Positions 1-64,000 of a stretch of 64,000 bases of DNA are shown here, one piece after another (the first letter of the stretch is position 1; every line of letters begins with the position of its first letter). Position numbers and translations under genes: made by a program. Below the pieces are notes generated by a model. The model saw only the letters and a program-made list of their open reading frames with translations, did no database searches and was not told the DNA's origin. This DNA is from Taiwanofungus camphoratus (Eukaryota; Basidiomycota; Agaricomycetes; Polyporales; Taiwanofungaceae), in contig CP021231.1 of the NCBI GenBank assembly GCA_003999685.1, forward strand, positions 1,302,001 through 1,366,000, in the 5' to 3' direction.

Positions 1-2643
1 TAGTTCCCCTGTTTCAGTTCCTATTTAGGTCCTATCCTCCTCGTGTTCACTTCGGAGCCCATGCGCCTTAGTACACATTTCGGACTCGTAAGGATCACTT
101 CGCGCAAGAATAGTTCACCTCACACTCCCCTATTTAGTCAGAGGTAGTTTACTATGTACGACAGAGACCCCTCAGTGCACGCTTCTCTCTTTGGAATACC
201 AGTTCCCCTGTAACTCCGATCTCAGGAAAGCGCCGCGAGTACAACCTTAGAAACGGTCCTAAGGTCCCTAAGTCTCCACCCCAGCTTCGTTTCAGTACCT
301 TTGAACTACGTCTACGCTCGCGATATATCTACGAACCACGTCTACGCTTCCCGAACTACGCACTACGATCTACGAAAGTCGCCGTGACTTCGCACCCTTC
401 AGCACCTCTTATAGCATCTATCCGGTGATGAGTCCCGTAGCCTCCTGGGCCCCGAATCGCGATTTTAGGAACTTTCTGATCCCCCAACCGACCACTCTAA
501 GACTCTCCTACAGCCTACGACAGGAGGGATAGGTTCCTATAATATTCCTAACTCCCCCTCTCCTTCCTAAACCCTCCTAACACCCTACGAAGTCTTGCGA
601 AGTCACACGAGGTGCTACGAGATTTCGAATGCTAGACGCGAAGTCCCTAACTCCTGCTAAGTCCACTATCGGACACTGCCGGCCCTCCCATACTGTTCCA
701 TTGGATCTAGGTCCTATCTACAACGTCACTCATCCCGGGCTTAGCTAAGAAGTCTTAGCTAAGTCTCTCCTAGCTCTTGTGATTGCAGCTACCTCCGATA
801 GGCTCCGAAACGGTCCGAAGTTCCGGAAATTGGACTTAGGAAGCCTTGTGCACCCCCATGGGTCTCGATCCTATGCCATAAGGTCATCCTAGGGCGTACC
901 CATATGACCCTCCACCCAGTTAGGACACCTCCTGCCCCGATTAGGCCAAGTCCCGCTGCTAAGAACTTCGTGCGCTCTTAGCCCGCTAAGATAGGTGATC
1001 ACGGCGCATGGCTGCTCTCGGATAGTCATCCCGCCCTCGTGAATGAAGTTGGTCACCTTTCTACCGTTCGTAGTTCCCCTGTTTCAGTTCCTAATTAGTT
1101 CCTATCCCCCTCGTGTTCACTTTGGAGTCCATGCGTTTTAGGACACATTTCGGACTCGTAAGGATCACTTCGCGCAAGAATAGTTCACCTCACGCTCCCC
1201 TATTTAGTCAGAGGTAGTTTACTATGTACGACAGAGACCCCTCAGTGCACGCTTCTCTCTTTGGAATACCAGTTCCCCTGTAGCTCCGATCTCAGGAAAG
1301 CGCCGCGAGTACAACCTTAGGAACGGTCCTAAGGTCCCTAAGTCTCCACCCCAGCTTCATTTCAGTACCTTTGAACTACGTCTACGCTCGCGATATATCT
1401 ACGAACCACGTCTACGCTTCCCGAACTACGCACTACGATCTACGAAAGTCGCCGTGACTTCGCACCCTTCAGCACCTCTTATAGCACCTATCCGGTGGGC
1501 CTCCGCCTTAGTTATACCCTTAGGCTCACGTTGCGTCATCCCTACGTCCTACGAATAGCCCTACGACTCTCCCATAGCCTTAGTTACAGGCTATAGTACA
1601 TCTCCCTACGCCCTCGAACTCTCCGACCTCTCCTACAGGTCTCCTACGCTAGCCAAACCTTGCCCACCTCGCTCTAACAAACCTCTAAACCTTACGCCCT
1701 TTATCTAACTCTAGCTAAAAGGACTTCACAGCATCTACGAAGTCAGCTCGCGCGATTTGGCTAAAACTTCGAAGGACTTTGCAAAATCTCGAAGAACTTC
1801 GCGTACTTCGGAGGGCCTCGCAAGGCCTTAGGGATAGTATAGCACTTAGGAACAAGATCCTGTTGTGCAGGACCCTTGACCCCTTACTCCCCTACTTACA
1901 AAAACAAGACATACAGGTTTCCCGGTATCATACAGGTTGTAGCTCCTACCCTCACACCCTCACAGTTATCACACTACCCCACAGCCACGTTGCGGAGCAC
2001 TCCCTAGGTACCAGGGTCCCCTAGGTCGTATCACCGGTGGGCCTCCGCCTCAGTTATACCCTTAGGCTCACGTTGCACCATCTCTACGCCCTACGAATAG
2101 CCCTACGACTCTCCCATAGCCTTCATTACAGGCTATAGTACATCTCTCTACGCCCTCGAACTCTCTGACCTCTCCTACAGGTCTCCTACACTAGCCAAAC
2201 CTTGCCCACCTCGCTCTAACAAACCTCTAAGCCTTACGCCCTTTAGCTAACTCTAGCTAAAAAGACTTTGCAGCAGTCTCGTACCCTCTGCCACTTAGTT
2301 GAAACTATAGTCTATTGGCTTATCGCTCCCTAACTCCATACAGCCTACGAAGTCAGCTCATGCGATTTAGCTAAAACTTCGAGGGACTTCGCAGAACCTC
2401 GAAGGACTTCACGTACTTCGGAGGGCCTCACAAGGCCTTAGGGATTGTATAGCACTTAGGAACAAGATCCTGTTGTGCAGGACCCTTGACCCCTTACTCC
2501 CCCACTTACAAAAACAAGACATACAGGTTTCCCGGTATCATACAGATTGTAGCTCCTACCCTCACATCCCCACAGTTATCACACTACCTCCCAGCCACAT
2601 TGCGGAGCACTCCCTAGGTACCAGGGTCCCCTAGATCGTATCA
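1..2643. repeat. Diverged tandem repeat array, two unit types
   Basis: Two kinds of repeat are seen. Unit A occupies 1-427 (its left end is outside the window) and recurs almost unchanged at 1071-1497, with 643 bp of unrelated sequence between. Unit B runs about 1494-2033 and recurs at 2034-2643; the second copy carries roughly 65 extra bases near 2270-2345. The DNA is full of short variants of CTACGA and CCTA. No convincing protein is encoded; the one open frame, at 1779-2024, lies wholly in unit B and looks accidental. The array ends where the LINE begins. It could be subtelomeric or pericentromeric satellite, or the body of an unrecognised element. Confidence 0.8.
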
Positions 2644-2664
2644 GCGCGGCCCGGAGATCAGGTC

Positions 2665-3735
2665 GTGGATCAGTACATTGATCGCTTCGAGCAGGTGTTT
2701 TTGGACAGAAAAGGTCCAAACAAACGTTCACCTGAATTCGCCGACTGGTTGAAGTTCACTTGGTGGCCGGAATTCCGGTGCCAGTTGGCCCAACCAGAAG
2801 GGCGAATGTTGTTCACCGATGGGTCATATGCAAATGCGCCGGCAGTGAGATCTGGTAGCGTGTGGCTCGTCATTGACAGGGAAGACCATGTTGCCCATGG
2901 AAAGTTCGGGCCCGGCAAGGTCCAAAGCTTTGATGCGGAGATGCTGGCATTAGCGCGCGGGCTACGTGAAGCGGTCCGTGACGTTCCTGCTCACATCACC
3001 ACCCTTATAGTCTGTTCTGATAACCAATCAGCACTCGAACGAATCTTCAGGCCGGAAGTCAGACCGTCGCAGATGGCGGCGGTCATGGCTTCACAACACG
3101 TCCGAGCATTCCTCGATGCGGATGAACGCCGACGCATAGTCCTTTTTTGGGTACCATCTCACAAAGGCATTTTTCAGAACGAGTTCGTTGATGAACTCAC
3201 GAAGAAAGCATTGGATGATCCACAACCAGAATTCATCTCACAATCAATGGCCCTCGCTCGCATCAAGGCAAGGGTCAAAAAGCGCTGGGGGACTGTAGTC
3301 GACAATCCCAGCTATTGTGGTCGCTGGTTATGGAAAGTAACCGAAGACGCCCTACCGCTGCACGAAACCACAGCTAAGGGTATGTGGGTCCTGAAGGCAG
3401 CTGGCAAGTCCAACAAGGAGGTGGCACACGTATGCTGTGTGCTCACCAACCATTTCCCAAGCGGCGAATACCGTTCTAGGTTCAATATCCCAGGCCCCCA
3501 CCTTTGCTTATGCGGAGAGGAGGAAACCCGGGAACATGTGCTCTTTGACTGCCCATTTTGGGTTAGAACAAAGTGCCAACAGGGTCCTCATGACCCGCTT
3601 CTGATGGGGCCCCCTGAACAGAGGGGATGGACCCTGGATGACATTATGGAGTTCCTTTGGCTCAACCTGATGGTCTCCACCTTTGATTGGGCGGAAATTC
3701 TGGTGGAATCTCTGCTTGAAGCTGAAGCTGCATGA
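2665..3735 (+). CDS. LINE RNase H domain and C-terminal zinc-knuckle region (partial ORF2)
   Basis: This frame encodes about 356 residues of the C-terminal part of a LINE polyprotein. RNase H1-type motifs appear in order: FTDGSY (first Asp), the FDAEMLALARGL segment (Glu), CSDNQSAL (second Asp) and WVPSHKGIFQNEFVDELTKKA (His and last Asp). They are followed by CLCGEEETREHVLFDCPFW, a CxC..H..C pattern common at the C-terminus of RNase H-bearing LINEs such as the Tad/I groups. The frame stays open upstream of 2665, which is a GTG codon, so this is not a true start but the interior of a longer protein cut by 5' truncation. It would remove RNA from the RNA/DNA hybrid during target-primed reverse transcription. 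Confidence 0.8.
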   Translation: MDQYIDRFEQVFLDRKGPNKRSPEFADWLKFTWWPEFRCQLAQPEGRMLFTDGSYANAPAVRSGSVWLVIDREDHVAHGKFGPGKVQSFDAEMLALARGLREAVRDVPAHITTLIVCSDNQSALERIFRPEVRPSQMAAVMASQHVRAFLDADERRRIVLFWVPSHKGIFQNEFVDELTKKALDDPQPEFISQSMALARIKARVKKRWGTVVDNPSYCGRWLWKVTEDALPLHETTAKGMWVLKAAGKSNKEVAHVCCVLTNHFPSGEYRSRFNIPGPHLCLCGEEETREHVLFDCPFWVRTKCQQGPHDPLLMGPPEQRGWTLDDIMEFLWLNLMVSTFDWAEILVESLLEAEAA

Positions 3736-3762
3736 ACGAGAACATTCACTTGTGCTCGCCTG

Positions 3763-3984
3763 ATGTGCCACACGGTCAGAAGACAAGCGGCATGGCAGCG
3801 GTTCCATGCGGACCGACATTTAGATCCCGGAATGACCACTGCCCTGGGTGGAAAATACCGTGATTTCTGCGAATGGTATGATGCCGAAGCAAAGGTGTTT
3901 GAACTATACCATAATTGGGTAGACGAGGGGATAGCGGAACCCAGTATCCGCGATGACCCCCATGTCTACCTGCACGATAATTGA
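3763..3984 (+). pseudogene. Short LINE 3' reading frame
   Basis: A 73-residue open frame follows the RNase H stop and sits inside the element. Its last 60 bp align with DNA just before the 3' UTR of the second LINE copy (around 59284-59345), so it is part of the element and not a host gene. It may be the end of ORF2 after a frameshift or only 3' leader sequence. No domain was recognised. Confidence 0.4.
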
Positions 3985-4300
3985 GGCCTGAAACCTGTAG
4001 GGCTACACTCAGTTCTTAGGGTGTATTACTGACGGAACAGGATCACTGGGCTGGGTAAACACAGAGAGCGTGAAAAGCGGGTCGGGCGAGGGTCGGGTAT
4101 GGCTTCCTACGGATGACTGTACCCTTCCTTTTGCAGGCCTAGCTGGATTACATGCCCACGCCACATAACGAGGCCACTGAAAACTGTAGGTGTGCTGCTC
4201 ATGCGGGCGCGGATGCCCACTTACTATCATTATTACTCTACATGTACCTACGCCGTATGGAGTATAAACCTGGTGAATTAAAAATAAAAAAAAAAAAAAA

Positions 4301-4808
4301 GTGGGGCCCGAGCATCCCAAGTTGCAATTCTGCGTTGGCGACGCGTCTACAACAGATTCAGCTGTTCTGTTGAGTGTCTGACGAATGTGATCCAGGGGTC
4401 TGAAGAGTGACAGTAGCCCCCGAGGCAAGATTGCAAGCTGCCCTGTTTTATAATTTAATCACTCATACGCCAACGTGTTTCCGCGGGATGGCACGAGTGC
4501 TCCCTTCAAAAATCCCCAAGAGGATATTTCAGCCGACCGGAAATCCACAAGTGCAGGATGGTAGATTTGATATGCCCTAGTGTATACACGTGCACGGAAC
4601 ACAGTACGCTATGGAATATATGCACTCGAACGGCGACAGTAAAAATAAAATGCGCATGGCGGACGGAATGACACAGGATAGATACAGACGAAAGACATTA
4701 CTACAATACCAAGCCATTGCACCTCACGCGCCCCCAAACCCGAAATAGATCACTTCATAACCCGGTCGTCCGAGATACAGCGCTGTGTCGGTCTCATCTC
4801 ACAGGCGA
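4301..4808. other. Intergenic, no gene seen
   Basis: The stretch lies between the LINE poly-A tail and the stop codon of the minus-strand gene at 4809. It probably holds the 3' UTR of that gene. I see no coding or RNA signal. Confidence 0.5.
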
Positions 4809-6812
4809 TCATCCGCGCAATCTCCACCCATCGCCTTTCCTGCTCACGCGTCCGACGCCTCCGAACGCCTCCCGCACGACGAGCCAGAGACCCGTGCAAG
4901 ACACGACGTCCTTGATCTCCTCTGCGGTCAAGATCAGGCCTTCGTTCTCCTTCCCCGGCCCCCCGCCGCCATGTCCGTTTCCCCCGTTGTTCCACCCCGA
5001 GAACGCCTTCCCGATCCCGCCGCTCGCCTTGCTAGGGCTGTACGAGCTTGCGATGGGAGGTCCGGGGGAGAACAGGGTCGGGGACGTAGCGGATGGAAGG
5101 GTCGGCCGTGCGACTCCGGCAGCGGAGACGACGCGCTTTCGTGCTGAGACGTGCTCGACTTCGATGTCGGGGAGGGGGAAGGGCACCTTGAGCAGCGCGA
5201 CGACCTTCGGGTGGTGAGGCGTAGGAACGACGGCCGCGACCTTTATGCGTAGTGTGCCGTCTCGCGCTTGGCCCTGCTGTTGAGGTGCGGATGATGGCGG
5301 CGAGGGAGATGCTGGCAAGTGAGACGATGGCGCAGGCCCAAGCCGGCGGACGACGAGCGTACATGTCCACGGCGTCTCTGAGTCCTCGGGATCGCTACTG
5401 TCTCCATCGTCCCCATCCCGCTCGCCCGTGCTCGTCGTGCTCGTAAGTATGCTCGCGCGCGCAGGCGATGCCGACCGATGCGAGTCAAGCGAGCGGCGCA
5501 CAGCCGCCGGGGATCCCGTCGGCTTCTTCGCAGGGGACTGCGGGGACACCGGCTGGTGCTGCAGCGACGCTGTGGAGGGCGTAGCAGACGAGACGGCGAG
5601 GCTGTGCCGCTTGTTCCGCGTGCGCTCTCCGTCTCGTGAGCGACTCCCAGCCCCATTTCGTTCGCCCCGCGCCCCGCGCCGCCCCCGCCTCGCACTCCGT
5701 CCGCGCACCCACTCGAAACGCACCTCCACCATCTGCTCAATCCCCGTCCCCGCGACGCTCACCCCCGCGCCTAGCCGCACTTCCTGCAGCTTATCACGCA
5801 CGCCTCCGAGCAGGCTCTCTGGGATGCCCTTCAGCCACCTCCGCACTATCCACACGTATTTTGTTGGCCGTCCTTTCGGGGGGAAAGTGGCCGAGATAAG
5901 CGCAGGCTGGATCCCCAGCACAGGGGGCTGCAAAATTGGCTCCTTCTCCCTTTCCCTTTCCCGTTCTCTTTCCCGATCCCGATCGGAGAGCAGGAGTGAT
6001 CCGCGTTTCGAACGGCCCGACAAAGACTCAGATAACCCGCTAGAAGACGCTGCAGGCGATGATGGCGGCTGGCTGGCGAATTTCGTGTGGAACGCGGGTG
6101 AGAGCGGTGTGGACGGCAGAGAGGGCAGCACGGCAGACAGGTCTTTCTTCTTAAACAGTTTCCCGAAGAACTTACGTGAACCGGGTCGCTCGGGCATCGG
6201 GGGCGCCAGGTACGGCGTTCCCGCGATCGGCATGCTCGCCGACGCCGGGATGCTCGCGTACTGCGCGTGCTCGTGCGTGTTGTCCGACGTGAGCGAGATT
6301 GCGGACGACGTCGGTGTGTGCGCAGGCTCAGCCGCGAGCTCCTGGACCGACAGCGGCTGGTCTGCTCCAGAGCCAGCCCCCCACACCTCGATCGGCTCGA
6401 GCAGCGCCAGGTTGATGATCTCCAGCCCGCGCTTGAGGAGCTTGGCGATCTTCGCGTCGGTCCCCGCGTCGACGATCACGTTCTGCATCACATTGTGGGC
6501 TTGCAGGTTGTACAGCGGGATGATCATGCGGCGACCAGAGGAGGTAGATGACGAGGAGGCGACGGACGCAGCAGACGAGTAGGTTGAAAACGTCGAGTTG
6601 TCTGAGCGCGTAGATGATGTGCGTGCGAGCGGGGACTGGTAGACTTCTGCCTCAGCAATTGACTCGCTCGATTGGGGAGACGAGGGCCTATCCTTGGTGC
6701 TGGGTGGCACCAGCTGTACTTGCAGATTCAAGGGGTGGTTGGATTTCGCAGGAGGCGGTCGCACGACAATGAACGACTTGTAGTGAAGGGCGTAAGGCTT
6801 GAACTTGGACAT
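4809..6812 (-). CDS. Conserved basidiomycete protein of unknown function
   Basis: One uninterrupted frame of 667 residues opens with MSKFKPYALHYKSFIVV at 6812 and ends at 4809. Two stretches look folded: the N-terminus (about residues 1-40) and a block near residues 93-145 beginning GRRMIIPLYNLQAHNVMQN. A third conserved-looking block, beginning KYVWIVRRWLKG, lies near residue 320. Between them are long Ser/Pro/Ala-rich linkers, a basic patch FFGKLFKKK and an Arg-Glu repeat near residue 290. The C-terminus ends LILTAEEIKDVVSCTGLWLVVREAF. There is no signal peptide or membrane span. I do not recognise a named domain; the composition suggests an intracellular scaffold or regulator, but that is only inference. 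A long frame on the plus strand across the same DNA is a codon-bias shadow. Confidence 0.8.
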   Translation of the reverse strand: MSKFKPYALHYKSFIVVRPPPAKSNHPLNLQVQLVPPSTKDRPSSPQSSESIAEAEVYQSPLARTSSTRSDNSTFSTYSSAASVASSSSTSSGRRMIIPLYNLQAHNVMQNVIVDAGTDAKIAKLLKRGLEIINLALLEPIEVWGAGSGADQPLSVQELAAEPAHTPTSSAISLTSDNTHEHAQYASIPASASMPIAGTPYLAPPMPERPGSRKFFGKLFKKKDLSAVLPSLPSTPLSPAFHTKFASQPPSSPAASSSGLSESLSGRSKRGSLLLSDRDREREREREREKEPILQPPVLGIQPALISATFPPKGRPTKYVWIVRRWLKGIPESLLGGVRDKLQEVRLGAGVSVAGTGIEQMVEVRFEWVRGRSARRGRRGARGERNGAGSRSRDGERTRNKRHSLAVSSATPSTASLQHQPVSPQSPAKKPTGSPAAVRRSLDSHRSASPARASILTSTTSTGERDGDDGDSSDPEDSETPWTCTLVVRRLGPAPSSHLPASPSPPSSAPQQQGQARDGTLRIKVAAVVPTPHHPKVVALLKVPFPLPDIEVEHVSARKRVVSAAGVARPTLPSATSPTLFSPGPPIASSYSPSKASGGIGKAFSGWNNGGNGHGGGGPGKENEGLILTAEEIKDVVSCTGLWLVVREAFGGVGRVSRKGDGWRLRG

Positions 6813-9248
6813 GACTATGAGAAATATACCTCATTTGTCCTCTCCTTCTTCTTCTTGACGCCGTGTTCGTCGACAGCCGCTAGCATGTTCTGAGACTGGG
6901 GGTCCTGCGACTGAGTGACCTGTGGGTATTCCTGAATCGGTGGATCAGGCTGGGGCGACGATTTCTCTGCACCCAGCTGGAGGGCAGAAGGAAGGAAGGA
7001 GGATAGTGACTGGAACATCAATGCCAAAAGCTGGGAGGCATACAATTAATATTCGTGTGGTGTATGTAGAAGCCCAAGTTATACATTGACCAAATCCGAG
7101 TTTGCGACAGCCGCCTGCCGCGGCCGGTGCGTCATGACCCCAAATCAGGAAACCCTGCGCCGAAAGCCGGCCAGGACCGCGTTGGAGTGTAAGCAGAGTT
7201 CCGGAGCTCGGCCTTCACGGCCGGTCCCACATGCTGTTACATTCTCACGCCGTCGTATCAACTTTGATCGCTCGCGCTCCCGTAAAGTGACCGCAGCCAT
7301 CACGGTACCGCAGCGACTCCCGCAGTGCAGAAAAGACCGATCTACAGCCGGTATGTTTTCATCGTGTTGGTGCTTTTTGACTGCAAGTAAAAAAATGTTG
7401 TCTTCAGCTGTCCTCCGTCCGTTTCGGACTCATTCCATGATGAGTCAACACAATTAGGTTATTTGGGCGTCCCTTCCGGAGCATGACTTATATCGCATCT
7501 GTAATCGATTAGCCAGAGGAATCACATGCATAACTGCGAAAGGCTTGTGCTTCCTAGAATGCTTGCTTATGTAAACGTCGGCTATCTAGATCTTTGTGAG
7601 ATATCATCTGCTGCAGCATTCAAGCTGAATGCCACAAGCGAGACAGGTTTCATGGCAGCTGCGGTCTGCCCGCTTTTCTGTGGTCCTCGAACTCAAGCCG
7701 CCCTGTCTTCAGGCCGCTGTATGTTACATTCTAGTCCATGAGATTCGGGTCTGCGGCGCAGTGCTTCAGTAGCAGGTCCGCAGTCCGCAATATCAGAAGT
7801 ATGAAAGCGGTGCTGATATCCAGAAAGCGGCTGCATTCAAAATGACGTGCCTAATTGCTAGCCAAGACCGTACGTTGTCAATTCCGCAGAACATTGCCAT
7901 GATATTGCTGCGGACCCCGCTGTTGTGAGCACTTCTCTCTTTCCCGAGCCCAGCCTCGCGTCTCACGGTCTGGGGAATCACTGTTTTAGACCAGGCGAGT
8001 ACAGTGGCGGCGCAGTCGCTCAACGCTGCTCATCATATTCGTTCCTTACAGACACCGGTTTGCGAAGGTGCTTGGTTTGTTTTCTGCACTGCGGAGCAGG
8101 AATTCTACGCGAAATTTACAGAATGAACGCTCAAGCCTCACGGGCGAGCTACAGTCACAAGACGATCACGTTTCGGTTGCAAATCCCGCAGTTTTGGCTG
8201 GGTCCTTCAGAGTGTGTCTTCGTTCGGGCAATCGAGTGATGAAAGAACTGGTGAGTTTATTGATGGCAAGATCGACGGCGCGCTACTGCATTAAATTATG
8301 CATCATTACCGATCAATATGCTGAGGTCGCGCCTCCGCCGCTCGTGTCTCTTTCCGTACTTCTTGCAACATGTCAAATATACATCCAGCCTTCTTTCAAC
8401 CAGTGGACGAACGTGAATGACTATAAATTGGTGCCGTCCACCTCTGCTTGGTCGAAATATCTCAGACCATGAATATCCACGCTGCAGCCACCTTACGCCT
8501 TGCCTTCTCAGAACCGTGTGCCTAGTGTTTCCCCGCATAATGTCTCGACTCAACTTTACAATTAGGACGTCCTGCAAGTGCACCAAAATGACGCGTGGAG
8601 TGACCGTCGGTATGTTGAGAATACGCATAGCTGTTTCCTGACCTTATGCCGCCGTGGTCGCACGAGGGAAGAACACACGAAAGTACTTGCCATGTCTGAA
8701 TCCTTCGCGACGAGTAATTCAGGGTTATACGTGAGGATAGCGTGCACTTCATGACGCGTTCTCATTCGGGAAATAGGTGTTCATCAGGACATCAGGTTGC
8801 GGATGTTTTCACGATCAGCCTGCCCCTAACCCTAATCTCGTTCCGAACACTATCCGCGCTGGCGGTGATCGTTTTTGCCTCACTGGCACTAAGTAGCTGG
8901 CACCACTAAGACTGGGTCATTTGTCTACACGGAATCCGGTCTGACTTAGTATTGGACGTAGCTTCGCATATAGCGCCAACTTCACAAGGTCTAAGCATAG
9001 ATGGACGCTTGCTTGTGAAGCCATTCGATGTTGCTTACAAATCATGCCGTATTGATGCGTTGCGGCTACTCCTCTTGAAAGCAATAAACGAGCAGCTACA
9101 AGACGATGCGCATCTGTTGCCAGACTTATGATCAGGCTCCATTCTAAGCGACATTTATCTGAAAGTCATAGTGTTTCCTTCCCCGCATACCGTGTACAAC
9201 GAGTTAGTTCATCATGTCTTATTCGTCCTTATCATCTTCCCTCGATTA
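6813..9248. other. Long gene-poor stretch
   Basis: About 2.4 kb without a supportable gene. All open frames are short, lack introns with consistent joins and show no family motifs. The first 230 bp probably hold the promoter and 5' UTR of the minus-strand gene. A two-unit CCCTAA motif at 8824-8835 is too short to be telomeric. Confidence 0.5.
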
Positions 9249-10720
9249 TCGATCTGGATACGCTATCCGAACAGGCTCATGTCGTATTTTCCTGTGTGAG
9301 TTGGCATGTAAACCCTAGCTGTCGGCGTTCACATTGAAGCTTCTATCAGGCCGACGCAGACGATCTGCCTGCCATTCAGGCAATCTTGAGCGGCTTGAGA
9401 AACAGACATGCGTCAATTGGTGACCTGCCTATTCTTATTCATACGGTAAATAAAATCGAAATTTATTTGTCTCGAGTCGCTTCTGACATGGGCTACGACC
9501 GAATGTTACATGTAGTCCGGTACAGGTAATGCCTCCACGTTCATTGCGCCAGGTTCAGGCATTGAAACATATCACCACAACCTCAGGTGTCCTGTCGGAC
9601 CAAGCAAACGGCATGTACTCCACGGATGTGATATACTCCGACATGGACATTGCGCAAATCGAGTCGCTCCCGCCTACTGCGGTCCACCGCAACGTCGATC
9701 TCGCAATCGTCGAGGCGGACCAACAAGGTCAGCTCGGCACCCAATTGTTCAGACGCTGTCTGACGCGGTAGCAGGTTACGTGCGGACATATACATCGTCC
9801 TGCCATAGACGATCTACGGGTTCGCGTCCGGGCCCCTCTTCGACGCAGGCGTCGTGAACCCGCAGTCGATCCAGATGCCCAGCCTGATCCGCGCCTCGAT
9901 CGACAGGAAGCAGAGCGGGATGGTCGGCGCCGGCAAGACCGTCGGATGTCCACATCCATGACGGTGCGTCACCAGGACCTGTCGGCCGCGTGTACTGACT
10001 CCCCCACCACCCTCCGACAGTCGCGGATTTGTACATGGCATTGTTCGATGCGATCAGGACGGAGCCGGAGGCCGTGGGCCACGGGCGCGAGGGCTTATTC
10101 GGAGAGAATCGTGAGCATACGTGGTACAAAGTCAGCAAGACGATTGCGCAGGCGCTCGTCGAGCTTGGTGTCGGAGCCCACGCCGTTCACGATGTACGGT
10201 CGGTCGCAGGTCACGGTCACTGACCCAGTGACTATCACTGAATTTTCACTGACCGTAGGGTCATGACCCCGAGGGAGCAGTGACAGAGGTCGCGCCTTCC
10301 TTTTTTGTAATCGTGGCAGGGTCTGGTCTCTTCACGTGCTAGCAGGCGCTTAATAAGAGAAGTGTTCAGGCCGTGGGTAAGGTCACGGTCAGTAAGGTCA
10401 CTTCAGGGTCATAGTGAGTGACTTATGTCTAGTCGGTGACAAGTCAGTGACCCGCATATCACTGGTTCACGGACGAGGAGCTCGTCAAGTATAGGGGGTC
10501 GGGGATACGTTCCGCGCTGCAGATTGAGGTTCTATGTTCGCCGAGCGCTCACTCTGCTCTGTAGGTTCCTGGTTATTGGAGTGGAACGAATTCGCGTTGC
10601 AGAGCAGACCGCGGGCGGCCGATTGGGTGGAAGCCCACGAAGACGACCGCGGATTTGTTCGCGAATATCAAGTCGGAGGTAGGACTAGTGTACAAGAAGG
10701 TACAGGAAGAGCGCAAATGA
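9249..10720 (+). pseudogene. Decayed NmrA-like/atypical SDR copy
   Basis: This is a degenerate relative of the intact gene at 11736-13203. Matching exons can be followed in order: the end of exon 2 near 9249-9293, an exon reading ADADDLPAIQAILSGLRNRH (from about 9352), one containing MYSTDVIYSDMDIAQIESL (9613 on), one for the GPLFDAG region, the segment around 10022-10200, and the tail ending near 10720. The N-terminus with the nucleotide-binding GxxGxxG motif is missing, there is an in-frame TAG at 9806-9808, and an unrelated 273-bp element interrupts the reading frame at 10192. Several other frames are disturbed. The gene cannot make a full enzyme. Confidence 0.8.
10192..10464. mobile_element. 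Short non-autonomous TIR element (hAT-like MITE) in the pseudogene
   Basis: A 273-bp block splits the coding sequence of the dead SDR copy. The intact paralogue reads straight across the junction. The 7-bp sequence GTTCACG occurs immediately on both sides (10185-10191 and 10465-10471) and occurs once at the joined site, as expected for a target-site duplication. Near the ends lie imperfect inverted repeats containing GGTCACTGAC and GTCAGTGACC. The block is too short to encode a transposase. A 7-8 bp duplication fits the hAT superfamily best, but the terminal repeats are too degenerate to be sure. Confidence 0.65.
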
Positions 10721-11735
10721 AGCTGTGGAGGTTGGCCTAATCACGAAGTTCGTCGGTGAGAAAGATGTGGACTTGGCATCGGATATAAGTTAGGAGACGA
10801 GAATGCTCACTGTTCCTCGCTGTGCTGCTGCGTATTGAAGAAGAAACGGCCCCATGCTTATTGAAAAGGTTTGCTGACAAGCTGGAAGCGGTATTGCCCT
10901 TGCGACAAGCCATGTAGCCTTCATCTTGAGACACAGCCAGTCAGACGAATGCATTACTCATCGGTTTCTCTGCAACTAACGTCTACGGAAGTTTCTTTCG
11001 TTTGCGGCTAAGCAAACCCGTCAGGTACGTCTCCGTACGCCATTCACTTACCTATTGGTATTAAACTTACAGATCCAACGCTTGTCCCTATACCGGCCTT
11101 CAGCGAGAGGCACACAACGAACTTCTACCGCCAACATCTTGTATATTTTGAAGCCTTCTAATAGCATGTTGATTCCTTGGACATCTTCCATTACCAAACT
11201 GGAAGTGCGTATCGGCTGACGGGAGCGTAACAGCCCAGGTGCATAGGCCTGCGCGGTTATACAGCAGCCTCCTGCGCTCTCTCTAGTCCTTCAAGTTCAC
11301 TTCCTTAGATTTACGCCTTTGATCTATTACCACATTGTCTCCCCCGGATGGCATGTCCTTGAGCCAGCTGGAGGTATCGCGATGGGCTTATTGAGGGAGC
11401 ATGAAGTGCAAAAAGCGTGTCTACATTTCTCCCACGAGATGTGCAGACCGGGGTAATCGATAACGTGATGGGAGCAAGGAGCAAGAGCAAAGAACCCACG
11501 CTGTTACTGGTCGAAGATGCCTTCACATCCTTACAGCAAACGTCATAAGGGTGCGAACGTACAGATTGCGAGTCGCTTATAAAGCACAGCGGGCGGCTTT
11601 GCAGTCACATCGCTTATGCACATTGCTTATGAGGTCACCAGGTGAACCCGCTTACCAAGCTCTAGTCGATTTCCTGGGCCTTTATCAAGGGACTCTGAAT
11701 AGTAGGTTAGGCAACTACTTCCACGGTGAGCCAGT
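10721..11735. other. Intergenic, no gene seen
   Basis: About 1 kb between the dead and the intact SDR copies. No frame with family resemblance or consistent splicing was found. It should include the promoter of the downstream gene. Confidence 0.45.
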
Positions 11736-13203
11736 ATGTCGACTACTTCGAAGACGACCATCTTTTTTCTTGGTGCCACTGGTAAATTCTCAGTTGCTTG
11801 TAGGGAGGTTGAGAAGATTTGAATCGAAATTGATCGGCAGGATACATCGGTGGTGCCATCCTTACACGCCTTTTGAATCACCCTAGCGCGAGCAAACTTG
11901 ATATCACCGTCCTCGTGCGTAACTCGGAAAAGGCAATGCGCCTGGAGTCGTTCGGGGTAAAGACTGTGATAGGCTCTCATTCAGACCTGGACAAGCTAGA
12001 GACGCTATCGAGCCAGGCTCATGTTGTGATCTCTTGCGTGGGCTTTCTGCGTCTTGGAGAGGAGCTTTCGGCTTGAGTGGCTGACTCCGGGGTTGCTAGT
12101 CGGATTCAGATGATCTGCCTATGATCCAAGCAGTCTTGGCTGGTCTGCGGAACAGGCATGCGTCAGTCGGCGATCTGCCCATCCTCATTCACACGGTAAG
12201 CCTGCAACTCGAAGCGTACTTCCCTCGAACAAATATCACTGATTCTGTGGTCCACAGTCTGGTACAGGCGTCTTGATGGATGATGCGAGAGGCATGTACG
12301 CCACGGACGTGATCTACTCAGACATGGACGTTGCGCAAATCGAGTCGATCCCGCCTGCTGCAATTCACCGCAATGTCGACCTTGCGGTCATCGAGGCCGA
12401 CCAGCAAGGTCAGCCCATCCGGAATGACGAGTCGAGTTTCCTGACAAATCAGCAGGGTACGCGCGGACGTACGTGGTTGTGCCGTCGATAGTCTACGGAC
12501 TCGCGTCGGGGCCGCTTGTCGAGGCGGGCATCTCGAATCCACAGTCGATGTTGATTCCGAGCCTTATCAATGCGTCGCTCGACAGGAAGCAGGGCGGTGT
12601 GCTCGGCGCGGGCAAAGCCGTCTGGTCGAACGTCAGCGTTGATGACGGTGCGCATTCTCTCCTCCATACAAAGGCCTGCTATACGGCGATTTTGAATTCG
12701 GCTATGGGGCACGCATGTGTCGCTAGTTGCGGACTTGTACATCACATTACTTGACGCAATCGCAGAGAGCCCGGAGCGTGTTGGGCACGGGCGTGAGGGC
12801 ATCTACTTTGGAGAGAACGGCGAGCATACCGGGTACGATATTAGCAAGGCCATCGCACAGGCGCTCGTCGAGCTCGGCGTGAGCAAGAGCGCCGTGCCCA
12901 CGCTGTACACGACAGAGGAGCTGGTCAAGTATTGGGGATCGGAGGTACGTCTTCTTGTCGTCAGGTCGGCGTCCTCTGAGCAGCCACCCCGCTTCGTAGC
13001 CGGTAGGCCACATAATGGGAACGAATGCCCGCTGCCGGGCGGATCGCGGACGATCGATCGGCTGGAAACCTGTAAACACGACCGCGGACATGCTCGCCAG
13101 CATCAAACCGGAGGCGGAGCTGCAGTACAAGAAGGCGCAGGAAGAGGGTGGCGTGCACGTGAAGATTGTCTTGCGTGCCGCAGATTCTTTCCCAGCGAAC
13201 TAG
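11736..13203 (+). CDS. NmrA-like / atypical short-chain dehydrogenase
   Basis: Seven exons join to a 367-residue frame: 11736-11781, 11841-12037, 12100-12195, 12258-12408, 12456-12647, 12727-12944 and 13000-13203; the sum is a multiple of three. The N-terminus reads IFFLGATGYIGG, the glycine-rich NAD(P)-binding motif of a Rossmann fold, completed across intron 1. Further on are LVRNSEKA, HVVISC, the DVIYSDMDVAQIESIP segment, VPSIVYGLASGPL and GWKPVNTTADML. These match the NmrA/extended atypical SDR group common in fungi, which act as NAD(P)H-dependent oxidoreductases or redox sensors. The substrate cannot be told. No signal peptide is seen, so it is probably cytosolic. A broken copy lies just upstream. 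Confidence 0.88.
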
Positions 13204-14439
13204 TTGGACGCTAATACTTCAAAAACATTTATCACTGGGAGGGCGGGCATTAGGAAACACGTTACTCGCGGGTGTTGCGCGGCCGAATTACATAAACACA
13301 CAAACTTGTTGTTTACAGCAAATGTGCATGAATATGCGGAAACGCAACTTTCGGTTTTGCGTTGCCACAAGTTGCCACTGAGTTCGCATCCTGAGCATCT
13401 TCAATGCGCGGCCCAATGCATGCTGATTTCCACCTCAACTGCGCCTGCGCCCCTCTAGCTTCAATCTGCCATATCCATTGGATGGCTCAGCGTATTCACT
13501 TTCTGTGAGAGCAAGACGCTGTTGTTGCCGAACGAGAATAGGTAGACGCAAATGCGGGCGGGAACTGGCCCAACACGCCAACCGAGCGAGAAGGGTTTGA
13601 CATTGACACTGTCATACCAGCGTACACCCGATGCGTGCGACGACGACACGGCGTGCTCCGTGACCGTCCCCATGCAAAGACACATTGTGCGGGAACATGA
13701 ATGTGCGCACCGCGCGAGCTGCGTATTGATGAGGGAGTGCAGGGAGATGCACATAGGTAGCGTGAGGGAGCACCGTGAGTATACACGACCAAGGGCCCGA
13801 TGCTGTCCGCGTCGTCGCCACAATGCCAGTCCCCACCGTCCAGGTCCGTGCGAGCCCGCCGTCGACGACACTCAAATATTGATAGCAGATCGCGATGCCT
13901 TCTTACGGCGGTCGATGTACACAACGGTATCGAAATAAGTAGGTGGTTTTGAGGTCGATGTCCGACGTGCTGTGATCGCTGGGTCTTCTGAGCAGCGGGC
14001 TGCCCTCATACGACGTCCAGCCTTAGACGGAGAGCGAGGAGCCGCACAGTCGGGAACGTCGCAGGTGAAGAAAGCACCGTCCCGGGAGCTGCAGGCACCA
14101 TTGCAAGCTCGAGGTCCACCACTCTGCAAGCAGGTCACACAACAGTACCCATGCATCACTTTACTCCAACACATCGAGCTGCCATAAATTACCGAACTCA
14201 TAATGTCTGGATGCTTCGTAATAGACAACAGGCGTTGTGACAGATTATACAAGCAACAGTGGTCCGCGATCCGCGATCCGCGCGAATATGAACAAACGAT
14301 GCAGCCGCAGCGGGGAGCCATAGTATATAGTACGAACAACGAGCGTCGGTCACAAAAGCACTGAAAAAGTCCCTATCTAACTTGCCAAGGGTCCCGTAAA
14401 TTCCGCCCAGATCTCCGCACACGGGCCGCCTCAGCACCC
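13204..14439. other. Intergenic, possible decayed coding DNA
   Basis: About 1.2 kb between the SDR and the GH16 gene. The minus strand has overlapping GC-rich frames (around 13461-13871 and 13872-14339) with no continuous product, no recognisable motif and no clean splice plan. It may hold a decayed gene. The last part presumably includes the GH16 3' UTR. Confidence 0.35.
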
Positions 14440-16073
14440 TCACAGCAGCGTCCACGCAGCGAGCCCGAGCACGCCCGCCGCCAGCGCCGCCGCGCGCCCC
14501 TGCGCGCCCCACGCGAGCCGCACCGAGCCCAGCGCGCCCGAGCTCTTCCCGGAGCCCCCGCTGGACCCGGAGCCCGAGCCCGACCCGGAGCCGGTGGACG
14601 ACGGCGCGACGGACGAGGACGCGCCGGACGGCGTGACGACGGTGCTGTGTGCGTTGAACGCCTTGATGTACGCGATCTCGAAGTACGCCTCGGCGTACTG
14701 CGACGTGCCGTTGTTGATTACGTTTTGGAGGTACTGCAGTGGGTCGGCGGGTCAGTGGAGTGAGGAGAGAGGGGAAAGGAAACGGGGGGAAACAGGGGGA
14801 AGAAGGGGGAAGAAGGGGGAGAAATAGGGAAGAAAAGGGGGAGACGCACGCAGGACGAGGCGTTTGCCGTGCCCTGGACGGGGCACGTTTCCGTGTAGAT
14901 CTGCGGGAGTCCCGCCCTGCGAAGCGGCGGTCACTGATCAGCGCGGAGGGCCGATGCACGAGGACGGCGGACGCACCAGTCGCCGCAGAGCGTGATGTCG
15001 AGCACGAGCTGCTGGGGCGTGAAGAACTCGGAGATGTTGCAGGACGAGCTGGGGAATGCGGCGGAGGGCGTGCCGAACGACGAGGGGTCCACGGAGCTGT
15101 TCGCGGACGAGATCGAGGAGGGCACGTTCGCGCGCTGGATATCAAGAGGAGTTAGGCGGGGATCACCGGGTAAAGGTCGCCAGCAGGCTTACACTCCAGA
15201 ACCAGATGCTTGGCAGGTGGAAGACAGCCTCAGCGCCGAGTCTCGCTCTTCTCAAAATACAGGACAGCACGTACTAGATACCGGTAGTGTCGAACAGCGT
15301 CGCCCACACGCCGCCTCCGGCAGAGTTGAAGCCCGTGCCGTAGCTATTCGACTGCGTCTCCTCCTGCACGACGCACGGTCGGTCAGCACTGCCCAGGACG
15401 CCCGAGCGACAGCACGCGTACGTAAGTGCACCCCGCAGACACGGAGCAGTTGGCGTTGCTCAGCGAGCCGGTCTGGTTCGAGCCGGACGCGGAGCAGCCG
15501 TTGTTCGTGTGCAGCGCCATCTGGTTGTTCGCCATCTGGTTCACGGCCTCCACGATGTCGATCTCGCCGCCCTCGGGCCAGTTCTCGCCCTTGGTCCAGA
15601 AGCTGGGCCACACGGAGCAGCCGTACGGCAGGTGGGTCGCGTCCATGATGAAGACGCTGCCGACGGGGAAGTAGTCCTGCGTGGTGATGCGCACCTGCGA
15701 GAAAGGGAGGCGTCAGGAATCGGCGAGGAGAGCGCGAGGGGATGACTGCGCACCGAGTTCCGCTTGTCGTTGTAGGGCACGAAGCTCGTGTTGTCCACTT
15801 TGATGATAGCGTTACCTGCGCTGTTGACGTAGGCGAGGTTGTCTGCCGTGGCGTTGGTCTGGTTGACATATGTGACGTCCCCTGAGCGACGAAGAGTGAG
15901 AACCACCTGTTTACGGAGCAAAACGACAGACCGGAAGTTGTATTATCGTAGTAGCCATAGAAGACCCAGTCCTGGAAAAAGCTCTGGCCAGAATACTCCT
16001 TGACGAGGCTATACGCAGCCAAGGTGGCTGGAGAGAGAGAAAAGAGCGTCGCCGCGAAAAGAGCAGGCTTCAT
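14440..16073 (-). CDS. GH16 endo-beta-1,3(4)-glucanase, probably GPI-anchored
   Basis: Eight exons (16073-15932, 15881-15754, 15694-15422, 15363-15275, 15208-15193, 15134-14977, 14916-14850, 14733-14440) join to 388 residues. The start MKPALFAATLFSLSPATLAA is a signal peptide. The catalytic signature EIDIVE of glycoside hydrolase family 16 lies near residue 123, giving nucleophile and acid/base glutamates; flanking WPSFWTKGENWPEGG and AGGGVWATLFDTTGIYIWFW are typical of laminarinase-like fungal members. The C-terminus is a Ser/Gly-rich stalk followed by a hydrophobic tail (LAAGVLGLAAWTLL), as for GPI attachment. It would cut beta-1,3 or mixed-link glucans at the cell surface, in wall remodelling or feeding. 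Exon 5 is only 16 nt. Intron 7 is unusually pyrimidine-rich. Confidence 0.92.
14771..14842 (+). other. G-run tract (potential G-quadruplex) inside a GH16 intron
   Basis: Seven runs of three to six G separated by short purine spacers lie on the plus strand, the template strand of the GH16 gene. In the transcript this is a long polypyrimidine tract within the 116-nt intron 14849-14734. It could fold as a G-quadruplex on the template strand or bind splicing factors in RNA. Confidence 0.6.
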
Positions 16074-18243
16074 GATGTCAGACACGGGGAGAGGAAAAAA
16101 AAAAGGTGATGAGAGCGTGTTCAATGCTAGGACGTCCGGTGTATAAGGCTATTATTGTTTGGCTAAAGGCACAACACGATCAGTAACAAGTGGTTTTACT
16201 TGGCAAGCCCCTGAATTGGCCCTGGCTGTCAGAACAGGCGCGCACACACTAGGTTGCCGTGAGTCAGTACTTTGTGTTTCCCGGAAATGGGGATGGTTGC
16301 AGGCGGAAGGCGTCGCCGGGACGCTGAGGCAGGAGAGCTGGTTATATAGTCAAGCGGGAGGACTGGAGTCTGGCAGGTGTCTGCAGAGCCTCGCAACACG
16401 ATGCAAACGGGGAACGTCATCCGCTGTGAGAGGCGGCTGCGGAATGAACCATGTACGCGCTCGGATGCACGCGTGATGTCGCCGCGTCGGCATCTGCGCT
16501 CGGTGGTTCCAGCCTGCAGGATGTTGCGCACTGCAACACTCGCAAGGCGATTCCGATGCAGCGATAGGCTTGCACAGTGGTTCCTGCCTCGATATCTTAC
16601 TTATTGATCTCCTGGCTCAACGTAGGTCAACTAGGCCGAAGACCCAGTGGACGACTAATACCCTTCCTTGCAACAGTCAATGTCATGACTCATTGTGCCG
16701 ATCTATAAGTACGATATACATGGCAACACACCAGGCGCGTGACCGCCTGCATACAGTGTAATAGTACCCGAACGAGGATACCGGAATTTGACTGTGGAGC
16801 AACATCGAAAACAGCTACATCCTTGAACATCAATAGCCAAGGGAGGGAGACTTGCAGTCACAGCTTCCTCCAGCAACAGATGCAGACTGCCCACGAGTTG
16901 AATCATACAATATCTTGACGGTTATCGAGATGCCAACATCTTCCCAAACAACCTAATATGCAAATCAATCGAAACCATAAAGGGTGATAAACAGCGGGGC
17001 TACTTACCTCGGCTGGAAGCTCGGGCATACTCAATCGCAACCCCGAAGGCGACGGTGATTAGCGATGCGGAACGCGTACAACCTGCCCGTCAAGTACGCA
17101 ATGCGAGGTCTAGATGTGGGGAAAGATGTATCGACACTGCATAGGATAGAATTGCGTTTGATGCCGCGGCTTGCATCACGGCTACTTTGGGATAGCAAGG
17201 TGAGTTGGAAAAGATGCATGATGATGCGATATATCCCGGCAGCTGTCAGTTGTCCCGGTGGTGCCACTGTTGAACTCACACCCCACCTACATATACGTGC
17301 GTTGGCCGGGCGTATGCGTTGCATCGCGATAATCAAAATGCATGAGCGGCACTGTACCGGTAAACAAGACGGATGGGAGCGTAGAAACTTATGGTGGCGC
17401 TGATGACCGTTGGCGAAACACAAAACATATGGCAGAAAGGAAGAACTGCTAGCTCACCCACAGTCAGGTATTCATGAATAAATAGGGTGTGGGGTCCTAA
17501 GGTCACCGATAGGATTATAAGATAGGAGCATTGCCATCAGCCATGCCGACATCGGCGATACGTCTCCTATAGGCGGGTCGATTTGCGAGGTCATTGAACC
17601 AAGATTCAGGAGGACTGATCGGTCGACTTATGACAAATGTAAAAAGCATGCAGTACAATATTCACCGTGATGCTACTCAGCGGCTCCCACAACGCAGATC
17701 AACATGAGGTGTCGTGCTCTCAGAAATGGAGCCCAGCAATGGAGATGGCCAGTTCGAAAAAATCAGAATCGTCGTTTGCTTGTATGCGTGTGATAAAACG
17801 AGTTAGAGCCTCTTGCTCATCGATTGGTCTGCCTAATCGCGTTCCGCTGCTTTACCGCCGAAGACTGACCCTGTACAACTACAGAGGTCGGAGTGAATGT
17901 TGTCGGCGGAGAGAAAACGGTCCGTGCGCAAGAATCCCGATGGAAACTTCATGTTTGACCGTGTTTGTATGATTCTCACGTGCAGGGTATATATCGCCCC
18001 TCGTGACTATAGTCGTGACCTCGTTTCTCTCCCCCGTGATCAACTCGCCCCCTCCCCGCATCTCGCGAGCCCAAGCTTCCCCGCCCGCAGACCGCCCCAG
18101 CGACGGCCGCCTCGAATCTCCCGCCCGGTCGCAACGCCCACGACCCCGCACGCCCCACACACCTGCTGCCCGCAACATCAGGTATTCGACGCTATCGACG
18201 CCGACGTCGCTGCGCTCTTCGAACCCTACAGTAGATTACGCAG
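16074..18243. other. Long intergenic stretch between divergent genes
   Basis: About 2.2 kb between the divergent GH16 and Cbf1-like genes. No frame with motifs or consistent splicing was found. It should hold both promoters; the 18000-18243 part is pyrimidine-rich and probably 5' UTR of the bHLH gene. Confidence 0.5.
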
Positions 18244-19847
18244 ATGGCCTCCGCCCCTCATCATGACCCCGCCCTCGCGCATCCCCCGGGCTCCGTTCCA
18301 CCCTCGCAGGCATCAGGGTCTCAGCCGGCGCAGAATCTCCCGAACCTCCCGCCCCACCTGGCCGTGAACGGGCTTTCCCATGAGCAGGTCATGGCGCTAC
18401 TGAAGGCTATACCCAATTTCAATGCGACTCCTGTATGTATGTTTCTACATGTCGTTGTGCTGTCAAGTGCTGGGTGCGATCTGGGTGCAGTATGCGACCC
18501 AGATCAGTATACGCTCTCCACGTGATCGTTGACGACGGTCACGTTCGTGTATTGTGCATCGCGACCCCGCGCGGATCGTCGGCAGCATCGCATTTCCTCA
18601 TCCTGCGATGGTCAGTTGTATCATCGCATCGATCAGGACTGAGGAGCTGTGATAACTGTACGACCCTATCTTCTACCTCAGCCTTCGGGTGCGATAGGAG
18701 GTCTAGAGCACCTCACCAAAATCAGTTGATCTGCCAAAATACACCATCTTTCTCCCCAGCTTGCGATCAGTTGCGGTACAACGTTGACTAATATTATCTG
18801 GGCAGAGCGACCCGAAGGATTCCGTTGCAGCTGAGACACTTTCCAACCTCGCACAGACGGCCTATGCGCAGCAAGGACACCCTAATCACCCGCAGCACAT
18901 CCCGCACCAGGCGCACTATCATGTTGTCCACTCGCAACAACCCCCGCACTCACACCCATTAGCGAGCGAGCCCGGTCCGTCGTCGCACCCGCGTGGCCCA
19001 CCGAACCTTGGCCAGTTAGGTGCTGTTGCATCAGCTCTGCAGCCTCCTCCACCTCTTCCTCCGACGCAGACATCGGTGATGCGCACACAGGCTCATGATG
19101 GCGGCGAAGGTGCACAACGATTAGAAGGCCAGGACGCGGGAGCAGGAGACGGTGGGAACGGATCCGACGGGGCTGGAGATGGCTCTGACAAGGCAGGAAA
19201 TTCAGGGAAGTCGAGCGGTGGCCGGAGAGGTGGTAGGAACGCAGCCATGAGTAACGATGAGTGGACGAGGCAGAGGAAGGACAATCACGTATGCGGCTTG
19301 ATCTTCCTGGCCACCCACTATCGCTGACTAATCCGAACGTCCATAGAAAGAGGTTGAGCGCCGACGGCGTGGGAACATCAATGAAGGGATCAGCGAGCTG
19401 GGGAGGATCGTGCCCAATGGGTCAGGCGAAAAGGCGAAGGGCGCGATACTGTCGCGGGCGGTGCAGTACATCCATCATCTGAAGGAAAACGAGGCGCGCA
19501 ACATCGAGAAGTGGACGCTCGAGAAGCTGCTCATGGACCAGGCGATGGGCGATCTGCAGGCGCAGCTTGAGGAGATGCGCCGGATGTGGGAGGAGGAGCG
19601 GATCGCGCGCCAACGCGCCGAGTCTGAGCTCGAGGTGCTGCGAGGCATACAGCAGGGCCTCCCGATGGGCGCCGCCGCTGCGGCTGGCAAGCCGGCAGGG
19701 CAAGCGAGATCAAAGTCCCCGGATGGTGCTAAGGAGGGGGGAAAGCGCGAGAGGGAAGAGGCAGCAGCCCCCGAGGGCGCGACCGCCCCAAAGGGTGAGC
19801 AGAGTACTGAGGGTGAAGGCAGTGCGAAGCGGCAGCGGGTGGAGTGA
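18244..19847 (+). CDS. cbf1: Cbf1-like basic helix-loop-helix leucine-zipper transcription factor
   Basis: Three exons (18244-18432, 18806-19288, 19347-19847) join to 390 residues. The C-terminal half starts EWTRQRKDNHKEVERRRRGN, a basic region with the His, Glu and Arg that contact CACGTG, then helix 1 (INEGISELGRIVP), a loop with NGSGEKAKG, helix 2 (ILSRAVQYIHHLKENEARNI) and a long coiled coil (MDQAMGDLQAQLEEMRRMWEEERI). This order and the ILSRAVQYI text are characteristic of fungal Cbf1, which binds CDEI and E-box elements and controls sulfur-amino-acid genes and centromeres in yeast. The N-terminal half is low in complexity, His/Pro/Gln then Gly/Asp rich. An intron falls between the His and the following Lys of the basic region. 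Intron 1 is long (373 nt). Confidence 0.92.
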
Positions 19848-20412
19848 TGGGTTTTCTTTTCTCATCTTGAAAATATGGTCTGCTCGCCTGACTCTCGTGA
19901 TCACGATTTTCGCTTTGTGCTGGGGGTGGGTGGACAGGTGTCGTTGGCGTCTGTCGGTTCTCGTTTATGGATTGCGATTTGTTGAGTATGAAATCCTCTG
20001 TAGCTGTACTTGTACTGTGATCTGTCCACTCTAGTACGTCGTTGCAATTCATTCTTGGGATTTCCCATCGCTACTTGTTTAGCTACGGTAGAAAAGCTGC
20101 CCGCGTTGTAACCGTATAGCCTGACGACTTACGACAGTTTTGATTTATGTAACAATGTCACTGAATATCAGTGTTTACCCTCGACAACGATGAGATGGTC
20201 ATATCAGTGAGACGTTGCGCTAGTTTTTGAAGACATGTAACTGAGCCTTTGTATGTATAGATAGATTGAGTAGAGTGAACAGACGAATCAAGCGTGATCC
20301 ACAGTGGTAAGGGGAGGTAAATACGAGTCAGATGTGCGACAGACTGAGTATATATAGCAATGTGAGCGTCCAGGAGGATAGAGCAATATGAAAGCGCAAT
20401 ATTTCAGCAAGG
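19848..20412. other. Convergent intergenic region
   Basis: The 565 bp between the stop codons of two convergent genes are AT-richer than the genes around them. They should hold both 3' UTRs. No gene is seen. Confidence 0.55.
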
Positions 20413-22820
20413 TTAGAGCATGACGCCGGCGTCCGCACTGGAGGATACCATGGAGACGCTCCGCATTCTCATGGCTGTCGCCTGCAGACTTGAATACGAT
20501 GAAGTCCGATAAGCCATCCCAGTCCCCGTGCGAGGCTTGGGTCTCGGTCCCGCAACCAAAGGACGAGGTCTGGGTGAAGGCGAGCGCGACAAAGGTGGGG
20601 AAGGACAGGCTGTATCGATCGTCTGAGCGGGCGAGTTGAGGGGAGATGTACCGGGAGGTTTCGTAGGAAAGGGCGACGCAGAAGGTGCAAATTTTGCCGG
20701 GACGATAACGAATGGTTGTTGGGAGCCGGACAGAGTGCGCGCACGGATGTGTTCAGCCCGGGGGCGAGTTCCCTTGACCGCGTTCACGTTCGAAACGGGA
20801 GTCGAGGTAGAACGAACAGCGGAAGACAGTCCGCTAACTGACCGAGGGAGGCGTAAAGGCCGCGGCATACTTGTTACTGCACTCAAGCTAGTGGTGGAAG
20901 GAGTAAATGACCTAGGAGAGTTGAGCGAAGTAACAGAGCCCGAGCTAGCGGCCGATGTTGAAGAGGTTGTCCTGCTCCTTGCAACACGGGCCTGCAACGC
21001 CATTGGCTTCGCTACACGCGGCGGAGATTGTGCCAGTGACGGTCTCGGAGAAGTAGATGGCAAAGAAGTGGATGACAGAGGAGAACTAGGGTCGACAGGT
21101 GCGTAGCTGGAAGACCGTGGTTTTTGCCTCGCGATAAGAGCGTGCATCTCCGTTGATTTTGGAAGGCGTGGTGGTCGACGGACCTGAGGGGCATTTGTGG
21201 ATCCGGAGTTTAGAGAAGTGGATGACCCGGAAGAGCTGGAAGATGCGACAGAACTGAAGCTGGTTGACGCAAAGGACTGGGTCCTATTTCTTGTTGGTCT
21301 AACTTCACTAGATGCTGCACTGTCCGCCGCGCCAGAGAATTGGGACAAAGATGCCGATGTTGGTCTAAGGAGCGTATCAGAAGGTGTTCTCCCGTGAAGG
21401 AGCATCCGCGGAGGAGAATGAGACAGGTCAGCAGGAGTAGAGTCTCTCGAAAACTGCGAAGGGAGTCGAGAAGACGCAGAGGAATCTATTGAAGTTTTGC
21501 GAGCGATCGAAGTATGTATTAAACGCCGGGTGAGCGTGGAAGGTGCATCCTCGTCCTCGCTATAGAATGTGTTAGGCAACCCTACGAACCGTGTGCAAGA
21601 AATCTGACCGACCTGTCACTCCATCCCAGCCCAGTTGTCAATCCCATGCCTGCGCGAAGGAGTTGTCCATCTCGGTGGCGATGTCGCCGTCTCACGGTAT
21701 CGCGTGGATCCTTGTAAAGTAGACCGGACTTTGTCATAACAGAGCCAGCTACAACAAGATATCAGGGCTATGAACATTGTTGAGGAACAGAGTACTGTAC
21801 CAGTCGATACTACGCTTAGAACACTACGCGATCGATCCTGATCGACGCTATCGTCTTCGACGAGATAAGGAAAGGGCGACATAGATTCTGAACCTTGCGG
21901 CAAAAGTTTTGAGCGAGGAGAGAGTAAACCATCGCGGAACATCAGATGGCTGCAAAAATGGTCATATTAGTATTACAAACGTTCTTCTGATGTAAACAGG
22001 TAGCTCACGGCAACGGCGTATGTATGTCGATACTTGAATCCGATTCGCTCCCATCCCCCTCCAATTCCCCCTCCAAACGGCTCTCATCCTCGGAGTCCAC
22101 TTGCGTTTCGTCATTATGCTCCAGCAGAACGCCATAATCCGAAATGGAAGGTGTGCCGCCATGATCAGTGTCCACCTTGCCCTTCCAACTCGACGGACTT
22201 GTAGATGAATGCGTCTGGGAGCGCAGACGCAACGCTGAAGATGCGATGCCAGCGGATGATCTACGCCGAGGGCGGGATGTATTGGCTAAAATTGTTCCTA
22301 CATCTGGGCTATCTGGTCTTTGAATGTCTGTCACTGGACCACCCGTACTTGTACGAGACTTGAATGAAGCTTCTAGAGTGCTGTCTTGGGAGGTTCTTGG
22401 CTGAGCAGAAGTTGGTCCCACAGGGACTAGTGGCTGGGGGTTGCTAGGTGTCCTTTTGCGCGGTGCGGCACTGCCGAAGATAGCATTTTCGAAGCTAGAT
22501 TTCTGGGTGACTATAGCTGCTGCGTTCACATCTGTATTAGGAAGAGAACGAGCAGGCATATCGCTGGCTTCCGCAGATTCCCTAGGCGACAAGAATTGTG
22601 AACTTCTCTTTACAAGGCCAAACTACGACACTATAGCCTGAACTTACCGTTCCGGACAAGAGGGAATAACACACTCGTGGCCGTCGAATGAGTCCTTCTC
22701 CACCTAGGTGTGTCTGTAGAGGCAAGATGCGACTCGAACCCGCCAGCTCAACTGTCTTGGTTTACGAGATGAAGGGAGAAAGAGTGGAGGTGCACCAATT
22801 CTTTGGCGTCCAGTGACCAT
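20413..22820 (-). CDS. Serine-rich protein of unknown function
   Basis: Four 3' exons are well supported: about 22580-22009, 21949-21801, 21748-21613 and 21559-20413, with consistent GT..AG joins and phase; one junction gives GLGWSDSEDEDAPSTLTRRL. The 5' end is less sure. An upstream exon encoding HECVIPSCPE ends in GTAAGT near 22650, and the ATG at 22820 (MVTGRQRIGAPPLFLPSSRK) is a plausible start, but the join between them would need a very short intron. The product is about 700 residues, rich in Ser, Pro and Thr, with acidic patches (DETQVDSEDES) and many SP/TP sites, hence a likely phosphoprotein. No domain, signal peptide or membrane span was recognised, and no function is proposed. Confidence 0.68.
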
Positions 22821-23478
22821 AGCCTCAATCACAGGAGATATTATATCACAAGTTCATCTTATCCGTGGATTGCCATCGGCACGTAACAACAGGTGTGCAC
22901 TGACTGATATTCGCGAGTGATTGTTCCCACCGTAAGCAAGAGGTAGCTAGGAGAAGTGATGCATTGGAAATCAAATAGTGTTTGATCTGTGCGGCATGCC
23001 ATGCAGGGCCATTTCACCTGGCAGTTGCGAGCGAGCTCGCTCACACACGCATGGTGCACTAAATAACATGAGAACTTTGCGGATTGTCTTATTGCATCAG
23101 ATCCAGGGACACTCTGTACGATGGATAAGCTGGGATGAATGCCGCACTGTGTCCGAGTGATTGATGCGGTGCAAGCCATTGATGATTCATGTTAATTTCC
23201 GGTTGTAGTCACGCAGTACCTCAGTTGGCTCTGCCCGGTTAAGATTTGTGAGTACAGAATGTGCATGAAGTCCTGATAACACCGTAACGTTACCACATAT
23301 CTTGTTCGCGCAATGGCAAGTACTTGCAAGCTTCGAATCAGTTCCTGATGGGGACGTATGCATCACGTGCTCATCGCTGCTGCTCTTGCATGACATCGAG
23401 TCTACGACTTCACCACCTTCCGACTCTTCCCTGACGCCCGCTGTAACGACTACTGCTAGCACCCAATCACCAGACATC
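22821..23478. other. Divergent promoter region
   Basis: About 660 bp lie between the serine-rich gene (minus) and the Akr1-like gene (plus). No gene is seen; it probably contains both promoters and the 5' UTR of the latter. Confidence 0.5.
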
Positions 23479-26166
23479 ATGGACGACCCTGCTGCGATGG
23501 TTGGTCCCAAAGGAGACCCGTCTGCGGCAGTGACGCCGGCATCCGTGTCTGGCACACATATTTCGCATTCACAGGTGGCCCAAGGCGGACAGCAGGAATC
23601 AGACGTAAGAACACGTTTTGTTGCTCATATTCTATGTCTCACAATCTGCCTAGGTCACTATATTTGTGGCTGCTCAGCGCGGGGACGTGAATACCATCCG
23701 AGAGCTCATCGAGTCGGGCAAGGCCGAGGCAACAGACCGGGACGACCAGAATATCACACCACTACACTGGGCCGCCATAAATGCACAGGTGGCGGCGTGC
23801 CGCTACCTGCTAGAGCAAGGCGCAGAGGTCGACGCACTGGGGGGAGACCTCGTCGCGACGCCGATGCAGTGGGCGGCGCGCAACGGGTACCTATACGTAA
23901 TCCACCTGCTGATCGCACACAACGCGGACCCGTCGATCACGGATGCGCAGGGCTACAACACGCTGCACCTGGTGACGCACTCGTCGTCGGTGATGCCGCT
24001 GCTGTACCTGCTACACCAGCCGATCAACGTTGATTCACGGGACTCGCAGGGGCATACGTCGCTCATGTGGGCTGCGTACCAGGGCGATGCGCTCTCAGTA
24101 GACCTTCTGCTCAAACACGGGGCAGATCCCAACACGAATGACGATGCCGGGCTCACGCCGTTGCACTGGGCTGTCGTCAGGGGTAATAGGGTATGCATCC
24201 GCAGACTGATTGAGAGCGGCGCGGACATCGGTGCCAAGGATGGAGAGGGTAGGACTGCACGGGACATGGCTGCTGAGCTGAAGAGCCTCGGGGCTTGGAA
24301 GCGAGCACTCGAGGAAGGCGGGATGAATGAAGACGGCACTAAGAAGAGGAAGCCTCTTAGTGACGTGCGTAAATATTTACTATGACCTCTGTCCTGGAAG
24401 CAGGCTGACGATCTGCCGTATAGAGGAATACGAAGATCGCAATATTTATTCTCCCGACAATATTCCTCTTCCTTATGTTTATGACCTTGACGATTCTACC
24501 GTGGTATACTGGGATCATCCTCGCACTGGCTCTGTTCTTCGGCATGCATCATGTGAGCACCACATATTGCATTTTATGTGGTTGATGCTAATAGCGCTTT
24601 CAGATTGTCACCCGCGTACTTTTAGACAAGTCTAACTACACCGACAGTGTGACACAGAGCCCATATTTTGCAGGCATCATCGCCGCATCGATGGTCTGGG
24701 TTGGGTACAGCTGGGTGACTCGCCTAGTACAGCGTAAGCATCGATAGGGTTTACCGTTATATTTCGGACACTAATTCGTTGAATTATAGAAACACAGTAT
24801 TTCCCGTTTACGCATCTCACCTTTGCAATCACCTTTGGACTTTGTGCCTACAACTTCTTCCGTGCCATTTACTTGGATCCAGGTACATGTCCGAAGCCGA
24901 CAAACGATGCTGAGCTTAAGTCGGTGGGTGTTTAGTGTCGTCGGTTCTATACGCTCAGTCTGATGGATGTCTGGCAGATCATTGAAGATTTAGCGTCAGG
25001 AGGCCGTCTGAACGGCCAGACATTCTGTGTACAATGCATGGCAGGTGTTACTTCTTTGTTTTATGATCGGTGATATTGACACATGGTTTCGTTGGTGCCA
25101 GGCGCGAAAACCGTTACGCTCGAAACATTGCCGTACCTGCGATCGGTGTATTGCCCGCCACGACCAGTGAGTAGACCACTTGCGTTTTGTGTAAGCACTT
25201 ATCACTTATCCATAAATTGATACACCGCAGCCACTGTCCATGGGTATGGAATTGCGGTAAGTTTGCTGTACGTGCATTCATGCGGGAATCTAACCATGGC
25301 CAATATAACAGTTGGTGTCAACAATCATCGACAATTCCTCCTGTTTGTAATCACTCTTGTTATCGGGATCATTTTGTTTGATTACCTCTCATTCCGATGT
25401 GAGGCCCAACTCATTACAGTTTTACCAAACGAAAGCTCATATTTATGTAAAAGATTTCGCCGCAGTTCCATGGCCTTCGGATCCTAGTGATATCTCTCCT
25501 GCCTGCATTCTCTCGTCTCGTCTGTGCAGCATCACTGCCTATGATACTTTCCTGTTCTCTGTTACTATCTGGTCTACCCTGCAGTTGTCATGGACGATCG
25601 TCCTCCTCATCACCCAGTTCTGGCAGGTCGCGCGCCAAATGACGACATTCGAGGTCTCCAATCTTGGACGGTACGGATTCATGGGCGGGCGCGGCGGCAC
25701 CAGCCTAGGTGCTCAGATGGGCCATCAGCACCGGCAAGGCGCGTCGGATAGTGAAGGCGCCGAGGGTGCGGCGACTGGCCATCGCCACAGCCATAGCATG
25801 TGCGCAGGATGCGGCAGCGGCTTCCTCATGAACCTCCTTGGATTCGATCGCTTCACCCGCGGAAAGGCAGCGGACGGCCTCGCGCGCGCAGCGAAGGCGC
25901 CGAACCCATTTGACCTGGGATTTGTCGGGAACTGCCAGGACTTCTGGACTAAAGGCCGCGAACTGGGTGTGGAGTACGAGCGTTTGTACGACGTCCCTCC
26001 AGAAGGCTTCGCGGAAGCGAAGCGACGCCGGCAGAGAGAGGAGGGAGAGGATCCGCATGGCGGAGAGGGCGGTCGAAAATCATTACGGAAGAGTCTCCTG
26101 ATGGGCTTGGGCTTGGGTAGAAGTGGAAGCAGTCGAGCAGGATACGAGCCTCTCAGTCAAGTCTAG
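23479..26166 (+). CDS. akr1: Akr1-type ankyrin-repeat DHHC palmitoyltransferase
   Basis: Ten exons (23479-23604, 23654-24364, 24424-24552, 24604-24733, 24790-24923, 24978-25040, 25102-25166, 25231-25256, 25312-25398, 25466-26166) join to 723 residues, close to the family's usual size. The N-terminal half holds about six ankyrin repeats (for example [20 protein letters not shown]). Membrane segments follow ([19 protein letters not shown] and others), then the cysteine-rich DHHC core, [20 protein letters not shown], with the motif assembled across a splice site, then [13 protein letters not shown] and more membrane spans. It would attach palmitate to cysteines of Golgi/endosomal and plasma-membrane clients. 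Intron 6 (25041-25101) appears to start with GC; a GT three bases later would put the DHHC core out of frame. The frame is open upstream of the chosen ATG. Confidence 0.93.
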
Positions 26167-26378
26167 GTGTATTCAACGTGATTTGAGACTATACGGTGTA
26201 TCATACCTGTCTTGCATTGCATGGATAGTTAGTATACTGTGTATCCAGGCCCATGATATTTAAAATGCATTGTTCATCCTGTTCTTAAAAGGATAAGCCC
26301 ACGGTATCTTTGTAGTTCCCATTTTCGTGTTCTCAACGTCGGAGTCAACGAGGCACATAGGAATAAAACGAAAAGATG
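26167..26378. other. Intergenic, 3' side of the Akr1-like gene
   Basis: AT-rich sequence between the Akr1 stop codon and the tRNA gene. It probably contains the Akr1 3' UTR. No gene is seen. Confidence 0.5.
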
Positions 26379-26458
26379 TAGCAACTCCTAGTTTCGATCT
26401 AGGGACTTCAGGGTAACAACATTATGAGCCCTGCACGCTTCCACTGCGTCAAGTTGCT
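26379..26458 (-). tRNA. Initiator tRNA-Met (CAT) with an 8-nt intron
   Basis: Read on the minus strand the sequence folds as a cloverleaf. The acceptor stem is AGCAACT/AGTTGCT with an A discriminator, the D arm is ACGC-AGTGGAA-GCGT, the anticodon stem CAGGG/CCCTG and the T stem CCTAG/CTAGG. The anticodon loop begins CTCATA, giving anticodon CAT. Three hallmarks mark it as the eukaryotic initiator and not the elongator: an A1:U72 first pair, a T loop reading ATCGAAA in place of TTCGAAN, and a mature length of 72 nt. Eight extra bases (ATGTTGTT) sit one base 3' of the anticodon, the canonical tRNA intron position. The CCA end is not encoded, as expected. Confidence 0.93.
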
Positions 26459-26638
26459 ATTGACTCACGTTCCTTATGAATTGTTATGACAATATTAATA
26501 TCACGTGAGCTATGGTTTGAACCCATCAAGCAGACTTTCAAGTTCGTGCATACCTGCTTATGCCGGTCAACCCATTTTTCTAAGCCTTTCGACTATATAG
26601 TATAGAGAAAATAAGCAAACCAATCAACGTCGCAGGTC
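26459..26638. promoter_or_regulatory. Promoter of GH79-1
   Basis: A TATA-like stretch (ACTATATAGTATAG, about 26590-26603) lies some 40 bp before the ATG at 26639. The short palindrome around TGGTTTGAACCCA upstream resembles a tRNA T arm by chance only. Confidence 0.4.
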
Positions 26639-29600
26639 ATGACAATGGTGGTTCTCTCCTTTCTTTTGAATAGCTTGACCTTTTTCTCTACAGTTATTGC
26701 GGTCACTGTGTATAGCCAACAGCCCTTGGTTGCTTCACCGACCAGCAGTGCTACCAGCTCCGCATACACTGGTGCAGCGGCGTACGATCCAACTGTCCTT
26801 AATCCTCCCCCCATCCCGAATCCCCCTCCACCTACTCAGTTCGCAATTCAGCTTCCTCGCGATGCCACTGCTGTCGCTGGTTTGTCGATCCCACTAAGTG
26901 GCGCGTTCTACGGATTCTCTATCGAGATGTCAGTCGTGGACCAGATCAGTGAGTATCTGTTCTGCTCATTTTATTTTTTGATTGGTGGTTCCCAGACCAA
27001 GAGCAAGTGCGGTGCTCTGTCATGGTGAAACAATCCCATCGGTCCTGTCCGAGATATCCACACGTGAAACAAGTTGATGACTTGTTTCTCATGGGCTATC
27101 AATGATTCTACATAGCCTCAGCCAGAGTTTTCTCGTAGCTCAGAGAGCATGCTCAAAGTACTGAGCTGTGAGGACAGTAGGGATATTGGAACACATGGAA
27201 GGGGTTAGCCTTGACGTGTGCACAGAACTTAGCGTATGCTCAGATCTCAGGTGTGCCATTCTAGGCCTTTTCCCCATGCCAAACCATGCCCCAAACCAAG
27301 CCTGAAGTGAAGATTCAAGTTTCAAAGGCCCTGATCTTATGATTCAAATTCCTCAGGATCAAACACCTGTTAGGGCCTGTTTAAATTGGAGATGCCTAGG
27401 TCTCATCCCCTATCCTAATCTGTACCAAATCAGAGACCTAAGTGCTTGTTGAACACCCCTTAATTTCGGCTGTGGGACGAAGACCAAGCATGACATGCCT
27501 AGGGTTTAAGCAGACCTTAAGCATTTTCAGTGTCTTTACCACTCAAAGGTCTTATGAAACGAACTTTCAGGCATAGTACGCTAACCTTGGGCGTGCAAAT
27601 TTCTCCAAGCATACTTATTGCATAAATCATTTCATGTATTGAGGTCCCCCCTTGCCCCACATATCTCAGTGATAACCTACCAAGCTATGGTTAAATCTGA
27701 TAGTATTGTTGGGATAGGAGAGAGCAATTTTCTCCTAACAGTGCTAAGTTTGGATATCCTTTTCCTTACTGATAGTCTTGTCTGTCACACAGTTGGCCTT
27801 AACGGGCAAGTACCCCTGGCCCTCATTCTCCCGCGAGTCTAACTGGACTCATAGCTCGCTCTTGCAAGTCCCGTTCCTAAACCTGATGTCTCTCATTGAG
27901 GCACGTGCTGGGCGCGTGCACGTCCGCGTAGGTGGGAATACGCAGGAGACGGCGACGCTCGTGGCCAGCCTGCCAGACGGGAAGGCGATCGAGAAGCAGA
28001 AGGCCGACAACAACAACCCGGTGCGTACCTCTTCTGTTTCACTCATCTGAACCCTCACCAACCGATGCGGATAGACGGAGACGCCCACGCTGCTGTACAC
28101 GCCGGAGGTACTGTACATGTTAGCGAACGTCTCAGCGCTGGTGAATACGAAGTGGTACTTGGGCGTGCCGCTCAACGACTCGTCGAACCTGCGGCTCGCG
28201 ATCGTGGAGCATGGCGAGCGGATCCTCGGTGCAAACCTACTCGGGCTGCAGGTCGGGAACGAGCCGGATCTCTATGCCAGGTGCGGTCTTCTGGGCCGTG
28301 GTCGTAATCGCGCGTTTCGCTAAGTTGGACGGTGCTGCAAACCGGCAGGCACGGGCATCGCCAAGCAAGCTATGGACCATACGACTACTTTGGTGAGTTC
28401 GGGCAGGTTGTAGCGGCGCTTGCTGCAGACACGGACGTACGGACGGACAGTAACCTACTTGGGCCGAGCGTAGCGACGGGTGATTGGCGTCCGGAAGGTG
28501 CGTCATGCGTCCATCGCAGCGTTCGCCCTATCAATCTTAGAAATATCGCAGACGTGTGGAACACAGGCTTCGTCCTCGCGTATGCGAACAACCTTGCGGC
28601 GCTCACAGTCGAGCAGTACGTCTTATACTCCCCCTTCACCATACCCTTCGGCCTGGCACGATGCTGACCAGGACGGCTCATCTCGTATAGCTACCCCGAC
28701 GACAACTGCGCGGCATTATATGCAGGGTTTGGGCCAGCAAAAGACCCGCAGGCGGAGTTTCCAGCTTACCTGACGCACGCGGCGGGACGGGGGATTATCG
28801 GGCCGTATTTGAACTCGTCCTCGCTCGCGCTTGCGGCGGGGAAGCCGTTCGTGATGTTCGAGACGAACTCGGCCTCGTGCGGCGGCTTCCCCGGGCTCAG
28901 CGACAGTTTCGGTGCTGCCCTATGGGCGCTGGACTATGGTTTGCAGATGGCGGCGAGCAACTTCTCACATGCGCTGCTACATGTGGGCGGGCAGGATGTG
29001 TATTATAATGTGTGTCAGTTCTGTTAGTTGCCGCTACTGGAGTCTGACTCCTTGTGTCGTGCCACGTAGCCTTTCACTCGTGGGTTACTCTTTACGCCGT
29101 GTTGGTAATATCGTAAGTTCGTTGATCTGTCATGGCTCATCAGCACCACCAACCAACCAGTCCTCCTACCACAAATGGACTATCGGTCCGATCTTCTACT
29201 CCGTCCTTGCTGTTGCGGAGGCCCTCGGCTCGTCCAACAACTCGCAGGTCATTGATCTTGCAGCCAATGGCAACAATGACTACACGCCTGGCTATGCGAT
29301 ATACGAGGGCGGGACTCTCGCGCGCCTTGCGCTGCTCAATTTTATGACGGACCCGTCCGGCGCGAACGCTTATGTCGCCAATATATCAATAGGTGGGGGC
29401 AGTATGGGCCAGCCGAACGCCATTCCGGCACAAGTTCAAGTCAAGTGCGTGAAAGGATGGTAGCACATGTCTGACGATGTGAATTGACGGAAACCTTACA
29501 CCTCAGGTACCTCCTGGCCCCTTCGGTAGGAGAGAAATTCAACATTACCTGGGCGGGCCAGGTGCGTCTTACCTTGATTGATTTTCTTGTCAGATTTCAT

Positions 29601-30010
29601 CTCATGCTGTCATTTGTTAGACATTTGGCGGCCAATTCGCGTCCGACGGCCGGCTCCTGGGCGATGAGAGTGTCCAAACGATCTCTTGCGACCAGAGCGC
29701 GAACACCTGCCAAGTGAAAGTCCCTGCACCCGGTTTTGCCCTCGTCTTTCTGAGCAGTCCCTCGACCCCCATTAGCACGGCGACATTCGCTACGACGACA
29801 GTGACGCAGGCCATGGGCGCCGCCACAGTGGACGCCAGCGTACTCGCGACGTCTAACGGGCATAGCGGGAAAGACATCCATCGCGGAAGTACGAGCAAGG
29901 GTAGCAGCGGTGCGGGAAAGGCGAACGGGACGTATCCTAGTTTCGTGGTGTTGGTGGCAATGATGGCAGGTGTGGGCGTTCTGCTGAAGGCGTTTGCAAG
30001 GCAGCTGTGA
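26639..30010 (+). CDS. GH79 beta-glucuronidase (copy 1), secreted, probably membrane-anchored
   Basis: Eleven exons (26639-26948, 27793-27805, 27855-28020, 28075-28280, 28349-28497, 28552-28615, 28691-29009, 29070-29079, 29144-29444, 29507-29561, 29621-30010) join to 660 residues. A hydrophobic N-terminus serves as signal peptide. The fold is a (beta/alpha)8 barrel of the heparanase/GH79 type: LGLQVGNEPDLYA carries the acid/base Glu and FVMFETNSASCGGFPG the nucleophile Glu. A beta-sandwich domain and a Ser/Gly stalk with a terminal hydrophobic segment follow, suggesting a GPI anchor. It would release glucuronic acid from arabinogalactan or proteoglycan chains. Exons 2 and 8 are 13 and 10 nt. 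Intron 2 starts with GCAAGT. Intron 1 is 844 nt, far longer than the others, and contains a miniature transposon. Confidence 0.9.
27373..27459. mobile_element. Miniature PIF/Harbinger-type element in GH79-1 intron 1
   Basis: An 87-bp element has imperfect terminal inverted repeats of about 30 bp, beginning GGGCCTGTTTAAA on the left and, read inward from the right, GGGGTGTTCAACAAG; both continue to a shared TTAGGTCTC or CTAGGTCTC. It is flanked by the 3-bp duplication TTA (27370-27372 and 27460-27462). Ends of the GGGxxTGTT type with TTA/TAA duplications are typical of Tourist-like MITEs mobilised by Harbinger transposases. It lies wholly inside an intron, so it should not harm the protein. 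Confidence 0.7.
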
Positions 30011-30380
30011 ACGAACTGTGTGAGCTCTCCTGGACTGTATTCCTCACGATACCCAGCATTTCTACATACCCTCATAATAAAGCTGTAGTAATTATCATGT
30101 TATAGCAGTGTAGCAATACTTATAACATCCTACCATTTGACAATATTAGGCATTGCGGAGAATTGCCTGGGTATGGGACTATGGAAGTGATCGTAAGTAC
30201 CTGACGCTCTTATAGACTGAAAGATGTGAGCAATTTATTGGAAGTCCGCTGTATACTTTCATGAAATATTATTGGGAGAACATTATGTCAGTTATAGTTC
30301 CTATGCTACGACTGTCAGTATACATATTAGTACAGGTGCTATCATGGTCCATGTGTCAGCGTGGAGTCAGATCAACCACG
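30011..30380. other. Convergent intergenic region between the GH79 genes
   Basis: AT-rich 370 bp between the two stop codons, with both 3' UTRs expected. No gene is seen. Confidence 0.6.
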
Positions 30381-32961
30381 TCACAATGCCCTCCACAGCA
30401 AGCCAACACCAGCGAAGAAAGCCATCAACGTAGCAGCAGCGGAGAAGACACCCGCTGCCCTGACCGTCCCGTTGCTCCTCTCGCTTGTACTGCCGAGTTT
30501 TCCCTCCTTTCTGCCCAAGCCGTTCTGTCCGTTCGAAGTAGCGAGTACAGAGGGATTGACGGTCGCCGTTTCGATCGGATTCGTCGCGGCTGTCGTGGCG
30601 AATGTCGCAGTGCTAGCAGGAATGGAGTCCTCGAAAGCCTCGTCCGACATGAAAACGAGCGCAAACCCGGGTGCGGGAACTTGGACCAGACAGGTGTTCG
30701 CGCCTTGGTCGCAGGTGATGGTCTGGACGTCCTCGCTCCCTTGCAGACGGCCATCTGCTGCGTACCGGTTACCGAGTGTCTGATTGAAGCGCATAGCTCG
30801 TCCATGAGATTCGGAGCGACATTTGTTACAGCAGCACTGACCTGTCCAGCCCATGTGATGTTGTCCTTCACAGACACCGACTCCGCAAGCAGGTATTTCA
30901 CTCGCACCTGGGGAGGGGTCGTATTCTGCTCGTTCGTATCGCTGACAGAGATAGTTGCGGTGTAGGTGCTTGCACCGGACGGGTCGGTGATGTAATTAAA
31001 CAATGCCACGCGAGCAATGGTGCCTTGTTCGTATATTGCATATGCAGGTGTATATATATTGGCGCCATTCGCATTGAGATCTAAGATCCGGGAAGTGTTG
31101 GATGACCCGAGAGCCTCGGCAACGGCGAGAACAGAGTAAAAGATGGGTCCAATCGTCCATTGCTCGAAGTTGGTCATGTTCGATGGCGGAGCTACGGTGA
31201 ATAAAGTAATATAAGAATCCAGGTGCCACTGATAGATTGAATAGACGGGTATAGACACATACGAGTGAAAGGCTACGGAAAACTGCATCAGATCGTATAC
31301 GCGTGGTGCTTTACAAGGAAAAAGGCGTACATTATACGAATCATCTCTTCCACCAACATGCAAATTCGCACCGGAAAAATTGGCGTACGCCATCTGTAAG
31401 GCGTAGTCGATGCTCCACAGTGCCGCACCGAAGCTGTCGCTGACTCCAGGGAAGCCACCGCATGAAGCGGTGTTCGTTTCTAACATCAGGAACGGCTTGC
31501 CTGACGCTTGTGCGATGGCTGTAGAGTTGAGGTACGGCGCAACAATGCTCTGGCCGGAGGTGTGGTTGAGGTAATTCGCAAAAACCATCTGTGGGTCGAT
31601 AGGGGTGCCGAAACCTTGGTTAGGGTACTGTGCTGCACAGTTGTCGGCTGGATAGCTATTAAATTGGAAAAAATAAAGTGAGAAACATTAGAAGAAAAGT
31701 AGTACGCAAGAAATATTTTCAGATGGTCAGATTGAAAAAACTCACTGTTCAACGGCCAAGGCGCCAAGTTCATTCATGAAAGTTGGTATAAACCCGGTGT
31801 TCCAAATGTCCTCGGGTGTCCAAGTGCCCGATACACTTGGCGCGATGAGATTATTGCGGACGGGTATCTGAGAGTCGTTCGAAATCGCGTCCACCACCAC
31901 TGAGAATTCGTCAAAGTAATCCCATGGCGAGTATGTCGATGGTCGATGACCATGACTACAAATGAGGATGGTAAATGAAACTGTTGGGAAATCACAGAAT
32001 CGCTGACGCACGCAGCATAGAGGTCTGGTTCGTTTCCGAGTTGAAGACCTAGCAAGTTCTCGCCCAGTATAGACTGTCCGGTTTGTGCAATTTCGAGTCG
32101 CGGATTGGTAGTATCGTTAAATGGTATACCTTGCGAGTGATATGTTTAGGAGCTGCATCTTGAACAATACCATGAATTACACTGACCAAGGTACCATTTG
32201 GCGTTCACCAGAGCTGACACATTAGCTAGCATGTAGATTATTTCGGGGGTGAACAATAGCGTAGGAGTTTGGGTCTTGAGTGCAGATCAGACCCCTATTT
32301 CCACGGTGGTAACGAATGGTCACGGACTGACCGGATTGCTGCTGTCCACTTGGTACTTCATGATAGCTTGATTATCTGGAAGGTTTTTCACCTCCACCGC
32401 GTAGTCTTGAGTGTTTCCGCCGACTCGGATATCAACCTGACCTGCGCGCTCCGCGACAAGAGCCATCAGGTTGAGAAAGGGAACTTGCAGAAATGAACTA
32501 GAGAACACGAGCACTTCAGTTCAGTAATTTTGCTCCAGGCACTCTACAACTCACGCATTGACACCGACTGTATATTATTAAGAGATGAGCGACCTTCGAG
32601 ATGCACGACATGCTTGGTGTAGGTACTCACTGACTTGGTCTATGACTGACATCTCTATAGAGAAACCAAGAAAAGAGCCACTTTGCGGGATCGACAAGCC
32701 GACCACATCTTGTGCATTGTTGGCCAGCGACAGGATAAATTGGTTGGGAATCGCCGGCGACGGAACAGGCGGAGCAGCTAGGATGACTGGATTGAAGGCA
32801 GCTGGGCCAGTATACGTAGGGGGGTCGTATACAGAGGTACCTGTTGCAGGGTCACTGGTGGCTATGCCGGGTGCAAGCACGCCTTGCAGACCGTACACCG
32901 TTACTGCTCGAGCATGGCCGAGGCAGCACAAGACCGCCAAAAGGAAGCTGTGTGGAATCAT
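30381..32961 (-). CDS. GH79 beta-glucuronidase (copy 2), secreted, probably membrane-anchored
   Basis: This is the convergent paralogue of the gene at 26639-30010, with the same order of exons and motifs. The chosen start (32961) gives the signal peptide MIPHSFLLAVLCCLGHARA; a further in-frame ATG lies upstream at 33012. Motifs include VPFLNLMALVAERAG, the acid/base region MLGLQLGNEPDLYA and the nucleophile region FLMLETNTASCGGFPG. The C-terminus ends in a hydrophobic stretch (LMAFFAGVGLLWRAL). The 13-nt exon (reading GVNA with its neighbours) and the 10-nt exon (PFT) of copy 1 are both present, here with ordinary GT donors. The closest match throughout is copy 1, so they arose by inverted duplication, and the coding divergence says the event is not recent. 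Confidence 0.9.
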
Positions 32962-33676
32962 CTCCGAGTCAGTGATGATGGACTCGGTTAGATAACCATG
33001 TAGCGTAAACAAGATTGTTTATGTATAATTTGATGATCGACGCCACCAAGGATTTTCGCAGATGATTATCCTTCATTTACAGCTCCAATAATACGACTCT
33101 GACGGTCGGGCGATAGTCGGGAAAGTAGGAAGAAGCTCACGGACATCCTCAAGGAGTGATTCGATTCGCGAGCCAGTGCAGTCGGTGCACTGTTAGGACC
33201 ATGAAGCAACTAGGTGCGTCTCTTCATGATGCGAGGTCTCGTATGCGCTCAAACGCGAGTGGTCGCTAAAGCAGTTCTTAGACTTTCTGATCAAGTTCAA
33301 TAGAAACAGGCGCATCCAGCATTAAGTCATGGTCACGAAGTCGTTTTTCAATTCTCTTACTCGGTGCTCTGCATACTCACAAGCAATGAAATATAAGTTG
33401 GCAATATCTCGATCCACATCCCGCACAAGCAGAATCCAAGAGGAGACTGTCCGTTTGTTGTACCAACGTGCACACGCCGCCAAGGCTTCTGTTGAGTCGG
33501 AGACCAAAAAAAGGAGGTTCTTATAACGTCGAACAGATGATGATAGCAGAGTACACGGGAATGCTATGGCGCCAGAAGCTACAGAATTAATCTGGGTGAG
33601 GTACGGTAAGTGGAGTAATACAAACGGCGAAGGGTTAAGTAATAAGCATAAACAAAACCGGATTATCTGAGGCCAT
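32962..33676. other. Intergenic, no gene seen
   Basis: About 700 bp between the GH79-2 start and the stop codon of the Set3-like gene. No coding signal is seen. It should include the GH79-2 promoter and the 3' UTR of the Set3-like gene. Confidence 0.5.
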
Positions 33677-36600
33677 CTACCGCTTATTTCCTCTTGACCT
33701 CCTCCTGGCCGGTCCCATCCACATCCTATCCCGATCCCAATCAAACCGTTCTCTGTCGGCAGAGGGTCCTCGCGGTACAGGCAGTTCGACAGCCGCTCGA
33801 CTCGGTACGGAACTATGAGTTATGTGGTTGGGGGTTCTAAGGGCACGAGGACCGCTTGGCAGTGGTCGCGATACTGGGACGGTATTCTGGAGCTGTACTC
33901 GGTGAGGGGCGGGATGCAACGGGCGACGGATAGGCACAGGTGTCGTGGTCGATGACAGCGATTCGCCAGACTGAAACGAGCGTGGCTGAGTCGGAGGAGA
34001 ATGCGAGCGAGGTGTATATCGAGGAGCTTTCTGCGGGGGCGGGCTCAATATTTCGCCATCCTCTTGCGAAAGCTGTCGAGGAGGCAGCTGGCGAGGCTTC
34101 GAAACAGGGGGCAATCGACATCCTGCTTCTGGATTAGGAGAAGGAGAGCGGGCCCGATCAACGCGTTGTATATGTAGGGGCGGAGGTGGTTCCGGAAGCG
34201 GTGGACACCCAGCAGTGGCTCCCTCGTCAGCTACGTGAAGACCGCGGGGCAATACATCTTCTATCAATTCTATTTTAGCTTTGAGCGACTCGTGCGCAGG
34301 AAGACAGTCACTGTATGTCGGGCGCCCAGTAGCAATTAACATCTTTTCGTCCCTATCGATGAGATCACCATGGTTTTTCGTATTTAGAACGATGGCACCA
34401 TCCGACGGGTTTGCATCAGAATTTGCAATGGTGGACTGACTACACTGGTTTTTGGGACGTTGTCCGTCGGGTGGTTCAACACTTGCAATAACTGTTGGAG
34501 GAGAGGCTAGGGCTTTGACAAGCTCTTCTTCCCTTTGCTTCTTCTTGCGCTGAGCAAAGTCCTTCAATGATAGCTTCACTTTCGGCGGAGCAGGTGGTGG
34601 CGGCGATGACGACGCCGGGATAGCATGCAATTCTAGGGGTGGTTCCGGCGCAAGTGTATTGGAAGATGACGTTGTCACAACCTCGGGAGATCGGTTCGCG
34701 ATAAGCTCAGGGCTCTCACCCTGAGTGGGCATCTCTGAAGCTGAGACGAGATCGTCCACGGGAGGGGCCAATTGACCGCGACCTGACACCGTCGACCTGT
34801 CCACCACCATTTCCACTGAAGGAGATGCACGAATCAACGGGGGCACCTTAGGTTCTTCCAGGGAGCCTTGAATCATATTGCACTCGTCAGAGCTGGGGGC
34901 CTTGCTTGACGAAGGTACGAGGCACATCGGAGATTGCACGTGGCCCAAAGCCGTCGATTGTTCATGTAATTCTTGAGAACGCGATCTTGAAACATCTGCG
35001 GATGCCGAGCTGATGTGCGATACAGGAGATACAGGAGAGACGGCCGTAGCTGAGCAATTCTCTGAAAAATATGCGGAAGACCCAGATACGACAGGAGAAA
35101 GTAGTGATAAATTAGCGAAAGGAATAGAGGGAGATATCGGTGCATCATTGGGTATGAGCTTATCTGACACTGGGATAGAGACGGTGGATAATAGGTGTGG
35201 GCTAAGTGGCGATGGCAAAGGCGGCGGGGGCATTTCTTTGGGATCTGGAAGCTTGATGAAGCTATACACGCTTTGCGGTTAAGAGAACCACATACCGAAT
35301 ACGTGTTGGTCAACGTCCATCTTCTTGTCTTCCTTCCCGTCATCTCGATCATTTGTACTACCTGACTGATTCGCCGTGTCTATGACGGGACGCTGATCAC
35401 CTTGCACATAGGTTTCGCGCAAAGCTTCAAAGCTCCTGTGTATCCACGCCTTCCGCAACTTGGGGGGCATTTTGGCTTCCAAATTGTCTTCCATATCAAC
35501 GTTAATGATGGGAGACGGAGAACGACAGGAGGATGACCACGCTGAGGTGGTCGTGACCCGATGTTGGGTCCATTGGGGGTATTCTGGAGGGTCAACGGTC
35601 AAAGAGGTGGGAATGAAACTGAAGATGGGACTTACCCTCATTCAAGGCAGAACCAGAATTGTCACTACACTCACGGGTGCTCACTACCGCCGAGGAAGAC
35701 GACTCGCGCTCTTCATGAGTAGTACGGCCCTTTCCCTTGCGAATCCTGGATTTAGCGGAAGACGACTGGACAGTCTTAGAAGTCGTGCTGAGTTCGGGAA
35801 CGGATACGACCTTGCGCACTGACAGTCTGCGCTGACCATCAGTAGCCTCGGACCCCATACGAGATTCGCTCGGCCGCACCACTGACGAACTCTCATCCCG
35901 TAACGCGGTGCTATCCGCTAGCCCGAATGCAGATGGTTCGTGCGAGGTGGAGATCATCTCAACGCCTCCTATTCCTCCTGACATAGGCACGCGCTCCCTC
36001 GTCCTGAATCCCCTCTCGACACCAATCAGTGGACCTAAGTCCACCGACGTACCCGCCCTCTTGTCATTCTCACGCCCCTTCTTTTGGACGCTCGGGTTCT
36101 CCAAGCCCTCCTGCCTCGACATAAATCCAGACGGCGGTGACGGCGATGGTGTGGGCGGCGTTTGGCTCTCGATGAATTCGACCATGCGCGCCAGGGCGCA
36201 GTCTCGTGCATGGGAGCCACACGCACAGGTTGTGAACGTCGAAGACAGGGCGTGCAGCAGTGAGGTCATCTGATGGCGAAACGTTTGTATCTGATGCGGG
36301 CTAGCGACGAGACTACTCCGTCAAAGTTATCAACGAACAAGGAGGGGTAGCACTCACGGGAAGATGTGCGGGCTATCGATGAGCGCAGGTAGGTGGTGTA
36401 TCACGTTCCCGTCGTCCCATTCCCACCCTAGTACGACTTCCTCGTTCGCCTTCAGATCCCGGAGCGCGAAGATGCCGAAAGTCAACGTCTCGTCATTATC
36501 AGAGCTATTTCCGTTGTTCATCTGTTGAGTCGCCCTGGAACGCTTCCCCCGCGGACATAGTACCGGGCGTAGAACAGCGTTCGGCCTGCACCCGCTGCGC

Positions 36601-37610
36601 ACGAACCGGCCCTCATTTCCTGTAATGCGCGCATCGAGTGCGACGTCAAGGGGCGGGCCAATGAGATGGACAAAAGGTTTCGGCATGCCCAAATGTGCGT
36701 AGACGTTCAACGGGTCGGATAGGTAGGCAGTGGAGGAGATAATAGTAGAGGTGAACGGGGTGATCAACTTGGAAGATTGGATGGGGTGGGTAGCGTGGAC
36801 CGAGCAAGAAGGCGGGCGGACGGAAGGATTGAGGTTCATACCTAGTGGCGAATGCGATATCGATGACTTCGGAAGGGGTTGCAGACTGATTTGTGAAGAC
36901 GTGGAGATAGAATCAGGCGACATGAGAGCGGGCGTTGAGCAAGGAGAAACAGGAGTAGGGGGATTGGAGTGTAGGGCAGTAACGCCCCTCCAATGTGTTG
37001 CCACCCGACGCAGCTTGTCGCGAGTGTCGTCGTTAGGGATGATGTCTTTGTCGATATGGACGTAGCCGAGCGTCCACGGCTCGTCGATGTCGACCGGCTC
37101 GTCTTCGGCGGACTGCTGAACGTTTATCGAGGATCTTCGCTTCCGTTTATGCTGGCCGCCTTCTACAGCCATCGCATTTGGCCGGCGGGGCCTCCTCTCA
37201 ACTCCAGGACTGACTCGCCGCTTCTGCTTATCTACTTGACCTTCGCGAGCCAATGCTGCTGCCTTCTGGCGCGCCTTCTGTACCTTAATCGCATGCTCCC
37301 TATCCACAGGTCTCGGACGACACACCCAACACTCCCACTCGTCCGGGACTTCGGTTTCGACAATATCGAAGCAAGCAGCATGGCACCAGCGGGAACAAGA
37401 GTCGCAGCCAATAGAGAAGCCGTCATCGTATGTGAAGCCACAGATGCAATTAATAGAGTCAGAGCCAGTAGCAGTTGATTCTTCGCCTGAGGGAAAGGCA
37501 GACGACGAAGAACTTTGTTTGCGCTTCAGGGGGATAGTCGACGCCGATGCCGAGATGGAATGGAGACCAAGGAGACCAAGCGCGGCTTCCGTTGCATCGT
37601 TGCGCATCAC
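33677..37610 (-). CDS. set3: Set3-like PHD-finger and SET-domain protein
   Basis: Four exons (37610-36358, 36300-35636, 35583-35296, 35244-33677) join to 1257 residues. Near residue 55 a PHD finger reads CICGFTYDDGFSIGCDSC then WCHAACF and WECWVC, a C4HC3 zinc site that in this family reads methylated histone H3K4. A SET domain lies near residues 310-410, with RFVRSGCRPNAV in place of the catalytic RFxNHSCxPN and a final GWEWDDG. Loss of the NHS core is usual in the Set3/MLL5 group, which is thought not to methylate and instead anchors the Set3 histone deacetylase complex. The rest is disordered and Ser/Pro-rich, with a basic coiled segment near FAQRKKKQREEELVKAL and an Arg-rich end. It should be nuclear and act in transcriptional repression. 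Confidence 0.9.
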
Positions 37611-40600
37611 GCAGAGCGCGGATCGACAAGCAATGTACAGACAAGCAGGAGAGAAGGAAAGCCTTGAAGTGCACCAAGGTTGTCAAGAGAAATTGTTCGT
37701 CGGAACGAGCTTGAGATAGATAGAGCTGTGCTTGCTTTGCCGGACGGCCCTGATAAACAAGCATCAACAAGTTGCTCACTCACCGCACTCACCATCTTGT
37801 ACAGCGTCCAGCGTGCCATTCCAGACGACCGAGTCATCAAAGAACTGCTCCTGGATTATAACCTTGCCTTCGTCAATTTACTTTACCCAGTTTCCGACTA
37901 AAAAGATCCGAGCGATCCTCTCTAACCTGCATGCAACATGACACACCTCGTTATTTCCACTGCTGATCCTTTCGGCCATTTCTAGCTTGCCTCATGCCTT
38001 CTACGCTATGCTATGGAGATCGGTCAGTACCTGTGCTAGGAGGTTGGCTATCCAGGATCACGACATACTTGACACCTCATCTCGTTCAAAGCATTACTTG
38101 CAGTTTCGCACCCGCAGTCGTTGTCACAAGGTTGCTCAAGCAGCCAGCGTGGCACTCAACTATGCATCGGGCCGTGAGGCCTGTGTCAGGTGGGAATGAC
38201 GGCAAAGATGCAGACTGTTTTCATTTGCCGGCAGCAGTCGTGGCACATTTTCCTGGCATCGCCACATTCGGTTGAGACCGACTTGGCTGTATTTCCGATT
38301 TCCAGCTTCAACTCGAGTTGACCTATTTGTGATCCCGCTTATTGACTTTCTAGCGTATCCAGGCCAGCATCTCAACTACAGTCAGCTGTGCATTTGTCAC
38401 GGCACCGGGGGCTAGGACTGTCCACGGTCCCCGAGAAGTTAACATCGGTGAAGCATCTCGAACGGATTTTTGATCAAATTTGACCGCCCAACCTTGGTAT
38501 GCTGCTGCGAGCCTGTCAATACGCAATCCTATGCTTCCATGCTCGAAGCTCGTGCGGATCGAGGCCACCAGCTAAAATACCTCGTACTGGCATACGCCAT
38601 CCGTGGACGGCCAATACTTATGCCTTATACACACGCGCGTAACAACTGCACCTTGAGAGCCACTAGTAGAGTGTTTGAACAATAATATTCTTCAAGGCCT
38701 CATAGTAACGTCCGTACTCATCTGAATATTCTGACAATGGACATGGACGTGCAAACTTTATCCACGCTTACAGGACCTGTCAGTGGCATGAGTTTTGCCT
38801 CATACCATCTCTGAACGAATCAAGCCGTCTGTTCGATTACACCTGGCTGGCTGTCTCAATTCAACCCTGTACCTCTCCCATCTTGCGTGAATCTTTCTGT
38901 TCGTTGATGTTACTCCTTCTAGCTGTGTCCCAGACTCTCGAGCGTGATGTTCTAGTGCATCAGTTGCTGACAGTAAGAAAAAGATCATAGGAATCAATAA
39001 TAGTACAGAAGATGCAATGGAAAGAATGACAAGGACGATATACACACACTGAATGCGGACCTGTGCTCCTACCACCTCCCTACGTTCCTTAAATATCGAT
39101 GCTGTCTTTGCCAGGTGACCAGACACCGAATTCCACCAGGAAGTGGTGATCATACATATGTTTACAGAATTTGCTGATGCCTTTCAGGAACAGTCCTGGC
39201 TAGAGAGTGTATGAAGGACGGGTTCAGGTACGTTGCGATTTTGCGAGGGGCAGTCCGCGAGACCCCTCTATGAGTGACGGATTAGACAGAAATTCTCACA
39301 CCACTCGATATATACATTTTGAAGTCAGCTCTGCTACTTGATCAATTGAATGTTACCAATCAGCGAAAAGAACGCGGATGACAGTGGGGCGAACCTGTTT
39401 CTCGTCCGAACCGTAAACAAGGTCCTAGTGTTATAATACGGACGAGCATTGTACATGGTACGCCATCAGTACAAAGTCTGGAACGTACTTATCAGGGTCA
39501 TTATCAGGGATGCCAACCAGTGAATTTGCGAGGGTTCTATTCTCCCGCATCGATGCGTTGCACGTCTACCAAATCTAATACCGAAGAAGCAGAAAAAGAA
39601 GCAGAAATAAAGGATGGTGAAAGCATGTGCATTGATGCTCTACAGTACATACATAGCAGCTTTCCCATACCTTCAGGAGGGTGCCCTAAGCACGTGCAGC
39701 CTGAGGGAAGAAGAAATATTCGAGAACTTCATTCTAACCTGACAGTCTCAATGCAGAAGATCGGCACTGAAGTAGCCATGAGTAGCGCAATGTGAGCAGA
39801 GTGTAACATGTAGCTTACGCCGTGAATTATGCGCAATGTCGTCAAATCGAACTGGGAGACGACGGGTATTGTTTCGGTCGCCAGTCGCTCAAAGTATGAG
39901 CTAGAAAAACAAGGAGTGGCACGAAAGATATTACTCTTCTGATCACAGGAGAGCCTGCCGGTGACCAATATTAAGAGTCGCGCGACACCGGGGATGGAAC
40001 GACCAAACACTGGGCACCGAGCCGGAACACAGGCTTGATGGGTATGCGGCCCATTGCGTGGATGGCGGCCGACATATCAGAGCTCAGCCGGGGGTATTGC
40101 TTGAGGCAGTGTACAACCCCGGTACTGTATATGACGGGTGTGTGGTTATCTCAAGTCGTGTTCACATTGGAGGCCTCTCAGCGTGATGGCCTCGAGGTTA
40201 ATGCGTCGATTCGGCGGCGTCCGGCGGTCTCGGTTTGTGAAAATACTTATCTAACATTCAAAATAGGATATGGAAAGAGAGGACGCCGTGATACTTGGGT
40301 GCCACGTCAATATTGTGCAGGGTTGGCTCCAAGCATGTGCGGTAGATCGTGGTCAGGAATCGACAACTGTGGAGATGCGGCTGTGAGCGGAATTGGTCCG
40401 TCTGTTATAGTACTAGTACAGCGTAGGGTTGGACCTGGATAAGTCTGGCCGCAGTTTTTTGGGAGATCATCAAACTTGGTCGATGTCGTTGGCTTCGGAA
40501 TTTCTTCAAGTTTCAAATTTCAAGGACCCAAAGTGATAGTTTGTGATAAGAGAAGCGCGCCACCCTAACAGCGGTATCGAGGCCCTGAAATTGCGATTCC

Positions 40601-40995
40601 GAGGGGATCGCACCGAGAGATGTGGGCGGCGCGCGTCCCTGAGAAGCTGGATTCCGCAGGGGAATGCCGATCGAACGGTTCGATCTATAGATAGTAAATA
40701 ACCATTTCATATACTTACTCACCGCAACTCCACATTTCCGGCCTTATCGGACACAAGCTTGGGCCGTCCACTCTACAGCCTAGTCAATTCAAACTGGAGT
40801 AACAGGAGTCCCGCCTTGGCTCTGTCGGCCCACCATGCCGTTGGTACTCTTCGATCTTCCAAACGTCTAGACGCCTGTTGCCTATTGTCGAATGCGATTT
40901 GTTGTCTTCCTCGGATACCTTGTGACCTGCCAGTGCCCTGCTCCTCATATATCACTTGGATGCCCATCACCCAGCCGGCTTGATCATCTTGCAAC
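37611..40995. other. Long gene-poor stretch
   Basis: About 3.4 kb without a firm gene. One minus-strand frame at 38800-39153 has a strongly hydrophobic segment and is listed separately. The others are short and without motifs or matching splice sites. Confidence 0.45.
38800..39153 (-). CDS. Possible small membrane protein, weak
   Basis: A 117-residue frame contains one hydrophobic stretch of about 28 residues (VYIVLVILSIASSVLLLIPM and following) between charged flanks, so a single membrane span could form. No homologous family is recognised, no intron joins are needed and no second copy is seen in the window. It could be a real orphan gene, an exon of a decayed gene, or chance. Confidence 0.25.
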   Translation of the reverse strand: MITTSWWNSVSGHLAKTASIFKERREVVGAQVRIQCVYIVLVILSIASSVLLLIPMIFFLLSATDALEHHARESGTQLEGVTSTNRKIHARWERYRVELRQPARCNRTDGLIRSEMV

Positions 40996-42133
40996 ATGTC
41001 TTTAGGCTCAAACACACTCAACGCCAACTCTCGAGTATGGTTCAGTGAGTTTTCCTTGCTCATGAACGAAGCACGGCGCTGATTGTGGTCCTTCCGCACA
41101 GTCACCGGAAGCTCACAAGGGATCGGTCGTGCGTTACTCGAGGAACTCCTCGTCTCGCGGGAGCGAGTCGTCGCCACATTGCGCAAGCCCGCCGTGCTCG
41201 CCTCCCTCACTCAAAAATACCCGCCTTCCCAGCTCCTTGTGCTTCCTCTCGACGTCACCAAACCCGACCAGATCAAGAGCGCCTTCGAGGAGGTCAAGAA
41301 GCATTTCGGAAGACTCGACGTTGTCGTAAACAATGCTGGTACGCCTCATTCGTGCCTCGAATATGGTTTGATAATGCCCAGATTCCTCCAGGCCAGGGTC
41401 TTATGGCCGAGATCGAGGGCGTCTCGGACGAGGAGGCGCGAAAGCAGATGGACGTGCTCTTCTGGGGCCCCTTTCATGTCATCAAGGAGGCACGTCACTC
41501 GTTCCACACGTCGTTATAGCGAGATTGACAAGTGCTTTCCAGGCCATACCTCTCATGAGGGATGTGAATCCGCCTGGCGTCGGCGGCCGAATTTTGAGCA
41601 TCAGTTCCGCGGGCGGGTACAGCGCCAACCCGACCCTGTCCATATACAGCGCAGGAAAATTCGGTGAGCTGCGCGCGGTCCTCCGCTGCGTCCATCGAGC
41701 TGAATCGCGACATGCCACAGCGCTGGAAGGGCTCACCGAGTCGTTCACGAAAGAGATGGACCCTTCCTGGAACATCAAGGGCGTCATCGTCGAGCTCGGG
41801 GGATTCCGCACCGACTGGCTGTCAAGCTCGATGACGATCAAGCCGCCCCTTCCCCCCTACGCCCATCCCGACTCCCCCTGTGCCTTGTTTAGGCACATGA
41901 GCCTCAACATCCCGTATATCGGTGACCCTGCCAAGGCTCCGAAGGCGCTGATCGCGGTAGCAGGGTTGCCGGACCCGCCGTTGCGCATTCAGCTGGGGAC
42001 GGACTCGATGGCGATGGTGAAGACGAGCGCGAAGAAGACGTTGGAAGATGTGGAGAAATGGGCGGACTTTGCGCATCAGACGAACATGGACGGCGTAGAC
42101 AAGAACCAGGTTCTGGCGATGTTCAACATGTAG
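40996..42133 (+). CDS. Classical short-chain dehydrogenase/reductase
   Basis: Five exons (40996-41044, 41102-41338, 41392-41489, 41543-41663, 41721-42133) join to 305 residues. The product has FITGSSQGIGRALLEELL (TGxxxGIG cofactor site), LDVTKPDQI, VVNNAG, then ISSAGGYSANPTLSIYSAGKF with the catalytic Ser, Tyr and Lys (YxxxK), and GGFRTDW. This is a classical SDR of the fungal type that oxidises or reduces alcohols and ketones with NAD(P)(H). No signal peptide is seen. Its position next to two P450s and two terpene-cyclase-like genes makes a tailoring role in that pathway possible. Intron 3 appears to begin with GC at 41490, because the nearby GT would leave an intron of only 33 nt. Confidence 0.88.
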
Positions 42134-42578
42134 GCCGATGCCAATGTCTGAACGCATGTACTATAGTTGTATGGGAGGTGATACGTGTTTGGGCGCGCTG
42201 TTTTACTCGGTTGGTACTGAGGGAGGATTCTGATAATCGTCGCGGAACGTCTCAGTGCTGGATCGTCCGTGTTGCCTTGTCATTTCTACCGATATCGGTA
42301 CAATTCTGAGTTGCAACAGACTTACGTTCAGCAACATAGATTATTCGAAACTTCCAACGACAACATCACATGAGGGGAAAACACGACAAGCAACTAATTC
42401 TTGAATTTCCCAAATCATTGGCGCGACGATTGCAAGTTATTATTCAGTTGTGGGCTGTCGCCCCACTCACTACAATTTCGTATACTGGCTCAGCGGAACA
42501 TGCTCGCTTCTGACCTGTGCTACCTCCATCAGCTTACCGACCACCTCAGGGAGCGCTCTGCTCTCCGAAGCACTCTTT
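42134..42578. other. Convergent intergenic region
   Basis: The 445 bp between the SDR stop and the stop of the next minus-strand gene show no coding signal. Confidence 0.5.
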
Positions 42579-43317
42579 TTATGTATCTATCACCCAATGC
42601 GGGAAGTAGTCAGCCTCCGTGTTGCACTCTATAGCGTCGCATACCTCCACAGAGTCCCAGCCAGTCATGAACACGTACACATCGTCCTCCTCTATTGTGT
42701 TCCCGAAACACGACGCATGCAGTCCGGGGAGCGGCGGTGAGCCTCCGCCTGCCAGCTGCACGAGGAGCGGGGTGACATCGTCGGCGGTCTTGCCTTCCTT
42801 GAGCGTGAGAAAGGCGATGCTTGAAACGGGTGCACGGATGGCTTTCAGAGCATCTGGCGGACAGGAGACATGATGCGCCTCGAAAGGTCCGGGAAGATAT
42901 TTCGCAAGGCCTTCAGCGACCTCGCCAGAAGTCTCTTTGTCCTGGAGCATTGCCATATGGTCCTCATGGCTTTCCCACACTGAAGATGAATGGAGTGTTA
43001 GGACAGGTCAATCGCGACAATGAAGCTCGCGCCAGGCACCGTTCACAAAGTAGAACGTCTGGTTCTCCACCGATATACCGGTGTGTATTCTATTTAAAAA
43101 CAAGCATGCATCGTGAGCTTCCGAACTGCGTGTTCAGATTATCGCTCCAAACTCACGCTTGCAGACCCTTTACATTGGAGGTGATTCGGAGGGCAGGATG
43201 GATCAACCTTGGATTATCGCGAATGGCCTTGGAGCTTGGGGAAGTGCAAATTTCGATTACGGATGCCATTGGAATCCAGCGCAGCATAATGGCTTGTGGG
43301 TTCTCGGTATGAGCCAT
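42579..43317 (-). CDS. Small protein of unknown function, perhaps a dimeric alpha/beta-barrel protein
   Basis: Three exons (43317-43157, 43089-43040, 42979-42579) join to 203 residues starting MAHTENPQAIMLRWIPMASV. No signal peptide or membrane span is visible. The pattern FYFVNVWESHEDHMAML and FMTGWDSVEVCDAI recalls ferredoxin-like dimeric alpha/beta-barrel proteins (antibiotic monooxygenase or stress-barrel types), in which a W-x-S-x-E/D-x-H strand-helix repeat occurs twice; this is a weak resemblance, not an identification. Such folds occur in fungal natural-product clusters as cyclases, monooxygenases or decarboxylases. Here the gene lies between an SDR and a P450. Confidence 0.7.
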
Positions 43318-43910
43318 GGCACTTGAATACCTCGTTCAGTTGCATCAATCAAAGGGCCGCTTTCTATCACAGTGGCAGACTCCGAGATAGCCATTATTTC
43401 AATTTCGTTCGCTAGATATGGTTGGTCGCAGGACGTGGACCCTGTATGCATGTGTTAGGAGGGTGCTGGAGCAGGATTGACAGAATGAGTACTTCCGATG
43501 AGAAGCACAGCAATGGGTGATAATGCGCACGCTCCAGAAGAACATCTCGTTCATTCGCGCTCAAGGTTGCCAATCTTCAACGGTGGCGCGCGACGAGATC
43601 GGAGTGGAAGAATTTAGGGCACAAGAGAATGTCCCCAGTACGGCATCGTGTGCGAATTCAGTGGTGCACCTGAACCGGATCTGCCAGGCTATTGGTCATA
43701 CAACTTTTTTGGATGCGGCTGATAGCTGGTGAATCATATAGCTCTGATATTTACCCACGATGTCGGATGCTGGTGCATGCTGGCTTTCTAGCAATCTTAA
43801 CAATTGGGGATATGGCTCAGTGGGGATGGACTCAGGAGCCATGAAGTCCGGATTGTGATCGTCCCAAACTGTCTTCGGTCTTCGGTCAAGCGCCTATATA
43901 TAGAGGTCTT
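43318..43910. other. Intergenic, no gene seen
   Basis: About 590 bp upstream of the minus-strand unknown gene. No coding signal is seen; it probably includes that gene's promoter. Confidence 0.45.
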
Positions 43911-44470
43911 TCATTCGGAGCTTGTAAGCATTGCAGAGCGGGAATTCAAATAAGGAAACTCGCTCGCGGAGTAAGAATCCCTGACCTCTACTGCCAGTGG
44001 CGATAAGTACTCTTGAGCATGAAGGTTGAAGAAAGTGTCTAGTCTGCCTGGAAATCCTAGCTCTAAATATCCTGAGCTCAGATTCGTCGTATCTTCTTCA
44101 GTTGTGTGTGGAGACACTTCATCAACTGGAGCAGCGGATGGCAGCCAGTGTAGGGATTCTACTTCGCGCAGCAGGGATAACAATACCAATTCGTTCAAAA
44201 TATGGCTTATTGCTGACGTGGTCCGGTTGGTCAGAACGTGACGCTAGCCTGAGTAAGTGATTAACACCGGTAAGTACTAGACTTGATCGATGTTCTCCTT
44301 CAGCAGTCGGCTCAATTGACTAGTGCATTGATCGTGTCAATGCCACTTTTGGTAATAGCAATCGCATCTCACTACGCATTGCAACAGCGCACTTTGAATG
44401 ATTGTAAGTGAAGACTCCTCAAGATGAATCAGATCCTTGTGTCATGGTGCCACTGTGTGATGCCGGACAA
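43911..44470 (+). repeat. Direct repeat copy 1, upstream of P450-1
   Basis: This block resembles 53884-54455 in the same orientation over about 550 bp, with substitutions and small indels. Matching runs include CCTGGAAA..CCTAG/ACTAG and GTAAGTACTAGACTTGATCGAT. Short open frames occur on both strands in both copies but their start and end points differ, so I read it as the promoter/upstream region of P450-1 and not as a gene. Confidence 0.7.
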
Positions 44471-44578
44471 GTGAAACACTGGATACACTGACAAAGTTCC
44501 CATCTGTCCTAGAGACTGGCGCTTGTATGGAGTATCTATGATACTGAATAAAATGGTAGTACAAACCAGCAGGAAGGT

Positions 44579-46808
44579 GTGTTCTGCATCATGGCACTTT
44601 TACAGATCACGTCTATGACTACACTGCTGGCAGCAGTTGTGTTCGCCTTTTTCTTTTTAATATTCAAGCTGATTCGCCTCGGTCGGCGAGAGAGCTTCCT
44701 TCCTCCAGGTCCGCCGACAGTCCCGCTTCTTGGAAATCTCCACCTATTCCCCAAAAAGGACGTCCACTTTCAGTTGAGTTCCTCTCAATACTGCTATTGC
44801 TGACTTCTTCTCACACTGAAAGCTACCACTCAAGGTTCGCCAAATGGGCTCAAGAATATGGTGAAATTTATAGTCTCAAACTTGGTCCCTCTTCTACAGC
44901 TGTCGTCCTTACTTCGCCTTCAGCGATTCGAGAGCTGCTTGATAAGAACTCTTCCCTGACGGCCGATCGACCCAGCAATCATATGGCAGATGTGGTTGCA
45001 GGTAAAGACCAGCATTTGGTTCTGTACGTCCGTGTTTTATAATACCACATGACAATATTAATTCCACACACTCAGTGCACATTACTGTGAGCATCGAGCA
45101 TCGATATAGACTATCAGACAAGACCAATGACCTAGGGGGATAGCTGACACTTGGAGATCGCTGCGACGCGCCGCGCATGAGATACTGACTCCACAAGCCT
45201 GTCGGGAGCATCTTGCAATCCAACAGGCAGAGGCAACCCAGCTCTCATACGACATACTGACAGACCCGAAGGTAAATACAGACCCGAGCGTGCTATATAC
45301 TTGCTTATTCCTTCCGGCAGAACTTTGCCGACTCAGTGCGTCGCTATGCGCATTCTGTCATCCTCTCTGTGCTCTATGGTAAGCGAGTGCCGCGTTACTC
45401 CACGCCTGGCGCAACTGCGTTCTTTGAGGCGATGCACCAATGGGTGAACCTCCTCGCGCCGGGCGCGCACCCGCCTGTGGATATGATCCCTATCCTTCAG
45501 AAGGTGCCGGAAATGTTCGCGCATTGGAAGCATGTCGCCCAGCAAGTCCGAAACACACAGCGCAAGCTGTACTTTGGCCTGCTGGCCGAGGTTGAGGCGC
45601 GCATAGCTCGAGGCGACGGAAACAACAGCTTCATGGAAACGGTGTGCGAACGGGCCAAAGTCTGGGGCTTAGACATAGAGTTGAGAAGGTGAGTCATGAT
45701 GTGGGACATGCCTGTGATGCACGAGTCATCCCTCATCCATTGTCATGTAGCTACTTGGGTGGTGTCTTGATTGAAGCTGGTTCCGACACCACGTCTGCAA
45801 TCATCCAGTCGCTCATTCTCCTACTCTTGGCAAATCCAGAGGTCCAACGCAAGGCGCAGAAGGAAATAGACGCAGTAGTCGGGCCCGACAGGATGCCGAC
45901 TCTAGGGGACATAGAACGACTTCCATATGTACAGGCTATTATCCATGAGGTACATTTCATTACTTACCATATGAGAATAGTACTTACATTCTAGATATAG
46001 ACTCACAGGTCTCGGCCGGTCACTCCTGTCAACTTTCCCCATGTCGCAATGGCAGATCTCCAGGTTTGGTCCGATTTGCATGATCTGAAATCATGTCTTG
46101 GCTGACTTTTGTCCGCAGTATGGTCAATACGTGATTCCGAAAGGCACTAGTATTTTTGCCAACGCATGTAAGTATTTCATGCATTAGAGCCGCTCGTGCT
46201 AACTTGAACATCGTACACAGGGGGAGTTTACCACGATGAGCGGCTGTTCCCCGATCCTGACAAGTTCTACCCGGAACGCTTCCTAGACCCTGAATCTGAG
46301 GTCGTCAAGATCATTGCTCTTGCGTTTGGGAATGGCAGAGTACGCTGAATGGTTGTTCACTTTGGATGACTAGCTAATAGCCATGGGTAGCGTGCGTGCC
46401 CAGGGATACATTTAGCTAGAAACGCAGTTGTATGTCCCGTTTCGCGTCTCCGATGGTGGGATAGAACACTGACTACTCGTGAAGATGATCAATGCTATGA
46501 ACCTGTTGTGGGGTTTTAATCTTGACAAGGCACGCAACGAGAATGGGCAGGTGATAGAACCTGATACTACAGATTATGCAGTGGTATGGCCGTCCGATAT
46601 TCCGACCGGACAGGAGCTTACAGACAAATTACAGGGAATATCTTACAGCCCCAACCCGTTTAAGTGCAACATTACGCCTCGCAGCGCCCAGCACGCGGAG
46701 ACCATACGTCGCGAGCTGCACACTTGTAGTGAGGCCTTTGCACCGTTCGAACGTGACTTGACGTATGAAGACGCAATGTACGTCCGTGAGCTGCGCCAGA
46801 ATCTTTAA
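44579..46808 (+). CDS. Cytochrome P450 monooxygenase (P450-1)
   Basis: Ten exons give 563 residues from 44579 (559 from the second ATG, 44591): 44579-44772, 44823-45023, 45136-45271, 45321-45688, 45751-45949, 46001-46063, 46119-46167, 46221-46339, 46391-46429, 46485-46808. The second exon could instead start at 44835. An N-terminal anchor ([14 protein letters not shown]) is followed by the proline hinge [13 protein letters not shown]. Further motifs are the C-helix W-R-S-L-R, the I-helix AGSDTTS, a K-helix Glu and Arg (E-T-H-R) assembled across an intron, and the heme motif FGNGRRACPG with the Cys ligand. It would hydroxylate a hydrophobic substrate at the ER with a P450 reductase. The 3' third exists again as a dead copy at 54475-55328. 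The neighbouring cyclases suggest a sesquiterpenoid substrate. Confidence 0.92.
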
Positions 46809-47428
46809 AGGCTTCACAGGATAGGATATGCTAGTCGATTTCGTGATTTAGTTCGTATAAATGTGTTTCAATTGTCTATCGGAGCATTCCAACCATATTT
46901 GATGTCCTTTATTCTCTCATTTACCAAACAGTAACACGATGATACTGATTGTACTGATGAAAGGCTGTTCTGGCGGTCTACTATAATGTATCTTACGAAT
47001 GACGTGCAGAATTGGTTCAGCCGAACGCAATGCCACCGATGTGAAAGAACTGAATAAGTGGCCATTTATCATTGGATTGTGAATCAATTATACATACACA
47101 TCCGTATGGGCCAAATGTACCGCAGATCGCGGCCAAGTCGACGTAGTGTGCACAGTGGAAACTTGCGTAGAAGGCGGTAAGACATAGTATACATGTAGGT
47201 CCGAGTCGGTTTCAACGACTGTTCGCGCGATGCAGCAGCGTGATCTATGGTACCCTAATACAGCGGGACAATAATTCCACATCAGTTTGCATGTTCGTTT
47301 TGCGATGGCAGATAGATTCGAATCAAAGACGTAATGTACAACTGGGGATCTGAGTCAGCGAGAAAAAAGCGCACAGGAGTGATTCAACAATCTCTAGTGT
47401 CTAAGGGTTGTTTGTAGGATTTCCTTCA
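46809..47428. other. Convergent intergenic region, start of left inverted-repeat arm
   Basis: About 620 bp between the P450-1 and cyclase-1 stop codons. From about 46860 on it matches, inverted, the DNA 3' of the second cyclase (57820-58370), so the duplication reaches well beyond the gene. No gene is seen. Confidence 0.6.
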
Positions 47429-49300
47429 TCAAAGCACGTTCCCATCCTCCCCGAGCCTCTCCACAGCCTGAATGGCCTGAATAGCGACTGCAGTCGTCAA
47501 GCCATCGTTGCTAGCCAGTTGCCTGGCCGACGGAAACTTGTAGAAAGCGCTGTTCTTCCAAGAACCGTCATTTTGCTGCATCGCGAACAGCTTTTCAAGA
47601 TCGATATGGTCAACGAGGCCCACGCTCGCCGCGGCATGAATGCGCATCGCCATAGCGAGAGCGTCGCCGTCTGCACCAAACCGCTCGACTACTCTTCTTT
47701 TAAAGACCCCTTCCAACCGCCTTCGTACGTCTGGAGAGCTTTGGATCAGGCGGGAGAGGAAAAAGAGGAATTGTTCCTCTGTCACGTAATAGAGCGTGCC
47801 GGATGCACACGCACGGTTGATCAGGACCTGTTCGACCCAATCCAGTGTCTTTTGAAGCTGGTGCCCACGGCCATACCTATAGAAGAGGGTGAGGACATTG
47901 ACACAGACAACAGGATCTAATAGAAATGTTAAGTACTGTAAAGAACTCGGTCGGCAAAAGGAAACGAACGCACCAATCCTGGGGCGCTTGCAATCGAAGT
48001 ATACCTGAACAATACCATCTTCGTTTTGGTAGGCCAGGATCTCATCCATAACTCTATTTCTAGTCTCTTCGTCGATATATGGAACAACGGTTAAACCTAT
48101 GGATGTAGTATCGAAATCATCGCTACAGCAATGATTAGTGAATTATGGATCCTAGTTAGATAGACAACACTCACGGGAAGTAATTCGTCATGATGAGTTT
48201 CCCCTCCCCTTTCGGATAAGGTTCAGTGAGTGTTCAATAAAGGAAGTTTTCCTGGACGTACCCTGGAAGAAGTTGAATCGGCCCTCATGCCTCACGAAGT
48301 CGACTAGACTTCTATGGAAAATTTCAATTAGACCATGCAATGTCGCGCAATTGTGACTAGCTTACTCGTCGCCAATGGCCTCAAGGATCAACAATTGCGT
48401 GAAGTTCTATCAAACGGCATGTCAAAGACTAGATCGAGGACGGGCAGTATAGAAATGTTATATACTCACCTCGCTCACAATTGTGCCATCTGTGCTAACC
48501 GTATTCAAACATTTCTTATTTGCATAGAGAAAAGATCGTGCGCGGTGAATCGGATCCTCGCATAGGTTTTTCAACTGTCGGATCACGTTGTTGATGTTGT
48601 CAAACACGATTCCGTGCATTCCCGCTGAGCGCGCAGATAAAACATTCTCTATCTTATCGTCGACAAAGACAGTGTTGGGGGGGCTCAGACCGGTCTCGTT
48701 TATGACATACTGATAGAAACCAATGTTCGGCTTGCGGTCATGCGCTTCGGCACTATTTGAGTAGACAATCAAAATAGAGAACGCAAAGATTACCGAAATA
48801 CGTACGAAGGGAAGACTCTGTCAAAAAGAGCCCAATCTGAGAGGTCTGCCCGCGTCTTCAAAAATTCCCAGTCGGGAGCAGATATGTTAGACATTGCATA
48901 GATGGCATGGCCAGAGTCTTTGAGGCTACGGATCAACTGGAGAAGCATTGGGTTGCTCTTGAGCGAGTCGCGAGCTGCTTCGAAGGAAGCTTTGACTTCG
49001 GAAGCATCCACTCCAAATTCCTGAGCAACTTGCCCGTAGGTCTGGGACTCTGTCAAGTTCCCCTTCTCGTACTCAAACCAGGTCAATGAACGTAGTATTC
49101 CCTTGACAATTTTTGGAGGCAGTGGAGATTTAGGTGTTGAGTCGGACCACGTGAAAAGTACGTCGCCTAAGTCAAATATGAGTGTCGTGATGTTAGGCTT
49201 CAATGGTGACTGAGGATGTGTTGCTTTGTTGAGTACGTTTCGCCCTGAGATCTATTAATTAAGTGGTCAGAAAAACGGCAAAAGTTCGCGACATACTCAT
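47429..49300 (-). CDS. HAD-domain / class II terpene cyclase-like protein, copy 1 (AstC/drimenol-synthase type)
   Basis: The gene has eight exons matching copy 2 at 55949-57819, and about 499 residues. The N-terminal half is a haloacid-dehalogenase domain: FDLGDVLFTW (motif I), YAMSNIS (motif II), DRKPNIGFYQ (Lys motif III) and VFVDDKIENV (motif IV), like YihX-type phosphatases. The C-terminal half has DDFDTTSIGL, containing the DxDTT motif that protonates a prenyl chain in class II cyclases, and MQQNDGSW, a QW-like motif. This pairing is known in AstC-type and drimenol synthases, which cyclise farnesyl diphosphate and, in some, remove phosphate. The first exon is only four nt (ATGA, 49300-49297), a pattern shared with copy 2. 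The upstream TTG seen as an open-frame start is internal. No signal peptide is seen. Confidence 0.87.
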
Positions 49301-51024
49301 TGTTGGCTTCGAGATTTGTTGATAGTAGAAGGAGTAGCTACTAACAAGAGAATGGGAAAGGATCTAGCTCAAGCGAGCCTTCACATATCGTTTTTGTATC
49401 CGATGTAATATTGAGCGGCTACATGGAAAGACTCATAAATTCGGGGTATACCCAACCTTCTACAAGCTGGTGACCCGACTACCGGATTCATCGGATTCTG
49501 CGCGGAGCCATGGAATATTACGTACCTGAAAATTTACCGTACATTCGCACGTTGGATGCTTCTTCGAAACGCGAGCTGATTACGGTGCTCAACCGTGGAC
49601 AGGGTGAATCAGTCGCCGTCTTGCTGTGGAACCAACTCGGGCTTGCTTCCTACACCGATAAGAACGCATAGGCTGTTGCGGACCATTCATTCTTGAACGT
49701 AAAGATACTCACCGAAAATCCATGAAGTTTTAGGGTACTAGTCTATTTGGCAGCGCAGGTCTGCGGCATATCATCTAGTGCCTGCCAATACTTAGTAAAC
49801 ACTATCTGTCTTACCTTCCATGTCTCTCTGCCCCCGTGGATGGGCCTACTTCAGTAAAATGTCACACGCATCTAATAAGATCTGAAACCATAAGTGGACT
49901 TCATGGATCCAGATGGTCATTATTTGAAAATTCTAACTAGCACACTTACGGGAAATCCAGGGAGACGTATGAAATTAGACTTCAACTTGTGCGTAAATGC
50001 CAAAAAAGAGCAAGCAAAAAGCACGGGATGTGTATGAGGCAGCCGTGCAGGCTCAGAAGCATCAGACAGCCAGACGGTGACAGTTTCCCCAGATGGCTAG
50101 AGTGGTGGCTCGTCCTGAGAGCGTTTTATTCGCGATCAAAATTTATGTAAAAGTTTACAATCAGTCAATCCCGCCTTGAGCGTCAGATAAGTAGTACGGT
50201 AATTGCTTGCCAGGATTGTTGACGGAGACTACAGATATGGATCGATTGTCATCCATATCCGTTTATGGTCAAGCACTAGGCGACAATCGGCATACTGGGC
50301 CAGAATCATGTCGCATTCCTATCACTGAGTCTAACCCGACTGGACTTGTCTGTGAGTCGAGTTTTGAACTTGTCATTCATGCAGATACAACTACCATTCA
50401 ATAGGATGGACCGACAGCTCACTGTGACTTCCGGTATCATTTGTGTCGTCTCTGCTGGCATTTACCAGTAGCCTTACATGATACGCACGCACTCTCCTGG
50501 TTTATCTATCTGTCTTCTAGCGGGGCAGCATCAGGGTGGCGCTGGAAAAGCCATGTAAATACTGACGTCGCAATCGCCCTCCGCGCATACGCATGAGATC
50601 AGTTGTGGACTCCATTATTTCAGCTAACGTCTGTCGCCTTTCATACGATTCTTGCTCATTACCATCAGTGCTGTTGCGTCAGATTCCGAGTCAGTGCGGA
50701 GCGCTCTTTCAACGCTATCATATTGAACGCTGACGTGTTGAAACTACGATCAGGTCGGGCTCCAAGGACTATTCAAGCTAGAACAATTTTTTTTCGCAGA
50801 ATGGAGGTTGATCTTGATTGCAATCTATTGAGTAATAGCTTTATCGCACTCAGAGGTTGCCGGCATGTTGCGTCATTTACCTCCGGTCTTGGGTGAAGTG
50901 TCGCTGACTTGAGAATATCTGATTTTTCATCTTTCGAACCGTCCCTTATTCCCGGTGGTGATGCCACTTGGAGACCGTTGATATTTCAGTCTCGATCAGG
51001 CCGTCAATGTCCCCAGAACTGCCA
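49301..51024. other. Gene-poor stretch between divergent genes
   Basis: About 1.7 kb. The left half belongs to the inverted-repeat arm and holds a coding remnant at 49515-49672. The right half, 50090-51024, shows no gene. It should contain the promoters of the divergent cyclase-1 and P450-2 genes. Confidence 0.5.
49515..49672 (+). pseudogene. Coding remnant of unknown gene, C-terminal end
   Basis: One frame reads YVPENLPYIRTLDASS, then KRELITVL and LLWNQLGLASYTDKNA followed by a stop. It looks like the end of a real protein but no start or splice plan is visible. A decayed, inverted copy lies at 55336-55450, where LWNQLGLAS can still be read. I do not recognise the family. Confidence 0.45.
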
Positions 51025-51032
51025 TATAAATA
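51025..51032 (+). promoter_or_regulatory. TATA box of P450-2
   Basis: A perfect TATAAATA lies 50 bp before the P450-2 start codon at 51082. Confidence 0.55.
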
Positions 51033-51081
51033 GATCGTATATCGTATTGGCTGTCTTAATCGTACTGTCCAGGAGACGAAG

Positions 51082-53658
51082 ATGATTGTACTTTCGTTCA
51101 ACTTGTCCTGGCCAATCTTGACCAGCATCAGTCTTATGGCTGCGGTGGTATGCGCCCGCGCATTGAAGATGATGTTTAAAAAGTCATCATACGCACACCT
51201 TCCTAGCCCAAAGCCCAATACATGGATGGGTACGTTGGTATATGTTATTCAATTCTTCAGTGATTGATTCTGGTTTTGACTCTATCTTTCAGGCTACCTA
51301 CCGGACATGCATGACATGGATTCGCTCGAATACCATTATACGATGTGTGATAAGTATGGTCATGCCGTCAGACTTCAAGGCGGCCTAGGCGGGGTGATTG
51401 CGCATTGCTGTTCTGTCTCTCTGCTGTTGTCTATAAAATTAATGCGCATCGCTCGTTTAGCTTCAAAAAGATGCACTCTATATCACCGATCCCTTGGCAC
51501 TCAACTCCATTCTTGTTCGGGATCAGTACAACTTCCCAGAGTCCACAGAATTTGCAGGGTAAGCAAGCAATAGCAACATTTCATTTGCAGACTCGTCCGT
51601 TAACAATCATGGACGTTTCGTCGATGTTAGGCTGTTCGGTATAGTTCATCATGGAAGTCCGCTCCCGTGTGTAACAGGCACGTTTGTTCGGTTGAATTGT
51701 ACTGCCAAAGAAAAGGGACTGAAACCGTTTGTACCGATGGCTAGGCTCAGAGCACAAAAGGCAGCGAAAGATACTCAACCCCATCTTTACTGCGTCTCAT
51801 GTAGCCAAGTTGATGCCCTTGTTTTACAATGTCGCATATCAGGTATGTAGCTTATCCTTCGAATACGTGTATAGCTCAAAGTGGTTTTAGTTGCGTGACA
51901 GAATCGCTTCAGAGCTGGAACACAAGCCTGCCGCGTATAGGCTTGATATCCTGGATCACTTGACCAGGACGGCTCTCGAGCTCGTTGCCCAAGGTGGTCT
52001 TGGCCATACATTCAACTCATTCGAGAAAAAAAATGAGTTTCAGGACTTTTATGAGGCATTAAGGATGATTCTGTATGTTCAGATAGTATCCCCGAGTCCT
52101 GGTGCATTGAGCTTACTTATCGCTTGGTCCTATACAGTCCTTGGGCTAGTAGGCTCTTCATCGTACTTCCATACCTACAGACCTGGCGGCATCTAGAACC
52201 TGTTTGGCTGCGTAATGGGCTGTCCAGAGCTATCGGCTATATCCCATGGCCTTCTGCACGAAAGGCAGGTCTGACTGTCATTTCATATTGTGTCTGACTG
52301 ACTCGCAGCAAATTCTTGCAGTTCAAGAAGTGCGTTGATGTCATGCATCCCGTCTTCCGTGACTTGTATAAAGCAAAGAAAGCGATGTTTGATCAATACG
52401 GTGTTGAGGAGCTGAGGAAGACTGCAACTGGCGGAAACGACCTCGCAAGTGTCCTCAGTGAGTGTAACGCTCTCATATCCCCTAGAGGGCCTCATAACAT
52501 TGTCATCATGACAGTGCAAGTTAATGCGGAAGCAGATGAAGAAGATAAGCTGAGTGACGAGCTTGTCATTGCTACCTATAGGTGGGTCTTATGATCCAAT
52601 AGAGAAGAAGGATTTGCCTAATGAACATCATTCAGCGCTATCATCCACGGCGGCCAGGAGACGACCTCTGGTGTGCTTTCTCGCCTACTATCTCTGATGG
52701 CCAAAGATACAGATCTCCAGGAGCGACTCCGAACTGAAATCAGGGACGCACAAACGGTATGCATCTGTGCAGTTGAACTAAAGTCACTCATACTGACCGG
52801 GCATTTATTCAGAAAAAGGGCAGTGGCGAAGAGCTGGCTTACAGTGAACTGAACTCGCTTCCCCTTCTGGACGCTGTGTGTAGAGAGTTCCTCCGACTCT
52901 TTCCTCCTGTCACGTTTGTATGGCGAGAGTATGATCATTTCATCAGAACATCTCATCTCGGCATTCCGCTCATTGACTTGGAAACACAGAACCAAGGAGG
53001 ACTGCGTCGTGCCTCTTCAGTTCCCTATTCGCGATCCAGTGACGGGTGCACAGACAAGCGAACTACTCATCACGCAAGGGACGTCAGTTTATATCGGGCT
53101 TGCAGCTCCCAATATGTCCCGCGCAATCTGGGGAGATGATGTCCATGAATTCAAGCCGGAAAGATGGTTCAACAAGATGGGGACAGAGACTACCGAAAAC
53201 AGCATCAAGATGCCTGGGATTTATGGCAATATGTCAGTTCGCTGAGATATGCGGAACCAATTTGTGTAGTTTACTAATCAACTTATAGGATGACATTCCT
53301 GGGCGGCGGAAGGGCTTGCCCGTAGGTCTTTTTTCTATTTGAGAAATACGAAAAGCGACTCAAATGTGGTATGGTTCTGTGAATAGTGGCATGAAATTTG
53401 CGCTGCTTGAAATGAGTGTGTCGTCTCATTGTTACTCGTTGTATATTGATTACTATGTCCGTTTCAGAGCTCGTCCTCTCTGTCATCCTTCCGGCCTTCT
53501 CTTTCGAAGAAGCCGAGGAGATTGTGTGGCGCTTAGGAATCACTGTCGTCCCGCTTATCAAGGGAAAGGAGGACAAGGGTCTCAGCGTCCCGATGAAGGT
53601 TAAATCGCTGTTAGTACTTCTTTATCTGGCATTGTTAAAGTACAGCATTGACGTGTAG
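51082..53658 (+). CDS. Cytochrome P450 monooxygenase (P450-2)
   Basis: A multi-exon P450 from a family distinct from P450-1. The start gives a membrane anchor (LTSISLMAAVVCARAL). Recognisable parts in order are YLPDMHDMDSLEYHYTMCDK, YITDPLALNSILVRDQYNF, the helix-C-like HKRQRKILNPIF, GGLGHTFNSF, the I-helix HGGQETTSGVL, the K-helix E-F-L-R (AVCREFLRLFPPV), the PERWF motif and the heme motif FLGGGRACPG, completed across an intron, then MKFALLEM. The join between about 51550 and 51735, around the expected start of helix C, could not be resolved: no splice plan gives a normal FGxGLL..HxxQRK segment, so the gene may be damaged there or my model incomplete. The 3' end is also uncertain. It sits between the two cyclase genes and may oxidise their product. 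Confidence 0.8.
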
Positions 53659-53883
53659 TTATGACTCCCATATAGCTTGTCTCATTAGATCTGCGAGAAG
53701 ACGTCGAGTTGAGGCCAGGCAATCGCCTGGCTACCATGCTTGTCTAGAGCCAGAAACGTTTCTCCGTTGTGAATTATATTCGTGCTGAACTTACTGTAAT
53801 ATACTTCATGTTCATATGGATCTCATTATCTCCTGCTGAATGAGGTGAGGTCCATAATGCTTGCCAAGTGCTAACCTCCGTAC

Positions 53884-54455
53884 TTACAATATAGTAAGGG
53901 AGCCGGCTCCGAACGCGCTGAGACGATTGCTAAGGATTGCTGAGTTTCGATTAATACTCCGAAGGGTCTGCACTTCACTTGATCCAGTCCTTTGACCTCT
54001 GCTGACAGTAATAGCGTTACGGATGATGTTACTGAGCATGAAGGAAGCGTCTCGTCTGCCTGGAAATACTAGTTCCAAATATCCTGAACTCAGATTTGCC
54101 ATATCCCATTGTGCTTTGTGTGTGGAAACACTTAAACTGGAGCGGCCTGTGAATGGCATCTGGTGTAGGGATTCTCTTTCACACAGCAGGAGTAACAATA
54201 CCAATTTGTTCAGGATATGGCTCGTTCTTGATGTGGTCCAATTGGGCAGAATGTGACGCCAGCCTGAGTAAGTGATTAATACCGGTAAGTACTAGACTTG
54301 ATCGATATGCTTCAAGAGTCGGCTCAAATGACTAATGTGTCGATTGTGTCAATGCCACTTTCGATAATGGCAATCGCGCCTCGCTACACGCTGCGACAAC
54401 GCGCTTTGAATGATTGTAAGTGAAGGCCCTTCAAGATTGCCGCTGTGATGCCAGA
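53884..54455 (+). repeat. Direct repeat copy 2, upstream of the dead P450
   Basis: This is the second copy of the 43911-44470 block, in the same orientation. It runs straight into the 3' part of a P450-1 copy, so block and gene were duplicated together. Confidence 0.7.
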
Positions 54456-54474
54456 CAAGACTACAAGCCATCAA

Positions 54475-55328
54475 TCATGAGGCACATTTCATTACTTGCA
54501 TGAGAATAGTACTTACATTTTGAAGATAGACTCACACGTCTCGGCCGGTCACTCCTGTCAACTTCCCCCATGTCGCAATGGCAAACCTTCAGGTTTGTTC
54601 CAAATTGCATGCTCTGAAATCACGCCTTTGTTGACTTACGTCCGCTGATGCAGCATGATCAATATGTGATTTTAAAAGGCGCTAGTACTTTTTCCAATGC
54701 ATGCAAGGATTTCATACATCAGAGTCGCTCGTGCTAATATCGCACACATGGGGAGTTTACCCACGGTGAGCGGCTGTTCCCTGATTCTGACAAGTTCTTC
54801 CTGGAACGCTTACTAGATCCTGAATCTGACGCCGTCAAGGTCATTGCTCTTGCGTTTGAGGATGGTAGAGTACCCTGGCTGATTGTTTACTTTGGGTGAC
54901 TAGCTAATAGCCATAGGTAGCGTGTGTACCCGGGGATACATTTAGCCAAAAACGCAGTCCATTTCGCATCTCCAATGATGAGATTGAAAATTGACCATTG
55001 GGAAGATGATCAATGCTATGAACCCACTGTGAGGTTTGAACCTTGACAAGGCATGCAAAGAGAATGGGCAGGTGATAGAACCTGATACTACAGATTATGC
55101 AGTGGTATGGCCGTCCGATATTCCGACCGGACACGAGCTTACAGACAAACTACAGGGAATATCTTACAGCCCAATCCGTTCAAGTGCAACATTACACCTC
55201 GCAGTGCCCAGCACGCGGAGACCATACGTCGCGAGCTGCACACTTGTAGTGAGGCCTTTGCACTGTTCGAACGTAACTTGGCATATGAAGACGCAATGTA
55301 CGTTCGTGAGCTGCGCCAGAATCTTTAA
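54475..55328 (+). pseudogene. Truncated copy of P450-1
   Basis: From about 54475 to 55328 the sequence follows P450-1 from the K-helix intron to the stop codon. About 1.47 kb, covering the membrane anchor through the I-helix, is deleted at the junction (near 54455-54480). The remaining exons carry disabling changes: the heme motif FGNGRRACPG has become FEDGR/RVYPG with the Cys ligand changed to Tyr, an early TGA replaces the TGG of the last exon (from 55005), and one base is missing near 55170. It cannot make a P450. The last 200 bp are nevertheless very close to the parent, so the copy is not ancient. Confidence 0.9.
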
Positions 55329-55335
55329 CAGCGTG

Positions 55336-55450
55336 CAGGAAGCAAGCCCGAGTTGGTTCCACACCAAGATGACGGCCGATTCACTCTCTATTAGCAACCG
55401 TAATAAACTCGCGTATCGAAGAAGCAGCCAGCGTACAAATGTACAATAGG
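55336..55450 (-). pseudogene. Decayed copy of the unknown coding remnant
   Basis: On the minus strand this reads like the segment at 49515-49672, with LWNQLGLAS preserved, but other parts have shifted frame. It sits directly after the P450 pseudogene's stop codon. Confidence 0.4.
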
Positions 55451-55948
55451 TTCGTGGTACGTAGCATTCCACGACTCGGCGCAGATTCCCAGATCGTTAC
55501 CGCCTGGCTGCCTGATGCGTACAAACACGTCTTATCGACGAATACACATCCTGTGCCTTTTGCTTGCTCTTATTTGGCCTGTATGCACCAGCTGAAGTCC
55601 GATTTCATATGTCTCAATGAAATTCCTGTAAGTGGGCTCATTAGAATTTCTAGACAATGACCATCTGGATCCATGAAGTCCACTTCTGAACCAGATGCCT
55701 TTCAGGGTTGGATAGGTTCAGACCTTGTCAAATGCGTGTGATGTTTAACTGTTGCCGATGAAACCGGAATGCGAGTCATCAGCTTGTACAAGGTTAGGCA
55801 TACCCCGAATTCATGAGTCTTTCTATGTAGCCGCTCAATACTACACCGGGTACAAAAATGATATGTGAAGACTCGCTTGAGCTAGATCCTTTCCCATTCT
55901 CTTGTTAGCAACTACTATCTCTTCCGTCAACAAATCTCGAAGCCAACA

Positions 55949-57819
55949 ATGAGTATGTCGCCAACTTTTGCTATTTTTCTGACCACCTAATTGATGGATC
56001 TCAGCGCGAAACGTACTCAACAAAGCAACACATCCTCAGTCACCATTGAAGCCTAACATCACGACACTCATATTTGACTTAGGCGACGTACTTTTCACGT
56101 GGTCCGACTCAACACCTAAATCTCCACTGCCTCCAAAAATTGTCAAGGGAATACTACGTTCACTGACCTGGTTTGAGTACGAGAAAGGGAACTTGACAGA
56201 GTCCCAGACCTATGGGCAAGTTGCTCAGGAATTTAGAGTGGATGCTTCCGAAGTCAAAGCTTCCTTCGAAGCAGCTCGCGACTCGCTCAAGAGCAACCCA
56301 ATGCTTCTCCAGTTGATCCGTAGCCTCAAAGACTCTGGCCACGTCATTTACGCAATGTCTAACATATCTGCTCCCGACTGGGAATTTTTGAAGACGCGGG
56401 CAGACCTCTCAGATTGGGCTCTTTTTGACAGAGTCTTCCCTTCGTACGTATTTCGGTAATCTTTGCGTTCTCTATTTTGATTGTCTTTTCAAATAGTGCC
56501 GAAGCGCATGACCGCAAGCCGAACATTGGTTTCTATCAGCACGTCATAAACGAGACTGGTCTGAACCCGTCCAACACTGTCTTTGTCGATGACAGGATCG
56601 AGAATGTTGTATCCGCACGCTCAGCAGGAATGCACGGGATCGTGTTTGACGACATAAATAATGTGATCCGACAGTTGAAAAACCTCTGCGAGGATCCGAT
56701 TCACCGCGCACGATCTTTTCTTTATGCAAATAAGAAATGTTTGAATACTGTTAGCACAGATGGCACAATTGTGAGCGAGGTGAATATATAACACTTCACA
56801 TACTGCCCCGTCCTCGGACTAGTCTTTGACATGCCGTATGACAGAACTTCTCGCAATTGTTGATCCTTGAGGCCATTGGCGACGAGTAAGCTAGTCACAA
56901 TTGCGCCACTTTGCATAATCTAATTGAAAATTTCATAGAAGCCTAGTCGACTTTGTGAGGCATGAGGGCCGATTCAACTTCTTCCAGGGTACATCCGGGT
57001 AAACTTTTTTATTGAACACTCACTGACCTTTTGCAAAAGGGGAGGCCAAACTCATCATGACGAATCACTACCCGTGAGTCTTGTCTATCTAACTAGGATC
57101 CATAATTCACTAACCATCGCTGTAGCGATGATTTCGATACTACATCCATAGGTTTAACCGTTGTTCCATATATTGACGACAAGACTAGAAATAGAGTTAT
57201 GGATGAGATCCTGGCCTACCAAAGCGAAGACGGCATTGTGCTGGTATACTTTGACCACAAGCGCCCCAGGATTGGTGCGTTCGTTTCCTTTTGCCGACCG
57301 AGTTCTTTACAGTACTTAGTATTTCCATTAGATCCTGTTGTCTGTGTCAATGTCCTCACCCTCTTCTATAGGTATGGCCGTGGGCACCAGCTTCACAAGA
57401 CACTGGATTGGGTCGAACAGGTCCTGATCAACCGTGCGTGTGCGTCCGGCACGTTCTATTACGCAACAGAGGAACAATTCCTCTTTTTCCTCTCCCGCCT
57501 GATCCAAAGCTCTCCGGACGTACGACAGCGGTTGGAAGGGGTCTTTAAAAGAAGAGTAGTCGAGCGGTTTGGTGCAGACGGCGACGCTCTCGCTATGGCG
57601 ATGCGCATTCACGCCGCGGCGAGCGTGGGCCTCGTTGACCATGTCGATCTTGACAAGCTGTTCGCATTGCAGCAAAATGACGGTTCTTGGAGAGACAGCG
57701 CTTTCTACAGATTTCCGTCGGCCAGGCAACTGGCTAGTAACGACGGCTTGACGACTGCAATCGCTATTCAGGCCATTCAAGCTGCGGAGAGGCTCAGGGA
57801 GGATGGGAACGTGCTTTGA
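55949..57819 (+). CDS. HAD-domain / class II terpene cyclase-like protein, copy 2 (AstC/drimenol-synthase type)
   Basis: Eight exons (55949-55952, 56005-56455, 56497-56779, 56845-56885, 56939-56988, 57040-57073, 57126-57274, 57332-57819) join to exactly 499 codons plus stop. The order of domains is as in copy 1: HAD motifs FDLGDVLFTW, YAMSNIS, DRKPNIGFYQ and VFVDDRIENV, then DDFDTTSIGL with the DxDTT cyclase motif, and LQQNDGSW. The C-terminal helices (RRVVERFGADGDALAMAMRI) match class II cyclase beta-domain style. The two proteins differ at scattered residues (for example VYFDHKRPRI for VYFDCKRPRI) while all motifs and splice sites are kept, so both are probably functional. Expected substrate is farnesyl diphosphate and product a drimane-type alcohol or phosphate; this is inferred from the family. 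Confidence 0.88.
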
Positions 57820-58656
57820 AGTAGATGGCATCCTACAACAACCCTTAGACACTAAAAATTGTTGAATCACTCCTGTGCGCTTTTTTCTCATTGACTCAGA
57901 TCCCATTACGTCTTTGATTCGAATTAATCTTCCATCAAGTAATGAAGGTGCGAATTGATGTGGAAGCAGTGTCTCGCTGTATTAGGGTACCACGAAACAG
58001 TCATTCATTGACACCGACTCGGACTCACACATATGCTCCGTCTTACCGCCTTCTAATCAAACTTCCATTGTGCACACTACGTCAAATTGGCCGTGATCTG
58101 GAGTACATCTGCCAGCCCATACTGATGTGTATGTATAATTGATCCATGATCCATGACAACCGATCACTTATTCAGTCCCTTTACATCGGCAGCTTTACAT
58201 CTGGCTGATCCAATTCTACATGCGAATACCTTCAGAGATACGTATGTTATAGTAGACCACCGGAATAGCCTCTCGCCAGTATCATCAATATCACTATGCT
58301 GCTGTTTAGTGAATGAGAGAATAAGGACATCAAATATGGTTGGAATGTGCAGATTTCATCATCAGACATATAGCAACAGGTATTGAACCATTCTCACTCA
58401 TTCATCTGTAAAAATGCGAATTCAATTGGCCTTGCATCTCTTATAGGTACTCTATGCCCCTCGAGTTTTAAACACCTCATTTTTGGCCTTCAATTTTCGA
58501 CACGGTTTAAAACATGTTTTTAACTATGTCAATAACTACCTTGTCGAAAACTATGTAGTTTTACCCGGAACAGTAGTCGTGACGCGGTCCGACCAGGTCA
58601 TGACCGGGTCGGACCTCAAAAGGTTGAAAAAGTCAAGAGTCAAGGGATGACCTGCA
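57820..58656. other. 3' flank of cyclase 2 and intergenic DNA
   Basis: Up to about 58370 this is inverted-repeat arm. The rest is AT-rich and shows no gene; it contains a palindromic GGTCATGACC near 58597. It ends at the left target-site copy of the LINE-derived insertion (58644-58656). Confidence 0.5.
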
Positions 58657-59578
58657 GTCCTTCTTGACCTCAAACCACCACCATCTCCTTGGGCGCTTGT
58701 TGCTCACTGAGGCTTTACTCTACCATCCCTCTCTTAATACCACTCATTCTCATGTCAAGATCATTCAACTTGACCCCCACATTCTTTTTCTGAGCATCAA
58801 TTAACTCGATCATAGAATCGTTGCTGTCTCACACTGTCTACAGTGACATTCTTCTCTCCCTTATCTGCCACCTGTCACTCGGAAGCGACAGCCTCCAAAT
58901 CCTCCTGACCTATATGTGGTCAGCCTCAAACTTAACCAATTGTTGATGAACACGGTCTCTTGTAGAAGGGGAGGGGAGCAATTGCTTCCTGGCACTACTC
59001 AACACCCATGCAAGATGTGCTGAAAAGAGGGCCTCCGTGTGTGGTTCATCATTATGGGAGTTAGGGCATGTTGCCAGGGGAACGGGGTCAAAGGGGTGGG
59101 CCGATATACTGTGCCCTGTCGGTATGAGGATTTCTGAGCCAGGTTGGGAGGGGAGGGGGGAGAACTTCAGTCAGTTGTTGGGTAAGCGGGCCTCCTTCAA
59201 CGGGCTGCATGGAACACGGGGAGGAATCATCGTGGGAAGTTTATTTGGGTGTCTGTGACCATCCCTAATTTGGTCACCCATGAGGCGGGGAGGATAGCGG
59301 CGCTGAGTGTCTGCGATGACCCTTCCCGCCCACTTGATGACTGAGGCCCGAAACCAGTAGGGCTACACTCAGTCCCTTACGGGTGCTGATGGTACGGACA
59401 ACCGAGCCGGGCAACCTTTCTGAGCGTGTGGATTTCCTGCCCATGCCACGTAACGAGGGCACCGATCGTTAACGGTGCACCGCTCATGGGGGCGCGGAGC
59501 CTACTTCCTATCCCAAACTCTGCATGTACCTACGTTGTACGGAGTATAAACCCGGTGAATCCAAAAAAAAAAAAAAAA
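58657..59578 (+). mobile_element. Short LINE-related insertion with 13-bp target-site duplication
   Basis: The insertion is bounded by GGGATGACCTGCA at 58644-58656 and again at 59579-59591, right after a 16-base A-run. The last 300 bp (about 59275-59578) resemble the 3' end of the LINE at 2643-4300, while the first 600 bp show no reverse transcriptase, RNase H or other coding sequence. It is therefore either a SINE-like non-autonomous element sharing the LINE tail or a truncated member of a related subfamily. It was placed by target-primed reverse transcription. The duplication is still perfect, so the insertion is fairly young. Confidence 0.82.
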
Positions 59579-59591
59579 GGGATGACCTGCA

Positions 59592-60522
59592 TCCAAGCCG
59601 CGTCAACAGGAGTGTCGACTGTCGAGACATATGTAGACCTTGGACATATAATGTATATATACTGTGTCATTAAAGAACCTAATGTATGCAATGCAACTGA
59701 GAATTGAATGGATTATGTCTGCAAAAAAATCGTGATAAGCTAATTTGGTAGCTTAGTAAGCCTTGCTTACTTAACCTCCGAAAGTCCGTTAAGAATGATG
59801 CTAACGGAGATGCATCATGCTTCCCAGTGAGTGTTGTCTATTTTATAACACCTGTCACTCCTGTGAAAAATGCCACCAGACCGGATCAGAGGTAAAGCTG
59901 TAGGGTGGATCCTCTGAGTCAGTCATATTGCGACAAGTGTATTGTATTTTTTTTTGCCCTGGGTACCAGTAACTATATGCTAGAGCCTGAACTACGATGA
60001 AACATACTATGTAGCACAGCAGCGGCCCATAGCTAGAGTATGTTTGACTGCACATGACCTAAACACATCGCATTCATCATGTGCTGACCTCTTGATCTCT
60101 GGCTGACCAGTGACTGCGACAGGGGTCATGACCCGTCAAAAGTCGGGGGGGTCAAGCTTAACCCTGCCAACACTGACCTTAGGTACCCAAAACAGTACTG
60201 CTGTCCTATCTCCGGGAATTTTCAAGTCCTAGTATTTGAAGCACAATATGTGTTGTAACCAACTTTCTTTGACTGATCGGCGGCGCCGCTCGCGGAGATC
60301 CTCGGCTCTTTTGCGAATTTGACCTTGCAACTGGCACGCCACATCAGTATTTACAGTGTCTAGCCTCGTATTCGTGTGCCTGAAAAGACCGTCCCTTGCA
60401 GGTTCACAATTAGGTATACCCTGCAGATCAATATCACGATATAGCGAGGAACGTGCCTTTCCTCTCTCAGAAAAGTATTTAAATGGCTGCGATCGCTACG
60501 TTTCGTTAAGCACGTTCCCTCA
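59592..60522. other. Intergenic, no gene seen
   Basis: About 930 bp with no supportable gene. GGGTCATGACCC near 60126 echoes a motif near 58597. A TATTTAAA at about 60475 may serve the F-box gene downstream. Confidence 0.45.
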
Positions 60523-60603
60523 GTGCGTCCCTCCATTGACCGAAGTTCCACAGCCTCGTTCTGTATCAACCTTGCTTCACGAAATAGAAGTGGCCGAAGC
60601 GCT

Positions 60604-61965
60604 ATGTCTAGCGAAGGTTCTGTCCCGAACCTTTCCAGCGCATCACAAGAACAACCTCGAGTCATCTCGAAACCCCCGACAGGAAATCCCATGTCACAGA
60701 CATTTCCAACGGAGGTCTTCGAACTCGTTATCTCCTTCGTGCGCGATTACAAGACAGTGCTGGCGTGCAGTCTAACTTGCCGCGCCTGGGTACCACGGAG
60801 CCGATACTATCTTTTTCGCCAAGTGCAGTTCCTGAACCCCCAGCGCCTGGACCAGTTTGCTGAACTGGTCACCGCGAATCCTTTCCTGGGCAGCCTTGTC
60901 CGAGAGCTGTACATCCCCCTCGGAGATGGGCAGCACTCTCCTCGATCCAAGGTCTTCGCGATGTTTCCGTTCGTCCTCGCGCACAGGCTCCCCGCGGTCG
61001 AGCACCTTCTCATTGGCCCTTTCGGCAACAACCCAATCGGAGTGAACCAGCTGGAGATCCCGAGTTTTCACCAACAATACCTTCATACGATGTCCGAGTT
61101 TGCGTCGATAACTAGAATAGACCTCTGGAACACCCGATTTCATTCGCTCACCGAATTCGGGCGCTTCGTGTGTTCTCTACCTGGCCTCTGCATCCTCAAT
61201 TGCTCGGAAGTATCATGGAAAACAGATGCATACAGTCCTCACGCATTCAAACCACGTAAGGCAGACGGAAGGCTACACCGCCTTTTCATGGTGGCCGTGC
61301 CGTTCTCAGCTGATATGGTAAATTGGCTGCTCGTCCCTATGTCGGTGACCGCCTGCCTTGCCAACATCGTCCTTCCATCGATTTATGATAACGAGATCGA
61401 ACATGCAGCCAGGCTATTGGAAGCTGTAGGGCCGTCCCTTCATCATCTCGCGATCGGCTTCGGAGTACGTGAAAGCGAGAAGACGTCCGGCCTAGAGCAA
61501 AATGGCGAGGTGCGCGACATAGGGAGGGTGCCAGATCTGAAGCAGGCAGTTGGTATGTTTATTCTTGCAACGACCGATCAACAAGTATCCTGATTGAATG
61601 CTTTAGAACGTCGTCTAAACCTTCGACGCAATGATTGTCTCAGGACCATTTACTTAAGGTTCAACAATTCCGGCGGATGGGCGCAGAAGATACTCTCTCA
61701 AGTTGTATCTGACCAGGTGTCCCGAGTAACAATCGCGATCCCCCCCGTCTGTTTGACATCAAACCTTGACGAATTTGCATGCGAACAGATCGACAAGACT
61801 CTGTCTTCTAAGCGATTCGCGAGAATGGAGGAACTGATCTTTGAGCACAGTCCAAGACTTAATCAAGATCAAGTCAGTTGGTTGACTACAGAGATGTCAC
61901 ATCGGTTTCCGCTCATGGATGCACGAAAGATTATACGCCTACAGCCTTGTAAGAATTATTACTAG
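60604..61965 (+). CDS. F-box protein
   Basis: Two exons (60604-61552 and 61607-61965) give about 435 residues. The frame is open to 60523, but the ATG at 60604 (MSSEGSVPNLSS) is the likelier start. Near the N-terminus FPTEVFELVISFVRDYKTVLACSLTCRAWVPRSRYYLFRQV has the F-box pattern (Pro, Glu, Leu, then Cys-Arg-x-Trp), the Skp1-binding motif of SCF ubiquitin ligases. The remaining part holds leucine-rich repeat-like strands, for example ITRIDLWNTRFHSLTEFGRF and CILNCSEVSW. Basidiomycete genomes carry many such rapidly evolving F-box genes, and the target cannot be inferred. Confidence 0.87.
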
Positions 61966-62235
61966 TGTTTCCCAGAATATTACTTACTTGATATACAGGG
62001 AGCCAGTGGTTAGATCTCTGACGTAGCTGAATCTCTTGTATAGGTTCAGAATCGATTGATCGCCGAAATTCATTGTGTCTCTCCTGTCAAGCATATGTGT
62101 CCTGAGCGGCTCCAAGAACGAACAACCATTATCTGTGAGGGATCCTTCACTTCCCAGAGCGCATGAATTTCGAAACTTGACGAATACAACAGACTGAGAC
62201 GCGAAAAGAAACGCAATTTCCTCTCTATGAATAAC
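61966..62235. other. Convergent intergenic region
   Basis: The 270 bp between the F-box stop and the end of the next minus-strand gene show no gene. Confidence 0.5.
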
Positions 62236-63338
62236 TCAGATTTTATGGTCGAATGAAATATCGGACTTGACCATGCCTCCCAAGCTAAGATTGACGGTAT
62301 TGATATCGCTTATGTCTGCGTGATCAGAAGGCAGATATCTTGAGCGGCTGGGCAATTCGATTGCAGGCGTTGTCGACGGGTGTCTTTCTTGTGTCCAGGA
62401 CCTCCCTGAAACCACTCGGAAGACAATCATCTGCGGAGAGATGCACTTTTGTGGGGATAAGTACGAGGAAATCAGAGCAGATTGCCAAAGCTCGACACAT
62501 ACCGTCAACATCTGATAAAAAGATAGAAATAGAACGGAAATGCCACTCCCAATGCCTTGGGTCACCAGGAATGCAATACCGAACAGCGCGTAAGGGATCG
62601 CCGCTTCAATGACGATAGACGCAACGCTGATATAGGTTCGCGACAATCTGTGATCGAGTTCCCTCCGCACGCGCCTGGCAATGAGAAGAATCCGAGCGCT
62701 GATGAGGCACGTGAGAAGTGTGTTGAGGCCGATGGTGGTGGCGAAGTAGGCAATACTCAGTTTCGCCGCCAGTCCAGCAAAGAAGTTAGCGCTGGGCGCC
62801 CCAGAGAAGTAGAGCTCTGTGACACCGAGACCTATCCGTTTGTATTAATGGCTGCGCCCCACAAGGTAACAACGATATATCTAGGCCAAATGAGTATGAC
62901 GCATCGCAGTTAACTGAGAACTCACCATGAGCGCATCATTCAACAAGTTTAGGGCTACCGAAGCCGCTGTTCCCATAGTCTGATACCAGACAGAGGCTTT
63001 GGCGTCCAAGTAAGCAGCGGCACCTCCCGGATAATCTGCGTGAATAATCCACATCTCTTGTCCAAAGACAGCTTCGGTAGACAAGTATATTGTAATCAAG
63101 CACAGGAGGGCAGAGCTGAAGACCATGAAGAACTTGTCCGATCTTGTAAGGCTAGCCTTGTTCTTCAACAACGTGTACATAGTCATGAAGTACAGCACGA
63201 GCTCAACGCCTATCGTGGAAGTGGCCTGTAAGTCAGTTCCAGTATCTAAAGCAAATAGAGTAGAAAGAACTTGCCGTATAAGATGCCATTGATGTTAACG
63301 CCTATGTAGTAGGAGTTTTGGAACAGATCATTCGACAT
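62236..63338 (-). pseudogene. Fungal seven-transmembrane protein gene, apparently damaged
   Basis: The frame begins MSNDLFQNSYYIGVNINGILY (63338) and continues, across an intron that starts with GCAAGT (63274-63210), into GVELVLYFMTMYTLL. Several membrane spans follow, then LLNDALM, an intron (from 62925), IYRCYLV, then a break. After TGT-TAC-CTT-GTG the expected Trp codon is missing a base, and about 40 bp that usually encode a further span are absent, with a TAG near 62836. The frame resumes at LGVTELYFSGAPSANFF and ends with LTCISPQMIVFRVVSG and a soluble tail. The layout is that of an unnamed basidiomycete seven-TM family. Either it is a recent pseudogene or an intron was missed. Confidence 0.7.
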
Positions 63339-64000
63339 TGCGTTCAATTGTCCTCGCCTATGAAATGAAGTCTGCGCCTTCAAAGTGTCTGGGTCTGGTC
63401 AGCGGACATGTGCACCAGTAAAAGCCGCACACAGGGCTCAAGTTTGGCTCGCGAATGACCTTGAGTTTTATAATGCGATACATGCCATATGCACACGCCT
63501 CTGCTACTTTAGACCAGGAACATGATGCACGTCCACATACTTGATAAGGTTATGATGGACGACTTCGAATCGCATCTTAGATGCATAGCCTTTTCGTCGT
63601 AGGCTGTGAAAGCCCTAGGATCAATCATGAATAAGTGCTCCAGACTTTCTTGTGAGATAAGGTGCTCTTGTCAAGAACAGTTATCCCAACGAGCGCTATG
63701 GGCCTGCCATTACCAACCGTATAATAGTCTACACACATCACGCAGCGCGAAGCTTGATATTCAGATGGGCGATCCAGAGAGCCCCTGATGCGAAGAATCG
63801 TAAGACGATATGATAGAAACACAGGTCTTCTGAATCAGACACGATATATACAACCTCTGATGAGCTAGATCAGAGATTACGGTGGGTGAGAACATATCGT
63901 GGGTTGCTTTGGCGCCAAGTGTCAATCACTGACCTCTCCAAACTATCACTGCTTTCCTTCTTGGAACACCAGAGGTCTTGACCAAACCAATGAAGTGCAA
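63339..64000. other. End of window, no gene seen
   Basis: About 660 bp without a supportable gene. It should include the promoter of the seven-TM gene. Confidence 0.45.

Follow-up and report, generated by a model that had tools for sequence, protein, structure and literature searches.

A pair of HAD-type terpene cyclase genes in Taiwanofungus camphoratus and its probable identity with the antrocin (anc) cluster

What are two closely similar genes, each joining a HAD phosphatase domain to a domain with the motifs DDFDTT and QxxDGSW, doing in a single fungal gene cluster? The question arises from a stretch of 64,000 nt of Taiwanofungus camphoratus DNA (hereafter the window; CP021231.1, 1,302,001-1,366,000), in which the region studied here covers positions 40996-57819. 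An original prediction, made from the letters of the window, had read this region as a candidate sesquiterpenoid cluster, in which the two genes, neighbored by two P450s, an SDR and a small possible barrel protein, would direct class II cyclization of farnesyl diphosphate (FPP) to a drimane-type product. The locus is most probably (with a probability of about 0.9) the antrocin (anc) cluster, either that of Antrodia cinnamomea itself or the equivalent cluster of a very closely related fungus, cyclase copy A being AncC and copy B AncA. This identification is based on gene content, on four residues matched by number and on two motifs of five letters each. The original prediction, careful and in large part correct, had picked out from the raw sequence a genuine cluster of chemical importance, which, with high probability, has already been published.

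Gene content of the locus

Gene models (all of them predicted, and spliced by hand using open frames, splice sites and family motifs as criteria), motifs, the duplication and, to species or near, the host are documented here from the DNA. The features, in order along the window, are the following.

40996..42133, + strand: SDR gene, 5 exons, 305 aa (hand model; Pfam adh_short, E 6.8e-37)
42579..43317, - strand: small gene for a putative alpha-beta barrel (ABM-like) protein, 3 exons, 203 aa (start codon picked by eye)
44591..46808, + strand: P450-1, 11 exons, 560 aa, open; heme motif FGNGRRACPG (Pfam p450, E 4.4e-79)
47112..50035, no strand: inverted duplication, left arm (pieces I1-I8; repeat comparison)
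47429..49300, - strand: cyclase copy A, probably AncC, 8 exons, 495 aa
47558..47578, - strand: QQNDGSW codons of copy A (read from the sequence)
48104..48121, - strand: DDFDTT codons of copy A (read from the sequence)
51082..53658, + strand: P450-2, 15 exons, 575 aa (579 with an alternative seventh junction); heme motif FLGGGRACPG (Pfam p450, E 7.2e-51)
54039..55328, + strand: relic, truncated copy of P450-1 (direct, broken, partial repeat)
55542..58111, no strand: inverted duplication, right arm (pieces I1-I8; repeat comparison)
55949..57819, + strand: cyclase copy B, probably AncA, 8 exons, 495 aa
57127..57144, + strand: DDFDTT codons of copy B (read from the sequence)
57670..57690, + strand: QQNDGSW codons of copy B (read from the sequence)

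Each cyclase gene contains seven introns of 51-65 nt and splices to an open frame. DDFDTT occupies residues 285-290 and QQNDGSW residues 447-453 of copy A, and copy B contains the same two strings. The predicted presence of two intact genes with both motifs is thereby borne out, and the protein length of 499 residues given at that time becomes 495 in both hand-spliced models. Among the proposed neighbors, the two P450s and the SDR are recognized by Pfam, whereas the small protein has only a sub-threshold match to Pfam ABM (E 0.0023; 18.5 bits, under the cut-off of 23.1), with no match in NCBIfam and none in the PDB up to E 10. Two of the models involve choices at splice junctions: five splice variants of the SDR gene are open, and the one chosen keeps the NNAG motif intact and would have a GC-AG third intron, while intron 7 of P450-2 would be GC-AG in one of its two model versions.

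Family membership and catalytic residues of the cyclases

When the cyclase proteins were searched with phmmer against the PDB, the best match among solved structures was AstC (22TZ, E 1.5e-94, over residues 23-484), followed by the bacterial drimenol synthase AsDMS (9MHS, E 1.2e-57). The comparison with AstC and drimenol synthases, which had been proposed as a check, thus agrees with the predicted placement. Both copies have the architecture of the HAD-like terpene cyclases AstC, AncC, AacA and AsDMS, in which one protein combines a HAD domain at the N terminus with a class II cyclase domain, and both carry the DxDT(T) motif with its N and Y partners (D286, D288, T289, N340 and Y377). It could be argued that A and B are ordinary HAD phosphatases whose C-terminal domain has no relation to cyclases, since two HAD families score above the Pfam cut-off and the HAD part alone obtains good Pfam and NCBIfam scores. 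However, YihX, the top plain HAD phosphatase in the PDB, reaches E 7e-12, the C-terminal part is covered by matches to AstC, to AsDMS and to the AstC cyclase domain on its own, and the residues that catalyze cyclization are conserved, which makes this explanation practically untenable. Membership of A and B in the AstC/drimenol synthase family, and by homology class II chemistry, are thus supported at the level of sequence.

The residue comparison points in the same direction. According to the available text on AstC, mutation of D271, D273, T274, N324 or Y361 abolishes its activity (PMC13244436), and these residues align with D286, D288, T289, N340 and Y377 in both window proteins. Our alignment comprises 15 rows, namely A, B, AstC, AsDMS and 11 of 12 bacterial loci (the remaining one, L029, a weak partial hit with E 2e-4, was excluded). 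These rows cannot be counted as independent of one another, nine of the 11 bacterial loci being assigned by title to Flavobacteriaceae or Aquimarina. D286, N340, Y377, Q447, D450, G451 and W453 are identical throughout, T289 is found in 14/15 rows, and so is D288, for which the exception is the D273N crystal mutant of AstC.

Conservation of the HAD domain is of particular interest for the fate of the phosphate. The catalytic residues D26, S120/N121, K155 and D179/D180 are retained in A and B, and every row with this domain except AstC (13/14) has D at positions 26 and 180. AstC shares the two-domain architecture and the DxDTT acid-base pair with the window proteins (39% identity), but carries E13 together with a DN pair in its phosphatase site, and is described in the accessible part of the same source as being without phosphatase activity; AacA, in contrast, is stated there to remove one phosphate (PMC13244436). 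Because the HAD residues are kept in A and B, loss of phosphate is likely for these enzymes, as judged from the alignment. AsDMS, which is active and with which the HAD residues of the window proteins agree, has the motifs FDLGDV and DDK.EN as well as DDLDTTS and R.RID, all nearly identical to those of the window. It differs in overall identity (32%) and in the four selectivity positions, which are Y, F, A and F in AsDMS and F, Y, F and A here. Several AstC residues near the diphosphate are also changed (S35 to G50, C38 to R53, T264 to I278, Q265 to M279 and K451 to A464), and AstC K314 corresponds to R330; these unkept residues would count against a simple transfer of the mechanism from AstC.

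With this reservation, a reaction sequence may be proposed, in which the reactions, products and dimer, like the names AncA and AncC, are borrowed from published relatives. FPP would be bound in the C-terminal cyclase domain, where Asp288 of the DxDTT motif, aided by N340 and Y377, would protonate its terminal double bond. Closure of two rings in A and of one ring in B would follow, and Asp286, or a water molecule held by it, would take the final proton. The product would then pass to the HAD domain, probably that of the partner subunit in a dimer, for metal ion-dependent removal of phosphate; transfer to the partner subunit's HAD domain is reported from work on AstC and AacA in the text available (PMC13244436). 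The P450s would subsequently oxidize albicanol to antrocin-type lactones.

Host species and correspondence with the published anc cluster

Antrodia cinnamomea and Taiwanofungus camphoratus are names of the same fungus, for which 14 nuclear chromosomes and a mitogenome are reported (PMC8865532). The host was tested with three of at least 11 primer pairs published for A. cinnamomea (accessible text of PMC9455894). All three forward primers have one exact match each in the host genome, and the reversed control has none; with their partner primers they give products of 178, 207 and 175 bases, compared with published lengths of 178, 152 and 175. Only the atg5 product is longer than published, by 55 bases, which one intron would account for. 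The host is A. cinnamomea or a very near relative.

According to the excerpts available, the antrocin cluster of A. cinnamomea contains two HAD-type cyclases (PMC12001456 and PMC12282579, citing Chen et al. 2023, Angew. Chem.), so that the presence of two such genes in one cluster, thought unusual in the original prediction, has a precedent. AncC (gene ACg006375) is reported to form (+)-albicanol, a drimane, and AncA (gene ACg006372) the monocyclic trans-gamma-monocyclofarnesol (available text of PMC10608071); in the window, B and A are separated by two gene-like features. The same text prints the motifs DDKIE for AncC and DDRIE for AncA, of which copy A carries the former and copy B the latter. 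The residues F271, Y459, F461 and A468 named for AncC (accessible part of PMC12365925) occur at identical numbers in copy A, and the same residues are present in copy B. Since both copies carry all four, the assignment of names to A and B depends on one K/R difference. The motif DDFTDD, printed for both Anc proteins (PMC10608071, in part), is absent from the window proteins, which have DDFDTT; we read the printed form as a misprint of DDFDTT. Two P450s, AncE and AncB, are reported together with AncC (available text of PMC11035983), and two P450 genes stand beside the cyclase genes here. The locus and the AncC/AncA system are therefore alike in species (as judged by primers), in the two HAD-type cyclases with the four AncC residues and the DDKIE/DDRIE motifs, and in the two P450s, a comparison made by printed residues, motifs and gene content.

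A search of the host genome with the last-exon frame of copy A returned this pair, a relative on contig C11 and a fragment on contig C8, and a search with the cyclase part of AstC returned the pair and the C11 relative but not the C8 fragment. The C11 relative has in-frame stops, and by exclusion the published pair should thus be the one in the window, although searches of this kind, which ignore introns and score the best candidates only, are strong and not complete. One might still suppose that the window holds an orthologous cluster, from a sister species such as another Taiwanofungus, that would make antrocin-like or other albicanol-derived compounds and not antrocin itself. The primers and the residue numbers would suit a close ortholog too; the exact matches of three primer pairs speak against it, and we consider this origin improbable. 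The anc cluster itself, as proposed above, remains our preferred identification. The AncA-type gene of Sanghuangporus, likewise part of a basidiomycete gene cluster, encodes a HAD-type cyclase that is 54.1% identical to AncA and has been linked to abscisic-acid-related compounds (according to the available part of PMC12001456).

Divergence of the two copies and the relic P450

The cyclase genes form the arms of an inverted repeat with 94% identity over 1,043 and 799 nt. The proteins are identical at 464 of 495 residues, and 348 of 381 aligned intron sites agree. Both copies look as if they had been under selection for function since a fairly recent duplication, because dS between them is 0.13 and dN/dS is 0.22 overall (0.13 in residues 1-205 and 0.30 in residues 206-495).

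Whether the pair means dosage or two products, the choice left by the original prediction, depends on the assignment. If A is AncC and B is AncA, it means two products and not dosage, since the product of AncC is a drimane and that of AncA is monocyclic; the predicted drimane-type product would then hold for copy A (albicanol) and fail for copy B. The copies differ by 31 substitutions, 22 of which fall in the cyclase part, where 23 AstC residues named for the pocket or for catalysis were tested and two of the positions differ, F283Y (AstC F268) and K460R (AstC H447). Clustering of the differences in the pocket was considered and rejected, as two changes against about 1.7 expected by chance (22 x 23 / 290, by hand) are no enrichment. 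This near-chance number, together with 94% identity and the dN/dS of 0.22, would also suit two enzymes with the same product, whose duplication only raises dosage. The published products of AncA and AncC, however, differ (if A and B are these enzymes), and among the 15 rows copy B is the only one with F283Y; a pure dosage effect appears about as improbable as an origin from a sister species.

On the two-product reading, residue 283 would be the first to test, because it is F nearly throughout (13/15 rows, and also in the contig C11 relative) and Y in copy B only; the remaining row, bacterial locus L028, has L. We tentatively suggest, as a possibility that is more doubtful than probable, that the pair represents a recently formed natural switch between closing two rings and closing one, with silent sites 13% diverged, and that the cascade of copy B ends with its first ring in large part owing to F283Y, at a pocket position. 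The role of this residue may be known already, since a review states, in the part available, that the selectivity residues of AncC have been mapped (PMC11026467). Two proteins that are 94% alike and yet, provided that the assignment is right, have published products one full ring closure apart offer a compact test of how a class II cascade ends.

The interval between copies A and B is occupied by P450-2, followed by the relic of P450-1, a truncated third P450 copy that had been absent from the original prediction and of which no mention was found in the available descriptions of the anc cluster. It matches P450-1 in an upstream stretch (54039-54437, 80%) and in the C-terminal third (54476-55328, 86%), and about 1.5 kb is missing between these two matching stretches. 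The pair probably originated when a P450-cyclase block was duplicated and the cyclase inverted, after which the duplicate P450 decayed, and the relic is a record of how the duplication arose.

Cyclase relatives elsewhere in the host genome

L013 (host contig C11, G000:C11:402500-410500), about 3540-5073, minus strand: third HAD-cyclase relative in the host genome
L014 (host contig C8, G000:C8:949500-956500), about 3287-3762, minus strand: cyclase-domain fragment

The relative on C11, whose HAD part is 41% identical, carries DDLDTG where the two HAD-cyclase genes of the window (copies A and B) have DDFDTT, and its aligned stretch contains in-frame stops. Since some of these stops are possibly introns, the locus may be either a gene or a relic. 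In-frame stops are also present in the C8 fragment (~40% identity to copy A), for which no HAD part was found; it has the appearance of a relic.

Bacterial matches to the cyclase domain

L028, 3001-3663: cyclase-domain relative in Paraliomyxa miuraensis

The Paraliomyxa miuraensis locus has an open frame of 394 aa with the motif DxDCT, and its alignment is confined to the cyclase part; it perhaps encodes a stand-alone cyclase without a HAD domain. A weak partial cyclase-domain match (27% identity, E 2e-4) in a MAG of the candidate-phylum bacterium Candidatus Uhrbacteria (L029) was excluded from the alignment.

Further features of the window

54039-55328, plus strand: truncated copy of the P450 gene P450-1, including part of its upstream region
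2665-3735, plus strand: open frame of 356 aa

The truncated P450-1 copy is a remnant of the duplication. The 356-aa frame, judged by eye, reads like a mobile-element protein of RNase H type.
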